A stretch of DNA of 64,000 bases from Liolophura sinensis (taxonomy: Eukaryota > Mollusca > Polyplacophora > Chitonida > Chitonidae). Location: the NCBI RefSeq assembly GCF_032854445.1, contig NC_088307.1, positions 25,866,046 through 25,930,045 on the forward strand. Direction: 5' to 3'. Both the position numbers and the translations under genes were made by a program. Shown piece after piece: positions 1 to 64,000 of this stretch; positions within the stretch are counted from its first letter, which is position 1; every line of letters starts with the position of its first letter. The notes beneath the pieces are model-generated. The model was given only the letters and a program-made list of their open reading frames with translations. It was not told the DNA's origin and did no database searches.

Positions 1-633
1 ATTTCCGAATTAAAGTCAATGATTTTGATATTTATGTCTAGCATGTTTGTTTCTTTGAAGTTTACGGAGATTTTACACTATTTCGGTCATATTCCTTATT
101 GGCAAAGGTCAAGCCAATATAAGTAGAGCTACATTGACAAAAAAAACAAAAAAAAAAACAAAAAAAACAAAAAACAATGGGCCAATTCAGGGAAAACTGT
201 TTTGCTGAACACCCATATTGTACATAATGGACTCCTCCAACCTGATCAGAAGTACAATCAGTTGAGCCTTCTATGACTCAGTCATTGGTCAGTGAGCACT
301 GCTGCCTCATCGGAACACTAAGACGAAGACGCCAAAACAGACACCCAACTTGGTCAAAGTACAATGAAGTGTTAACTCTGTCACTCATACACAGCTTGCA
401 AACCATGAAGAGACAATCTAGTTCAATAACGGCAAAGTTCCCACATAATAGAGACTTGGTTCCATGCTGAATTGACAGCAGCACCCCCCTCCCCCATCCC
501 GCAGCACCCCCCTTCCCCCCTTTCCGTCCAAAGGCCATCGTAAAAGTAGCAATGAATAATAGTCCAGAAATATGTCAGGTGCAAAATGCTCCCTATTGAT
601 CTAAACATCTAAACTAAGCGACCTGTTCCCTAC

Positions 634-3600
634 CTGAGAAAGAAAAAGGAATCAACCGAAAACGTTCCATTGACAATGGCTTGAAACGTCCAGCGTTTGA
701 AAATCACAGTTCCGTAGTCTATCAGATTATCTAAATAAAAACAGAGCAAAGAATACACCGGAAGAGAATAGTTATGCACGTGTCTGACAAGGCGTTCTAA
801 GGTTCCAGGTGGGTAAACTTTACGGTTTGACTATTATAGGCATTGGGCGTATGAAATAAAAGACGATGGAAATGTCGAACCCATAACACATCTAGGAGAA
901 AAGTCTGGGTATGTTATGGTAAGCGAATTAACTTATTGCCCATGTTAACCTATACTGGGCAGCTTTGCCGTACTTTTTACTCATTCAGTGAGCAAGCGCG
1001 TATTTCATCCTTGCGACACTATCGTGACGGTGCTTACCAGCTGAGGATTTGAACCAGCGATTTCTGTGCTTCTAGTCCAAGATTCTAGCGCTAGACTAAA
1101 GGGAAAATCCCTACAGCCTGTAGGTAGATACTGGTTGTATATCACCCTGTTACATTATATTGCACCACATACTTTGAATGTTATAATTCCTTTCACAAGG
1201 GTACAAGACTAAATTAGCATTAATGCATACGTCTGAACCACACACATACTCACCAATGCATTAATAGCATACCTGCATTTGCGTAAAATAAACGACTAGA
1301 GTATCGAGAGTAAAATAGGACACTGGCGACAGTTTGGTAGTTAACAAATGGTGACGTGTAGCCCGGGAAATTCGGCCTCTTGTCTATTTACCTCAGTTAT
1401 AGGCTTTTATTCTAACTATTTTTGTAAATGCTTATAAGAGAAGTAAGCTATAGTCGCTTCTCCAGCACCTCGGTGTCACCAATAGGTAGAATGATCAGTG
1501 ATTTTAATCATGGACTTTATTTCACGTTACCGCTTTTGACCCACTACATGACCCACACACATACTCACGAGTCACTATCAGTGTGACTGCATACGCCCGA
1601 CCCACGCACTTACTCACCAGACACTATCAGCATGATTGCATACGTATGACCCACAAACATACTCATCAGACATTATCAGCATCATTACATACGTATACCC
1701 ACGTACATACTCACCAGACACTATCAACGTGGTTGCATACGCCTGACCCACGTACATACTCACCAGACTCTATCAGTATGATTGCATACGTATGACCCAC
1801 GTACATACTCATCAGACTCTATCAGTATAAATGCATACGTATGACCCACGTACATACTCACCAGACACCAAGATTGTATACGTCTGACATACTCACCAGA
1901 TACTATCAGCATGATTGCATACGTATGACCTAGAATAACCCAGCTCATACTCAGGAACCGGATACCATTTAAACAGGTCAGGCTTCCTGGGGCCTGTGCA
2001 GTGCTTAAAATCTTGCTTCCGTTTGTATAAACAGAAAACGCCACCAAACATTTAGCCAGGATGCCTAGAAAACAAGATAAAATGTGTTTTTCATTCTTTC
2101 ACTTTCGAAATATTTGAAATATATCTTTGATGTTGATCGGTCGTATTCATGTATACAGAGCCAAGCATAATTAGCCGGTTTCTTTCCGAGATGTTTCAGG
2201 TGAATTAAGTTCTCCTGCATGTATATGTCATCTAGGCTCCCGGGATTTCTATCTGGCTGGTTTGCTAACCATATTTATATGTGTAATACGTTGGTACTGA
2301 AGAGTTCAGTATTAGGGGTTGGGTAATTTTTAACAAGCTGTTCAAGTGAGGGCTCGGGATTTTTTCTCACTTTTCCATTGGTTTGAAGGGTGGGTGGGGG
2401 TGAGTCAGTGCATTTTTCAAGATTTTGTAATACTTTCCCCCATATTTTAACACCATAAAAGATAGCTCGTGAGATAATTTACATAACATTTAAATAATAA
2501 TATTTTTGTAACAAAAATAGTGAAAATAAACTGCTATCTTGTTCTTTTTTTGTCTTCTTCAAACGCCCAATTATTGTGTCCAAAAACCCAGTAGTAGTCC
2601 GTGCGATAAAGTTCATGACATGTAGAACAATGTTTTGATTTTGAGGAAAATATTAATAGAAATTTCGACCTGCATCGATCTATAGATTTTACTTCTTATA
2701 GAATTGAAATTCTTTCTTTTGTTATTTTCTTTTGGAGATTAGCCTCTGACTGGATCCAGTCTTAACAGTCGGAAATTCTCTGTATTTATTTATTTATTTA
2801 TTTATTTATTTAGGATTTCATACCTTACGCAAGTATATGTAACCTGAGTAAAACTCAGCCTTCACCAGGTAGCAACTGATAAGCCTGAATTAAAGTCGAA
2901 ATCGAACCTTGAAGTAAAACCTGCATTCGAGTCTGCGACTTCAATAGTTTCAGCCTGTAGCGATTAAAGTTTTAGCCAAACGGAGGGAGAAATGAATTAT
3001 AGATTGCAACCTTACTTTGATTATTCAACCTACCTAGCTTTGGGGGTCCCTCTAGCTTTTGCAGGTCCCCACCTGATGTCTTGTTTAACAGAGCTGTCTT
3101 CTCGTCTGGCAAGGAGTGGGCTGATCTCTTCTCGGTGGATCTCACGCTGGACGCGATTTGTAGGATACAGACATCATAGACGGTACCGACCAGAATGCAA
3201 AATCCGATGACCGAACATATCACACTGGAAGAAAAATAATGGACCAGTAGACAAAAACACATGGCGGGACACAAAAAATGAGAGCGTAACCAGCAGGCTG
3301 CATGCTGTAGCTTTAATCCCGTGGTGATCTGTGCCCAGTTGTTGGAAAGCGTATTAACTAATACTGGTATAAAGTCACGTTTTATATGTAAATTTTTAGC
3401 CAAATTCAGCAACCAATGCAGCTTTCCAACGTCAAAGTACAACAGCGGCAGTTTTAGTTCATATTTAATATAATGTTGCACATATTTTTTTTGGGTAAAT
3501 ACGAAACTGAAGACTTGGCTTAAACGTAAACGTGGTAGTAAGTCTTGAACAACTGGACCCAGGATGTATTGGCAAGAAAAAGCTATGTTGACTGAACATA

Positions 3601-6600
3601 TCAAACGAAGAGAAAAAACAACATATAATTAAATAAAAGCCATCGATAACAAAACACACTGATAGGGAAGCCAACCCACAAGTTGATGAAGTCCAAAGAC
3701 ATGATAAGCGAACGTAGTGTTTTGAAAGCAAAACAGGAGATTAGTAGGCAAACACTGAAGACAGAACACACTACACTGAACGCCAAAACACAACATGCAA
3801 AAACAAACAGGGAACAGACCAACAGTGGGGAAAATGAATAATCCATATTGAATGCAAAGACAATCGACCAACAGACAAAAGCTATATTTTATGATTAAAT
3901 GCACTAAGCAGATTCAAAACAGAACAAGACAAAAATCAGTGAGTAGTACATAAAAGTCCTGATGACTTAACATTACTACATTAAAAGGAAAATAATCGAC
4001 TAAGAAGCAAGATCAAATCGGCAGGAAGATGATGAGTGACAGTACTGCACTGAAGGCTAACTAAATAGAAAGCAATAGTTAAAATCTATAATGACTGAAG
4101 AAACACGACGCGAAAAACAAAAACAACTGATTAGTATATAACAGTCTTGATGAACAAGTACACTATATTTAAAGCATCGAGCAGCAGATAAAACCCACTG
4201 TGTCTGAAGATATTATATTGAATGCATAAACAGTCGACCAGCAGATAAAACCCACTGTGTCTGAAGATATTATATGGAATGAATAAACCAGCAGATAAAA
4301 CCCACAATGTCTGGAGATATTACACTTAATTCATAAACCAAAAGATAAAACCCACGATGTCTGAAGACATTATATGGAATGCATAAACCAGCAAATAAAA
4401 CCCACGATGTCTGGAGATATTATATGGAATGCATAAACCAGCAGATAAAACCCACGATGCCTGGAGATATTACATGGAATGCATAAACCAGCAGATAAAA
4501 CCCACGATATCTGGAGATATTATATGGAATGCATAAACCAGCAGATAAAACCCACGATGTCTGGAGATAATATATGGAATGCATAAACCAGCAAATAAAA
4601 CCCACGATGTTTGGAGATATTATATGGAATGCATAAACCAGCAGATAAACCAACGCTGTCTGGAGATATTATATGGAATGCATAAACCAGCAGATAAAAC
4701 CCACGATGTCTGGAGATATTATATGGAATGCATAAACAGTCGACTAGCAGATAAACCCACGATGTCTGGAGATATTATATGGAATGCATAAACAGTCGAC
4801 CAGCAAATAAAACCCACGATGTCTGGAGATATTACACTGAATTTATAAACAGTGGATCAGTAGATTAAAACCAGCATGTCTAAAGATAATGTACTGAAAT
4901 CTAAAAGGACTAAGCAGTACATGAAAACCAGGATAATCAAAGATACTTCGCTGAAAACAAAGCAACGGACTAGTGGACAAAATCTGTGGACCAAAATACA
5001 CCGCATACTTTAAGCTGTGGCTGTATGTCAGGTGATTTTACAGGTAGCTAGCATTCCTGACTGTTTCACGTTAACACAACAGTCGTGCAGGAGAGACATT
5101 CTTGTGTACGGCTTTAAACAAACCTGAGGCTCCTGCTGACACTTACATGGCTGCTATTGCCCTTCCGTCGGACGCTAGATCCGGACTCTCTCGACAGCTT
5201 ACGGATATTTGTGACGATGTATTCATGGGAAGAAGAGACATAGCTGTAATGAAAAATGACATAAGTGCTTAAAGGAAATGGCCTTCTAAAAATAAAGCTA
5301 AGCATCACTATCTTAGATTTTTGTGAAAAGACAAAGGCTCTCAAACATATCACTTTCAAAGTGGGCTTTATGGACCATACTATCAGAGGTTAGACACTGA
5401 CGTCACAGGAAGTTTATCCAACTCTAATCATCACACTGAATTTTGGAATAGCTCGATTTACCCCTGAGTGAAAGATAACTGAAATAATATTCCCCAAAAT
5501 TCCTTCCTTCTGGTAAACATCAGGAAAAATGGTGACGTCAGAGTTCTTAGACACCATCAGTATGTCTCATAAAGCCCGCCATAGTTTTCAAATATTTGAA
5601 TGCTTTTCAACACTCTCAAAAGAATCTGAAAATATAAATGAAAGTATTTTTATGCATCGTTTTCAGTTGTCTTTACGATGAACCTTCCTTCATATTTTAG
5701 CTTTCTTTTCCTTTACTATTGACACATACATTTCTGGACATAATAATATTTATTTAATCCGTGCTTAACGCCGTGCTCAGGAATATTGCACTTATATAAC
5801 GGCGGCCAGCAAAGCTACGTCTATACTATGGCCGAAAGCCCGTCCGCAGTCTGAACTGAATGGCGTACGATTCAGTACATATATCAAATAAATAAATGAA
5901 TTCAGGCAGAAGGGTTTCATCTGATGATCTGCCAGTTGAATGGTTCTTTATTTATTTATTTGATTGGTGTTTTACGCCGTACTCAAGAATGCTTCACTTA
6001 TACGGCGGCGGCCAGCATTATGGTGGGTGGAAAGCGGGCAGAGGTCCGGGGAAACCACGACCATCCGCAGGTTGCAGACAGACCTTCCCACGTACGGTCG
6101 GAGAGGAAGCCAGCATGAGCTGGACTTTAAGTCACAGCGACCGCATTAGTGAGAGGCTCCTGGGTCATTACGCTGCGCTAGCGCGCTAACCAACTGAGCG
6201 ACGGAGGCCCCTGCTAACATGTATAGCTGTCCACATGCATTGTTATAGATTTGGTGCTCGATAACGAATTCGGACAGATGGCCCGCAGACCAATGTTTTT
6301 CTGTTCGGTAAAGAAAGTCGTGACGTATTTTTACTTCTGACTAATCAGCATGGAAAGTGTTTATCTACAATAAGTCCTTCCACTCCAAACGTGGCATCAG
6401 GCAACGAGTGAGTCTGCTTCAAAATCTGCTTGTTGACGATGAAGAGAGTAAACTCGTCTAGGGTACGATCAGTGGGTGATATGTTTGGGGAAAATTCCTC
6501 ACCGTGTGGCATTTGACAGCGGTAACTTGAATTTAGCTTTAGGGGGCTACAATGCTTTCAGCTGGTATCGAAAACTGGCTACCTTGTGCTGCTATGGGAT

Positions 6601-9266
6601 AGGTCTACATTTAATGTTGGAAATATTTATTTATTAATTGATTGGTGTTTTACGCCGTACTCAAGAATATTTCCCGCAGATTGCTGGCTGACCTTCCCAC
6701 GAACGGTCGGAGAGGAAGCCAGCCTGAGTTGGACTTCAACCCACAACGACCGCATTGGAATGTTGGAAATATTTATTTATTTATTTATTTATTTGATTGG
6801 TGTTTTACATCATACTCAAGAATATTTCACTTATACAACGGCGGCCAGCAATATGATGAGAGGTAACTGGACAGAGCCCGACGGAAACCCACGACCCTCC
6901 GCAGGTTGCTGCCAGAGCCACGTACGGCCGGAGAGGAAGCCAGCTTGAGCTGGACTTGAACTCTCAGCGACCGCATTGGTGAGAGGCTCCTTGGTCAATT
7001 CGGGAGTGTTGGAAATAATGATACATAATTCTAGTAAATGTAATGCGGAATGCCTATAGTCTGAACGTAGCTTTATGGGGTGAGAAAACCGGGCTAAGCC
7101 TAGCAAGTAATTTTAAGTAAAAAGTAATAAGTAATTTTATCTAATACAGTACATCTAATACTCTGGATTTGTTTACCAAATACTGGTTAATCAACGATAT
7201 TAGGAAAGTATAGGTTGCCATTTTCAAACGTTGCACATCAAGATTAAAAATAAAACCTCAAATGAGGCAGAATGACGAGAGGTCGGATTTCAATGAGTTG
7301 TGAACATTTGCCGGTCATCATACACCGCAGCTCTGGTTTTACTCTCCATGTTGTAGTTTTTCGTGTCTTACTTGTTAGCCATTAAATTTACCAAAAGTGG
7401 TACAAAGGTATAATGTGACTTACCTTCATCGAGAAGCCCCGTAACGTCATCCTGAGAGCACGAGCGCGGCACACACATACCAATCATCAGGCCCATTGAC
7501 ATGAAACCGGGTGTCTTTCCGAAAAAGAAAGAAGATACGAATTTTCATGCTAAAACTGCCAAAAACTACGTAGTCTTTCGTATTTTATTTGGTATAGAGT
7601 GTAATGACTATTTATTTATTTATTTATTTGTTGTTTAACGCCATACTCAAGAATTTATGGGAGGAGGGAAACGGAATGTATATGTTAAATCACTGACTTG
7701 AGATGTACAGATACACACAATCATGTTAGTAGAAGACACGTGGTGTTCAACAAAAGCTAGAACGAGCAAATTGTCACAAGTATTCATGTGTGCAATTTAT
7801 TTACGATTCCAGTGGTGCTTTATGCCTTACTCAACAATACTTAAGTTACACAACCGTCGTCAGCCCACGTCCTATTCAGCCATAATAGTCGAGTACTATG
7901 ATATGAATATGATTGATTTACGAATCAAGCAGATTTACTAATCAAACAGATTTACCAATCAAACAGATTTACCAATCAAGCAGATTTACCAATCAAACAG
8001 TAGTGAGAAGTACATATAGGATGGTAGCCGAAGGTGGAAAGCCAATTGCCTCGGTAACAATGCACATAATCCAAAGATTGCCTATTGAATACAATGCCTA
8101 TTAGATACATTGCCTACTGGATACTCTACAATACATATTGCATACATTGCCTATTGGATACACTACCTATTGGGTACATTGCTCTTTGGATACACTGCCT
8201 ATTTGACACATTCCTTATTGAATACATTGCCTATCGAATACGTTGCATATTGGATACATTGCCCATTATATACATTGCTTGTTGAATACACTGCCTGTTG
8301 GATACATTGCTTAATGGACACATTGCCTGTTGACTTGTTTGTATTATAACGGTCACCTGTTGATCAGGGGATTCCCCGCCTGTCCCACCTAATGGTATTT
8401 GAACTGCGCAGTACTTGGTCGTCAAGGTCCTGTGTTGGCCGTGAGATATGTTGAGGGTAGCGGAGGCTTTCAGACATTCGGTATACGATCCTAACCAATA
8501 CCTGTTCCCAAGCAATATTCCGCTTGGAAGCTTGCCTTGTGAGTCCAGAACTGTGAATTATTAATTTTTTAATGATTGAAATATTCTCATCTTTATCAGT
8601 GCATTCCACAAATTTCAAGCTGAAGATGTCTAGTTAAATGTTTTATAGCATCACTTTGTATAAAGCAAGCACCCGCCTAATTTAAACATCTTAAAATGTC
8701 TGAGCTTTCAGTATTGTAAGGTTGGCGGCATATATAGGCTGGCTGTTTGAAAACTGATCAGTTGGCATATGCATGGACTGCATCGTTTGCTACAATTTGC
8801 CAATAACTTTACGTATTAATAGAAAAGGAATATAAACATACGATCGATTGATAAATAAAATAGATATCATCTTACTTCGCAAAGCCCATTGTTGTTGTCG
8901 GACAATTCCCATCAGGTAGGCATATGTGTCGTTGGCGCAGGTAACAGAGACGTTGGTATTTTGGTCAAAGGTAATCCCATCCTGCAACACCACATCACGG
9001 AGAAAATAATACGATTCCTCCTTGGAAGAAGACCCTAAGGCATCGGCATCGGCATCGGTGATGGCGTTTTGAATATTGGAGCTGAAGGGAACGTTATTCC
9101 ACAGTTGTCGGACAGTTCGTGAATGCTCCTCCAACAGAGGTCCAAGCTCTTTCACAAGGCTTGGACCGATGTTTCCCAGTGTGGCGACCCGACCAGGCTC
9201 AATGAACTGAGACCACAGCTCAGGAACAAAGCTGGTCAGAACGAAAAATCTTAGGCAGCAAGACAT
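634..9266 (-). CDS. NRF-6-like acyltransferase 3 protein, copy A, exons 1-7 (3' part beyond left edge)
   Basis: Coding exons on the minus strand: 9266-8876, 8550-8357, 7514-7424, 5243-5147, 3224-3034, 2064-1897, 730-634. All have GT-AG borders and matching phases and give about 409 codons. The ATG at 9266 is followed by a hydrophobic leader (MSCCLRFFVLTSFVPELWSQ). Exons 1-4 form a cysteine-containing extracellular NRF domain (WALR, LDSQGKLPSG, GMCVPRSCSQDD, SVSCRES motifs). Exon 5 holds a membrane segment (VICSVIGFCILVGTVYDVC). Exon 6 starts the acyltransferase 3 domain (GIRFLSMSWVILGHTY), and exon 7 continues it (FKRWTFQA, SVDSFFFL). Family members, such as C. elegans nrf-6 and Drosophila drop-dead, are multipass membrane proteins linked to lipid transport; the substrate here is unknown. 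About eight more exons, by comparison with copy B, should lie left of the window. This copy is intact as far as visible and is the reference for judging copy B. Introns hold minisatellites and SINEs. Confidence 0.88.
1545..1896 (-). repeat. 49-bp minisatellite spanning the exon 6 splice donor of NRF-6 copy A
   Basis: About seven imperfect units directly downstream (minus strand) of exon 6. Read on the minus strand, each unit matches the end of exon 6 (GGTCATACGTATGCAATCAT, then GCTGATAGTATCTG), the donor GTGAGTATGT and a few intron bases. The first unit is therefore the real exon end and donor. Donor-like sites recur near 1616, 1714 and 1764. Confidence 0.9.
4171..4856. repeat. 50-bp minisatellite in intron 4 of NRF-6 copy A
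   Basis: About 13 units with core AACCAGCAGATAAAACCCAC followed by GATGTCTGGAGATATTATAT and GGAATGCATA. Some units carry an extra CAGTCGAC. The first units are more diverged (CACTGTGTCTGAAG). The repeat is open on both strands and gives spurious open frames of about 70 codons. Confidence 0.92.
5948..6211 (-). repeat. Family A tRNA-derived SINE, full length
   Basis: On the minus strand it starts GGGGCCTCCGTCGCTCAGTT, a tRNA-like head with box A. A B-box-like segment and a conserved body follow (CCTGCGGATGGTCGTGGTTT type), and it ends in the CGGCGTAAAACACCAATCAA plus ATAAATAA tail. It lies in intron 3 of NRF-6 copy A. The head is SINE-derived, not a functional tRNA gene. Confidence 0.88.
6626..6757 (-). 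repeat. Family A SINE, internally deleted copy
   Basis: The 3' tail and leader region (GATTGGTGTTTTACGCCGTA) is joined directly to the central GACCTTCCCACG/GGAGAGGAAGCCAGC part. The middle of the element is missing. It abuts a second copy at 6768. Confidence 0.8.
6768..6998 (-). repeat. Family A SINE, 5'-truncated
   Basis: Tail, body and B-box-like region are present up to GAGAGGCTCCTTGGTC. The first part of the tRNA head is missing. It sits in tandem with the deleted copy just to its left. Confidence 0.82.
7923..8000. repeat. 17-bp minisatellite, about five units
   Basis: CAGATTTACCAATCAAA repeats nearly perfectly within intron 2 of NRF-6 copy A, about 90 bases before the next array. Confidence 0.85.
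8086..8337. repeat. 16-bp minisatellite beside exon 2 of NRF-6 copy A
   Basis: About 15 diverged units of GATACATTGCCTATTG. The array begins about 20 bases inside intron 2, next to the exon 2 donor at 8357 on the minus strand. Confidence 0.85.
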
Positions 9267-9500
9267 CGTGGTCAGTTTTCCCAGGGTCTTAATACAACAA
9301 ATTTCAACCCAGTATAAACAGACCTATGTGTTTTTGAAAGTACATGCCCTACGGGGTGATCTGTAAGCAGCGTCAAAGTCTTGTGACCCACATTTGTGAC
9401 TTCTTATAGAAAGCTATACACGTGTACGCACAAGAGTTCTGTGCAAATACCTTATTGCAGTAAACAGCACGGGTTCAGAATGTAGTGACATCCATGTAGT

Positions 9501-9504
<4 letters not shown>

Positions 9505-9576
<72 letters not shown>
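9505..9576. repeat. TA dinucleotide microsatellite, about 36 units
   Basis: Uninterrupted TA run of roughly 72 bases located 240 bases upstream of the copy A start codon. Confidence 0.98.
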
Positions 9577-9579
<3 letters not shown>

Positions 9580-9977
9580 CATGTTACCCACACGTTACGC
9601 TTTAGTGGAGTTTAGATGAGTAGACCCCAGGGTCAAAGAGCTGTCTCAGACGTAAGTCAAACTTAGTGTTATCTTCATTAACGGTATTATTCTTGAAGTT
9701 ATATTCAACTTAAAAGCAACTCAATCAATTTTGCTACAGACGCCTAAGAGAAGATAATTTATTAAAACAGAAATTCCTCAACAAGTCACATTTTAGCGCA
9801 ATAAACTGTTTTGGGGTTAAGACAAAGTCTGACTTAAGTCTAAGACAAACTTTGTGTTTGTTGGCCCATATTTATCAAACAACTTCAGTCATAAATATCA
9901 AGACCAAACTCAGAACGGGAAAGAGCACAAACTATTTGTTAATAGATTATGCTGCAATCAAGTATCAGTGTGCTGGA

Positions 9978-10075
9978 AGCCAGCAGGCCTGTGAGTTGGA
10001 CTTAAACTCGCAGCAACACAATGGTGAGACGGTCCTGAGGTAGTGTGCTGCGCTAGCACGATAGCCACTCTTTCA
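9978..10075 (-). repeat. Family A SINE fragment (tRNA-like head)
   Basis: Matches the SINE head on the minus strand (AGCCAGCAGGCCTGTGAGTT to GCGCTAGCACGATAGCCACT). Body and tail are absent. Confidence 0.65.
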
Positions 10076-12033
10076 CCTTTAAATTGGAGTTACAGTCAAA
10101 CAAGCGACATCTCGATTTGAACTTGCAACCTCATCGATCAGAGGCCGATCGACATGGCTAGAACAACTCTCAGCATGGGGTCCCTTGAAGATTTTCTACA
10201 CTTATATCTACATCTTAGTATGTAGATATTGGAGTAGATAATGATATGGACAGATTTAACAATGTTATAAACACGACAAAAAAGCACTCTATACAAGATC
10301 CTATTTCTTATCCTGTTTATATAAGACATCAGATGAAGGTGACAAACTGCACAATAGAACATTCCATTAAGGATTATATAATTAGTAAGGCTTTGTACAT
10401 ATACAAATTTGTGTACCTGGTATGCCAGTGCATTGATACATAAAAACAATACAAGTGTGACGAGGCTTGAGATTTGTCACGCCTGTGTACATGAAAGAAC
10501 GCACGGCGTGATACAGTGTAGCATTAAATATAAAAAATGATGTTGAAGATGTCCCTTTGTTGCCTCACACGCAATGCTGCATGTAGGGCCTACTTTTATA
10601 TTATTGTATTTATACACTGACTGCACGATTAAACTTAATAAACATTTTTACTTCAAGCAGGCATTTCTGATCTGTGATTTATAAAGATTCAAAGGTGTAC
10701 ACCTGGAGTATTTGACGTGTTGTACTTGCCTTCTCTTTGACTCTGTCTGTTTTTCTACCACCATAATGGTGGTCGCCGTCAGATAAGTTAAACATAATGA
10801 GTACGACCTAAAACACCAATCAAATCAATAAAACTGTTTTCCTGCCAGATGATTATTGTCAGCACACAAAGCATCTCAAACATACGACGATTGGACGGTG
10901 ACTGCGTTTATAAAGGCCATAATTCCGCAACACACATGATGTACCCTTATTTTGCTGTGTTACATGACGCTGACGCCTGACATACGTAAGCTTTAATTGT
11001 TTATTTATTTATTTGTTTTATGCTTATATTCACTAGATATTTTCCATTAATTTGACGGTTTGTACACCCTTCTAGAAGGATTGATCTGACAAACCTCATG
11101 GCTAAAGGCCGCAGCGGAACTAGCGAGTGCTGGATTCGATCCCGGGACCTCATTGGTCGTGGTAGAGATTTTTCCATGTTATGAGCAATCGAGGATATTT
11201 TTTTTTTTTTGAATAAGCTGTCAATGGCTGTAGTCTCACGTAGGCCTACATGTTGACCTACTTCGCAAATAACATCACAAATAAGTCTCTCGCACGTTAA
11301 CTTCCTGCAAACCCAGAAAATAACCTTGATATGACATTACGATACAGCATGAAAAAAGGTCGCAGCTTCTAAAGTATTGTTCAGAAACAGGTGCATAATG
11401 AACAGATATTTACAACATACGTATACTCAACAAAAACTCAAATGAACGAAGCAATTTTACATTGTCTTCTCTCAGATATTAAATAACGTGTTTACTTAAC
11501 AATAAGGGTAAGTACAAGTATTCATTAGTTAGTTTTTAGGCCAATAATCCAGCAGGGGTCGGTAATCACAGTTGACAGCCCTCCTGTACCGAGTGTGATG
11601 TAAAGATAGCATAGAGATTGGCGCATGCGCTGTAACGATTATGCGAATATCACAGTATATATAAATCATTTAGTTCCAAGTACAGGTTTCATTTGGGAGG
11701 TTTTCTATCAGCTAGTCGATTAACCAGTATCAGTATATCAGTTATATAATGTTGACACAAGGTAGATAGGTACAGACTATCACTTCATATTGAACCCTTG
11801 CAGTTTAAATGTTACTTTAGGGTGTTTGTATAGCGTTGCTGTGTGTAAGTATAGATTTTATACCAAGTGATACATATGTATGTGGGTCACAATGCTGAGT
11901 TAAACGCTGTTTATACAAAAACTCTGAGGTACGTACTTTAAAAAACATCTAACTCTTCTTAAGCTGTGTTAAAATTTGTAGTATCATTCAACCAGTTGCC
12001 TGCTCTATAGGCGCCCTAGCAAAACTGGTCACG

Positions 12034-12960
12034 ATGTCCTTCTGCTTGCGACTTCTGATTATGACCGGCATGGTTCCCGGCTTCTTGGCACAGTTCATTG
12101 AGCCTGGTCGTGTCGCCATATTGGGAAACATCGGTCCTAACCTTGTGAAGAGCTTGGACCTCTGTTGGAGGAGCATTCGCGAACTGTTCGACAACTGTGG
12201 AATAACGTTCCCTTCAGCTCCAGTCTTCAAAACGCCATCACCGTTGACGGTGCGGATGCCTTAGGGTCTTCTTCTAAAGAGGAAATGGATTATGTTCACA
12301 GTGGTGTGGTGTTGCAGAATGGGGTTACGGCTGAAGACGCAAATGGCAACGTCTCTGTTACCTGTGTCAATGACACAAAAAACTACATCTTGGGAATTAT
12401 GCATAAACATCAGTGGGCTCTGCGAAGTAAGCGGTTTCTGTACCTTTATGTCTATAAGTGTACGTGAAATTCTGGGAATGTTTTCTCACGTAAAGTGTGC
12501 AAGTGCATGAAAAAATGAATGTGACTGACATCAAATCAAAACGTAGAATCATAACATCTGACTGTATTTCATCAGCGGAAAAACATCTTTAAAAAAAAGT
12601 ATACAATATTTAATGGTCTGACAAGTAGTTACGGTCGTTTTTATGTTTCACTGCTTCCTCAAAACCTAGTTTCACCGAAGTTTTCACAGTTTTGTGTAGA
12701 CATCTCTTGCTTTATTGAAAAAAATCAAATTAAAATACGTTGAATGTGGATATTTTAATAACTATTTTCTTCTTTAATGAATTAATCATTCTCAGTTCTA
12801 GACTCACAAGGCAAGTTGCCCAGCGGAGTACTGTTGGGAACAGATTTTGGCTAGGGTCGTATACAGAATGTCTGAACGCTTCTGTCCTGATGACGCGGTA
12901 TTGCGTAGCGCAATACAGATACCACTCAGTATGACAGGAGGGAAATCTCACGGTCTAAAG
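12034..12960 (+). pseudogene. Frameshifted NRF-domain exons 1-2 of copy B
   Basis: Compared with copy A, exon 1 (12034-12426) reads GTGAAGAG where A has GTGAAAGAG, a one-base loss near 12148. The frame opened by the ATG at 12034 therefore stops at 12262-12264, while the conserved sequence (EEHSRTVRQLWNN to QWALR) continues in another frame. Exon 2 (12796-12960) is 29 bases shorter than in A. It loses one base at 12831-12838 (CTGTTGGG against TTGCTTGGG), lacks most of the ISHGQHRTLTT stretch, and shifts again before QIPL. Splice sites are preserved. A single homopolymer loss could be an assembly error; three or more indels point to decay. Confidence 0.75.
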
Positions 12961-15900
12961 GTAAAGTTTGTAATGATATATTATGATATAATTTCAAAAA
13001 TCCTATATAGGCAAAGAATTTATCTTTTTTAGCGATTAACACCAGGGTCATTTTCATTGTCCATCTTGTTTCTCGTTCATGTAGCCGTTTGACTGATCAC
13101 TAATTCAACCATAAAGACATCTGATATCCAAGAAATAGCTTTATTTGCACGATTTTTCTCACTTTTCGTGAAAGTTGGACAGTATCCATTGGGCAGCCGG
13201 GTAGATGTTATTTCACTTACACCACGAGGTCATTCGAACGTATATCGTCAAGGAATTTTTGTAAAACAACTGGCTTTAGCGAGCCTTCCATTTCAAGGAC
13301 AAAAGATATACTTCAATACAGAACCCAATATGTCAATCGGATTTACCGAACGTCATCATTTTTTTTATTTACGCCATACACAAGAAAGTTTCACTTATAT
13401 GATGGGATTTACATTTATGAGTAGAGGAAACATTAGAACTCGAACACTGAAAAAGTCTTGAACTTATACTGTAGGCGAAACAGCGAGAGCTGGATTCGAA
13501 CAAGCGACCTCATTGGTCAAGGGCCTAACAGTCGTAGCAACCCAGCGTTTTAACCGTTTGCTCGCCACGATATGGCTAAAATATTGCCGATGTGGCGTTA
13601 AGCCATCATCATTCATTCTTTAACCGTTTGAGGACCGGAAAATCATGTTAAAAACTGAATGTTTGTACGCTATATACTTAGCATGGTTCCACTGGTAGAC
13701 GGTTCACTGCTTACCAGAACTAGTGACAGAACTGAGACATGAATTTATAATGGAGATGCTTTTTTGCCCTTTTGTTTAATGACAGACAAGCGGCTTCCTG
13801 TCAATGGGCCTGATGATTGGCATGTGTGTGCCGCGCTCGTGCTCCCAGAATGACGTCACAGGAATTCTGGATAGAGGTAAGTCACAATGCTAGTGAAACC
13901 TTTCATCAAGGGTAAATGGAAACAATTTTAATTCTGATGTCGCCTAGTAAGTTTCTTGAAATCCTTAGAATACTTGAATTTTATTGAAAAGTTTTCAAAG
14001 TCTTGAAAGTGATTGGAGGACAGTTTATCTTTGGAAAAGCTTTATTTTATAAGTGCATGTACTTCAATTTTCAATGTTAAATATCATGTTCCATCGGGTT
14101 CAAAATGAACTGACAAATAAGGCAGCACGAGTATTGCAGTTAAACTGAGGGGTATCTGAAAGCGCCAGAAAACGGTCTTAATTTAAGGTCCCTAAAACAT
14201 TTTCGTTTATGGGTAGGAACCCTCGGTATATAATCATCCATGACGCAACTTCGTAATTTAGACAATAGTCTTCAGCAACCTACGGATGATCGGTTTCTTT
14301 CCACCATAATGCTGGCAGCTTTCGCCTAAGTCACATATCCTTGAGTACGGAGTACACCACCAATCAATCAAATAAAGAAAGAAATATGACTACTGGCTTA
14401 GACTGGATTGTTTGGACACATGTCTGTTCCCTATGGCTGAGGTATTAATGAAAGATGGTATTACAAATTCGAGATATGGTACGAGTCGGTGACAAGCTAT
14501 AAATCGGAGACCAGTTCTGCGATTTCCTTTCAGCCATTTCTCTGTTACCGCTGAACACATCAGCGATGCATGTGTCCATCAGCTGCCGTGAGGATAGGAA
14601 TTTATCTTCTGACAGACGGGCGATAGCTGCAATGTAAGTGTCAAGGGCTCACCTTTAATGCATCCACTACCGCCTTGTATTTAACCTAATATCCCGCCCA
14701 TGACTACACCTAAGTTACTTTATTTAATATTTTGCCGGTCTTCAGAATTTGCCTACACTGAAAGAAAAACAGATGTTTAACATTTAAACGCGTGATAAAC
14801 ATCTCTTTTCAACAGATAATAAACGTGCTTAATATTTAATTGTTTAATATTTAATCATATTTATCCAACAACTGATAATAAGACCGTTTTATAGTTGATG
14901 TAATACAATGAAAACTTTGAATCACTTCGTTTAAGCGATAAACTCATCAAAATTACTACATATATGATTTTTCATTCTGGTCGGTTGTTTCTCTTCTAGT
15001 GTGATATGTTCCATCATCGGATTTTTCATTTTGGTCGGTACGGTCTATGATGTCTGTATCCTGCAAATCCCGTCCAGTATAAGATTAAGCGAGAAGAGAT
15101 CAATTCAAGCCATCCAAGATGAGAAGACGACTCTCATTTATAGTGGTGCGTCAAACCCCAAAGGTGGAGATGAATTTCAGCAAGTAGCCTCACCACCAAG
15201 TACGTGCATGGAGTCACAAAACCAGTGTAAAGCATTCATGAAAAGTAGCTCTAAAATAAGAATTATGTAAATAGGAAGTGAATAAAAAAATTTGATCTCT
15301 CTGTTTTAAACATAATTTCAATTAAAGGTCGGAAATTTTCGGAAATGACGTCAACGTGAACTTACCGACTGAGCGTGATCAGTTTATTTGGACTCTTTCC
15401 GTCACAGAACATGTTTTGGCAATCTATCGCCGTTGACGTCACGACTGCCGGCTGCCTAATCTCTGAGAAAACAGCTATAGTGTTTGGAAGGCTTTAGCCG
15501 CCGCCCGCCCCCACCTCCGCATCCTCTAAAACGCGGACGCTTATTCTTGTTACTATGTATGTACACCGTATAGCACATATGAAGATGTGCATTAAAAATA
15601 TCGAACTGATTATTTAGCCAATAGGATTTTTTTGAGTGAATTTTGAATCTTTAGTTTATATGTACACTCGGAGAACTATCTTGACGAATAGGACACTTGT
15701 GATTTCACACAACAACAACAACAGAGGTCTAAAAGCAATGTTGACTTAAATCTACGGAAACCAGTGTCACCATGAAAGATCTTTGAATTAATTAAAAATA
15801 TACCACCACTGAATGAAAAATATAACTTGCACGATTTTTGTGTATTTATTTACTTCCAGGCATACTCGCTAAATGCTTGGCGTCGTTTTCTGTTTATACC

Positions 15901-18280
15901 AACGGACGCAAGATTTTGAGCACTGCGCAGGCCCCAGGAAGTTTGAACTGTTTACATGGTATTCGGTTCTTGAGTATGAGCTGGGTTATTCTGGGTCATA
16001 CATATGGAATCATGCTGACTGTGTCTGGTGAGTATGTCAGGCTTATACAATCATGCTGATAATGTCTCGTCAGTATGTATGTGGATTACACGTATACAAC
16101 CATGCTGAAGGTGTCTGGTGAGTATGTTAGGCGTATACAATCATGCTGATAGTGTCTGGCTAGTATACCTGTGGATCACACGTATACAATCATGCCGTCT
16201 GTGCCTGGTGAGCATGTCTGTGGGTGACACGTATACAATCCTGCTGATAGTGCCTGGTCAGTATGTTTGTGGGTCACACGTATGCAACTATTCTGATAGT
16301 GTCTGATGGGTATTTATGTGGGTGACACGTATGCAACCAAGCTGATGGTGTCTGATGAGTATGTATGAATGTCAAACGTATGAAATCATGTTGATAGTGT
16401 CTGGTGAGTATGTGTGTGGGTCACACGTATGCAATCATGCTGACTGTGTGTTGTGAGTGTGGAGGTGGGTCAGGCGTATGCAATCACGCTGATAGTGCCC
16501 GATGAGTATTTTTACGGGTCACGTGTATGCAACCATGATGATGGTGTCTGGCATGCGGGAGTGTCGAACGTATGCAATCATGCTGATAATGCCTGATGAG
16601 TATGTATGTGGGTGACACGAGTGCAGCGATGCTGACAGTGTCTGGTAAGTCTGTAAGTGGGTCAGACGTATGCAGTCAAACTGACAGTGTCTGGTGATTA
16701 TTTTTACGGGTCACGTGTATGCAACCATGATGATGGCGTCTGGCATGCGGGAGTGTCGAACGTATGCAATCATGCTGATAGTGCCTGATGAGTATGTATG
16801 TGGGTGACACGAGTGCAGCGATGCTGACAGTGTCTGGTAAGTCTGTATGTGGGTCAGACGTATGCAGTCAAACTGACAGTGTCTGGTAAGTCTGTATGTG
16901 GGTCAGACGTATGCAGTCAAACTGACAGTGTCTGGTGATTATTTTTACGGGTCACGTATATGCAACCATGATGATGGCGTCTGGCATGCGGGAGTGTCGA
17001 ACGTATGCAATCATGCTGATAGTGTTTGGTGAGTAAGTATGTGGGTCACAGGTATGCAATCATGCTGATAATGTCTGGTGAGTAAGTATCTGGGTCCCAA
17101 GTACGCTATCATGCTGATAATGTCAATAACCAGCCTTACAGGGACAATCAGTTAATTATCTTGTGTCTATATAACTTATTCTGAGGCATTCGTGGTCTAG
17201 TGAGTAGCATACTAGCGCGGCGCAATGACCCAGGATCCGCTCACCAGTGCGGTTGCTGTGAATTCAAGAATGCTTAACACCTGTAAATATGGCATATCCT
17301 TAACGTACCTTCCTTTCAAGGACACAATTCAGCGTAATTTTTGCTTTGTATTTATTTAGATAACATGGCCGAATATGTGCCTGTGATCTTCAAGCGCTGG
17401 ACATTTCAAGCCATCCTCAATGGGATGGTTTCCGTTGATTCCTTCTTCTTCCTCAGGTACGGATCTATTCCTCAATGCGCAATTGAGATACTCGTCTTTG
17501 AAGCGTCAGGCACACGAGAAACTGGTTAGGTCTCGACCTCGACCCTTCGAGGCTTATATATCTGCTTTACCGCACGGTTTATGAAGTTAAGCAATAAGCC
17601 AAGAAAAGATTTCGAGTGCGCATGACACAACGTCACGTGTCGCTATAGATACCACAGCACTGTAACATTGGGCAAGTCTTTTGTGATACCTAATTTTAAT
17701 TATGGCCACGAGCAGGGTTGAAAATCACAAATCATATTGTTAGTATTGAACTGTTGCCGAAGTCTGTCAATTTGTGGCATACCGTCGTGAACTCCGGTTT
17801 CATGCACAAGTGACACTAACCGCCAGAGTATACGAGTGAAGTTATACTTGGGTAGTGTTAATTCTAATTGTTATAGTCCATTTCTTTTAGAGAGTCGCCT
17901 ATATTTAGCTATCTGTAAAATCAGCCATGTTCGCTACCAAAATTGGCTTTAGCCAGTGACAAGTAACAACCCAGGCCCTACACATTGATACACTGGATGT
18001 TCATGTTATTACAAAGAAATTGTACAGCCTACACTACTCTCTCTGAGAATATCGTCAGCACGGCACAATGACTTAGGAACCACCCACTAATTTGTCGCCA
18101 AGAGTCCACTTCATGCTGGCTTCCTCTCGGGCAGTACGTCTACCAGCAAGGTCTGTCAGCCACATGCGGATGATCGTGGGTTTCCCCGGCACTCTCCCCA
18201 GTTTCATCCCACCATATATAAGTGCTAGCCGCCGTCGTATAAGGGAAATACTCTTGAGTACGGCATAAAACGCTATATAA

Positions 18281-18327
<47 letters not shown>

Positions 18328-21300
18328 AAATCTCTCAATCTCCAAAACAGTGAATTAGAGTATCCGTGGATAGTTTGAGCAATTTTAATTCTATTTTCAG
18401 CAGACGAAAGTCAAATGCTTCCCACAAAAAGCTACTCAACGTTTCAGAGTTCAAATTGAGGAATTTATTCTCCGTGTACGGTTCAGTTTGGTCTAGTAGA
18501 GTTTGAGTGCATTGGGCGTCTGCTGTATTCGGCATGGCGTTCTGTTGAGGCAGCAGTACAACCCTGTACATCAGTTGACATTGAGACCAACCTCCTGCTA
18601 CAAGAAGCAAAATAGTGTTAAAAGCGTTGTATAACCTCAGGCAAACAAACAAATCATACATAAATATGAAGTTCTTGAGTATGATTCCGGTAATAAGACC
18701 CTTAATGGCCCATACGAGCTATAGAGCTGTTCTTGCCGCAGCCGTGGTGGTCAGAGGTTCGAAACCAGCTCTTTCCGCATTTTTTTGTCAGGTATGCATA
18801 GCCAAGTTGGTGGTTTGCTGCGGACAGTCCGATTTCTTTCATTCAGAACCTAATCACCTTTGTATAAGTAAAAAAGTCTAGAGTACGACGTGAAAAAAAC
18901 AGAAAATAAATAAACTGATTCAGGTAATAAATACATAGTCTAAAAAGACAACATAATTGTTTACCTGTTGCAGTGGACTACTGGTGGCGTATATCAGCTT
19001 TAAGGAAATGAACAAGAACGAGGGTCGAATTAACTGGGCATTGTTCTATTTCCACAGATTTTGGAGGTAGGTATACAAGTGTAACGGATGAGTGAAGAAC
19101 ACTTTCAGCGTCTGTCACCTTTACTTTTGTAACTGAGTGGTAAACATGTTCATAGCAGATGTTTTTCCATCCAATTCCACAGTGCGACATGTATATAGCC
19201 TTTCTTTATTTCTTCTTTCATCACCTCAATACACTACTGGGTGTCTTTTTGTCTTTCTTTTCTTTTTCCTAGGAGCATTTCATAAAACGTCCGATTACCA
19301 AATATATGATAACAGAACTGTTACCAGCGATTCATGAATCTAGACAAAATCCACTAGGAAAACTATTAAACTAGATTCTATCTGTCTTGTTTATAATGAA
19401 CTTATCTAAATTTAGAGCTTGTCAAAATTAAATTAGTTTAAATAACACAGAATAAATCCAGATTCAGAGTTTTTTGCATCTTAAAGGATTTAAAGTGGTG
19501 CACAAAAAATAAGTACTATATTTAGCCAAATGCATCACAATTTCAGTTTCAGTAATACGAAAGATAAAGTTTTATAAAAGTAACAAAATGTTGACCTGTT
19601 GGATATCCCTCCCCTAAACTTTAGTCTCTTTCCGTTTAGACTGACCCCAGCATACATGTTAGTGATGATGGTGGATATTTGCCTTTTCCGGTATTTTGGA
19701 GACGGTCCCATTTGGCCTCAGCAGGGGATAGAAGTCAATTACTGCAGGGATACATGGTGGAAAAGTTTGTTGTACATCAACAACTTCTTTTCTTTCAACT
19801 CTGGGGTATATTCGATCTTCCTGGATGAATTTCCATATTTATTTTTTTACGTAATTTACAGTGGTAATTTTTTTTTTTGCATAGTTGTTTGGCGCCATAC
19901 TCAAGAATTTTTCACTTATATATTATGGATTAAGTTCGGTGTCAAACCCAAATAGGATCATATCATAGACATTTAAAAATCTAGTTCGCAGCCTACCTTG
20001 GCGATAAGCACTGAGAGGTTAGAGTAAAGAAACAGGACTGGTTGGCTCGGTGTCAGTGTGATGTATTTGGGTGCATGTTGTGTCATGTTTGGTGTCTTCA
20101 GTGGCGGGAGCACTTTGTCGTCATTGACTTGCTCTGACTGAAAAATTGTTAATTACGGTTTATACATGTATAAATATATATCATTGCGATTAATGATAGA
20201 CCTTCCCACACGTGACATACCGATTTGTACATACTATTACACATCAACAGCGCCGTTTCTTATCAACAAGACAACGGAAGCGAGAGTGCCTGAAGATTGA
20301 TTGCCCAAGGTCGGGATCGAACCTGAATCCACTTCCCTCTCCAGAACTTGCCAATAACACGTCGGTGATGTTTTTCATACAAACAATATGAGATGTTTTC
20401 TTGACCATAATACGACGGTATATCTGCACTATATCTTGAATACTGAAGAAGTTAAAGGATATGTTGTAATTTAAAAGAATCCTACATTGAAGAAAACAGC
20501 TCATAGTGTAATTTACCTGACCAATAATACCTGAAATATTGAATGGTTTCATTTTCATTACCGGGATAGTGTATTTCCTGGGGATGGTACTTGGCCAACG
20601 ATATGCAGTTTTACGTCCTGAGTCCACTGGTGCTGATTACTCTGCACAGGTAACCTGTAGTGTTTGTGTCAGTATAATTCTTGTATTCTCAAGATTGCGT
20701 GCTAATCAGGATGGTAGATGATATTCCCAAGATAATGTTTTCTGACCATGATGGTATAGTGATGGTTTTCGCAAGATTGTTTTCTGATCATGATGGTATA
20801 GTGATGGTTTTCGCAAGATTGTTTTTTGATCTTGATGGTATAGTGATGGTTTTCGCAAGATTGTTTTTTGATCTTGATGATATAGTGATGGTTTTCGCAA
20901 GATTGTTTTTTGATCTTGATGGTATAGTGATGGTTTTCGCAAGATTGTTTTTTGATCTTGATGGTATAGTGATTGTTTTCGCTTATACAAGATTGTTTTT
21001 TGATCTTGAAGGTATAGTGATGGTTTTCGCAAGATTGTTTTTTGATCTTGATGGTATAGTGATGGTTTTCGCAAGATTGTTTTTTGATCTTGATGGTATA
21101 GTGATGGTTTTCGCAAGATTGTTTTTTGATCTTGATGGTATAGTGATGGTTTTCGCGAGATTGTTTTTTGATCTTGATGGTATAGTGATTGTTTTCGCTT
21201 ATACAAGATTGTTTTTTGATCATGATGGTATAGTGATGGTTTTCGCAAGATTGTTTTTTTTTATCACGATAGTAGAGTGAGGATATTCCCAAGATTGTTT

Positions 21301-24300
21301 CTTGATAAGGGTGTCACAGTGATGGTATTCTTTTGATTGTGTACTGTTTTCACAAGTTGTTTTTGTATCCCTATCCAGATCAAGGGTTGCCGGCACCGCC
21401 GTCCTCCTGGCTCTCTTGACGGGTTCATTTATAACCACGGGGGTAATCAGCTCCGTCAACAAACTGCCACCCAACGGAATTGACCTCAACCAGGATATTA
21501 AGTACTCCAAAATTTGGCCATAGTGATCGTTAAACATAATTTGTACCAACAGTGTTACATAACAGAATGTTAATGACGACTCTTACTCTTGCTAATGACG
21601 CGTCATGCTGGCCTCCTCTCCGGCCGCAAGTGGGAAGGTCTGTCAGCAACCTGCGAATGGTCGTGGGTTTCCGCCGGAAAGTGAAATAATCCTGAGTACG
21701 GCGTAAAACACCAATCAAATAAATAAATGAAATGGGGACCTCCGTGGCTGAGATGGTTAGCAAGCCAGCTAGTGCGGCACAATAACCTAGAAGCCTCTCA
21801 CCCAATGCGGTCGCTGTGAGTTCAAGTCCAGCTCATGCTAGCTTACTCTCAGGTCATAAGGGGAAGGATCTTCCATCAACCTGCGGATGTTCGTGAGTTT
21901 CCCTCGGGCTCTGCCCGGTCTCCTCTCACCATAATGCTAGCCGCCGTTGTGTAAGTGAAATATTCTTGAGTAGAGCGTAAAACCCCAATCGAATATATAA
22001 AAAAATAAATAAAACTGGTGTTTTGATCTAATTTCTTATCATGTTTGTAGTCGATCAAGATCAAAATGTTTGAAACTACCTCATAGTACATGTATCTGCA
22101 GAACTACTTGTGCAATACATCGATGGCTAAAAAGATGACTTGGCTCTCACATTAAAACAAATGCTTTGAATCTCACTGTACAATAACATTTGATTGACGA
22201 TACCCACACAAATAGGACGGTCACTGAAGAATTCTAATTTGTTCGGTTTTTAAAAGCAAACCAAACCTATACCAGGATTTGTACTACGAGAAGCCGTACT
22301 GTCGTATAGGACCGTACCTAGTGGGAATGGCCGTTGGGTATACATGTATACTGCACAGGACTGGCTCCCAGATGAAGTTTACTAAGGTATGTCCACATTG
22401 AGCCGAACAAGCAGTCGTTCCCGATATCTGCAACATATGATGTGAAAGTATCTGTACCCAGAGGTATTTATTTATTTATTTTTTTACCTGATTGTTCTTT
22501 AAAACCGTACTCAATATTTTTTTCACTTGTTCGATGGCGGTCAGTTGTACGAGTGGAGGAAACCGTAGTACTTGGGGTAAACCACCGACCTTTGGTAAGT
22601 CAGTGGACAATTAACCTTCAGAACGTTTGAAGAAGGCCTACAGATTTGTGAGCCATATTGGTCTTTAGCGATCGTAAGACGTGCGCAAACGACCCCACGA
22701 ACGCCCTCCAGCGCTTATTGTTCAAAGCAATTACGACAATTAAGCTCTGCGCATTTCTTGTCCACTGAACGCAGAAACTAAACCCACACTTTAGAAAAGT
22801 GAGGTCAACACTTAGTGACGCCTTCACTAGCCTATCGTATTTATTGTCTCTGCAGGTGGCCAACTGGAGCTTGAAACATGAGGTCACAGTCTTGAATCCG
22901 ACTCCCGCTTATCCTGTCGGCCATTGACCATAATTAATTTTGCGTTAACGTTGAGTGCCACTGAGCAGTCCCTACATGTGCATGCTCCATTACTATTACC
23001 GAACTGTGAGACATGCAAATATTTCGAGGGAACATGATGAAGGAATAAATAATTAATAGTTATCTAGAGGTGTCACGGCAACAGTGTCGCGGTCAATACG
23101 CTTCCACGTGTGTGTCCTTTCAGCTAATGCCCGAAAATCAAAGTGATAGGTTTACATCCAAAATTAACAACACGAGATCATTGCTATTTCTTAATTCCGT
23201 TTTTGTGATGTCAGTATGTTAACCGCGGTGTATCTCCGCTGTACTTCAAATCGACCAGAATAAAACTTACAGCTCGACCAACGCAACTCGGCCACATGCT
23301 CTGGAGGCTCGTATCGCTAGGCCACAGGTACTACATTTAGAAAGCAACATGCATGTAAACAGTCATTTTATAGGTGTATGTGTATGGCTGCTTAAGATGC
23401 AGTAAACATTGTATTATGTTGTTGTTTTTTTGGCGGGGGTGGTTTTTTGGGTTGTTTTCCCCTATTTAATACCAAAACGGCTTTGTTTTCTCTTTTTTTC
23501 ATGTTTCATTTTTCCTTCAAGAAAGGTTTGGTGTTTGGCTGGGTGTTGGCTTTTGCCTGTAACTTGGCCGTGCTTTACGGTCTGTATGGACATTTCAACA
23601 CAGAACCGCTGACATCAGACGTCAGCGCCCTGTACAATACAGTGTCCAGAACGGCGTGGGCTTTGGGACTTGGGTGGCTGGTCATCGCCTGCTCTTCAGG
23701 AAACGGGGGTAAATTAACACTCTTACTACAGTCAACTAAAAGATCATACTATTTGCTCCAAATAGATATTAACAGCCAATCGTAGTTTGGGGTAAAAACA
23801 TATAACGGGCATAGTACATGTATGTATGTATGCTTGGAGTTTAACGTCGTACTTAACAATTTCATATAATGGCGAAGAGCCAGTAAATGCATGTGCATAT
23901 ACCACGCCAAAGACACCAGACAAGACACTACAAGACACCCCACCCAGTCACATTATACAGACACCGGGCGAACCAGTCCTGTTTCTCTAACCTCTCAGTG
24001 CTGAACGCCAAGCGAAGCAGCAACAAGTCCCAATTTTGAAGTCTTTGGTATGATCGGACCCAGGTTTGATCCCGGAGTCTCCTCAGTTCGAGGCGGATCC
24101 TCTTACCATTAGGACACCGAATCGGTCAAATGAACATTCCTATAGTACTGTTTAAGACAAACTGAACTTCTTTGGAACTCGAACTATTTCCGAACTAACG
24201 TAATGCCATGTTTAAATGTTCACAAAAGGCATAGTAATATCCATCCTAAGATTTCATACTATGATGGCCTTTGACGAACAAAATTATTATTATTTTTTTT

Positions 24301-27300
24301 TTGGAGAAAAAATGTCCGTTTGATATTTTATATTTTCCGGAGGAGTTACGTTTATGTTGTCTATACCAGGTATCATCAACAGCCTTCTCTCCTGGGCCCC
24401 CTTCCAGCCCCTCGGTCGGCTCACCTACTGTGCCTATCTCATTCACCCGCTCGTTATTCTGTACTTTGCTACGGGAAGAGAAGTCGTACCTCATGCATCT
24501 GACCTCAACATGGTAAGATACTGTTATTTTCAGAATAAAAATGTATGAAAGTGGCCATGCACCTCCTGAGATCAAGAGTAGACAAATAATGATGTTCCTG
24601 TCTATATCCAAGAGCTTCTCGAATTCAGAACCAGGCGAATGATACCATGCGCCAAAAATATGACATAACAGAATACAACTATTTACTATTCAGTTTTACT
24701 GAAATCAATGTTGTGCTGGTGGTCTTGATTTTATAAAGGTGAAACAGGACCATATAGATGATAAATTCCATGTTATCGATATTAAGTTAAACACATTATC
24801 GCACTACAAGCACGGTATTCATTGTCGTCAAATCGGCAAAAAAATCGATTTCTGCACCTGAACAGCCAATGAGATTCCCTGTCAACACTCCCATGAGCTT
24901 CTCTATCATTTCTCTTAATGGGCTTTTCTGCCCGCACCCACATTAGGCTCCTCTATCATTTCTTTTAATGGGCTTCTCTTCCATCACTCCCAATGAGTTC
25001 TCTATCATTTCTCTCAATGGGCTTGTCAACCAACACTTCAAGTAGGCTTGTCAACTAACACTTCCAGTGGGCTTGCCTTTCATTTATATTAATGGGCCTC
25101 TCTATCTTTTCTCTTTACCAACACTCCCAATGGGCTTGTCAACCAACACTTCCAGTGGGCTTGTCAACCAACACTTCCAGTGGGCTTTCCTTTCATTTAT
25201 AGTAATGGGCCTCTCTATCTTTTCTCTCAATGGGCTTGTCTACCAACACTCCCAAATGGGCTTGTCTACCTCCACTCTCAATGGGTTTTTCTGTCATTTC
25301 TCTTAATGGGCTTTTCTATCAACACTCCCTGTGAGCTTCTCTATCATTTCCCTGAATGGGTTTGTCTAGCAACACTCCCAATTGGCTTGTCTACCAATAC
25401 TCCGTATGGGCTTCTGTACCAGCATTCGCAATGGGCTTTTCTTCCATTTCACTTAATGGACTTCCGAACTAATAAAAACAATGGGCTTCTCTATCATATC
25501 TCTGAATGGGCTCCTCTAACATGTTTCTCAATGAGCTTCTCTACCAACACTACCATGAGCTTCTCTATCGTTTTCTTACTGAACTTCTCTACCAGCACCT
25601 TCAATGGGCTTCTCTACCAACACTCGCAATGGGCTTTTCTTTCATTTCTCTTAATGGACTTCCGTACCAATAATAACAATGGTCTTTTCTATCAATTTTC
25701 TTAATGGGCTTCTCTACCAACACTCCCAATGGCTTTCTCTATCATTTGTCTTAATGGTCCTCTCTGCCAACACTAATAACTGGCTCCTCTATATAATAAT
25801 GAGCTCCTGTGTCATGTCTCTCAGTGGGCTTCTCTACCAACACTGCCATGATCTCTATCGTTTCTCTCATTGAGCTTCTCTACCAACACGCCCATGGCCT
25901 TCTCTATCATTTATCTTAATGAGTTCCTCCATCAACACTGCCATGAGTTTCTGTATGGTTTCTCTTAATGAACTTCTCTACTCCATTCCTAATTCGCTTC
26001 TCTATCATTTATCTTAATGGGCATGTTTACCAACCCTGCCAGTTGGCTTCTCTGTCATTTATCTTAATTTTCGATGACTACCAACACTGCCAATTTCCTA
26101 CTCTATCATTTATCTTAATAGGCTTCTCTACCAGAACTTCCAACTGGCTTCTCTGTCATTTCTTTTAATGAGATTCTCTACCGAGATTCTCTCAATGGGC
26201 TTGTCTACGTACACTCTCAATGGGCTTTTCTTTCATGTCTCTGAATTTCTCTATCAACACTCTCAATGAGCTTCTGTATCATTTCTCCCAATGAACTTCT
26301 GTATCATTTCTCCCAGTGGGGTTGTCTACCAACACTCCCAATGGTCTTGTGTACCAACACTCCCAATGGGCTTGCCTACCAACACTCACAATGGGCTTGT
26401 CTACCAACACTCCCAATGAGCTTCTGTATCATTTCTCCCAATGAACTTCTGTATCATTTCTCCCAGTGGGGTTGTCTACCAACACTCCCAATGGTCTTGT
26501 GTACCAACACTCCCAATGGGCTTGCCTACCAACACTCCCAATGGGCTTGTCTACCAACACTCCCAATGAGCTTCTGTATCATTTCTCCCAATGAACTTCT
26601 GTATCATTTCTCCCAGTGGGGTTGTCTACCAACACTCCCAATGGTCTTGTGTACCAACACTCCCAATGGGCTTGCCTACCAACACGCCCAATAGGCTTGC
26701 CTACCAACACTCCCAATGGGCTTGTCTACCAACACTCCCAATGGGCTTGCCTACCAACACACCCAATGGGCTTGTCTACCAACTCTCCCAATGGGCTTGT
26801 CTACGTACACTCCCAATGGACTTGCCTACCAACACTCCCAATGGGCTTGCGTACCAACACTCCCAATGAGCTTGTCTACCAACACTCCCAATGGGCTTGC
26901 CTACCGACACTCCCAATGGGGTTGTCTATCAACACTCCCAATGGGCTTGCCTACCAACACTCTCAATGGGCTTGCATACCAACACTCCCAATGGGCTTGC
27001 CTACCAACACTCCCAATGGGCTTGTCTACCAACACACCCAATGGGCTTGTCTATCAACACTCCCAATGGGCTTGTCTACCAACACTCCCAATGGGGTTGC
27101 CTACCAACACTCCCAATGGGCTTGTCTACCAACACTCCCAAAGGGCTTGTCTAGCAACACTCTCAATGGGCTTGCCTACCAACACTCCCAATGGGCTTGC
27201 CTACCAACACACCCAATGGGCTTGTCTACCAACACTCCCAATGGGCTTTTCTGTCAACACTCCCTGTGAACTTCTCTATCATATCTCTGAATGGGTTTGT

Positions 27301-28091
27301 CTACTAACACTCCCAATGGGCTTTTCTGTCATTTTTCTTTATGGGCTTTTCTATCAACACTTTCTGTGAGCTTCTCTATCATTTCCCTGAATGGGTTTGT
27401 CTAGCAACACTCCCAACTGGCTCGTCTACCAATACATCCAATGGGCTTCTGTACCAGCATTCGCAATGGGCTTTTATCCATTTCTCTTAATGGACTTCCG
27501 AACTAATAAAAACAATGGGCTTCTCTATCATATCTCTGAATGGTAATGAAAATGTATCCACTGAAATGTAGATATGGATTTTATTCCAGTATCTGGATTT
27601 TGCTCTTCATGCAGCAAAACAGAGTTTTTTAAGAAATGGGTGTTTCAAAATGAAAAAGCAATGTATGCGTTTATGAGCTTGACAGTTCTTGCATCTTAAC
27701 CGTGTAGAAAATGTTGGCAAGATTCCTTGCGATACTTCGATCTGCCACATAGCCTATAGTGTCACAAAACTGTGAATTAACGGGGTTTCGGGTGTCTTCA
27801 GCGTTCCAGTGATGCAGCACTCGAAATATGCGGGTTTCGAATTGACCTGATAACTTCGCTATATGACAGATGTAATATTGAAAGCGACATAAATCGTGAT
27901 GTAAACGAACAGTCAAGCCAGAGTTAACGATGTCGTAATTTTCGGTTTTTGTTTCGCAGATCTACTATTTCCTTGGCCACATCGTCATGTCGTACGGACT
28001 GGCCTTTGTTGTCTCCCTTGCGTTTGAAGCTCCGATGATCGGTCTGGAGAGAGTGCTGTTGAAAAGAGACAGGAAACGGACAGAGAACTGA
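12034..28091 (+). CDS. NRF-6-like acyltransferase 3 protein, copy B (15 exons; exons 1-2 frameshifted)
   Basis: Exons: 12034-12426, 12796-12960, 13786-13876, 14534-14633, 15000-15199, 15860-16027, 17360-17456, 18974-19066, 19640-19805, 20570-20649, 21379-21501, 22257-22386, 23522-23708, 24370-24512, 27960-28091 (TGA). Exons 3-15 are in phase and give 569 residues. They include GMCVPRSCSQND, a membrane segment in exon 5, GIRFLSMSWVILGHTYG, INWALFYFHRFWR, LTPAYMLVMMVDICLFRYFG, GWYLANDMQFYVLSPLVLI, YCRIGPYLVGMAVGY and LGRLTYCAYLIHPLVILYF, the usual order of the NRF-6 acyltransferase 3 domain. Exons 1-2 are broken (separate entry), so the gene is either decaying, expressed from an internal start, or miscalled at a few bases. 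The exon 12 acceptor (TTTTTAAAAG, 22256) is weak; it was chosen because it keeps phase. Exons 4-7 align with copy A in phase and nearly in length. Confidence 0.8.
14263..14385 (+). repeat. Family A SINE fragment (3' half)
   Basis: Body and tail (CACCATAATGCTGGCAGC to CACCAATCAATCAAATAAA) in intron 3 of copy B. Confidence 0.7.
16028..17127 (+). repeat. 49-bp minisatellite spanning the exon 6 splice donor of NRF-6 copy B
   Basis: About 22 units starting exactly at the exon 6 donor (TGTCTG followed by GTGAGTATGT at 16028). The unit repeats the exon end (CACGTATGCAATCATGCTGA) plus the donor. Intact donor-like GTGAGT or GTAAGT occurs at about 16119, 16404, 16645, 16837, 16886, 17029 and 17078. 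A higher-order period of about four units is visible: the TTTTTACGGGTCACGT block followed by GGCATGCGGGAGTGTCGAAC recurs near 16510, 16695 and 16945. It is the same repeat, in the same intron, as in copy A. Confidence 0.93.
17181..17275 (+). repeat. Family A SINE head fragment
   Basis: ATTCGTGGTCTAGTGAGTAG to GCTGTGAATTCAAGAA matches the tRNA-like head and B-box region of the family A SINE. The body is absent. Confidence 0.65.
18060..18328 (+). repeat. Family A SINE with long AAAT tail
   Basis: Central body (TCATGCTGGCTTCCTCTCGG, GGATGATCGTGGGTTTCCCC, CCGCCGTCGTATAAG) and tail are present, ending in about 12 AAAT units. The head is degraded. It lies in intron 7 of copy B. Confidence 0.82.
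19985..20130 (+). repeat. Family B'-like SINE fragment
   Basis: AGCACTGAGAGGTTAGAG through GACTGGTTGGCTCGGTGTCA matches, in opposite orientation, the body of the elements at 23828-24122 and 49795-50110 and, in the same orientation, 59400-59632. Confidence 0.55.
20690..21290 (+). repeat. 42-bp minisatellite in intron 10 of copy B
   Basis: About 14 units with core AAGATTGTTTTTTGATCTTG, ATGGTATAGTGATGGT, TTTCGC. The array starts about 40 bases after the exon 10 donor at 20649. The unit is 14 codons long and lacks stops in several frames on both strands, giving false open frames of 180-199 codons. Two units carry an insertion TTATAC. Confidence 0.94.
21590..21728 (+). repeat. Family A SINE, internally deleted
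   Basis: GTCATGCTGGCCTCCTCTCC to ATGGTCGTGGGTTTCCGCC, then a jump to AAGTGAAATAATCCTGAGTA and the tail. It is immediately followed by a second, nearly full copy. Confidence 0.78.
21734..22013 (+). repeat. Family A SINE, near full length
   Basis: Head GGGGACCTCCGTGGCTGAGA, B-box-like GAGTTCAAGTCCAGC, body and AAAATAAATAAAA tail are all present. It lies in intron 11 of copy B. Confidence 0.87.
22465..22610 (-). repeat. Family C SINE fragment
   Basis: It shares the tail side with family A but has a distinct body containing ACCACCGACCTTTGGTAAGT. The same body appears at 49510-49630, with a related reverse fragment at 63280-63390. Confidence 0.55.
23828..24122 (-). repeat. Family B' SINE
   Basis: On the plus strand it begins GCTTGGAGTTTAACGTCGTA and ends with a tRNA-like stretch (CCCAGGTTTGATCCCGGAGT, CTTACCATTAGGACACCGA), so it reads head to tail on the minus strand. 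It lies in intron 13 of copy B. Confidence 0.7.
24905..27541 (+). repeat. 25-bp minisatellite, 2.6 kb, in the last intron of copy B
   Basis: Roughly 100 units of AATGGGCTTGTCTACC plus AACACTCCC. The ends are diverged (units with ATCATTTCTCTT); the middle (26330-27260) is very homogeneous. A 150-bp higher-order block (six units) is repeated three times nearly identically from 26266, 26416 and 26566. Sequence at about 25310-25508 recurs at about 27345-27541, so the homogeneous core is flanked by direct copies. Because 25 is not a multiple of three and the unit lacks stops, all three plus frames stay open; these are not genes. Confidence 0.95.
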
Positions 28092-28228
28092 CAGAAAACA
28101 GACAGAATATATAACACAGCTATTCATTACGAATGGCTTTCATGCCATGTTGGTCAAGTACTGACAAATCAGTGAATAGAAGGACAAAGAGTAAAAGAAG
28201 TTCTTTATTGTGACTGAGTTTGATTCCA

Positions 28229-28251
28229 CCCCCCCCCCCCCCCCCCCCCCC
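28229..28251 (+). repeat. Poly-C tract
   Basis: A run of 23 consecutive C bases 140 bases after the copy B stop codon, probably in the 3' UTR. Confidence 0.95.
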
Positions 28252-28497
28252 AAACCGCTGTTTAAGAAAAGTTTTGCACTCTTCAGAATTTAAGCTTCAC
28301 TGCAATGCTCAGTTCATTTCCCATATACACCTATTAAAGGGTATATCCAATATATCCACAAATTATTGTCGAAAGGAGCCGATACCGTCAAGGTATGTTT
28401 GACATACAATTAAGCCACAATTGTAAAAACCAGGAGGCGTCCATTGTATAGTTTACAGCTTATAATTAAATGTGAAAATGTGGATTGTTTTATAGTA

Positions 28498-28503
28498 AAT
28501 AAA
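28498..28503 (+). terminator. Candidate poly(A) signal of NRF-6 copy B
   Basis: AATAAA about 407 bases after the stop codon. It fits a normal 3' UTR length; chosen by position only. Confidence 0.4.
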
Positions 28504-29880
28504 GTGCTCCCTATATATGCCAAATTTGTGTTACATTTGTACTTTCACCATTTCGTCTGTATCATCCAACGAGACATCATCAGGACATGGCTGAAATTTT
28601 GCCGTTGTGCCATTAAGCCATAATCACTCATTCCAACGAGAGACATTTTTAACAAATTATTGTCGATAACTGAAGAAATGACCCCAATTTTGCCCTTGTG
28701 ATACACGTATGTTGTAAAGCATAATATTCTGATGTCAGTTACTAACAAGTTATATACATGCTAGCCGCTGTGCGGACGATCTATTTGCTATCTCAGACCC
28801 GCTGTAGACCAACCACTGCATGGGATATCTTTATACATTTGATTAAATCTTTTTTTAACGCCATATTCGACAGCTTTTTTTTTTCGCTTATACGATGACA
28901 GACAGGTTTACGGGTCAGGTTAATAAATAAATTGAAAAAAAAGAACATGGGCAGTTGGGACTGAGAGCAGGGCAAAATATGAACTGGAGCAAATTCGTTT
29001 GTTTATTTTTGCATACATTGGTCTCTGGTTTAAGTATGTGTTTTGGGAAGAAATTTTAGGTTCGAGGTCATCGGTTTTGAACAGCAAACTTGTATAAACA
29101 TTGTGATGCACAGAGTGCTCCATATTGGTGGGTGACAAGTTCTCTTCAAAGACGTTAGACTGTGCCAACAATCACACGAGTATTGGGACTTATTGTCACC
29201 AATGGGCCCCCATACATGGCGTGCTAGTGCTGTAAGTTCAAGACCAGCTATTGCATGACGGTGGATGACAGTGGAGGTGCCAGCATGACAAGCAGTGTCG
29301 TGGGTTTTTAGCAATGTTCCCAAGTTTCATTGAACCTTCAATTAATCTTGGTTTATTTGTACAGGAATGTTTGTAGATCTGCCCTTTTGTCTTTGTAAAG
29401 TGTTCACAGTATATTTTTCGCAAAATTGTACGTATGTATTGGCCTACAGAGACATTATACAACGCCAATATAGTAAATTTAGATTGTCCAACAAATGTCA
29501 AAATGAAATCCACTATATGGAGTGAAAATGAAAATGCAAAAAGGCCTTTATTAATAGATAAACGATTGCTCAAATATAGATGGAGTTATATTTGTAATTT
29601 AGATATTATATAATAATATAATCTATGCAAATATTAAACCATTCAGACATCATCATACAATGAAAATGGCAGATGGACATCGCATGACGCTGGTTTCACC
29701 GCTATGCGATCATGCATACATGCACATTTCACGATTGGTCCCATTATTAACAGAAAAAGAAAAACAAAACAACTATCTTCACTAACTTACATTTTAATAA
29801 TTTGCCCTTTGTGGCGAAAAGGATTTTTTGCAAGTTACGTTGCACATGATTAATACTTTGAACGCTTTAAGTAGCCTGCA

Positions 29881-30049
29881 GGGGGCCTCTGTGGCCGAGA
29901 GGGTTAGCACACCAGCTCGGCGCAATGACCCAGGAGCCTCTCACCGATGTGGGCGCTGTTAGCTCAAGTCCAGCTCATGCTGGCTTCCTCGCGACGTACA
30001 AGTAAAATATTCTCGAGTACGGCGTAAAACACCAATAACATAAGTAATA
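29881..30049 (+). repeat. Family A SINE, internally deleted
   Basis: Head GGGGGCCTCTGTGGCCGAGA with B-box-like AGCTCAAGTCCAGC, then a jump from GGCTTCCTCGCGACGTAC to AAGTAAAATATTCTCGAGTA and the tail. Confidence 0.8.
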
Positions 30050-31159
30050 AATGCGCATAACCATCTGCTTCTGTATAGGAACTGAATGGTACATTTAAAT
30101 TTAAGTAGCACATTCTAACCAAACATTGAAGAACTAATTTAATTTACCCTGTTTGATGGATAAGATAAATTTTTGAAGATTGGTACGGTGCTCCATAATA
30201 CAGATCTCGAGAAATATAGGCCTGTATGTTGTATAAATGGTCAGTGAAATATCCAATCCTAATCCACTCAGAAACAAGTTTTGCCAGAAAGCAACTATCA
30301 TGTCTCAGCGCGAAAGTTTGTCACGCATGCTAAATGTATGAATAAAGTGCGGAAATATCATGTCAAACACATGTAAGCTACATGTACAAACAGTTAATGA
30401 CTCCTCGTCCTGATATGACTAATTGTCAAGTACGATGTAAAACCCCCAAAATATATACGCACACTTAACTGGTCAAATACGGCCTTTTGTCAATTTACCA
30501 AAGTTAAGGTTTGTTATGATTCAGTTCATGTGTAGATAGAAACAATTTGAGTATTTGAATCTAGATGTCCAGGCGCTCAAAGGTAAATTTCATTATACTA
30601 TGCTGCTGATCATTACAGTACCTGTTTTCATAAAGTTACACTATTTTATCAGGGCAGAGGACTTCATGATATAACTGGTCATGTATGTCGCTTTCCGGAT
30701 TGATGTGTTGATCAAGCATTTTAACATAACTACTCACGCTTGTAGTGGCGAGCAGTCACGCTTTCCTGTTGTTGTGACATTTGGAATAGTCTTATCAGCA
30801 AAACCAAATTAATAATATAGCGGCGAACTGAACTGATTAAATGTAAGTGTCATTCTTAATTTTCCAAACAAAACTTTCTATGTCTGAGTTAATTTGTGAC
30901 AACAGTGCGACGATGGCGTTGGAGACAGGATTGCTTTCAGATAAGACAAGCTGAACAACAACGACAGCATGTTATTGATCTTATGATAAAATGAAATGCA
31001 AAGACTTTATTGTAATTAAGTTTTCATATTAATGACCTATATGGTGTATGTCCGTCAGCTGTTAAATCATTTCAAACAATTTAGAAGTAATTATTTTCGT
31101 TCACTACAGTTTAAATATTCATTAATAATATATGTTATACAGTCACTAGTGTGTAAGTG

Positions 31160-31414
31160 TGTAAGCCGAGTTGGAATTTCAGGAGTCTCGCGAGTTCACG
31201 CAGGTATGGATGAGACAGGCCGGGTGAGGGCTCTTGCTAACTGTTGATGCTAAGAGATGTGAATTTATGGCAGCTGCTAACGGCACTGTTGGGCCAACAG
31301 TCTAACAAGTAACCCAAAACCTCATCTTTTAGCTGCTTAGATTACGAGAGCTCTCACACTGTCTCACTCATATCTGCGTGAACTCGAAGGACTCCTGAAA
31401 TGCCAACCAGGCTT
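31160..31414. repeat. Foldback (large inverted repeat) element
   Basis: The left arm (about 31162-31260, AAGCCGAGTTGGAATTTCAG, GAGTTCACGCAG, GAGACAG) is complementary at roughly 75-80 percent to the right arm (about 31321-31414, CTGCGTGAACTCGAAGGACT, CCTGAAATGCCAACCAGGCTT), with a loop of about 60 bases. The left arm holds TCTCGCGAGT (31186-31195). It could be a non-autonomous foldback transposon. Confidence 0.75.
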
Positions 31415-31529
31415 GTTATAGGCTGTAGGGTCCATTTCAGGAGATTTGGTCTGAGCTGCAGGCCTAGCCTGCATTGGGACTTCCATACTTACGTTTTTGT
31501 CACTGTGCATTCTGACACTACAGATTGTT

Positions 31530-31722
31530 CATTTATTTATTTGATTGGTGTTTTACAATGTACTCAAGAATATTTCACTTATACGATGGCGGCCAGCATT
31601 ATGGTGGGTGGAAACCGGACAGAGCCCAGGACCATCCGCAGGTTCTGGAAGACCATCCCACATATGGCCGGAGAGGAAGCCAGCTTGAGCTGGTCTTGAA
31701 CTCACAGTGACCGCATTGGTGA
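31530..31722 (-). repeat. Family A SINE, 5'-truncated
   Basis: Tail GATTGGTGTTTTACAATGTA, body and B-box-like region are present up to GACCGCATTGGTGAGA. The head is missing. Confidence 0.82.
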
Positions 31723-32184
31723 GACACTACAGACTGAGCATTGAACGTATCAGCCATAATCAGAGGAGAGGTAATCTCCTCATCCCAATCTATAAACTCT
31801 AAAATGAGTACATAAGTCACTTTCACATTTCTGATGCCCACCATGTTTTTAGCAGAAATGTCACAAGATCTTGCATTACACTGGAGGTGGGTGCTAATTT
31901 TTGCTCAACAGCCTATACTTAACCTAGCATTGGCATGCTTACCACATTAAATATCTGTTCATTCTCCATTGGAAATGATGTTCCCATTCGCACCTTACAG
32001 TAAAAGCAATGGAGAAACTGAAAATGCCAAGTAGAAAGTGTTATTTTGAAATGTTGCCATATTGGCCGTGGAAAGCAGCTCAAACTTCAAAGGCCACTGT
32101 CTGAGACTGGGTGCTAATTTGACCTTGGGTGCTCCGTTGTGGCGAGTGTGGTGATGCATATTCTAAAATGCGAATGTCGCTTAT

Positions 32185-32186
32185 TG

Positions 32187-32217
<31 letters not shown>

Positions 32218-32219
32218 TT
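32185..32219. repeat. TA then GT microsatellite before a possible splice acceptor
   Basis: About nine TA units followed by GTGTGTGTGTTTTAG. The final TTTTAG looks like a 3' splice site 13 bases before the DUSP12 ATG, suggesting an upstream 5' UTR exon. Confidence 0.6.
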
Positions 32220-32233
32220 TAGCGAGGAGAAAC

Positions 32234-35200
32234 ATGAGTGGGGAGGTCACAGGTCTGGACATGAACGAGGTGTTAGAGAAGCTGTATCTGGGAAGTGAGA
32301 TGGCAGTGGATGCAGAAGAGCTGCGTAAGCTAGGGGTGACGCACATTCTCACAGTATGCCACAGGCCTCTACCTACGGAACAACATGCAGGCTTCAAGTA
32401 CTTGTATGTGTCGGCCAATGATGTCGAGGACGCTGACCTCTTGACTAGACTGTCTGACTGTTTCAGGTTCATCGAGGAGGGGCGTCAGCAGGGCGGGGTG
32501 CTTGTGCACTGGTAAGGGAATTTTCAAGCTGTGCCAAGTATTCATCGTAATTCCTTTAGCCAGGGATGTTGTCACGGTCAAGTGTTCAAAACCTTTGTCT
32601 TTCAAACACATTGAAAATACATGCATACATACATATGTGCAAAGATTCCTTCCTTTTGTTTATCAGGCATGGGAATTTTCCAGTAGTTGGCTATTTCAGA
32701 CTTTTTTGTTTAAATTAAAAAAAACAAAACAGCTGATTTTGTCGGAACAGGTGATTTCTTATGTAATTTGGAGGTAAGGTGAGGTATTTTCAGACACTTG
32801 TTGAATTTTCTGACTATTTTGTTGCCATCAGTTCCCATGCGTGCTTTGTGAAATGTGCAAAAAGTACCCTGCAATTTGATTTGAACATACAGCGAAACGA
32901 TCGTATGATGGTTTCATTTTCAGTTCATCTGTTTGTTTTAGTGTTGCTGGACTGTCCAGAAGTGCGACTGTGGTGATTGCATATGTCATGATGAAGACAG
33001 AACACAGAAGCCTGGATGAGGCCCTGGACTTTGTGTCCTCAAAGCGGCACTCAATCAAGTATGTGGACATGTGTAGCTATTCCCTTCAGCTCAGTTGGTA
33101 GAGTTCTAGATTTCACATGTGGAGATCTGGGTTCAAATCTCAGTGTTCCACAAGGCTTAAGGCTTTTGAATGTGTGTGTTTCCTGAGAGAGGGGAGGCTT
33201 GAAGTTGGAGGGGTCAAGTGTAAAAGGAACAGCTTGTTGCACACTAGCAGAAATTACTCTGTAGCATAGTTGGTAGAGTGCTTAATTTTGGATGTGAAGA
33301 TCCAATTACAAATCAAGGTTTGTCATGGGGAGATAATCCTTTAGCTATTGTACTGGTGCTGTGACCGGACAGAGTCCAAGAAGTGGGATTCTCTGGGTCT
33401 GTGAATATGTCTTGGTATAGAGGATGATTTAAGCAAGAGTAGTGTAAAGAGTGTAGCTTTGCAGTGTCGAAACCAAAAGTACATGTTGCTAGTTGAATTC
33501 CCCTGGAGCTTAGTTTATGTACATATATACTGTATATGTAGTGCTGCATTACTGAAGAGGAAGTCTGAGCTCAAATGCCCGAAGGATTTCATCAGAAGGA
33601 CTGAAGTTGATAAAATGCTGGCTGACAAAATCCTGGCATGTAGCGCACAAATCACAATATATATATGAATACTTGATAGTGGCCATGCTGAGCTAAAATA
33701 CATGTGCGTACGGATGGACCCGAGCTCTTTAGTGCCTGGAGGTAATATTGCATACATGTAGCCTCAGCAGATCTCTGTGTTCACCTTGCAGTGTAATTTT
33801 GAATCCAGATATCAGAGGCTTCTTGAATTCTGTCATCTCATTGGCTTATGAACCACAGATTTACATGTAATTTGAATATACCATAAATGACCGTGTAAAT
33901 TTCGTCCGTGACTAACTTGCCCATTTTTCTGTTGATTTGATTTTAGAAATGTGTTTTGAGATATTCTACTGGAATTGTTTCAGCACCAAAAACTAATATT
34001 TTGTGACACTTATTTTCCTCTAAAAATGTACTTTTGTGGTCAAAATTTGAGGTCATTTAGGGTAAGCTCGCAATATTCCAACAACGTGAGAGATACAGCT
34101 CTTTTGTTCAGAGGGTTTTCTGTCACTGGAGTCCTGTTAGTTCTCAGAAAAAGACAGAAAAAAATGTTAGTATAGGGATAATAACTAGGGATGTTTCGAT
34201 AAAGGACTATAGACAATGGTCTTTCATTTCCTGTGTAACTGATCTGACAGAGTTTTCTTTTGTAAAGTGCTCAGTCATTGGTCATATTCAAAAAGAAAAA
34301 CTGACATCATAAAACATTGTTATGTTAAAAAGAATGGGCGTATGCATGAAGTGTGTAAATTTTACATGTAGTATGTTTGTATTGGTATGTAGTGATTCTG
34401 TATTTTACTTAAAATTCTGTCCATGACTACTGTGTTTTCTCTAAAATTTGAGGCACTCACTAACAGATACCCTGAAATAAGTGGGAAAATCACAACCATC
34501 TCCCTGGAAGCATTCACAAAACCTGTGATATCGGCATACATGAGTGAACCCTGGCCTATGGCAAACTCTTTCCAAAGAGCTTACATTGGTTTACAGTTAC
34601 AAGGCAACTCACTGTACAAGGCAACATGTCATTTCTCAGCACACACACTGTTTCAAAGAGTATATCGTTTATTTTGATTGATTGTTATTGATCTTAGAAT
34701 GGTCTTCTGAGATTTTTCTTGATGATATGATACTATATAGGGCCAAAAGTAACAATTCATCACCTTTGTTTTCCTCTTCAAATTCCCATTGTCAGGTTAA
34801 TTTTTCAGGCAAATCCTGTAACTACAACTGAACCATTTGCATTATACATTTTCTTCCGTCAGACCAAACTTTGGATTTCTAGAGCAACTGCACTTGTTTG
34901 AGGCCATGGGAAGTGAAGTCAACCCTCAACACCCTCACTATGTCAACTACAGAATTCAGATGCTCGCGCTCAAGGTCCAAAGGGGAGGTAACCATGACTG
35001 CATATCAAAGCATGTACTGTATTGCACCTTTTGCCTGTATGTAAAAATGCATATTCAGAAGCACCTAAGAGACTTAAAATAATGCTTTTGATGCCAACAC
35101 ATAAGTTTTTTCTGATAGGGAACTAATCAAACTTCTCCCAAAATTCCCAAGTGGCCCTACAACGGGGATGATTCATTTAGAATCAAGCAAAATGTGTCAC

Positions 35201-38200
35201 TTCAAAAATGTTAAAATCTATGTAGAATACAGTACATGGATTCATAAACATGAAATTGTTTATCTCCATTTCCAGACACGCATACATATTGAATATCTAT
35301 TTAGTAGTGTACTATTACAAACTAGTTTACTTACTGTTTTCCCCTATATTTTACTGCGGATGGTCGTGGGTTTCCCCCGGGTTCTGCACGGTTTCCACCC
35401 ACCATAATGCTGGCCGCCGTCGTATAAGTGAAATATTCTTGAGAACGGCGTAAAAAAACACCAATCAATCAATCAATCCTATATTTTAAACTTCAGAACT
35501 GAAAATACTGGAAACATACCCTTATTCTTCAACCGCCTCTGTAAATAATGAGAGATAACAATGATAATAATAACCAATATTTTGAAACATTATGAGAGAA
35601 CTACATGTAAGGGGTGTAGAGAAATAACGTACACAGTTTTATGAAGCTTAAATCTTTTATGGCACAAACATGTCATTTTTAGTGCCATTTTTACCATAAT
35701 TGTTTGCATAAATTGTCCACACTGTAAACTGTCCACAAGATTTACAGTGAGTGAGCGAGTGCTTGGGGTTTAACGTCGTACTTAACAATTTTTCAGTCAT
35801 ATGACGATGAAGGAATCATTAGGGTGCATGTATGTGTAATGTGCCTCCTTGTTGCAGGACGGATTCCCACCTCTCTTTTATCTAGTGCTGCTTCACTGAG
35901 ACGACTTACCGAAGGCAAGTAAGCCACCCTGCCCGAGCCATTATACTGATACGGGTCAACTAATCGTTGCACTATCCCCTTCTTGCTGAACCAAGCAAGG
36001 AAACTACAACTTCCTCTCTTAAGATCTTAGGTGTGACCCGACCCAGGATTGACTCTGGATATTCCACTTCCGAAGCAGACGCCCTACCAGCTGAGCCATT
36101 GGGGCCGTGAAGATGTACAATAACCTAGATAATAAATATTTAAAACTGTATCTAGCTAAGGATATATTTTCACTGTAATTCCACCTTGCTGTTTCAATTC
36201 CACCATGTGTAGCAATTGTTTGAAATAATGTGATTGATGTTGGTTATTTTTTCAGCAAAGGTCAATGAGATTCTGGGTGACCTACATGAAGATCCATTAC
36301 AACAGTCTCGCTCAGGTCAACAGAAAGCAAGCTCATTCTTCAAATGTCGCAAATGCAGGTAAATGTACAACTGGCATTTTAACCGTGCTTAAAGAAAAAG
36401 AACAGCCAGCCTTCATCTGTTCATTTGGTCAAAACCTCATTCTCTGTGTACATGATTGGCCTCTGACCCCTGAGGCCTCAAGTCTCAGATACAGTTCTCA
36501 TTTTGTGTGTGAATATCTGGCCAGCCAAGAGCTGGCTTACTCCAGCTGTCAGACTCTGGACCAATGAGGTCCCATGTTTGAATCAGGAAACTCAGGGAAG
36601 CTTGTCTGGTATCTGGCCAAGAACGGTGGTTTCCTCAAGTACTTTGATTCCTTCACATATAATCTTGGCTGCAGTCACATCACTGAGCACAGCACTAAGT
36701 ACATCAGTGGCCTTGTACGGTAATACTTCAACCATTTTGCATGTTTGTAAGGTGTTTATTGGGACAAATTCTGAGGGCATTATTTTGTTTAGCCTGATGA
36801 AATTATTTTTTTGCGAAGCCTTGACATTGATTAATTCAACTAATGTAGTTTTGTCTCAAAAATGAAATTAAAATACAGTGTATGCATAAATTGCACTGAA
36901 AGTCTTTTTTTCTTTTAATTATTTGTATGTGACTGTGGAAGTGAAATATTGATGAATGTGCCATTTAGCCAAAGCAAATAGTTATAATAATTATATTATA
37001 ATAATTATAATAATTATAATTATCACAATATACAATAAATGTTTCAGACGGCCTTTATTCAGAAGGTCAGGAATCTTACCACATTCCCAAGGAGCAGGAG
37101 ACGCTGCATTTGATTGGAGAAGCCAGCAGTCAGCTAGAGGAAAACACAGTCTCATTGGTCAAGAGGAACTGTGTCAGAGGTCATTGTTCATAGAGCCTGT
37201 TGAATGGATGAGGAACGATATCCTGGCCATGGAGGGAAAAGTAAGTGTGGTATGTGTGTTCAAAACCGACCTTGGACAGGGTATTTGTAGAATCCGTTGC
37301 TCTTACTGCTCGTGGGGCCTTGGTAACAATATAATAAAGTCGCCAATCACGCACATGGTCGCTGGACTTCCACCAGTATGGTTTGCATATCTGCAGGTTA
37401 CATGTGAGAAAGCTTTTAAGTAGCTTGACAAAGCATGGGTATGGATTTAAAAAAAAAAAACCCAGTAAAATCAAAATCAAATCAAACTTTTGGAAAATTA
37501 TACTTGTAGATTCAAACCAAACTGATGTGTGATTTGCTCCTGGTCTAGGGATATGCTATGTCAGTGAAATGACATCTTGTATTCAGTTTTGTGCCGGCAT
37601 AAATTGCTTTCAGATGTGCATGGTTTTCTATCACGTGACAAACATTATTGTAGAAAAACATATAAATAGCTGTATAATGGAAAACCCAACTTCACAAAAG
37701 AACCTGAATGGAAATTATTGGTTTTCTTTCAGATTATCTGCCCAAAGTGTTGTGCCAAGCTCGGTTCCTATAATTGGTTTGGTAAGTTTAATAATAATAG
37801 TACATGCATGTATTTCCGTTATTAAAATGCGTAGTTTTCTTTTCCTTGATTTATGTGCATAAGGCCTTTTTGTGGAATACCACGGGTTTTACCATTTTTT
37901 CGCATTGAATTTTATTTATTTATGTGATTTTTGGGGTTTTTTTTTTTGATTGGTTTTTAAAGCCGTTTGCACGAATTTATCACTAAGTTCGTCAGCAGTC
38001 AGGTTTATGGCTGGAGGGAACTGAAATGCCTGGAGTAAATCTATACCCCTAACCGTGTACCCGACAACCCTCCTGACTTAAGTAAAGCTGCAGGCGAATC
38101 AGCCATGTGGAATTCAGTCCTGCTGATTGCATGTGGCAAGAACAGTACTGCCATGTGGAATTCAGTCCTGCTGATTGCGTGTGGCAAGAACAGTACTGCC

Positions 38201-39800
38201 ATGTGGAATTCAGTCCTGCTGATCATGTGTGGCAAGAACAGTACTGCCATGTGGAATTCAGTCCTGCTGATCGCGTGTGGGAAGAACAGTACTGCCATGT
38301 GGAATTCAGTCCAGCTGATCGCGTGTGGCAAGAACAGTACTGCCATCTGGAATTCAGTCCTGCTGATCGCATGTGGCAAGAACAGTACCGGTACTGCCAT
38401 CTGGAATTCAGTCCTGCTGATCGCATGTGGTAAGAACAGTACTGCCATCTGGAATTCAGTCCTGCTGATCGCGTGTGGTAAGAACAGTACTGCCATGTGG
38501 AATTCAGTCCTGCTGATCGTGTGTGGCAAGAACTGTACTGCCATGTGGAATTCAGCTCTGCTGATCGCGTGTGGCAAGAACAGTACTGCCATCTGTAATT
38601 CAGTCCTGCTGTTTGCGTGTGGCAAGAACAGTACTGCCATCTGGAATTCAGTCCTGCTGATCGCGTGTGGTAAGAACAGTACTGCCATGTGGAATTCAGT
38701 CCTGCTGATCGTGTGTGGCAAGAACTGTACTGCCATGTGGAATTCAGCTCTGCTGATCGCGTGTGGCAAGAACAGTACTGCCATCTGTAATTCAGTCCTG
38801 CTGTTTGCGTGTGGCAAGAACAGTACTGCCATGTGGAATTCAGCCCTGCTGATCGCGTGTGGCAAGAACAGTACTTCAGCCCTGTTTATACATGTACTTA
38901 CTCTTCAAAGTCAACAACATATTCATTGCTTAAGATATTTTCTCGCTTTATTCAATATTTTTATTACTGGTAGGGTCAACCCCTTGGCCTAAATCAAGTA
39001 GGATTCTTGTTCTAGCTGTTGGCATTAGTTTATCTCATCTATATAAGATCCATTTCTTTGTAAACAAGCTATGCGTGATGTCTTGCCGTTAGGTTTACCA
39101 AACTTATACCACATGCACAATGAAGCATTGGGATAGCTTCTATTCATTTTGACCTTGGTAAATGTTTTTAAAGTCAGGTAAGTTGCATTTTTGGACAAGC
39201 TTGGAATGGGATTTCTCTTGAACTCTTTAAGCATTTTTATTTTATTTAATTATTTTATTTATTTATTTATTTGATTGGTGATTTACGCCGTACTCAAGAA
39301 TATTTCACTTATACAACGGCGACCTGCATTATGGTGGAAGGAAACCGGGCAGAGCCCGGGGAAAACCCACAACCATCCAGAGGTTGCTGACAGATCTTCT
39401 CACTTACGGCCGGAGAGGAAGCCAGCATGAGCTGGACTTGAACTCACAGCGACTGCATTGGCGAGAGGTTTCTGGGTCATTAGGCTGTGCTAGCCTGCTA
39501 GCCAACTGAGCCACGGAGGCCCCTTAAGCATTTTTCAAAACTGTACCACATGTGCATCTAGTCCTGTAGAAAAAACACTACAGTTTTTCATTAACCTTGA
39601 CCAATTTTCTCAAGGGCGTTGGGTCTGTGTCCCCATTACTATGTGAACACCCATCAAGCATCTTGTGCATTGCATTGTATATTTTTTTCATTTCAGGAGA
39701 ACGCTGTCCATGCGGAACATGGGTCACACCAGCCTTCCACGTTCAAACAGCCAAAGTGGATGAGTGCAAAATCACAGCTTTACCAACGACACCATCTTGA
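32234..39800 (+). CDS. DUSP12: Dual specificity protein phosphatase 12
   Basis: Seven exons: 32234-32511, 32942-33058, 34863-34987, 36256-36358, 37048-37240, 37733-37781, 39697-39800 (TGA). They are in phase throughout and encode 322 residues; human DUSP12 has about 340. Residues 1 to about 150 form the phosphatase domain: YLGSEMAVDAEEL, a general-acid loop SANDVEDADLL and the P-loop HCVAGLSRS. The intron after exon 1 splits the catalytic cysteine codon (TG/T). The C-terminal half is the zinc-binding domain special to this family: FKCRKCRRPLF, LFIEPVEWM, CPKCCAKLGSYNWFG and CPCGTWVTPAF, with the paired cysteines preserved. DUSP12 (yeast Yvh1) is a soluble phosphatase linked in yeast to late 60S ribosome maturation. 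The start is the ATG just after the TTTTAG acceptor-like site; reading further upstream would run through a microsatellite. The gene looks intact. It is convergent with the C6orf136 homolog. Confidence 0.95.
33880..34063 (+). mobile_element. MITE-like element, copy 1
   Basis: About 184 bases with imperfect terminal inverted repeats: left CCATAAATGACCGTGTAAAT, and right end reverse complement ACCCTAAATGACCTCAAATT. The internal stretch CTAAAAATGTACTTTTGTGG is shared with the copies at 44585 and 44820. It lies in intron 2 of DUSP12. No coding capacity. Confidence 0.7.
35355..35480 (+). repeat. Family A SINE, 3' half
   Basis: GCGGATGGTCGTGGGTTTCC to the tail CACCAATCAATCAATCAAT. It is 5'-truncated, in intron 3 of DUSP12. 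Confidence 0.82.
35752..36108 (-). repeat. Family B tRNA-derived SINE, full length
   Basis: Head on the minus strand is GGCCCCAATGGCTCAGCTGG with B-box-like ATCCTGGGTCGG. The 3' part ends GTTAAACCCCAAGCACTCGC followed by TCACT. The family also occurs at 45612 and 52104. It lies in intron 3 of DUSP12. Confidence 0.82.
38096..38880 (+). repeat. 48-bp minisatellite in intron 6 of DUSP12
   Basis: About 16 units with core GCCATGTGGAATTCAGTCCT, GCTGATCGCGTGTGGC, AAGAACAGTACT. A three- to four-unit block (38490-38640) recurs at about 38670-38840. The unit equals 16 codons with no stop on either strand, giving false open frames of 295 (plus) and 274 (minus) codons. It starts right after a SINE-like scrap at 37950-38090. 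Confidence 0.95.
39240..39523 (-). repeat. Family A SINE, full length
   Basis: Complete from GGGGCCTCCGTGGCTCAGTT (minus strand) to the ATAAATAAATAAAATAAT tail. It lies in intron 6 of DUSP12, about 175 bases before the last exon. Confidence 0.88.
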
Positions 39801-40324
39801 TCCATTAATGATCTAGACAGCTGTGGACATATCAACTCAAGAGTAGGGTAAAACTGTGACCTTGACCTTAAATGTACTGAACAGTACTGTATAACCACAT
39901 GGCACTGGGCAAAAACATAAAGCAAAATGGCCAGTATGGTTCACTAGCTTTACAGTTGCCGATAATGATCAATACCATGGAGTGGAACTTTTGCTGTATT
40001 CCAGTATAATGGTGAAAGTTAATGAAATTCTGAGTGTTGTGGAATCAATACATGTACTCTCCTTCCATCCTATTTACCAATTTAAAAATTCATCTCAAAT
40101 TTAATGATTTTTATTGACTGATCGCTGACGCAAAAGAATTACACTGAACAGAAGTGCTTCTGCTTTCACACTTAATTTCTTTAAAGGCCAGACAATATTA
40201 TGGTGCCGTTGAAGTTTGAAGTGTTCTAACAGCAGCTCATCAAGACTACATTCTTGTTATGTACACGTAGCAGGAGTTAACTGTATTGGATGTATTTGAT
40301 TGAGGATTTACTGGGTTTTCTGGG

Positions 40325-40990
40325 ATAATCCAGGAGGAGGTTGTTAATTCTGGAGGAAAATGGGTTAAACTTGGAGGAAAGGTTATTCCTGGAGGAAACT
40401 GTTAATCCTGGGGGAAACTAAAGTGATCCTGAAGGAATTGTGTCGATCTTGGAGGAAACATAACCCTGGAGGAAAGTTAACTAATCCTGATGGATTTAGT
40501 GGAATAAACCTGGAAGCATTTGTGTTAATCCTGGGGGAAACTAAAGTGGACTATAAATCCTGAAGGAATTGTGTTGATCCTGGAGCAAACTGAAGTGGAC
40601 CATAAATCCTGGATGCAATTGTGTTGATCCTGGAGCAAACTGAAGTGGGCCATAAATCCTGGATGCAATTGTGTTGATCCTGGAACAAACTGAAGTGGAC
40701 CATAAATCCTGGATGCAATTGTGTTGATCCTGGAGCAAACTGAAGTGGACCATAAATCCTGGATGCAATTGTGTTGATCCTGGAGCAAACTGCAGTGGAC
40801 CATAAATCCTGGATGCAATTGTGTTGATCCTGGAGGAAACTGTTAATCCTGGTGGAAAGTGGATTCCTAATAAAGGAAACTTTGAAATCTGGGAAGAAAT
40901 TTGCACAATCCTGTATAAAACCAGGTCATTCTAAACTGGGTCAATCCTGTATAAAACTGGGTCAAATCCCTGCAGAAAGTGGGCTAATCT
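40325..40990. repeat. 50-bp minisatellite with degenerate flanks, 3' of DUSP12
   Basis: Six tight units at about 40545-40845 built from ATCCTGGAGCAAACTGAAGT and GGACCATAAATCCTGGATGC plus AATTGTGTTG. Both flanks are older relatives with a shared AATCCTGGAGGAAACT core. Confidence 0.9.
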
Positions 40991-43846
40991 TGGAAGAAAC
41001 AATCACACCAGGTACCACTATGGTCACTGCCATGATCACTGGTTGCAATGGAATGAATGCTTTAGTTAAATGAGTTGGTTATAGACATCCTATTCAGCAA
41101 ATAATAAAATAACAATAGTGCGATATACAAGTACAACAGCAGTGTTCATTTTATTTTTTATATATTTTTATATCTATGCACAAGCCTTTGGAGGATGAAC
41201 ATTACTCTCTGCTAGATCTGTGTGCAAACCGAATTTAAGCACTTTTTAGGACATCTATTCTAAAGGTTCTTTTCCATGTACAGGAAGCAGACTGAATTCT
41301 CCCCCTTTGCAACACTATACTGGTGTACTTTCCACTTGTTTTGCTTTTATTTTAGATTCTAACACATATCTGCCAAATACCTACTACACAGAGAATATAG
41401 ACATCGCCTGCATGTATCGAACTGTATTTGACTGGACATGATTGTCAAAATTTCGATGGAAAACTAATTAAATTCAGTCAGTTAACATGTACATAGAATT
41501 TTGCTGCTGCTTTTCATTGTTTATACTTCGTAGTTGCTAAGCGTACATAGATATGAAAGCGAGTGCATCCGCCCCCAAGTTAAGCATGTTCACCTACATA
41601 TAGATTGCACGGCTTCATGTTGATGACGTCATATAATTTGTTTTCATACGTTTAAACTGTATGCGGTACCGGGGGGTATCAACCTATCCTCCCTGCGGTT
41701 GGAACAACCCTGCCGAACGCTACGACGTTACTCTTCGACAATAGTGTCGGGTCACATTAAAACATTCACTACATCTACGGTCCGATATATGCAGTCAACG
41801 TCTCTATTCTCTGTGTAGTATGCAATTTGGCAGATGTGCTAGAATTAGCTTTGTTCAATGTTGTTGATAAATGGCACAGTTTTCAGTAACTGCTAGCATA
41901 AATTAATTCTGTCTACTAAGATGTGAATATATTCATACTGCATGCACTCAACAATAACCCTGAATGTACATGTACACAAGTCACACAAAATACAAATGGT
42001 GTAAACAACATCTACAAGATCTCTATAACTATTTATACATCAAACTACATCAAATATTCAACCTTTGTAGGAAGCTATGTCTTACAATTTTAGTTTTCTA
42101 CACATTATTCTTCTTAGAAACATCCAGTAATAGTCAGCAGGGCACCGACATTCTCCGATTAAGGCCATTGTTAACATAGTCTTTTTCTCATGACCCTAGT
42201 TATGATAATAAGGGTGCTCAACTAATCAATTTTCAATTGAAATTTTTGTGAATTTGAAGAAAATTCTGTTTTAAAATGCCAACCCAGAAAGTATATACAT
42301 GTATATTTTAAATATGCTACCCCAAATATTACATGCAAGAGGTTCATGAGAAATGAAGAACTAATTCGCCATGGCCTTCACCATGCAGCACTAGACATCG
42401 AGTGTACCATTTCGTGACAATTTGCTGAAACAAGCACTAATTTTACCAAAATACATCCATGGGTACTGAAGTCACATCTCACTCTAAAGGAATTAGCGCT
42501 GATAGAGGACTTTATTAAATATGAACATGTAACAAATATGTCACAACCAAAACCTAACAGCTACCTCTACTCATAAAATCCACGTCTGATAATATCGTCC
42601 AGTACAAGAGGAAAAAGAAACATTTACAATGTATAAACATGTAGGTAAGGAAGAAAAAAACACCCGTTACAATGAATCAACAAAAACTGAATATACTTAA
42701 TAAAAACAATTTTCTATTTTTCCATCATAGAATATTAAATCTAAAGGTCAACTTTACGTATCGCTACCATGTTTTGTATCATGAGCATTTTCTGAGCCAT
42801 CACAGCCTTATTTCATTACACGATCAGTCTTAAGAGGCATCATGCTTTCACCGTCACCATTGTGGGATACTGCAGCAGAATTTGAATGTTTGGAGAGAGT
42901 GGCAATGAAAATGTGGCACAGAAAATGAAGCTGATGTTTTGCCTGCTTTCCTTATTACCTGACAAAAACATTTATTTATTTCTTTAATGTCAGTTTTCAT
43001 TAATACATTGTACCTACAGACTGGCTTGAATAATGCAACACAGAGTAATGTATCAATCCAATGGTGAAGTAAAACTGGGAGTAGACTGACCTTCAGTCTG
43101 CGAATGGAAGAAACTGAGGGCAACTATACAAATCAACCTACACCTGGCTTAACAATGGTGTGCATTTCTTTTCATCAGATTTATATTAACATTTAACTAT
43201 ATCATCATTAGGACGAAAGCCACTAATACACGTACATAACTGCATCAAAAACTTCTTTCAGGAATTGACCCCAGCTGATTTCTGTCCATCTGGACACTAG
43301 TGCCAAATGTTTGTACTGTCTTAAGTAATGTTTGGTCCACTGATTAGCCGTCCTGTAATTCTTCGGCCTTTCTCCAGCCTTGCATAGATGTTTGCTCATA
43401 CATATTCTGAAGGCATTGCTCTGTGTAGACTGATACAATCACACTTTTTGTCAAGCTTGAAATCTGCCATCCAACCATTGTATTCAGAAGTCTCATAAAT
43501 CACACCAATAACTGCTCTTTTATGTGAGAAACCGTTGAGAAATTTGGGAAGTATCTGCACACAACACCTACAATTTTACATTGTATAAGGTTTTAAGTGA
43601 TGTCTTTATGAAGAGGTGGGAAAGGTATGTTTGCCATGGTAAAAAGATGCCTATTCACACTGGATTTTTTTCCTGTAAATCACACCAACAAAGGTTACAA
43701 TAAATTGTATTTGGATTGGATAGTTTACTTAATTCTTTTCTTGTAAATCATATCAGCATATGGCATATAACTTAACAGTGCCATTAACGCAAATTTACAA
43801 AGGTCTGTCAACTAATGATTTGGACTGGTAAACTTCTTACATCCAT

Positions 43847-44116
43847 GGGGCCTCCGTGGCTCAGTTGGTTAGCGCGCTAGGGCAGCGTAGTGACCCAGGA
43901 GCCTCTCACCAATGTGGTCGCTGTGAGTTGAAGTCCAGCTCATGCTGGCTTCCTCTCTGGCCGTACATGGGAAAGTCTGCCAACAACCTGCAGATGGTCG
44001 TGGGTTTCCCCTGGGCTCTGCCCAGTTTCCACCCACCATATTGCTGGTCACCGTCATATAAGTGAAATATTCTTGAGTACGGCGTAAAATACCAATCAAA
44101 TAAATAAATAAATAAA
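43847..44116 (+). repeat. Family A SINE, full length
   Basis: The best-preserved plus-strand copy: head GGGGCCTCCGTGGCTCAGTT, box A and B-box-like motifs (GAGTTGAAGTCCAGC), body, TATTCTTGAGTACGGCGTAA and AAATAAATAAATAAA tail. Confidence 0.9.
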
Positions 44117-44584
44117 TTTAGGATTTCGGGCCAGTTATGGCAATGAACAACAGAAAGTGCCATCAGGCTTGTTCCCGACGATTGAAGTACACAGGGCCAT
44201 CCTATTAAAAAATTATATGTGAAGCAGTTTTTCAAATACATGCATAGTGTTGACAACAAAGGGTATACATGTAGCTCTGTTAATTTTAAAGGGACTTGAC
44301 TCTGGTGGTTGAGACAAAACTGAATAAATTACACTCTTCGGTTCACCAAGAAGGGTTACAGATGGTCAAACAAACAGCGTCATACTATAACAGGCCTGTA
44401 ATACAGGCAGACATCAAGAGGTGAGCACTTAAGGCAGCCGAAACACTACAAATGGTAAAATCTTCCATGTAGAACAAAAATCTTCTTACCCAAAATATTT
44501 ACCACTAAGCTCACCAAGACATCCTCCTGCCAATGACCCAGTTCTCTTTGAAGAAAGATATGGTTTACGCCTATTTGCACAACT

Positions 44585-44802
44585 ACCCTAAATGACCATA
44601 AATTTCGCCCACAAAAGTACATTTTTAGAGGCAAATAACTGTCACAAAATTTTATTTTTGGTACTGAAAATAACAATTTTCCGATAGAATATCATCACAT
44701 GTTCCAAGCAAACCTCGAAACACCTTTCTAAAATCAATAGAACTCTCAGAATCAGGAAAAATGGGCAAGTTCGTCATGGACAAAATTTATGGTCATTTGG
44801 AG
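44585..44802 (-). mobile_element. MITE-like element, copy 2
   Basis: The terminal inverted repeats CCCTAAATGACCATAAATTT and (right end reverse complement) CTCCAAATGACCATAAATTT are nearly perfect. The inside matches copy 1 in reverse, including CCACAAAAGTACATTTTTAG. Confidence 0.75.
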
Positions 44803-44819
44803 TGCATGTATTTCACCTA

Positions 44820-45040
44820 CAGTAAATGACCTAAAATTTTACCAAAAAAAAAGCACATTAACTTTTAGAGGCAAATACTTGTAATAAAATATAACTTTTT
44901 GTGCTGAAAACCACATTTTACCACCAGGATATAATCCCGCCTTGTAATATAACCTCAGCACACCTCTATAAGACCATTAGATCTCCCAGAATTGGAAAAA
45001 CTTAATGATGGTTTTGAAATGTGAAATTTTAGTTCTTTCC
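44820..45040 (-). mobile_element. MITE-like element, copy 3 (diverged)
   Basis: Begins AGTAAATGACCTAAAATTTT and keeps AACTTTTAGAGGCAAATACT and TGTGCTGAAAACCACATTTT from copies 1-2. The right end is degraded. It lies directly next to copy 2, as if one inserted beside the other. Confidence 0.55.
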
Positions 45041-45265
45041 ATGTTTCATGAACAAATCTTTCAAATGAAAATGGTAAGAAAAATCCCTTTGTAACCGGTT
45101 GTTATTTAACAAATAGGCCTAGGCTTACACAGGTACCATACAACACAGGCGCACCATGACAAAATTTTCTTTTTCTTATTTGCTATGAATGACTGCTGGC
45201 ATTCTAAATGCATCTTGAAGCTTTATAAGAGAAAGAGTAAAGCTGTGGGGAACTGTCCGGCAGGT

Positions 45266-48200
45266 CTAGTGTTGACCAGGAAGTGCTGAATTGGGTGGGG
45301 GTGACTTTCTGTAAAACAGGCTAGCAAAATCATTGAGGCCAGGTTTTGGTGCCAGGCCCATTAGCAGACCCAGTTTGACAGCAAGGTTTGCCGTTTTCAC
45401 GGTCTGGAGTTCCTCATCAGGCATGACCTGTAAAACAACAAGTACAGTATACCTGTGTGAAAATTGGTGACCCATTTCATCAGGTACCTGACAAGCCTCC
45501 TGACTTTAGCATCTACGGAACTGTGAGAGCTGTATTCAAATATGCCACCTCACTGGTTAAGGGCCTGACAGTGCTTTAACCATGTACACGCAGTTCACAA
45601 AGACCTTACATTGTGCTGCATGAAGGGGATAGTGCAACGACTGGTTGACCCGTATCAGTATAATGGCTCGGGCGGGGCAGCTTACTTGCCTTCGGTAAGT
45701 TGTCTCAGTGAAACAGCACTAAATAAAAGAGCGGTGGAAATCCGTCCTGCAACAAGGAGGCACATTACACGTACATGCACCCTAATGATTCCTTCGTCAT
45801 CATATGACTGAAAAATTGTACGACGTTAAACCCCAAGCACTCACTCACTCCTTACATTGTGGATGTGAGTTTAAGACCAAAGATAGTATCAAATTTTACT
45901 CATCCTTTAAGATCTTACAATCACAGGCTAATCCACTTGAATTTATACCATACCAACAGTACATGTACAACCTAAATAGTTTCATAATTCAATTTATTCC
46001 AATGTCTGTCAAGTTTATGGGAGCACTCACCAGAAAAATGTCCCGACTTCAAACAGATGTCGAAACAACTGGAACTTGATTTGACTATTTATTTATTTAT
46101 TTGATTCGTACTCAAGAATTTTTTCACTCATACGACGGGGGCCCACATTATGGTGGGTGGAAACCCTGCAGAGCCTGGGGGGAAACCCATGACCATCTGC
46201 AGGTTGCTGCCAGACCTTCCCATGTACAGCCCAAAGAACTGGATTTGAACTCGCATCATCATTAGTGAAAGACGATAGGTTAAAGCTGAAGCAGTCTTCA
46301 CTGTTCAACCTAGCACCAGGCCACGGCCTGGACTCACAACGCACTTGTGGCATTACATAAACAAAAGCATCACCATGGCAACCAGCACTGTGGGCATTCC
46401 CTCACATATAGCACAAAACATTCTTAAATTTAAAAGGGTTAGGTGAATTTGGCCTCATTCGTCGTGATCCTGCATGGTTTGAACTCGTGCCAGAACTTAC
46501 CTGATCCACACGATGTTTGACGACCAATCCTTCGCTGTTCAGGTGGTACACTGAGAACCCGTCATACCATCTGTAAAACAGGCCAATAATAAAAATTTCA
46601 CCTAGAATTTATTTTTGTTTTTTTTTTCAAGTGACACATTATGCTTGATTCTGATCGATTCTATCACCTTACAGGGGCTCTTTTTTGGGCAAGTTTGATA
46701 AATTGTCTTATTTGAAAAACTTAACATATTATTTTGTTTATCGTTATGTAAACGTGCACTTATACAAAAAATTTAAGTGCACTCTAACATAGCCATACCA
46801 ATCTTTTGGTATACTACAGTTCATTTGCATGTTATTCAACAAACCCTCCAAAAAGAGCCTTAATCTGAATAAATTATTGATATTCTAACAGAATATTTTT
46901 ACATATTTTTCTCTCTATGTTCATTCCCGGTCTTTTTCATCAGCCACAGTGAAATAATAATGAAGTAAAAAACATCTACATTTCTGTCTAGGGAGAATGA
47001 TGGTAATCTTTAAATTCCCTGTCCATGTCCAGATTTGAACCTCATGTGCCTCGAGGTTAGGGTCTGCGTACCTTTAACCTCTGCACAATAAATATTGTAT
47101 TTTCAACAATGTCGGGTAACTCAAATCAGCAAGTCATTATTATTAAGCCCCGTGCTGCTACTTGTTGCCGACCGCTTTCTTGTACTTACCATCATGACTG
47201 CAAACACATCGAACATCAACCAATGACAACAGATATACGCGCTTCCCTCCTGGGGTGAACTTAATTTGTGCTGCCACAATATGAAAATACTGCTGGTCGC
47301 TACTCAGTGGGACTCTGACTGAAGTGGAGAACCTAGGTATCTAGCGTAATGATGTCAACAGTATGCAGAGAACCTGCCTTAACTAGAAAATTATATCAGG
47401 AAAACTTGTTGGGTTAAACTGTTTTCTGCTGTCCCTGGTGGTGGTGTTGTTGCTAACTTGCCATTCTAACGTCCGTGTTATTTACGATAGGTTCATTCAG
47501 TTGCAGTCAAAATCTGCAGGATCCGCTGTTCTTACCGTGTACTTTCCAGACTTAGTATTTTCTCCAAAAGTAATTTGGAGTTACACGACTAGTAACATTT
47601 AGGACTGATATTGTTAAAGAGAAAAACATTCACACCTCACCAATACAGGCTCTAATGCTCTGACAGTAGCATTCATTGTGTGGAAATTAGGGTGATGAAG
47701 TGTCAAACTGTAGCTGACCAAGCGTTTGCAAATATCAACAGCCGTGTTGTACTGATATGCAAATCGCGACTTCGCACTGCTCTGGGTATAGCCTTTGAAG
47801 TTACAACATTGTTTGTGGGACCATCAATCATAGCAGTGATCTGATAGGACCATGTGTTCTTTTGGTTCAACTCTTCCCATGGTAAATAGATTAAGTGTTG
47901 TGAACATCTTTAAAATACACCGACAGGTACATGACTTAATGTTGGCTTTACTGACATGGTTTAGTAACACGGTCAAACTCAATTTCATGAGAAAATGTAC
48001 AGGTTTCACTGGACGAGTGAGAGTGCATAAAATTATGAACTCATATGTTCTGCTCCAAATTCGGCGGGAGACCTCACCATCTCGACAACGCATTATTTCA
48101 AAGGGCGTGTCAATGAAAGTAAATTCATCTAATTGGTCAATGTTGAATTCTGTCAGCTGTCAGTTACTTGTAATAACATTTACACACATGTGACTGAATT

Positions 48201-51200
48201 CTCAGAAATAAGCTCATAGCCTTGCACTAATACAATGTTTAAAAATTGTTGCAATGTGAAGCTAATATAAGACATCAATTTCCAACTATGCGAATACAAT
48301 GTTTAACCAATGGGTGTTTATGGGGTGTCATATGTACATATTAACTGAAAAGCCCTTTGTGTTTAAAGTTAAAACCAAAAAAATTAAACACAGAAGATTG
48401 TTGATGTAAGTAGCCACCTACTTGTAAATTACCAAGAAGTTGTCAAAAGTGATATACAGGCAACACTTTTACACTTGCTTTAGCAAGTCCCGTCCATAGT
48501 TTTGTACACAGAAATACGCAATTCAGCAATGAGTTCCTTCAGAGGAAAATATACCCGTACAGTTTTGTCAAGATACAAGCCATTTACATAAGATTTTACT
48601 GATGTACAAGCATGTCAATCAGCTGTCACAACAATGCCAGACAGCGGTTTGAATGTGTGGTAGTTTCGGAAACCTTGCCCTAAGCATGTCTACTGTGTAT
48701 AACTGATGGTTACCGGCCTGAAATGGCGTGAAAATAGAACTCTTCTGAAATGGGAGGACAGTTTTCATCGTGACAAAACAACACAAGCGCTCGGCTTGGA
48801 AAACTTTCGAGGAGGTTGACCAAAGATACTTATCAAACAGATCTTCATCGCTGAAATACATTTGTATGCTGATTTGTTACATTTATTTACAGGCCTGTGA
48901 ACGGACAACACGGCTCCCCGTATCACGCACTTGCCAATACTGTGTAGCGGATAAACTTCAGACAACTGGCGGTTAGCATGCCTGTCCAGATGGAATCATG
49001 CTTTGACACAGTTTTGGAACTTACAGGTTTGTAACAACTGTGGCTTGATTTTTCCCTGGGTCAGTGCATCATGCTGATGTGCTAACCACGGAGGTCACAG
49101 AGGCCCCCGCTTTCTTGTAATTCCACGGAATAAATATGGTGTTTTCAATAATGTCGGGCAATCAATTTCAGGCCTCTGAAATTACATGCAATTAAAGACA
49201 AATTCACTTTTATTACACCACTTACTGCGACTCATCGCGGACTCCTTTCTTGTAATTCCAGGGGAGAAATTTCCAAAACATGAGAGCCTTGAATTGCGAG
49301 AGCCCCTTGAGTCGCCACCTCATCCTCACGGTGCCATCCTCTGGGTGAATCGTACATTTCAGGATGACCACTTCCATGTGCGCAAACTTCAGGCTGGCCA
49401 AGAAGCGCAGCTTGCTCAGCTGAAGCGCATAAGCGTTCAACCCGCTGAAACACAAGACAAAAGAGCACCACATGATTTTTTATTTTGTTTTTGTGTATTT
49501 TGTTTTCTGTTGTTTTGGTAAGGCCATACTCAAGAATCTTCCACTCACATGTATGTTATGGCAGTCAGTTTTATGAGTGGAGGAAACAGGAGTGTCTGTG
49601 AAAAACCACCGACCTTTGGTAAGTTACAAACAGACATTCAATGTCTGATTTATTTATCTGATTGTTTATTAATGCTCTGCACTACCATTTATCACTTACA
49701 TGTACCTGTCACAGGGTCACAGGTAGTTTTATGTGTGGAGGCAACCAGAGAGCCCGGGGAAATCACAGGCCTCTGAGAAATGTATATATGTATACATATG
49801 TATGTATACTTGGGCTTTTATGTCATACTGAACAATTTTTTTCTGTCATGTGACGACAAGTTCTCATTCTGTGTGTGAGTTTACACTCTATTTTCTTGTG
49901 GCAGGGCGAGTGCCACTACTGAAGTATCACCAAAAGACACCCAAACATGATATCCTACCCAGTGACATTATACTCGTCACGCGACCTTGCTCTAACCTCT
50001 CAATGCCGAGCTCCAAGTGAGGCAGAAACAAGTAAATTTTAAAAATCTTTGGTATGGCCTGACCCGGGTTTGGTCCCAGGTCTCCTGACTTCGCAGGCCT
50101 ATGATAAGTGACAAATGAACCTTCTCAAATGTGGCCTAGAGATATTGACATTGCACAAACCGCCATACAAGCATCATCGACCACTTACTGCCACTAAAGC
50201 CACAAGAAGAGCAAGAGCAAAGGAGTCAAATTCCTTGTCTGAGGCTGGATTTGAACTCGAACCACATGTGTCCTACTGACTGAAAGGCAAGCACATTAAC
50301 CAGTTGGCCATAGCCCGCTACCTGTTTGTGAATATTCCATGCATAGTTACATGAAGTTCTACTTACTTTGCAGTCAGATTTGTACCCCAGTAATTGTTCT
50401 CAAACACGATATCTTTATGGTACACATGGTAATTATGCCTCTCCACGAAAAATCGCGGCATCTGAAATAGAAAGTATTTACTCATTGATATGAATTGGGT
50501 CAAGAACAGGGGTGAAGAACAGGCATCAGGTATACGGGTGAAGAACAGACAATAAGTATATGGGTGAAGAACAGGCGTGAGGTATATGGGTAAAGGACAT
50601 GGGGTGAAGAGCAGGCATCAGGTATATGGGTGAAGAACAGGTTTCAGGTATATGGGTGAAGAGCAGGCGTCAGGTATATGGGTGAAGGACATGGGTGATG
50701 AGCAGGCGTCAGGTATATGGGTGAAGGACATGGGTGAATAGCAGGTGTCAGGTATATAGGTAAAGGACAGGTGAAGAACAGGCGTCAGGTATATGGGTGA
50801 AGAACATGTGTCAGGTATATGGGTGAAGAACAGACGTCAGGTATGTGGGTGAAAAACATGTGTCAGGTATATGGGTGAAGAACAGGCGTCAGGTATATGG
50901 GTGAAGAACAGGTGTTGGGTATATGGGTGAAGAACAGGCGTCAGGAATATGCGTGAAGGAACGGCGTAAAATACCAATCAAATTAACAACAATGGGTGTG
51001 GGGAAACAACAGTACAGAGGATAATGAACCACTGATATTTGTAGTTTCTTGGCACAATTTAAAAAAAATGAAAGGGAAAGTTTTTTTTTCTAAACCATGA
51101 AAAGAAGTTTTAGTAGAACTGTGGCCTCATGGTACATTTGCAATGTATTTCTGTCACAGTTTTCTCTAAATCAGAATTTGACTGCCTCCAAAACAGCCAT

Positions 51201-54200
51201 AAAACACATGCCATTTGTAATATATGTGTATGGGATAGTGACTTCAAAGGAGGTCATTTGGTCGGACCCTACTGTACAACTGAAAGTCTAACGCCACATT
51301 TACATGTACCGTATTTCAGCCATATCATAGTAAAAAAAATGCTAGAATTAGGCAACGTTTGTCTACTGACATGAAAACAATATTAAACAGCGAAATTCAG
51401 AAAAAACAACCAAACTTAATAAAATACAACAATAAAACGTTGAACTTCACAATATTCATGTTATGATGATGTAGTTCTTAAATGATAGCCTTAAAATATC
51501 ATAAAGTATAGAGATATATGTATTATAACATTCCTCAAAGTATACTATCAAACCCGGAAAACACATGGCATATTTGTACAAGACGGGGACAGTTTTATAT
51601 AATTCAGGCAAACAAACAAAAATTAATGAAAAAACATAACACTTCTGAGTGCCACGCTGGTCACGGCAATATGTTCGTCTTTGATTTGTCGAATGATAAA
51701 CCAAGGACATAGATTTAGATTCATTTCCAATTTTCCCTATCCCTTCCATGTTAATTTTGCCAGACTAGGGTGATACACTGAGACAACACCCATGACCAGG
51801 GGACTCCATGAGCGAGATGGTTACTGTGCCAGCACGGTGCAATGACCCAAGAGCCTCTCACCAATGTGGTCATGTCAGTTCACATCCAACCCATGGTGGC
51901 TTCCTGTCTTGCCGTACGTGGAAAGGTTTGCCAGCAACCCACGGATAGCAGGCATGAGGATTTCAGAACTGTTAGGAAACACTTTCTTGGTTCCATTTAA
52001 TTTTGATCTAAGGAACGGTTGGAAATGATTTTTCCATTCCCAACAATTTCTGCTACAGGAACCGATTAACCTGTAATAATTTTACATCCCATAAAGCCGT
52101 ACCAGCCCCGATAGCACAGTTGGTAGAGCTTCGTGAGGCAGTAGATCCAGGGTCAGTCCTGGGTTGAGTCACACCTAAAAACTTAAAAGAGGAAGTTTTA
52201 ACTTCCTCGCCTCCGTTCTGCATGAAGGGGATCGTGCAGTGACTGGTTGACCTGTATCAGTATAATGGCTCAAATGTGGCAGCTTACTTGCCTTCAGTGA
52301 GTTCTCTCAGTGAAGCAGCACTCTATAAAAGAGTAGTAGAAATCCCTCTTGCAATAAGGAGGCACATGATATGCACTGTAAGGACTCCTTCGTCAACATG
52401 ACTAAAAATTATATGACTTAAAGTACAATGTTAAACCATAAGCACTCACTCACTCATTTCATCAAATAAATTTTGGTGTTTCTTGCAGATCTGTTTATTA
52501 TATACTTTGTAAAATAAAAAATAACAAAACCCCTCAACCTGTACCCGTTTAAAACGTATGAACTGTCATTGAATGGATGAGGTATCTGATTGAAAACTAT
52601 GGAAAAAAATAAGGGAGAGAACTGGTACACTAAACTTTGTCAGTTTGAGTTATCTCCCCTACCCGAAGAGTACAATGCAGCATGCCTTAAATACAACTTC
52701 CACAACAGCTTTGCAATCAAGCGAATCTCAGAATCCAAATTTCATATGAAACACAACTTCCTTCGCAGAGGACCTAGGTTGGCTTTTCTACATGTAATTC
52801 ATGTCCTGTCCCTCGTGGCATATAGCACTGGAGGTTCATAGTACACAGAGAGATTGAAATAGGTCCATTTTTCGTGAGACCACTCATGGCAACAGAGTGC
52901 AAGTGGTCTATCTACACCTTAAACACATTTCGAAGGTTCACAACTCAAATCTTCTGTAAATTCACTCTATTCAATTTTTACCAAGCAGTACTGAGTACTC
53001 TTGAGCATTGGTTGTTCATAATTTATGCATTTTCAAAATTTTTGAGTTTTTTAAATATTATAATAGTTCTTTATTTTTACATCACTGCCAACAACACTGT
53101 AATGTCACATCGGTCACAATCGAGGGTATAACCTCTATCCAGAACAACAAGTACCTTTTGAGTGATGTAGACCTACTTCACTTGTTCTACATGGCCGAGT
53201 TTTGTATGACGCTTAATCAACATCAATTTTACTTTGTGTTTTATACCGTGAAAACTCCCAAAAGAAACAAAACTGTTGTCTGTTTTTCTAGGCTTTCTGA
53301 TCATGAAAATAGGCCTTCAACATTAAAATTGACCAGGATAATCCAAATTTTCCACAAATTAGATTATTTTCAAGTTTTAATGTTTACACCCTCCTCTGAC
53401 ATTCAAAAAGATTAATTCTGCCTGTAAAACAACAATTTCAATTGTTGTGGCCTTAGACACCTTTAAAGGTTTATTGCGGTCGCTGTGAGTTCAAGTCCAG
53501 CTCAAGCTGGCTTCCTCTCCGGCCGTACATGGGAAGGTCTGCCAGCAACCTGCGGATGGTCGTGGGTTTCCCCCAGGCTGTGCCCGGTTTCCACCAACCA
53601 TAATGCTGGCCGCCGTCGTATAAGTGAAATATTCTTGAGTACAGCGTAGAGCACCAATCAAATAAATAAATAAATTTAAAGGTTTATAACCTTTATATTT
53701 AACCGATACTCACTGCTCGAGTAATGTGATCCCGAAACTGTCCGAGCTGTTCATTGCTGGGGCCTCCTTTTCTAGGAGACGGAGATTTACTTTGGGGCTC
53801 TAGTTTCTCAGAGCTTTGGGGAAGTCCGCAGTACAGCAAAGCATGCTGGGATTGTTCATGGTTATGGTTACGAAGAGTTAAATCATGTTGCAACAAGAAA
53901 AATTGTTGTGATAGTTTGTCGCTTGAAGCTTGGGCACGAGACTTTTCCTGCAGGCCTCTGTCCGCATGAAGAGTTTCGTTGAACAATGCAACGTTCTCGA
54001 GCATGTGATCACCCCTGATAATGATATCGTCAGTCGTGTAACTATATGGCTGGACAAAAAGACCAAAACCTTCCAAACTTTCTGTCAGTTTTTGCTCAGT
54101 TTCCAAAGTCTTCTCGATAGCTTCTCCTGACTTGACTGATAATGCTTGACCTTTCACCTTGCTCCATGAATGGCCCTTCTGATTGGTCAAGTTGAGTTCT

Positions 54201-55485
54201 TCCCGCGGACTGACTGTTTGGTAAAGGGAAGCAATTGCTACATGTTTGTTGACAGCCTCTACCAGCTTCTGACTCTCGCTTAGTAGGACTGCAAGTCTGG
54301 ATGAAGCAGGGAGGCTCGGCAAGAGGCTGACACGTTTTCTGGCTTCTTCACAAGCTGAAGATAGCTGGAAAAGGAAAAAAACAAGTATTATAAAATTGAT
54401 AACTATTCCATTTATTCATTTATTTGATTGTCGTTTAACACCATACTCTCAAGTTTTTTCACTTATCTAATCAGGGCTCCAGAGAGCTTGGATATTTGCG
54501 TAAATTACACATTGATGTCACCTCAATACTCATGGTATATTTTGCCTCATGCGTCTTGTTACACAGCATCTTTGTTTACTATAGAAAGAAATTTATTCAT
54601 ATTCGTATTGACTCTCAAAGTACAAGTTAGAAAAATACTGACATTGATGTCTTTCAATTTGTTGAAACAGCCGTTGTCGCGTTCATGCGTATCAGCCTCC
54701 ACTGGAGGAAACTTGTGCGCAGTGTGTCAATCGGCAGCTATCACTTTTTGTCTGGCATTTTGATTGGATAGTGTGATTTAAATCAGCCAATCCAAACTAG
54801 CCTTTCTAAAGATTCTTGATCAATACCAATTCCTATGTCTGAATCGAAAGTAGAATTCCGTGCCGACTAAAAAGTCAATTCTGGAATTTGTCAACAATAG
54901 AGACAGTTCTTATGAGAATGTCTTCAATATTATACTGAACATTCAAAACATTTTTGACAACATTGTCAACCTATGGCAATTCGCCTCTGGAAAACCACAC
55001 GATGTCCAGAACATGACTTGCAAAACTTAAAATGCATGGAAAGAAAAAAAAGAAAAAGTTATTACACGAAAATTTTACTCATACAGGTTACCTTTTTACC
55101 ATCACTGTCTAACAGGCATGAGTAAAAACCCCTCAGGCTGAGAAATTAACTGGTACCCTGCTGCAAGAAAGCCAAGTATGGCCTTTGCCAAGTTACTGAC
55201 GAACTTTTTATCTATTTTCATCTTCACTCGTTGATATCAGCTGCAGCCAATCTTAAAACCACGTGTGAGTGTGACTTGTACGCTGCGTTAAGTTTAAGAC
55301 TTTCACGTGTTGTTGTTGTTGTTGTTGGGAAAACTCACCTCGTTAGCGAAAGATTCCCAGTCGACATCGTTGATCGGTCGCTTGTCTCCAGTTTTCGAGC
55401 TTTGCACTTGGGTTCCAAAACACCGACAAAGCACGTGTGGCGACGTGTAAGGCTTGAGCTTCAGAGATCGAATATGAAGTGCCAT
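45266..55485 (-). CDS. C6orf136 homolog (DUF2358 family), probably mitochondrial
   Basis: Six exons on the minus strand: 55485-55339, 54364-53714, 50461-50367, 49444-49226, 46570-46501, 45427-45266 (TAG). All junctions are GT-AG and in phase, giving 447 residues. The N-terminus (MALHIRSLKLKPYTSPHVLC) has several basic and no acidic residues before position 34, as in a mitochondrial presequence. Exon 2 (residues 50-266) is a long, low-conservation, hydrophilic linker. The DUF2358 core follows: PRFFVERHNYHVYHKDIVFE, LKFAHMEVVILKCTIHPEDG, VRMRWRLKGL, WYDGFSVYHLNSEGLVVKHR and VDQVMPDEE. Its biochemical function is unknown in any species I know of. The gene looks intact, convergent with DUSP12 and divergent from the EDEM3-like gene. 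Confidence 0.88.
45612..45853 (+). repeat. Family B SINE, 5'-truncated
   Basis: CTGCATGAAGGGGATAGTGC through TAATGGCTCGGGCGGGGCAG to ACGTTAAACCCCAAGCACTC, matching 35752-36108 in reverse. It sits in intron 5 of the C6orf136 homolog. Confidence 0.8.
46086..46260 (-). repeat. Family A SINE, truncated
   Basis: Tail side TTTATTTGATTCGTACTCAA and body are present. The head is missing and the B-box part is degraded (TGGATTTGAACTCGCATC). Confidence 0.75.
49510..49630 (-). repeat. Family C SINE fragment
   Basis: It shares CACCGACCTTTGGTAAGT and the GAGTGGAGGAAAC stretch with 22465-22610. Confidence 0.55.
49795..50110 (-). repeat. Family B' SINE
   Basis: Matches 23828-24122: ACTTGGGCTTTTATGTCATA at one end, TCTAACCTCTCAATGCCGAG inside, and the tRNA-like CCCGGGTTTGGTCCCAGG. 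Confidence 0.68.
50494..50952. repeat. 26-bp minisatellite in intron 2 of the C6orf136 homolog
   Basis: About 17 units of GTATATGGGTGAAGAACAGG plus CGTCAG, with spacer variants (GGACATGGGTGA). On the coding strand it ends about 30 bases before the exon 3 acceptor at 50461, so it occupies the branch-point neighbourhood. Confidence 0.93.
51798..51948 (+). repeat. Family A SINE, 3'-truncated
   Basis: Head GGGGACTCCATGAGCGAGAT through GAGCCTCTCACCAATGTGGT to CCAGCAACCCACGGATA. The tail is absent. Confidence 0.78.
52104..52457 (+). repeat. Family B SINE, full length
   Basis: Head GCCCCGATAGCACAGTTGGT, B-box-like GTCCTGGGTTGAGTCACACC, body, and the end CATAAGCACTCACTCACTCA. Confidence 0.82.
53473..53677 (+). 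repeat. Family A SINE, 5'-truncated
   Basis: Starts at GCGGTCGCTGTGAGTTCAAG, then an intact body and AAATAAATAAAT tail. It ends about 37 bases past the exon 2 donor of the C6orf136 homolog (53714, minus strand). Confidence 0.88.
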
Positions 55486-56119
55486 GATGTTAACGTAATG
55501 CCATCATCCCAACGTGCTTTCGTCAGTCGCACAAGGTCACCAGCACCGACACTCAGTGACGAACAACAACCTTGCGTAAATATTGCTCCCATTATGGAAC
55601 CCCTTGCTGCACACCTAGTCTTAAACGTTTTTTAGGTTTTTGCTTTGTGTCTTATAAAAAAGAGATAACGCCGCTTGATTTTCTTAGGGCATGTGCCTGT
55701 TCATAAAGCTAACCTTTTCCTCTTCTATTTGTGCAAGATCGTGAACAGCTGAGAAAGGAAGTATATGTAACATTTCAAATGTATACTATATGCCAGCTAC
55801 ATACTAATAATGCGTGGATATATAAGTAACAAGAACATAACTCATAAGTCTTTCATTAAGAACAGACTAAAAATTTAGTCTGCCATTTCCCCACAAACTT
55901 CTGTCTATAACATTCAAGCTCTGCTTATATGTAGTAGGTTGTCTCAGTATTAGTTCCAAATCTAATAGAGCAACACGCATACGGTGAGCCTAATGGTTCA
56001 CATACATCGTAACATGTATAGTTCCGCTGCTGACACTATTTAATGGAGTTTGCTTAAATAATCTGGAAATCTAATGAAAATAAAATTTAAAATCTTTAAC
56101 GTCACACCAACACTGAACG

Positions 56120-56202
56120 TTTTATTATTTATTTAATTGGGTAGGCCTACTTACGAAAATTTCTCTTTACGGCAGCGGGCAGCATTATGGTGAGGAAGGA
56201 AG
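56120..56202 (-). repeat. Family A SINE fragment
   Basis: Degraded 3' part (TTACGGCAGCGGGCAGCATT ATGGTGAGG) on the minus strand. Confidence 0.55.
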
Positions 56203-56454
56203 CCCGGCTGATTTTGTTGTTGTTAGAACTAAAATCAGATGCTTTTCATTTGAACCCCACTGGTAAGAAATTGGCACTGAGTGTTTAATTCTCCCAGCTG
56301 CAGACTAAAATGCAAATACTAGCTGTGGTTTTTCTTCGATACTTCCACAAATTGTTTCATTTAATTGGGTGTTTTGAAATCCGAAACATTGACATATGTT
56401 AATATATGTTGCTCTCTGAAACTGCATCGTGGACCTACATGTAAGAAGGACATT

Positions 56455-56575
56455 ATTTCTTTGATTAGGGGTTTTACGTCATACTGTTACTCAAGAATAT
56501 TTCACTTACACGATGTTGACCAGCATTTTGGTCGGAGAAAACCGGGTAGAACCCGGGGGAAACTCACAACGTTAT
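56455..56575 (-). repeat. Family A SINE fragment
   Basis: GATTAGGGGTTTTACGTCAT, ACTCAAGAATATTTCACTTA and GTAGAACCCGGGGGAAACTC match the 3' half of the family. Confidence 0.72.
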
Positions 56576-56981
56576 GTGTATAGGTTAGGCCTCACAAAAT
56601 TTTTGTTTTACGGGAAGAATGAATGGCTTTGCAGTGTTGGAATAGGGTGTAGAAATAAATGAAAACTGGGAAATCATCTAATTTGGGGGGAATGTGGACC
56701 GCCGCAGCAATATTTCCTAAGACATATTTTAATGTGATCAGAAAGCCCTGACAAGCACGAAGATCATAAAAAATATTAAGACCCCAAAGAATAAAATGGT
56801 GGATTTTCAATTTTATTCTATTTTTGGATTTTTTTTAATGTCGGTAAAACAATTTTTTTTTTTTAAATCAGTGCCGCCTTACCGGCTGACCTCCCAGGTC
56901 AAAGCGAGCCATCAAGCCCCAGACGAGTTTTCGATGAAGGTCAATCCTTTTATTTCTCTCGAATCACGCGTTGACGCCACT

Positions 56982-56991
56982 TCTCGCGAGA
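56982..56991. promoter_or_regulatory. TCTCGCGAGA palindrome upstream of the EDEM3-like gene
   Basis: A perfect TCTCGCGAGA lies 121 bases before the ATG, with AACATGGC (YY1-like) following at about 57005. In vertebrates both motifs are core elements of housekeeping, often bidirectional, promoters; their role here is inferred. Confidence 0.5.
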
Positions 56992-57006
56992 GTCAAAACT
57001 GACAAC

Positions 57007-57030
57007 ATGGCAGAAAGCAGTAAAAATTGA
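57007..57030 (+). other. Short upstream ORF before the EDEM3-like ATG
   Basis: ATG at 57007 gives MAESSKN and a stop at 57028-57030. A second ATG at 57060 opens a 69-codon frame that overlaps the real start out of frame. Either matters only if transcription begins upstream. Confidence 0.35.
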
Positions 57031-57111
57031 CGTTACTAGAGCACTAGAAGACCAAGGACATGATAACTAGTTGTGGTTTTTCTTCGATATTTTTGAAAGA
57101 ACTGCGGGGAC

Positions 57112-60100
57112 ATGGGTTCACAGAGGGCGGTGATGGTTATTTTCATACTTATGTTTGTCCTGTTGGTCGTAGAGGACGGGGCAAATGCGATGTCGACCAC
57201 CGAAAGGAAAGAGCTGAAGTAAGTGTGCATGTGTCGTTGTATGTGATGGCTGTAATTTGCAGCCTTTAGCGATGGGAAGGAATCCGGGATGCCCGTGCCA
57301 CACTCTGTGTTCTCTGAACAAGTGAAGTGTGACCAGATTTTGCCAACCTAAGCAGCATTTTATTGTGTAGATAAAGGTTTTCAGAGTTCATAAATCTTGT
57401 TAAAATTATTCAACAAGTTCATGTTTTGAACAGCATGTCAGTTAATGTAGAATTGATGAAATATGATAATAATTGATTGTTCATTGAAAACAAATACCTA
57501 ATGGTAATTTTTACTAACTTGTGTAGGTTGTGTTCAGAACATTACTTTTAGTACTTCATAGTGCATTGATTACCCCTATAATAAGATCATGAAAACAATA
57601 CAGGAATTCCCCCTGTGGTTAAAGTGTCACCCTTGCTACAGCTCATTGTCCCCTCTTAAAACCAGTTCCAGCTGTTTGGGTTAAATTAGTTCAGCAAGTT
57701 AAAAGATCCAGTGCTATTTATCAGCCATAAGCTGGCAGAGTAACGTTTGACCACAGAACCCCACAAACTCTATGGCAGTTTCAAAACACAAATAAAAAGA
57801 AAATACCAAAGTTCGTATACATGTCTGTGGCAGAAAGAACATTGCCTGGCTCCAGTTTGAAATATGTTGTATTCATTTAACTGATAAGTCAAGCCATTTT
57901 ATCAGCAGTGGAAGTTGTATTTGAAATTATAGTTACACTGTCATTATTTCAATAACCCTAGAGTCAAGTCCGATATTTCTCTTAACTGTAAGTGAAATAG
58001 CTGAACGTAACACTCGTTGATTTTGTTGTGCTGAATGGTGGCTTGAAGCTGTGACTAGGGGTACATGAGCTGTACTGTGGAAGTCAGAAGGGTTGTCATT
58101 AACTTGTCTATCAGTGTCATAGAAACGAAATACTCTTCAGTATGACATGAAAACCTAGTCTGATTGAATTGAATAAATGAATGACTACGGCTTTACCCCA
58201 ATTGATGAAGGCAGTCTAATTGAGTATTTGAAGATGACCACCCAACACTGAACAGGAAGTTTTTGATCACTGTATAATGATTGATCCTATAACCTCAAGA
58301 ATGTCACTGTTTTGCAGTGAGCCACACATTGGCTCACATAACTTGGTATATTCTGTTAATTAGCAGCTTGGCCTCTCAGGGGATGCTTTAAGATGCTGCA
58401 GACCGTGGAGTTTTGACAAATACATGTATCTCTCAGACTTTTGACAATCCAGTGTCATATCCGGGATTTTAAAGTTGTGATCTTATTTTAAAAAAAAAAA
58501 AGAAAAAGTGTCCATTTTACGGACACAGAAAGACCCTGGATCTAAGGCTGTAAACAGTCCTCGGCTACAGCATGTTGACATCCACGTTACACACTGTCAC
58601 TCAGCATATAACAGAAGTAAATGTTTGTGATTTTGAAATTGATTCCTCCAACCCTAATTATTGCTAGTAAGGTTACTTTTGTGGAGGACTTGAATCTAAG
58701 ATGTTAAGTGTTTATAATATCAGTAATTAAATAAGAATTAAGTCTTAAATAAGACTACATATGCTAGGGACTTTTTTAATTTTGTAGTTTATAAATCTAT
58801 TTATTCATTGTTGTATAATGCCACACATGTGCTAGATTGCTGCTTTTCCTTTGTAGCAAGTTAATAATGATACTAGGTGTAAGAACTTTAATTATTATGT
58901 GACTTTGGCTAATGTGAAAATTTTTCTTTCTTTTCAGAGAGAAAGTTTTAGAGATGTTTAATCATGCTTTTGATTCCTATATGGTAAGAATTTTGTTCTC
59001 TCTTCTTTTTATAAGTACAAGTATGTTGTGAACCTCTATACCTGTAATGGGTGTTTTGTACCAGCTGTGCTCAGCGTCGGTCCAGCCTACATTTGCACGG
59101 ACAGTTTCACTAACACCTTGAATACGTGCTTGTACTTGGTATGCAGTGGATCCAGAGTTGCCTGAACTGTAGATTCACATAAGTCAGCGCCAGCATGGAT
59201 AAGTCATGTTTTAACAGTAATAATGCCATTTAAAATTTTGAATCGAACCAAGTTCCACGATGGTTTTAAATTTGAACTTACACCATGTCCCAGCAGGCCA
59301 CCACCACATGCTAGCTGTTCAAAAGATAAACTTTTGACAACAAAATCCAGTGCGTAGAGCACCCTTGTATTTGAGGGCAATAAAAAAAGCAAAAAATCTG
59401 GTAAACCCTGAGGTTAGAGCAAGGAAACATGACTGGTTGGGCGGTGTCAGGTTAATATGACCTGGTGGGGTGTAATTGACAGGTGTCTGCAGCATGATGT
59501 TTCAGTGGCAGCAGAACTTCGGCAGTGTGGTCTTGCCTTGTCACAAAAAGACACAATATTTGTGCACGCACCTAATGATTCCCTTTCATTGTATGTCTGA
59601 AAAATTAAGTACAACATTAAACCCAAAGCATACGATATACATAGTAAACCCTATATGCATGTGGCCCAATCCTTGTGCTAATTTGTTTCAGAATTATGCC
59701 TTCCCGTATGATGAACTGATGCCCCTGAGCTGTAAGGGGAGAAACCGGGGAACGGAGCCCAGTAGGGGGGACATTGACGACGCACTAGGAAAGTGAGTCA
59801 CATCCCCTGGTCACCCATTTATTGGGGATACAGAGAAAGAAAGTCTTAACAGCTTTGACTCAAGTCTGTATGGCATGTCTCAAAAGGCATATTTTGTGTG
59901 TACAACTACAATGTATTGTAACAGTGTAATGTTTTTCCACTGGCAAGACTTGTCACTACTGGTACATGGTATTACATTGTTTTAAATTTACAAAATTTTG
60001 TGTCTCCTGAAAACTTCCCATGTCAATGATAAAAGTCCCCTCACCTGCTGGTATATTTGCCTGCTACAGGTTTTGAAAAGCTAAATACTGTACATATATT

Positions 60101-63100
60101 CCTGAAGACCCTGATGTTTAAAATCAAAGATGAATGCAGCAGAAACATCTGTAGCTTAATTAGGGATCCACGCAGGTAGTCCTGCGGGGCACCCATCGTT
60201 TTCGTTCATATTATTATTATTCCACCGATTTTTGTGAGAAAGCTGCAGTCCAATCGTTAATCAATTGTAATTCTCCCGTACTTGAAGTACTTTACTGGGC
60301 CTATCATTTTTTTCTAGGTCACATAGTTTGACGGCCATATTTGATGGTGTGTAAGACATTTAAACGTCTTTCTCACAAGAACCACTGAACGGATAGTTCT
60401 GAAATTTGATATGCAGGTAGACTGTTCCGCGTTACAATAAGCTTTGAAAAATCATTTACTTGCGTTAAAAACTGAAAGCTCGCTGTTAGTTGAAATTGTA
60501 ACGCCGCAACTAATTTTGAAATTTTTTTGACGTACATGTATTCTGTTCAACGTTTTCAACGTTAAAAGTATCCTATCTGGTAAAGATTGTTCTCCTGATT
60601 ACGAATCTGCTTTTATTTTTTACATATCTTGCACAGTTTTGTCGCGTATTACGAGTACAGTTCTAAAAATCTCAATTTTGCCCATATTTGGAGGTTGTGT
60701 GACAGGAAGCTGTTATAGCTGTAGAGCTGGAAAGGCCGGAGTGGAAAGGTCTGTGTGTGCACTATCTGTGTGTCAGAAATCGTTAAGCTGTGTTAACAAA
60801 TACAATACTTTTGAAGATTCAAAAAATGACAAAAGGCCAATTTTCTATAGTTGGCACATTTATATGAACATGTTATATAGTCAATATACAAATGCATTGA
60901 TGTTTAGGAATAATGTATGAATGTTGTGAGAAAGACTTTGTTACCCAGTGTACATGTTGTTGGGCGCTCTATTCACAGATCTTATGATATTTCTTTCCTG
61001 CCATGTTTGGTTTTGTGGAAAGTAGTGATGACGGAGTGAAAAAGTGAAAGATGGGGTCATCTGGGATTATCCTTATTTGGATACTTGGATATTCAGATGT
61101 TTTCTTTTATGCTCTCAAACACTTCAATACATACTGAATTGACGGAGAGATTTGGGTATCTGCTTTACATGTTTTAGCCCTATAGGCCAGTCTGTGGCTG
61201 AAAATCACCATACTGTTACGTGATTGTTGATTTGGGGCATCATGTCTGGTGTCTTTGGCATGGCATTCCAGTGAGTCAGCACTATCAATACATGTACATG
61301 TATATCTGAAATAGGATCAGCCTGCTACAAGGGAAGACTGGTTTTGATATGACTGAAGTACATGTAATATTGAATGTACATGTAACAAATAAACAAATTT
61401 ATATTCGTAAACAGAGATGACAGATGCATTACACATACATATACACACACATTGTATCTGTAAAGTTCACGTGTCACATCCTGCAATTGCAGATGCCATT
61501 TGTTTAGCCCCTGTAAAAATTAAAACCATTGCTTTGCAACATTTCATCTGTACCATAATACTTTTGATGTATTATGTGTATGCTTATTTTTAATGAAAGA
61601 TTAAAAGTCCTGTGAAATGTGAATGAAGTAAACATGTTTTTGTTGGAAAACTGTAAGAATTCAATAGTAAATTTATGCCAGTATTTATATTTTGCTCTCT
61701 TTCAGTTTTACTCTAACCCTGATAGATGCTCTAGATACACTTATAGTAAGTATGGTCCTGACTTAATTTATTTATTTAGGTAATTCTTTTGCTCATTTTC
61801 ATTCAAAAGTTTAATTCAATTTACTAAGCAATGCAAGGCAGAAGCTTTCTTTCCTTACAGTTCGTGCTAGAATAAAGTAAAGCTACCTCATTACATTATT
61901 ATGACAGCTCACATCTGTGGGACGCACACAGGAAAGGCATGTGTTTAACAGGTACATTGTATATGTCACATATAAAACCTTAGCGATGACGGTTTTTGTG
62001 AGCTTTCTGGTGACGTATAAATTACATGTACATGTTCTTGTGCACTGAAGGATAACAGCAGTCAATCCAGCTTGGACCTTAGCGTTTATTGAGCAGGAAA
62101 AGTCGACCTATTTATTTGATTTTAAGTTACATGGCCAGTATTGCCGTATAGATGATGGAAATAGGAGTGCTAGATCTAAATATTGAAGCTGCCTTTTCAA
62201 AAATTTATCAATAAGGTAGTTTTGAATTTCCTCCCACCATAATGTTGGTTGCTGTCGTATAAGTGCAGTATTCTTGAGTATGGCCTAAAACTCCAATCAA
62301 ATAAATAAATAAATAAATAAATCACAAGTCACATGGTAAGGACTGTTTGAACTCAGAACGCCTCTGTTACATGCTCTTACTGTGTTGTGTATTATAAGTG
62401 GGAGATTGTACGGATATCTCAGTTCACTATAGGCCTGCAAACTATGTACATGTTTCTCCTTATGGACTATGTATGGTCATTGTTTATTCATGTACTGCTT
62501 TTCTTTTGTTTTTCAGGTATTGGGTGATTTGGAGGGATTTGAGAAAGCTGTGAAAAATGTGATCAGAGAAGCAAGATTTGATAGTGACATCGTTGTGTCT
62601 GTGTTTGAAACGAACATACGAGTATTGGGGTAAGTTACGGCTGTATGTGTGTAACTTTTAACTGTTCTAAAATTAAATGGACGGGGATCTCCCCAATTGC
62701 TAGGTCATATATATCAAAGTTGGTGGAAGTGCCACATGTAAGATTACGTTAAAGAGCACCATTGATCCCTTATTACCAGGGAGACCAAGAAAAAAAACGG
62801 AAGCAGGGGAATCGTAAAGAAGGCCTAATCTGAAATTGATGTTTTGAACCCACCTGAGAGTGACATAACGATTGAAAGACAAACCCCTTAAAAGGGACAC
62901 AGAAGCAATGCCGATTGGCTAACAGCGAAGATTTGCTGGGTTAAATCTTGCAGCTTTGTTCACGTTTGAATAAATGGATACTTTAAGTATTGATCCCGTG
63001 TGTCACCATGAACGGGATGTAGCTGCCTGTGCATCAGGGGATCCCGGTGACAGTAAGAATGGGATCCCGGTGACAGTAAGAGTGGGATCCCAGTGACAGT

Positions 63101-63608
63101 AACAATGGGATCCCGGTGACAGTAAGAATGGGATCCCGGTGACAGTAAGAATGGGATCCCAGTGACAGTAAGAATGGGATCCCGGTGACAGTAAGAATGG
63201 GATCCCACTGACAGTAAGAATCAGATAGCATTTTTGTGGCAGTTTTCACTGTCTTAAGTTCGTTGGAGCAGGAAAGTTCTTCGGTTACTCACCAAAGGTG
63301 GGTGGTTTCCCTCAAGGGCGTCACTTTCTTCCACCCACAGACCCAAATGCACTGCATCAGTGAAATTCTTGAGTATTGAACATCAAACATTTAACAAGAA
63401 TCCTTCCATCAGTTGGTAAATCATGTCTCAGCCACTTGTGTTTTACTTTGTCAGGGGGTTACTAGGAGCTCACTGTGCAGCAGCTTTCCTGAAGAAGAAG
63501 CGTCAAGGGATGATGTGGTACAACGAGGAGCTGTTGCTCATGGCAAAGGACGTGGGGCAGCGACTTTTGCCGGCCTTTAACACCAGTACCGGCATGCCCT
63601 TCCCCCGT
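57112..63608 (+). CDS. EDEM3: EDEM3-like ER degradation-enhancing alpha-mannosidase, exons 1-6 (3' part beyond right edge)
   Basis: Exons: 57112-57218, 58938-58983, 59692-59792, 61706-61745, 62517-62629, 63455-63608. All are in phase, 187 codons so far, and the last ends at a good donor (CGT followed by GTGAGT). The first 26 residues form a signal peptide ([20 protein letters not shown] then EDGANA). The GH47 fold begins in exon 2 ([15 protein letters not shown]) and continues with [52 protein letters not shown] and [15 protein letters not shown]. The [15 protein letters not shown] insertion and [10 protein letters not shown] fit EDEM3 better than EDEM1 or EDEM2. EDEM proteins act in the ER lumen, trimming mannose from misfolded glycoproteins for disposal. 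The rest of the catalytic domain and any protease-associated domain lie off the window. Confidence 0.92.
59400..59632 (+). repeat. Family B' SINE
   Basis: GAGGTTAGAGCAAGGAAACA, GACTGGTTGGGCGGTGTCAG and the end GTACAACATTAAACCCAAAG match families B/B'. It lies in intron 2 of the EDEM3-like gene, 60 bases before exon 3. Confidence 0.65.
60155..60600 (+). repeat. Possible dispersed element with CGCAGG...CCTGCG hairpin
   Basis: It begins TTAGGGATCCACGCAGGTAG with the hairpin CGCAGG-TAGT-CCTGCG, then CACCCATCGTTTTCGTTC, TATTATTATTATTCCACCGA and TTTTTGTGAGAAAGC. Only one copy is in this window. Repeat status rests on my impression that this block recurs in invertebrate genomes. It lies in intron 3 of the EDEM3-like gene; the right border is uncertain. 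Confidence 0.35.
62228..62320 (+). repeat. Family A SINE, 3' end only
   Basis: TTTCCTCCCACCATAATGTT to the TCAAATAAATAAATAAATAA tail in intron 4 of the EDEM3-like gene. Confidence 0.82.
63037..63221. repeat. 23-bp minisatellite in intron 5 of the EDEM3-like gene
   Basis: Eight nearly perfect units of GGGATCCCGGTGACAG plus TAAGAAT. Units contain the palindrome GGGATCCC. The array lies about 230 bases upstream of exon 6. Confidence 0.94.
63280..63390 (+). repeat. Family C-like SINE fragment
   Basis: ACTCACCAAAGGTGGGTGGT, CTTCCACCCACAGACC and GTGAAATTCTTGAGTATTGA resemble the 3' half of family C in reverse to 22465 and 49510. It is strongly diverged. Confidence 0.45.
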
Positions 63609-64000
63609 GTGAGTTTCAGTGGTGAAGGCTCGCAACAGTCCATAAAACTCTTGGCTGTACACATCGTAATATTATTTCACCAAATGTTGATTTTATGAGA
63701 TGACACCATTTGTTTGATTCTGATCAATTCCAGTGTTATTGCAGTGCCATGTGTTTAATTTCTGAGCAGAAAGACTGATGTGTTGGCTTCAAAAGTGTGT
63801 TTTTGTGGCCTTTATATATCTCTTTTGGTGAAATACATGTACAGTAAAGTAATTTCAGGAACATTAATCCATTAACTAAAATTAAAAGACGTAGATAAAT
63901 TTGTGAACTGTTCAGTCTTTTAAAAGGGAAAAAAGGTTTCTGACATCTTCTAATGTTTCTGTTCATCATACAATTCAAGGTCATCACAGCACAGACATGA

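Follow-up and report, generated by a model that had tools for sequence, protein, structure and literature searches.

The window, a 64,000-nt stretch of the chiton Liolophura sinensis genome (NC_088307.1, positions 25,866,046 to 25,930,045 of the forward strand), contains two related genes arranged as a divergent, head-to-head pair. Copy A occupies the minus strand and continues beyond the start of the window; copy B occupies the plus strand. The joined exons of copy A, assembled from the window and 10 kb beyond it with boundaries set by eye, encode 617 amino acids and match the Pfam domains Acyl_transf_3 (E = 2e-24) and NRF (E = 5e-21). Judged by these two matches, the host gene is an NRF-domain acyltransferase and a member of the nose-resistant-to-fluoxetine family; Pfam searches with fragments of the gene gave no match for it. 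Copies A and B are 77–90% identical at the nucleotide level across seven exon pieces in an ungapped comparison, from which exon 2 is excluded because a deletion puts it out of register. No stop or frameshift was seen in the exons of copy A found by tblastx. Relative to copy A, copy B carries a single-nucleotide deletion in exon 1 and a second in exon 2, and its later exons, as found, are open; these two frameshifts and the open exons that follow point to copy B as a possible pseudogene of recent date or a possible shortened gene. The coordinates of the exons and arrays considered here are given in Table 1.

Table 1. Exons, donors and donor arrays of copies A and B, in window coordinates.
Feature	Position	Strand	Remarks
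Copy A exon 7, 97 nt	634–730	-	
Copy A isolated remnant unit	1216–1255	-	deeper in intron 6
Copy A donor minisatellite, homologous to that of copy B	1548–1896	-	7 units follow the authentic donor (1896)
Copy A exon 6, 168 nt	1897–2064	-	
Copy B exon 1	12034–12426	+	from the first ATG used here, a putative start; 1-nt deletion near 12147
Copy B exon 2	12796–12892	+	end approximate; 1-nt deletion relative to copy A
Copy B exon 6, 168 nt	15860–16027	+	source of the unit, which takes its exon portion from the final 34 nt
Copy B authentic exon-6 donor, GTGAGT	16028–16033	+	
Copy B donor minisatellite	16028–17124	+	22 downstream units, then a broken end
Recent higher-order duplications within the copy B array	16508–17037	+	offsets 192 and 241
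Copy B exon 7, 97 nt	17360–17456	+	normal splice partner of exon 6

Outside the array in intron 6, blastn found no similarity between the introns of the two copies besides simple repeats and dispersed repeats, the latter having what we take to be a molluscan look. Searches with tblastx added a match in copy B at approximately 14524–14644, in the interval separating exons 4 and 5, and some similarity upstream of exon 1, so that the locus outside the array is not wholly without resemblance between A and B; the stretch between exons 4 and 5 is either a missed exon or a conserved piece of intron. Several other tandem arrays lie in the window. In an intron of copy B, a 42-bp unit is repeated about 13 times (20736–21306), with frames open on both strands, and directly past copy B there is a 2.4-kb array of 25/50-bp units (25112–27543) with open frames of approximately 150–220 codons. 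A third array, at 38102–38875, comprises 16 copies of a 48-bp unit, a period divisible by three, and is open over its full length on both strands. A separate open frame at 32123–32515 gives a weak match to dual-specificity phosphatases, under the Pfam cut-off.

Intron 6 of copy B, 1,332 nt in length, opens with a minisatellite in which the end of exon 6 is reiterated together with its splice donor. Tandem Repeats Finder reported a 49-bp period and 22.5 copies at 16044–17124. In each unit, 34 nt share homology with the exon-6 end and are followed by 15 nt of donor and intron sequence, which begins GTGAGTATGT. A first-pass annotation had described a 49-bp unit containing the last 34 bases of the exon and repeated about 22 times from the donor onward; alignment places exon sequence within the unit as described, and we counted 22 downstream units. 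Spacing is not uniform, with 17 of the 22 steps being of 49 nt, three of 45 nt, and two of 41 nt. The dinucleotide GT is kept in 13 of the 22 downstream units and lost in nine, five with A replacing the first G and four with GC. Either GTGAGT or GTAAGT is kept in eight units, seven of them with G at position -1, in line with the earlier estimate of at least seven.

The ladder of donor-like sites that had been proposed for this intron is present. By a donor frequency table, eight downstream donors score above the authentic donor or within about 1.7 of it; strong donor 9-mers, defined by a score of at least 7 in such a table, number 10 per 1,088 nt of array versus 4 per 4,114 nt of other copy B sequence, most of which is intron. 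The authentic 9-mer itself recurs at three downstream donors (16118, 16404, and 17078), and at 16118 and 16404, as well as at three units in copy A, the U1-pairing energy equals that of the authentic donor. Use of either of the last two donors (17029 and 17078) would leave an intron of approximately 282–331 nt.

These repeats are not a product of chance. When the 40 nt spanning the exon end and donor were compared with downstream sequence, the best copy matched at 35 of 40 positions in copy B and 39 of 40 in copy A, versus at most 24 of 40 in shuffled sequences (100 shuffles each). At all seven other paralog loci, the best downstream copy matched at 19–21 of 40 positions, within the range of each locus's own shuffles, and no donor array followed the homologous exon. 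We also searched the genome assembly (609,464,459 bases in 632 contigs) for a 22-nt core of the unit; the 15 matches with at most two mismatches all fell within copies A and B. Dispersed, intron-generating introner elements were rejected as an origin on this basis, given that core matches are confined to the two genes.

The copy B array has grown recently. The segment at approximately 16508–16700 is repeated at an offset of 192 nt and that at approximately 16652–16796 at an offset of 241 nt, with 98–100% identity per 49-nt step and 92% at the edges. With respect to length variation, the data represent one haplotype, in which near-identical blocks are present in copy B and the core unit occurs in the two genes alone. 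Tandem repeats can be assembled wrongly and blocks this similar could be miscounted; under such a reading, units would have been inflated or collapsed artificially. We regard such an artefact as scarcely credible, since the units differ from their consensus by 12–18% on average and the array is found in two separate genes; moreover, HiFi reads average 8.3 kb, longer than the array, if the assembly is the one described in the available text of its publication (PMC11068029).

Intron 6 of copy A contains a shorter array of the same kind, in which GTGAGT is present in five of the seven downstream units and ATGAGT in the other two. The consensus units of the two arrays agree at 47 of 49 positions. 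In both genes the first unit is missing the identical first eight columns, as is the third unit of copy B, and the first unit of copy A has an additional six-column gap. Identity between units of the two genes (0.76) is not below that within copy B (0.74, recent copies left out) and stands beside a value of 0.81 within copy A. The homologous array in copy A, with its near-identical consensus and equal 8-nt gap in the first unit, indicates that the array is probably older than the duplication that produced the two genes. Furthermore, units of copy B are closer to the exon of copy A (mean identity 0.81) than to the present exon of copy B (0.76), which indicates that the copy B array was not built from today's copy B exon. 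If the two genes exchanged array sequence after they had duplicated, the arrays could look commonly descended without being so; we consider this the weaker alternative. Independent amplification of one exon end in each gene following duplication is highly improbable: slippage hot spots can recur and junction arrays do exist in two other family members (see below), but separate events would have to account for the shared first-unit gap, the matching consensus, the A–B identity at least equal to that within B, and the affinity of B units with the exon of the other gene.

The divergence of the units provides a second view of their age. Units differ from their consensus by 0.116 in copy A and 0.180 in copy B, a sum of approximately 0.30. 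At 99 fourfold sites the genes themselves differ by 0.26 before and 0.32 after correction, with a dS of 0.38–0.42; as a numerical fit, the unit divergence corresponds to near-neutral drift from the duplication onward.

We asked how the donors fared relative to the rest of the unit. In copy B the donor hexamer was not better kept than other columns, with mismatches at 28 of 132 positions versus 161 of 918 elsewhere (p = 0.33), or 16 of 96 versus 109 of 664 when recent copies were removed (p = 1.0). In copy A, it was somewhat better kept (2/42 versus 36/286; ninth of 49 windows), a difference that was not significant and that comes from seven units only (p = 0.20). When the two genes were pooled, the hexamer ranked 24th among 49 windows for conservation. 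No clear codon-position signal was detected in the exon-derived columns, and a coding role for the units was rejected given this result and the stop codons described next.

Extension of exon 6 into the array would be unproductive. From all 22 downstream positions in copy B, the reading frame meets one and the same stop codon, at nucleotides 198–200 of exon 6. It had been suggested that downstream donors would add about 49n bases and mostly shift the frame; the frame is indeed kept by only seven of the 22 positions, whereas the 45- and 41-nt steps mean that the added lengths are not exact multiples of 49, and every position ends in the stop. In copy A, a stop is reached from all five live downstream donors, and the sole position with an open frame (1812) lacks GT. 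Because every usable donor brings a premature stop, use of any of them would give no new protein. Scanning the copy B array with a simple rule revealed no acceptor-like site, compared with approximately three per kb in other copy B sequence, and thus the array could only lengthen exon 6. The end of exon 6 is homologous in paralogs L003–L005, L007, and L009, and lies slightly later in L006 and L008, as aligned by eye. Intron gain by tandem duplication was rejected on these two grounds, i.e., the array of copy B has no acceptor-like site and most paralogs have a homologous end of exon 6.

Arrays at splice junctions also occur elsewhere in the family. In a third member, L009, 2.6 copies of a 160-bp unit extend across the acceptor of exon 6 (L009:1149–1562), each unit carrying the polypyrimidine tract, the AG, and the opening segment of exon 6. 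In L007, four upstream units of approximately 32 bp with acceptor-like ends include a stretch that matches the beginning of exon 5 at 9–13 of 18 positions (L007:959–1084), and an inverted array of a nearly identical unit lies approximately 85 bp upstream of the direct array (L007:775–874). Arrays at the exon-6 boundary are thus present at three of nine loci (A, B, and L009), with that of L007 at exon 5. Separately, L003 has five copies of a 58-bp unit directly before the exon corresponding to exon 7 (L003:562–861); this array is intronic and does not cross the junction.

For comparison, we inspected 41 control loci (30 of 99 P450 matches and all 11 sugar-transporter matches) and accepted a junction array at none by our own reading, with the caveats that match ends are inexact as exon ends, that some loci overlap or share a gene, and that several P450 matches each form one long frame. 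A script flagged one of the 30 P450 loci (L027, 2.1 copies of 18 bp), which was dropped on inspection because the repeat sits beyond a donor-like site; five others were examined and not accepted. We do not claim that junction arrays are enriched in the host family, since A and B prompted the search and without them one of seven exon-6 loci remains, the cases being few and chosen post hoc. A genome-wide excess of donor ladders was likewise rejected: three closely spaced GGTRAGT motifs occurred 3113 + 3364 times (6477) versus 2947 + 3165 times (6112) for the reversed pattern, a difference of 6% in a genome where minisatellites are common.

Taken together, these observations bear on what the ladder does. 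The first-pass annotation had raised the possibility that the array tunes splicing. As a regulatory device, competing donors would divert some of the transcripts into degraded, stop-containing mRNAs, and array length would set the output of the gene. Several features are compatible with this: downstream donors are strong, each usable one brings a stop, recent expansion would yield variation in length, and donors in copy A are kept slightly, if non-significantly, better than other columns; there is also published precedent for alternative donor choice controlling mRNA abundance, in the accessible text of one report (PMC4222953). Set against them are the lack of preferential conservation of the donor columns in copy B, the loss of GT from nine of its 22 units, and the possibility that copy B, with frameshifts in its first two exons, makes no full protein to regulate. 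Exon definition moreover favors the upstream of equal donors, as far as the available text of a minigene study goes (PMC9225289). A regulatory ladder is consequently unlikely. The proposed tuning role fares poorly for related reasons, namely the middling rank of the donor hexamer, the stops that close off protein-altering use, and the advantage of an upstream donor of equal strength.

A second functional possibility is that the extra sites bind U1 and remain uncut, helping to define exon 6 or suppressing premature polyadenylation. The equality of U1-pairing energy at two units of copy B and three of copy A would suit such a buffer, as would the persistence of the array in introns where blastn sees no other A–B similarity beyond dispersed and simple repeats. 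Slippage explains this persistence equally well, however; the donor columns of copy B show no excess conservation, and all seven other paralog loci do without a donor array. We consider a U1 buffer very improbable.

The explanation we regard as likely is that the array is a tolerated splice-junction minisatellite of the 'mirage' type, grown by slippage, inherited by both genes, and decaying near-neutrally while the first donor is used. On this account, the end of exon 6 (34 nt), its donor, and the first intron bases would have been tandemly duplicated as a 49-bp unit in the common ancestor of A and B. The array would then have expanded through replication slippage or unequal exchange and passed to both genes, its units decaying at a roughly neutral rate, as the numerical fit shows. 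The first, exon-adjacent donor would most probably be the one used in splicing, because recognition is expected to operate across the exon and, among several donors of equal strength, the upstream one to win. Any leak to a downstream donor would lead to a premature stop and a waste transcript, which nonsense-mediated decay would be predicted to remove.

The case for the first donor draws on published human minigenes. In the portions of that study available to us, when exon definition applied and two identical donors stood 52 nt from each other, splicing went exclusively to the upstream donor; flanking introns longer than 200–250 nt are given as the point of the switch to exon definition (PMC9225289). 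The same text gives two points that count against first-donor use: approximately 60% of human events prefer the downstream donor when strengths are unmatched (60% prefer the upstream donor when they are matched), and an older rule favors the intron-proximal donor (PMC9225289). Two features of copy B also weigh against it, i.e., the three downstream donors with the authentic 9-mer and the short intron that the last two would leave. We favor predominant use of the first donor with rare leakage to stop-carrying transcripts; leakage may occur at the last donor of copy B (17078), since approximately 282 nt of intron would remain. The option that the array is tolerated because the first donor wins, which had been listed alongside tuning and decay, fits best with the conservation, the stops, and the minigenes.

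What is new here is the phylum, the age of the array, and the two further acceptor-side junction arrays in the host family. Mirage-type arrays are hereby extended from lancelets to a mollusc, and a minimum age for such an array can be dated by a gene duplication. The locus also constitutes a natural experiment in donor choice when one intron holds about eight rivals of comparable strength. Since the donors decay near-neutrally, it can be argued that animals can bear such ladders harmlessly over the long term. A broader generalization, in which splice-junction minisatellites of chitons are recurrent and long-lived as in lancelets and some, the present array with its origin before the A/B duplication among them, control output as ladders that bind U1 or induce decay, appears distinctly unlikely. 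The first-pass annotation cited no known example in the host gene family; the kind of array has been described in lancelet and human genes. Among the matches listed in the open-licence literature, there was no report of a mirage-type array in molluscs or in the host gene family, which is weak evidence.

One relative in kind is human. Turri et al. reportedly described, in 1995, a human minisatellite that offers multiple donors for splicing, said to reside in the gene 6-16/IFI6 and to have a unit of approximately 12 bp. Both that repeat and the chiton array offer a series of donors in tandem; by its title, the human repeat supplies donors to transcripts, whereas the downstream donors of the chiton array are putative. 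The DDX3Y minisatellite was rejected as a parallel, as it is a promoter-side repeat in what its source makes available. Internal tandem repeats in human segmental duplicates, with units of approximately 30 bp on average, alter gene structure and in some cases sit at exon-intron boundaries, as does the chiton minisatellite; according to the accessible text, most are primate expansions and some created new introns, unlike the chiton array, where neither a new acceptor nor a new intron is evident (PMC2812944).

The closest parallels are the 'mirages' of lancelets, known from Adh3, the globin genes BflGb6 and BflGb9, PGBD5, and troponin C. As described in the available parts of these reports, mirages are minisatellite-like tandem duplications across an exon-intron boundary, whether at the donor or at the acceptor; many of their units, though not all, carry splice signals, and splicing appears normal (PMC3087553; PMC3902484). 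In amphioxus, RT-PCR suggested that they leave splicing undisturbed, as far as the accessible text shows (PMC3087553). Like them, the chiton unit spans the boundary, with 34 nt of exon and 15 nt of intron, and carries the splice signal in many but not all copies (GT in 13 of 22 units in copy B and five of seven in copy A). Unlike them, it is found in a mollusc and apparently predates a gene duplication. An amphioxus origin of the sequence was rejected; GFP-family matches numbered zero, in itself weak evidence. It is also the longer array when compared with BflGb6, for which six and three units are given in two haplotypes in the text available, copy B having 22 downstream units. In its anatomy, the chiton array is a mirage.
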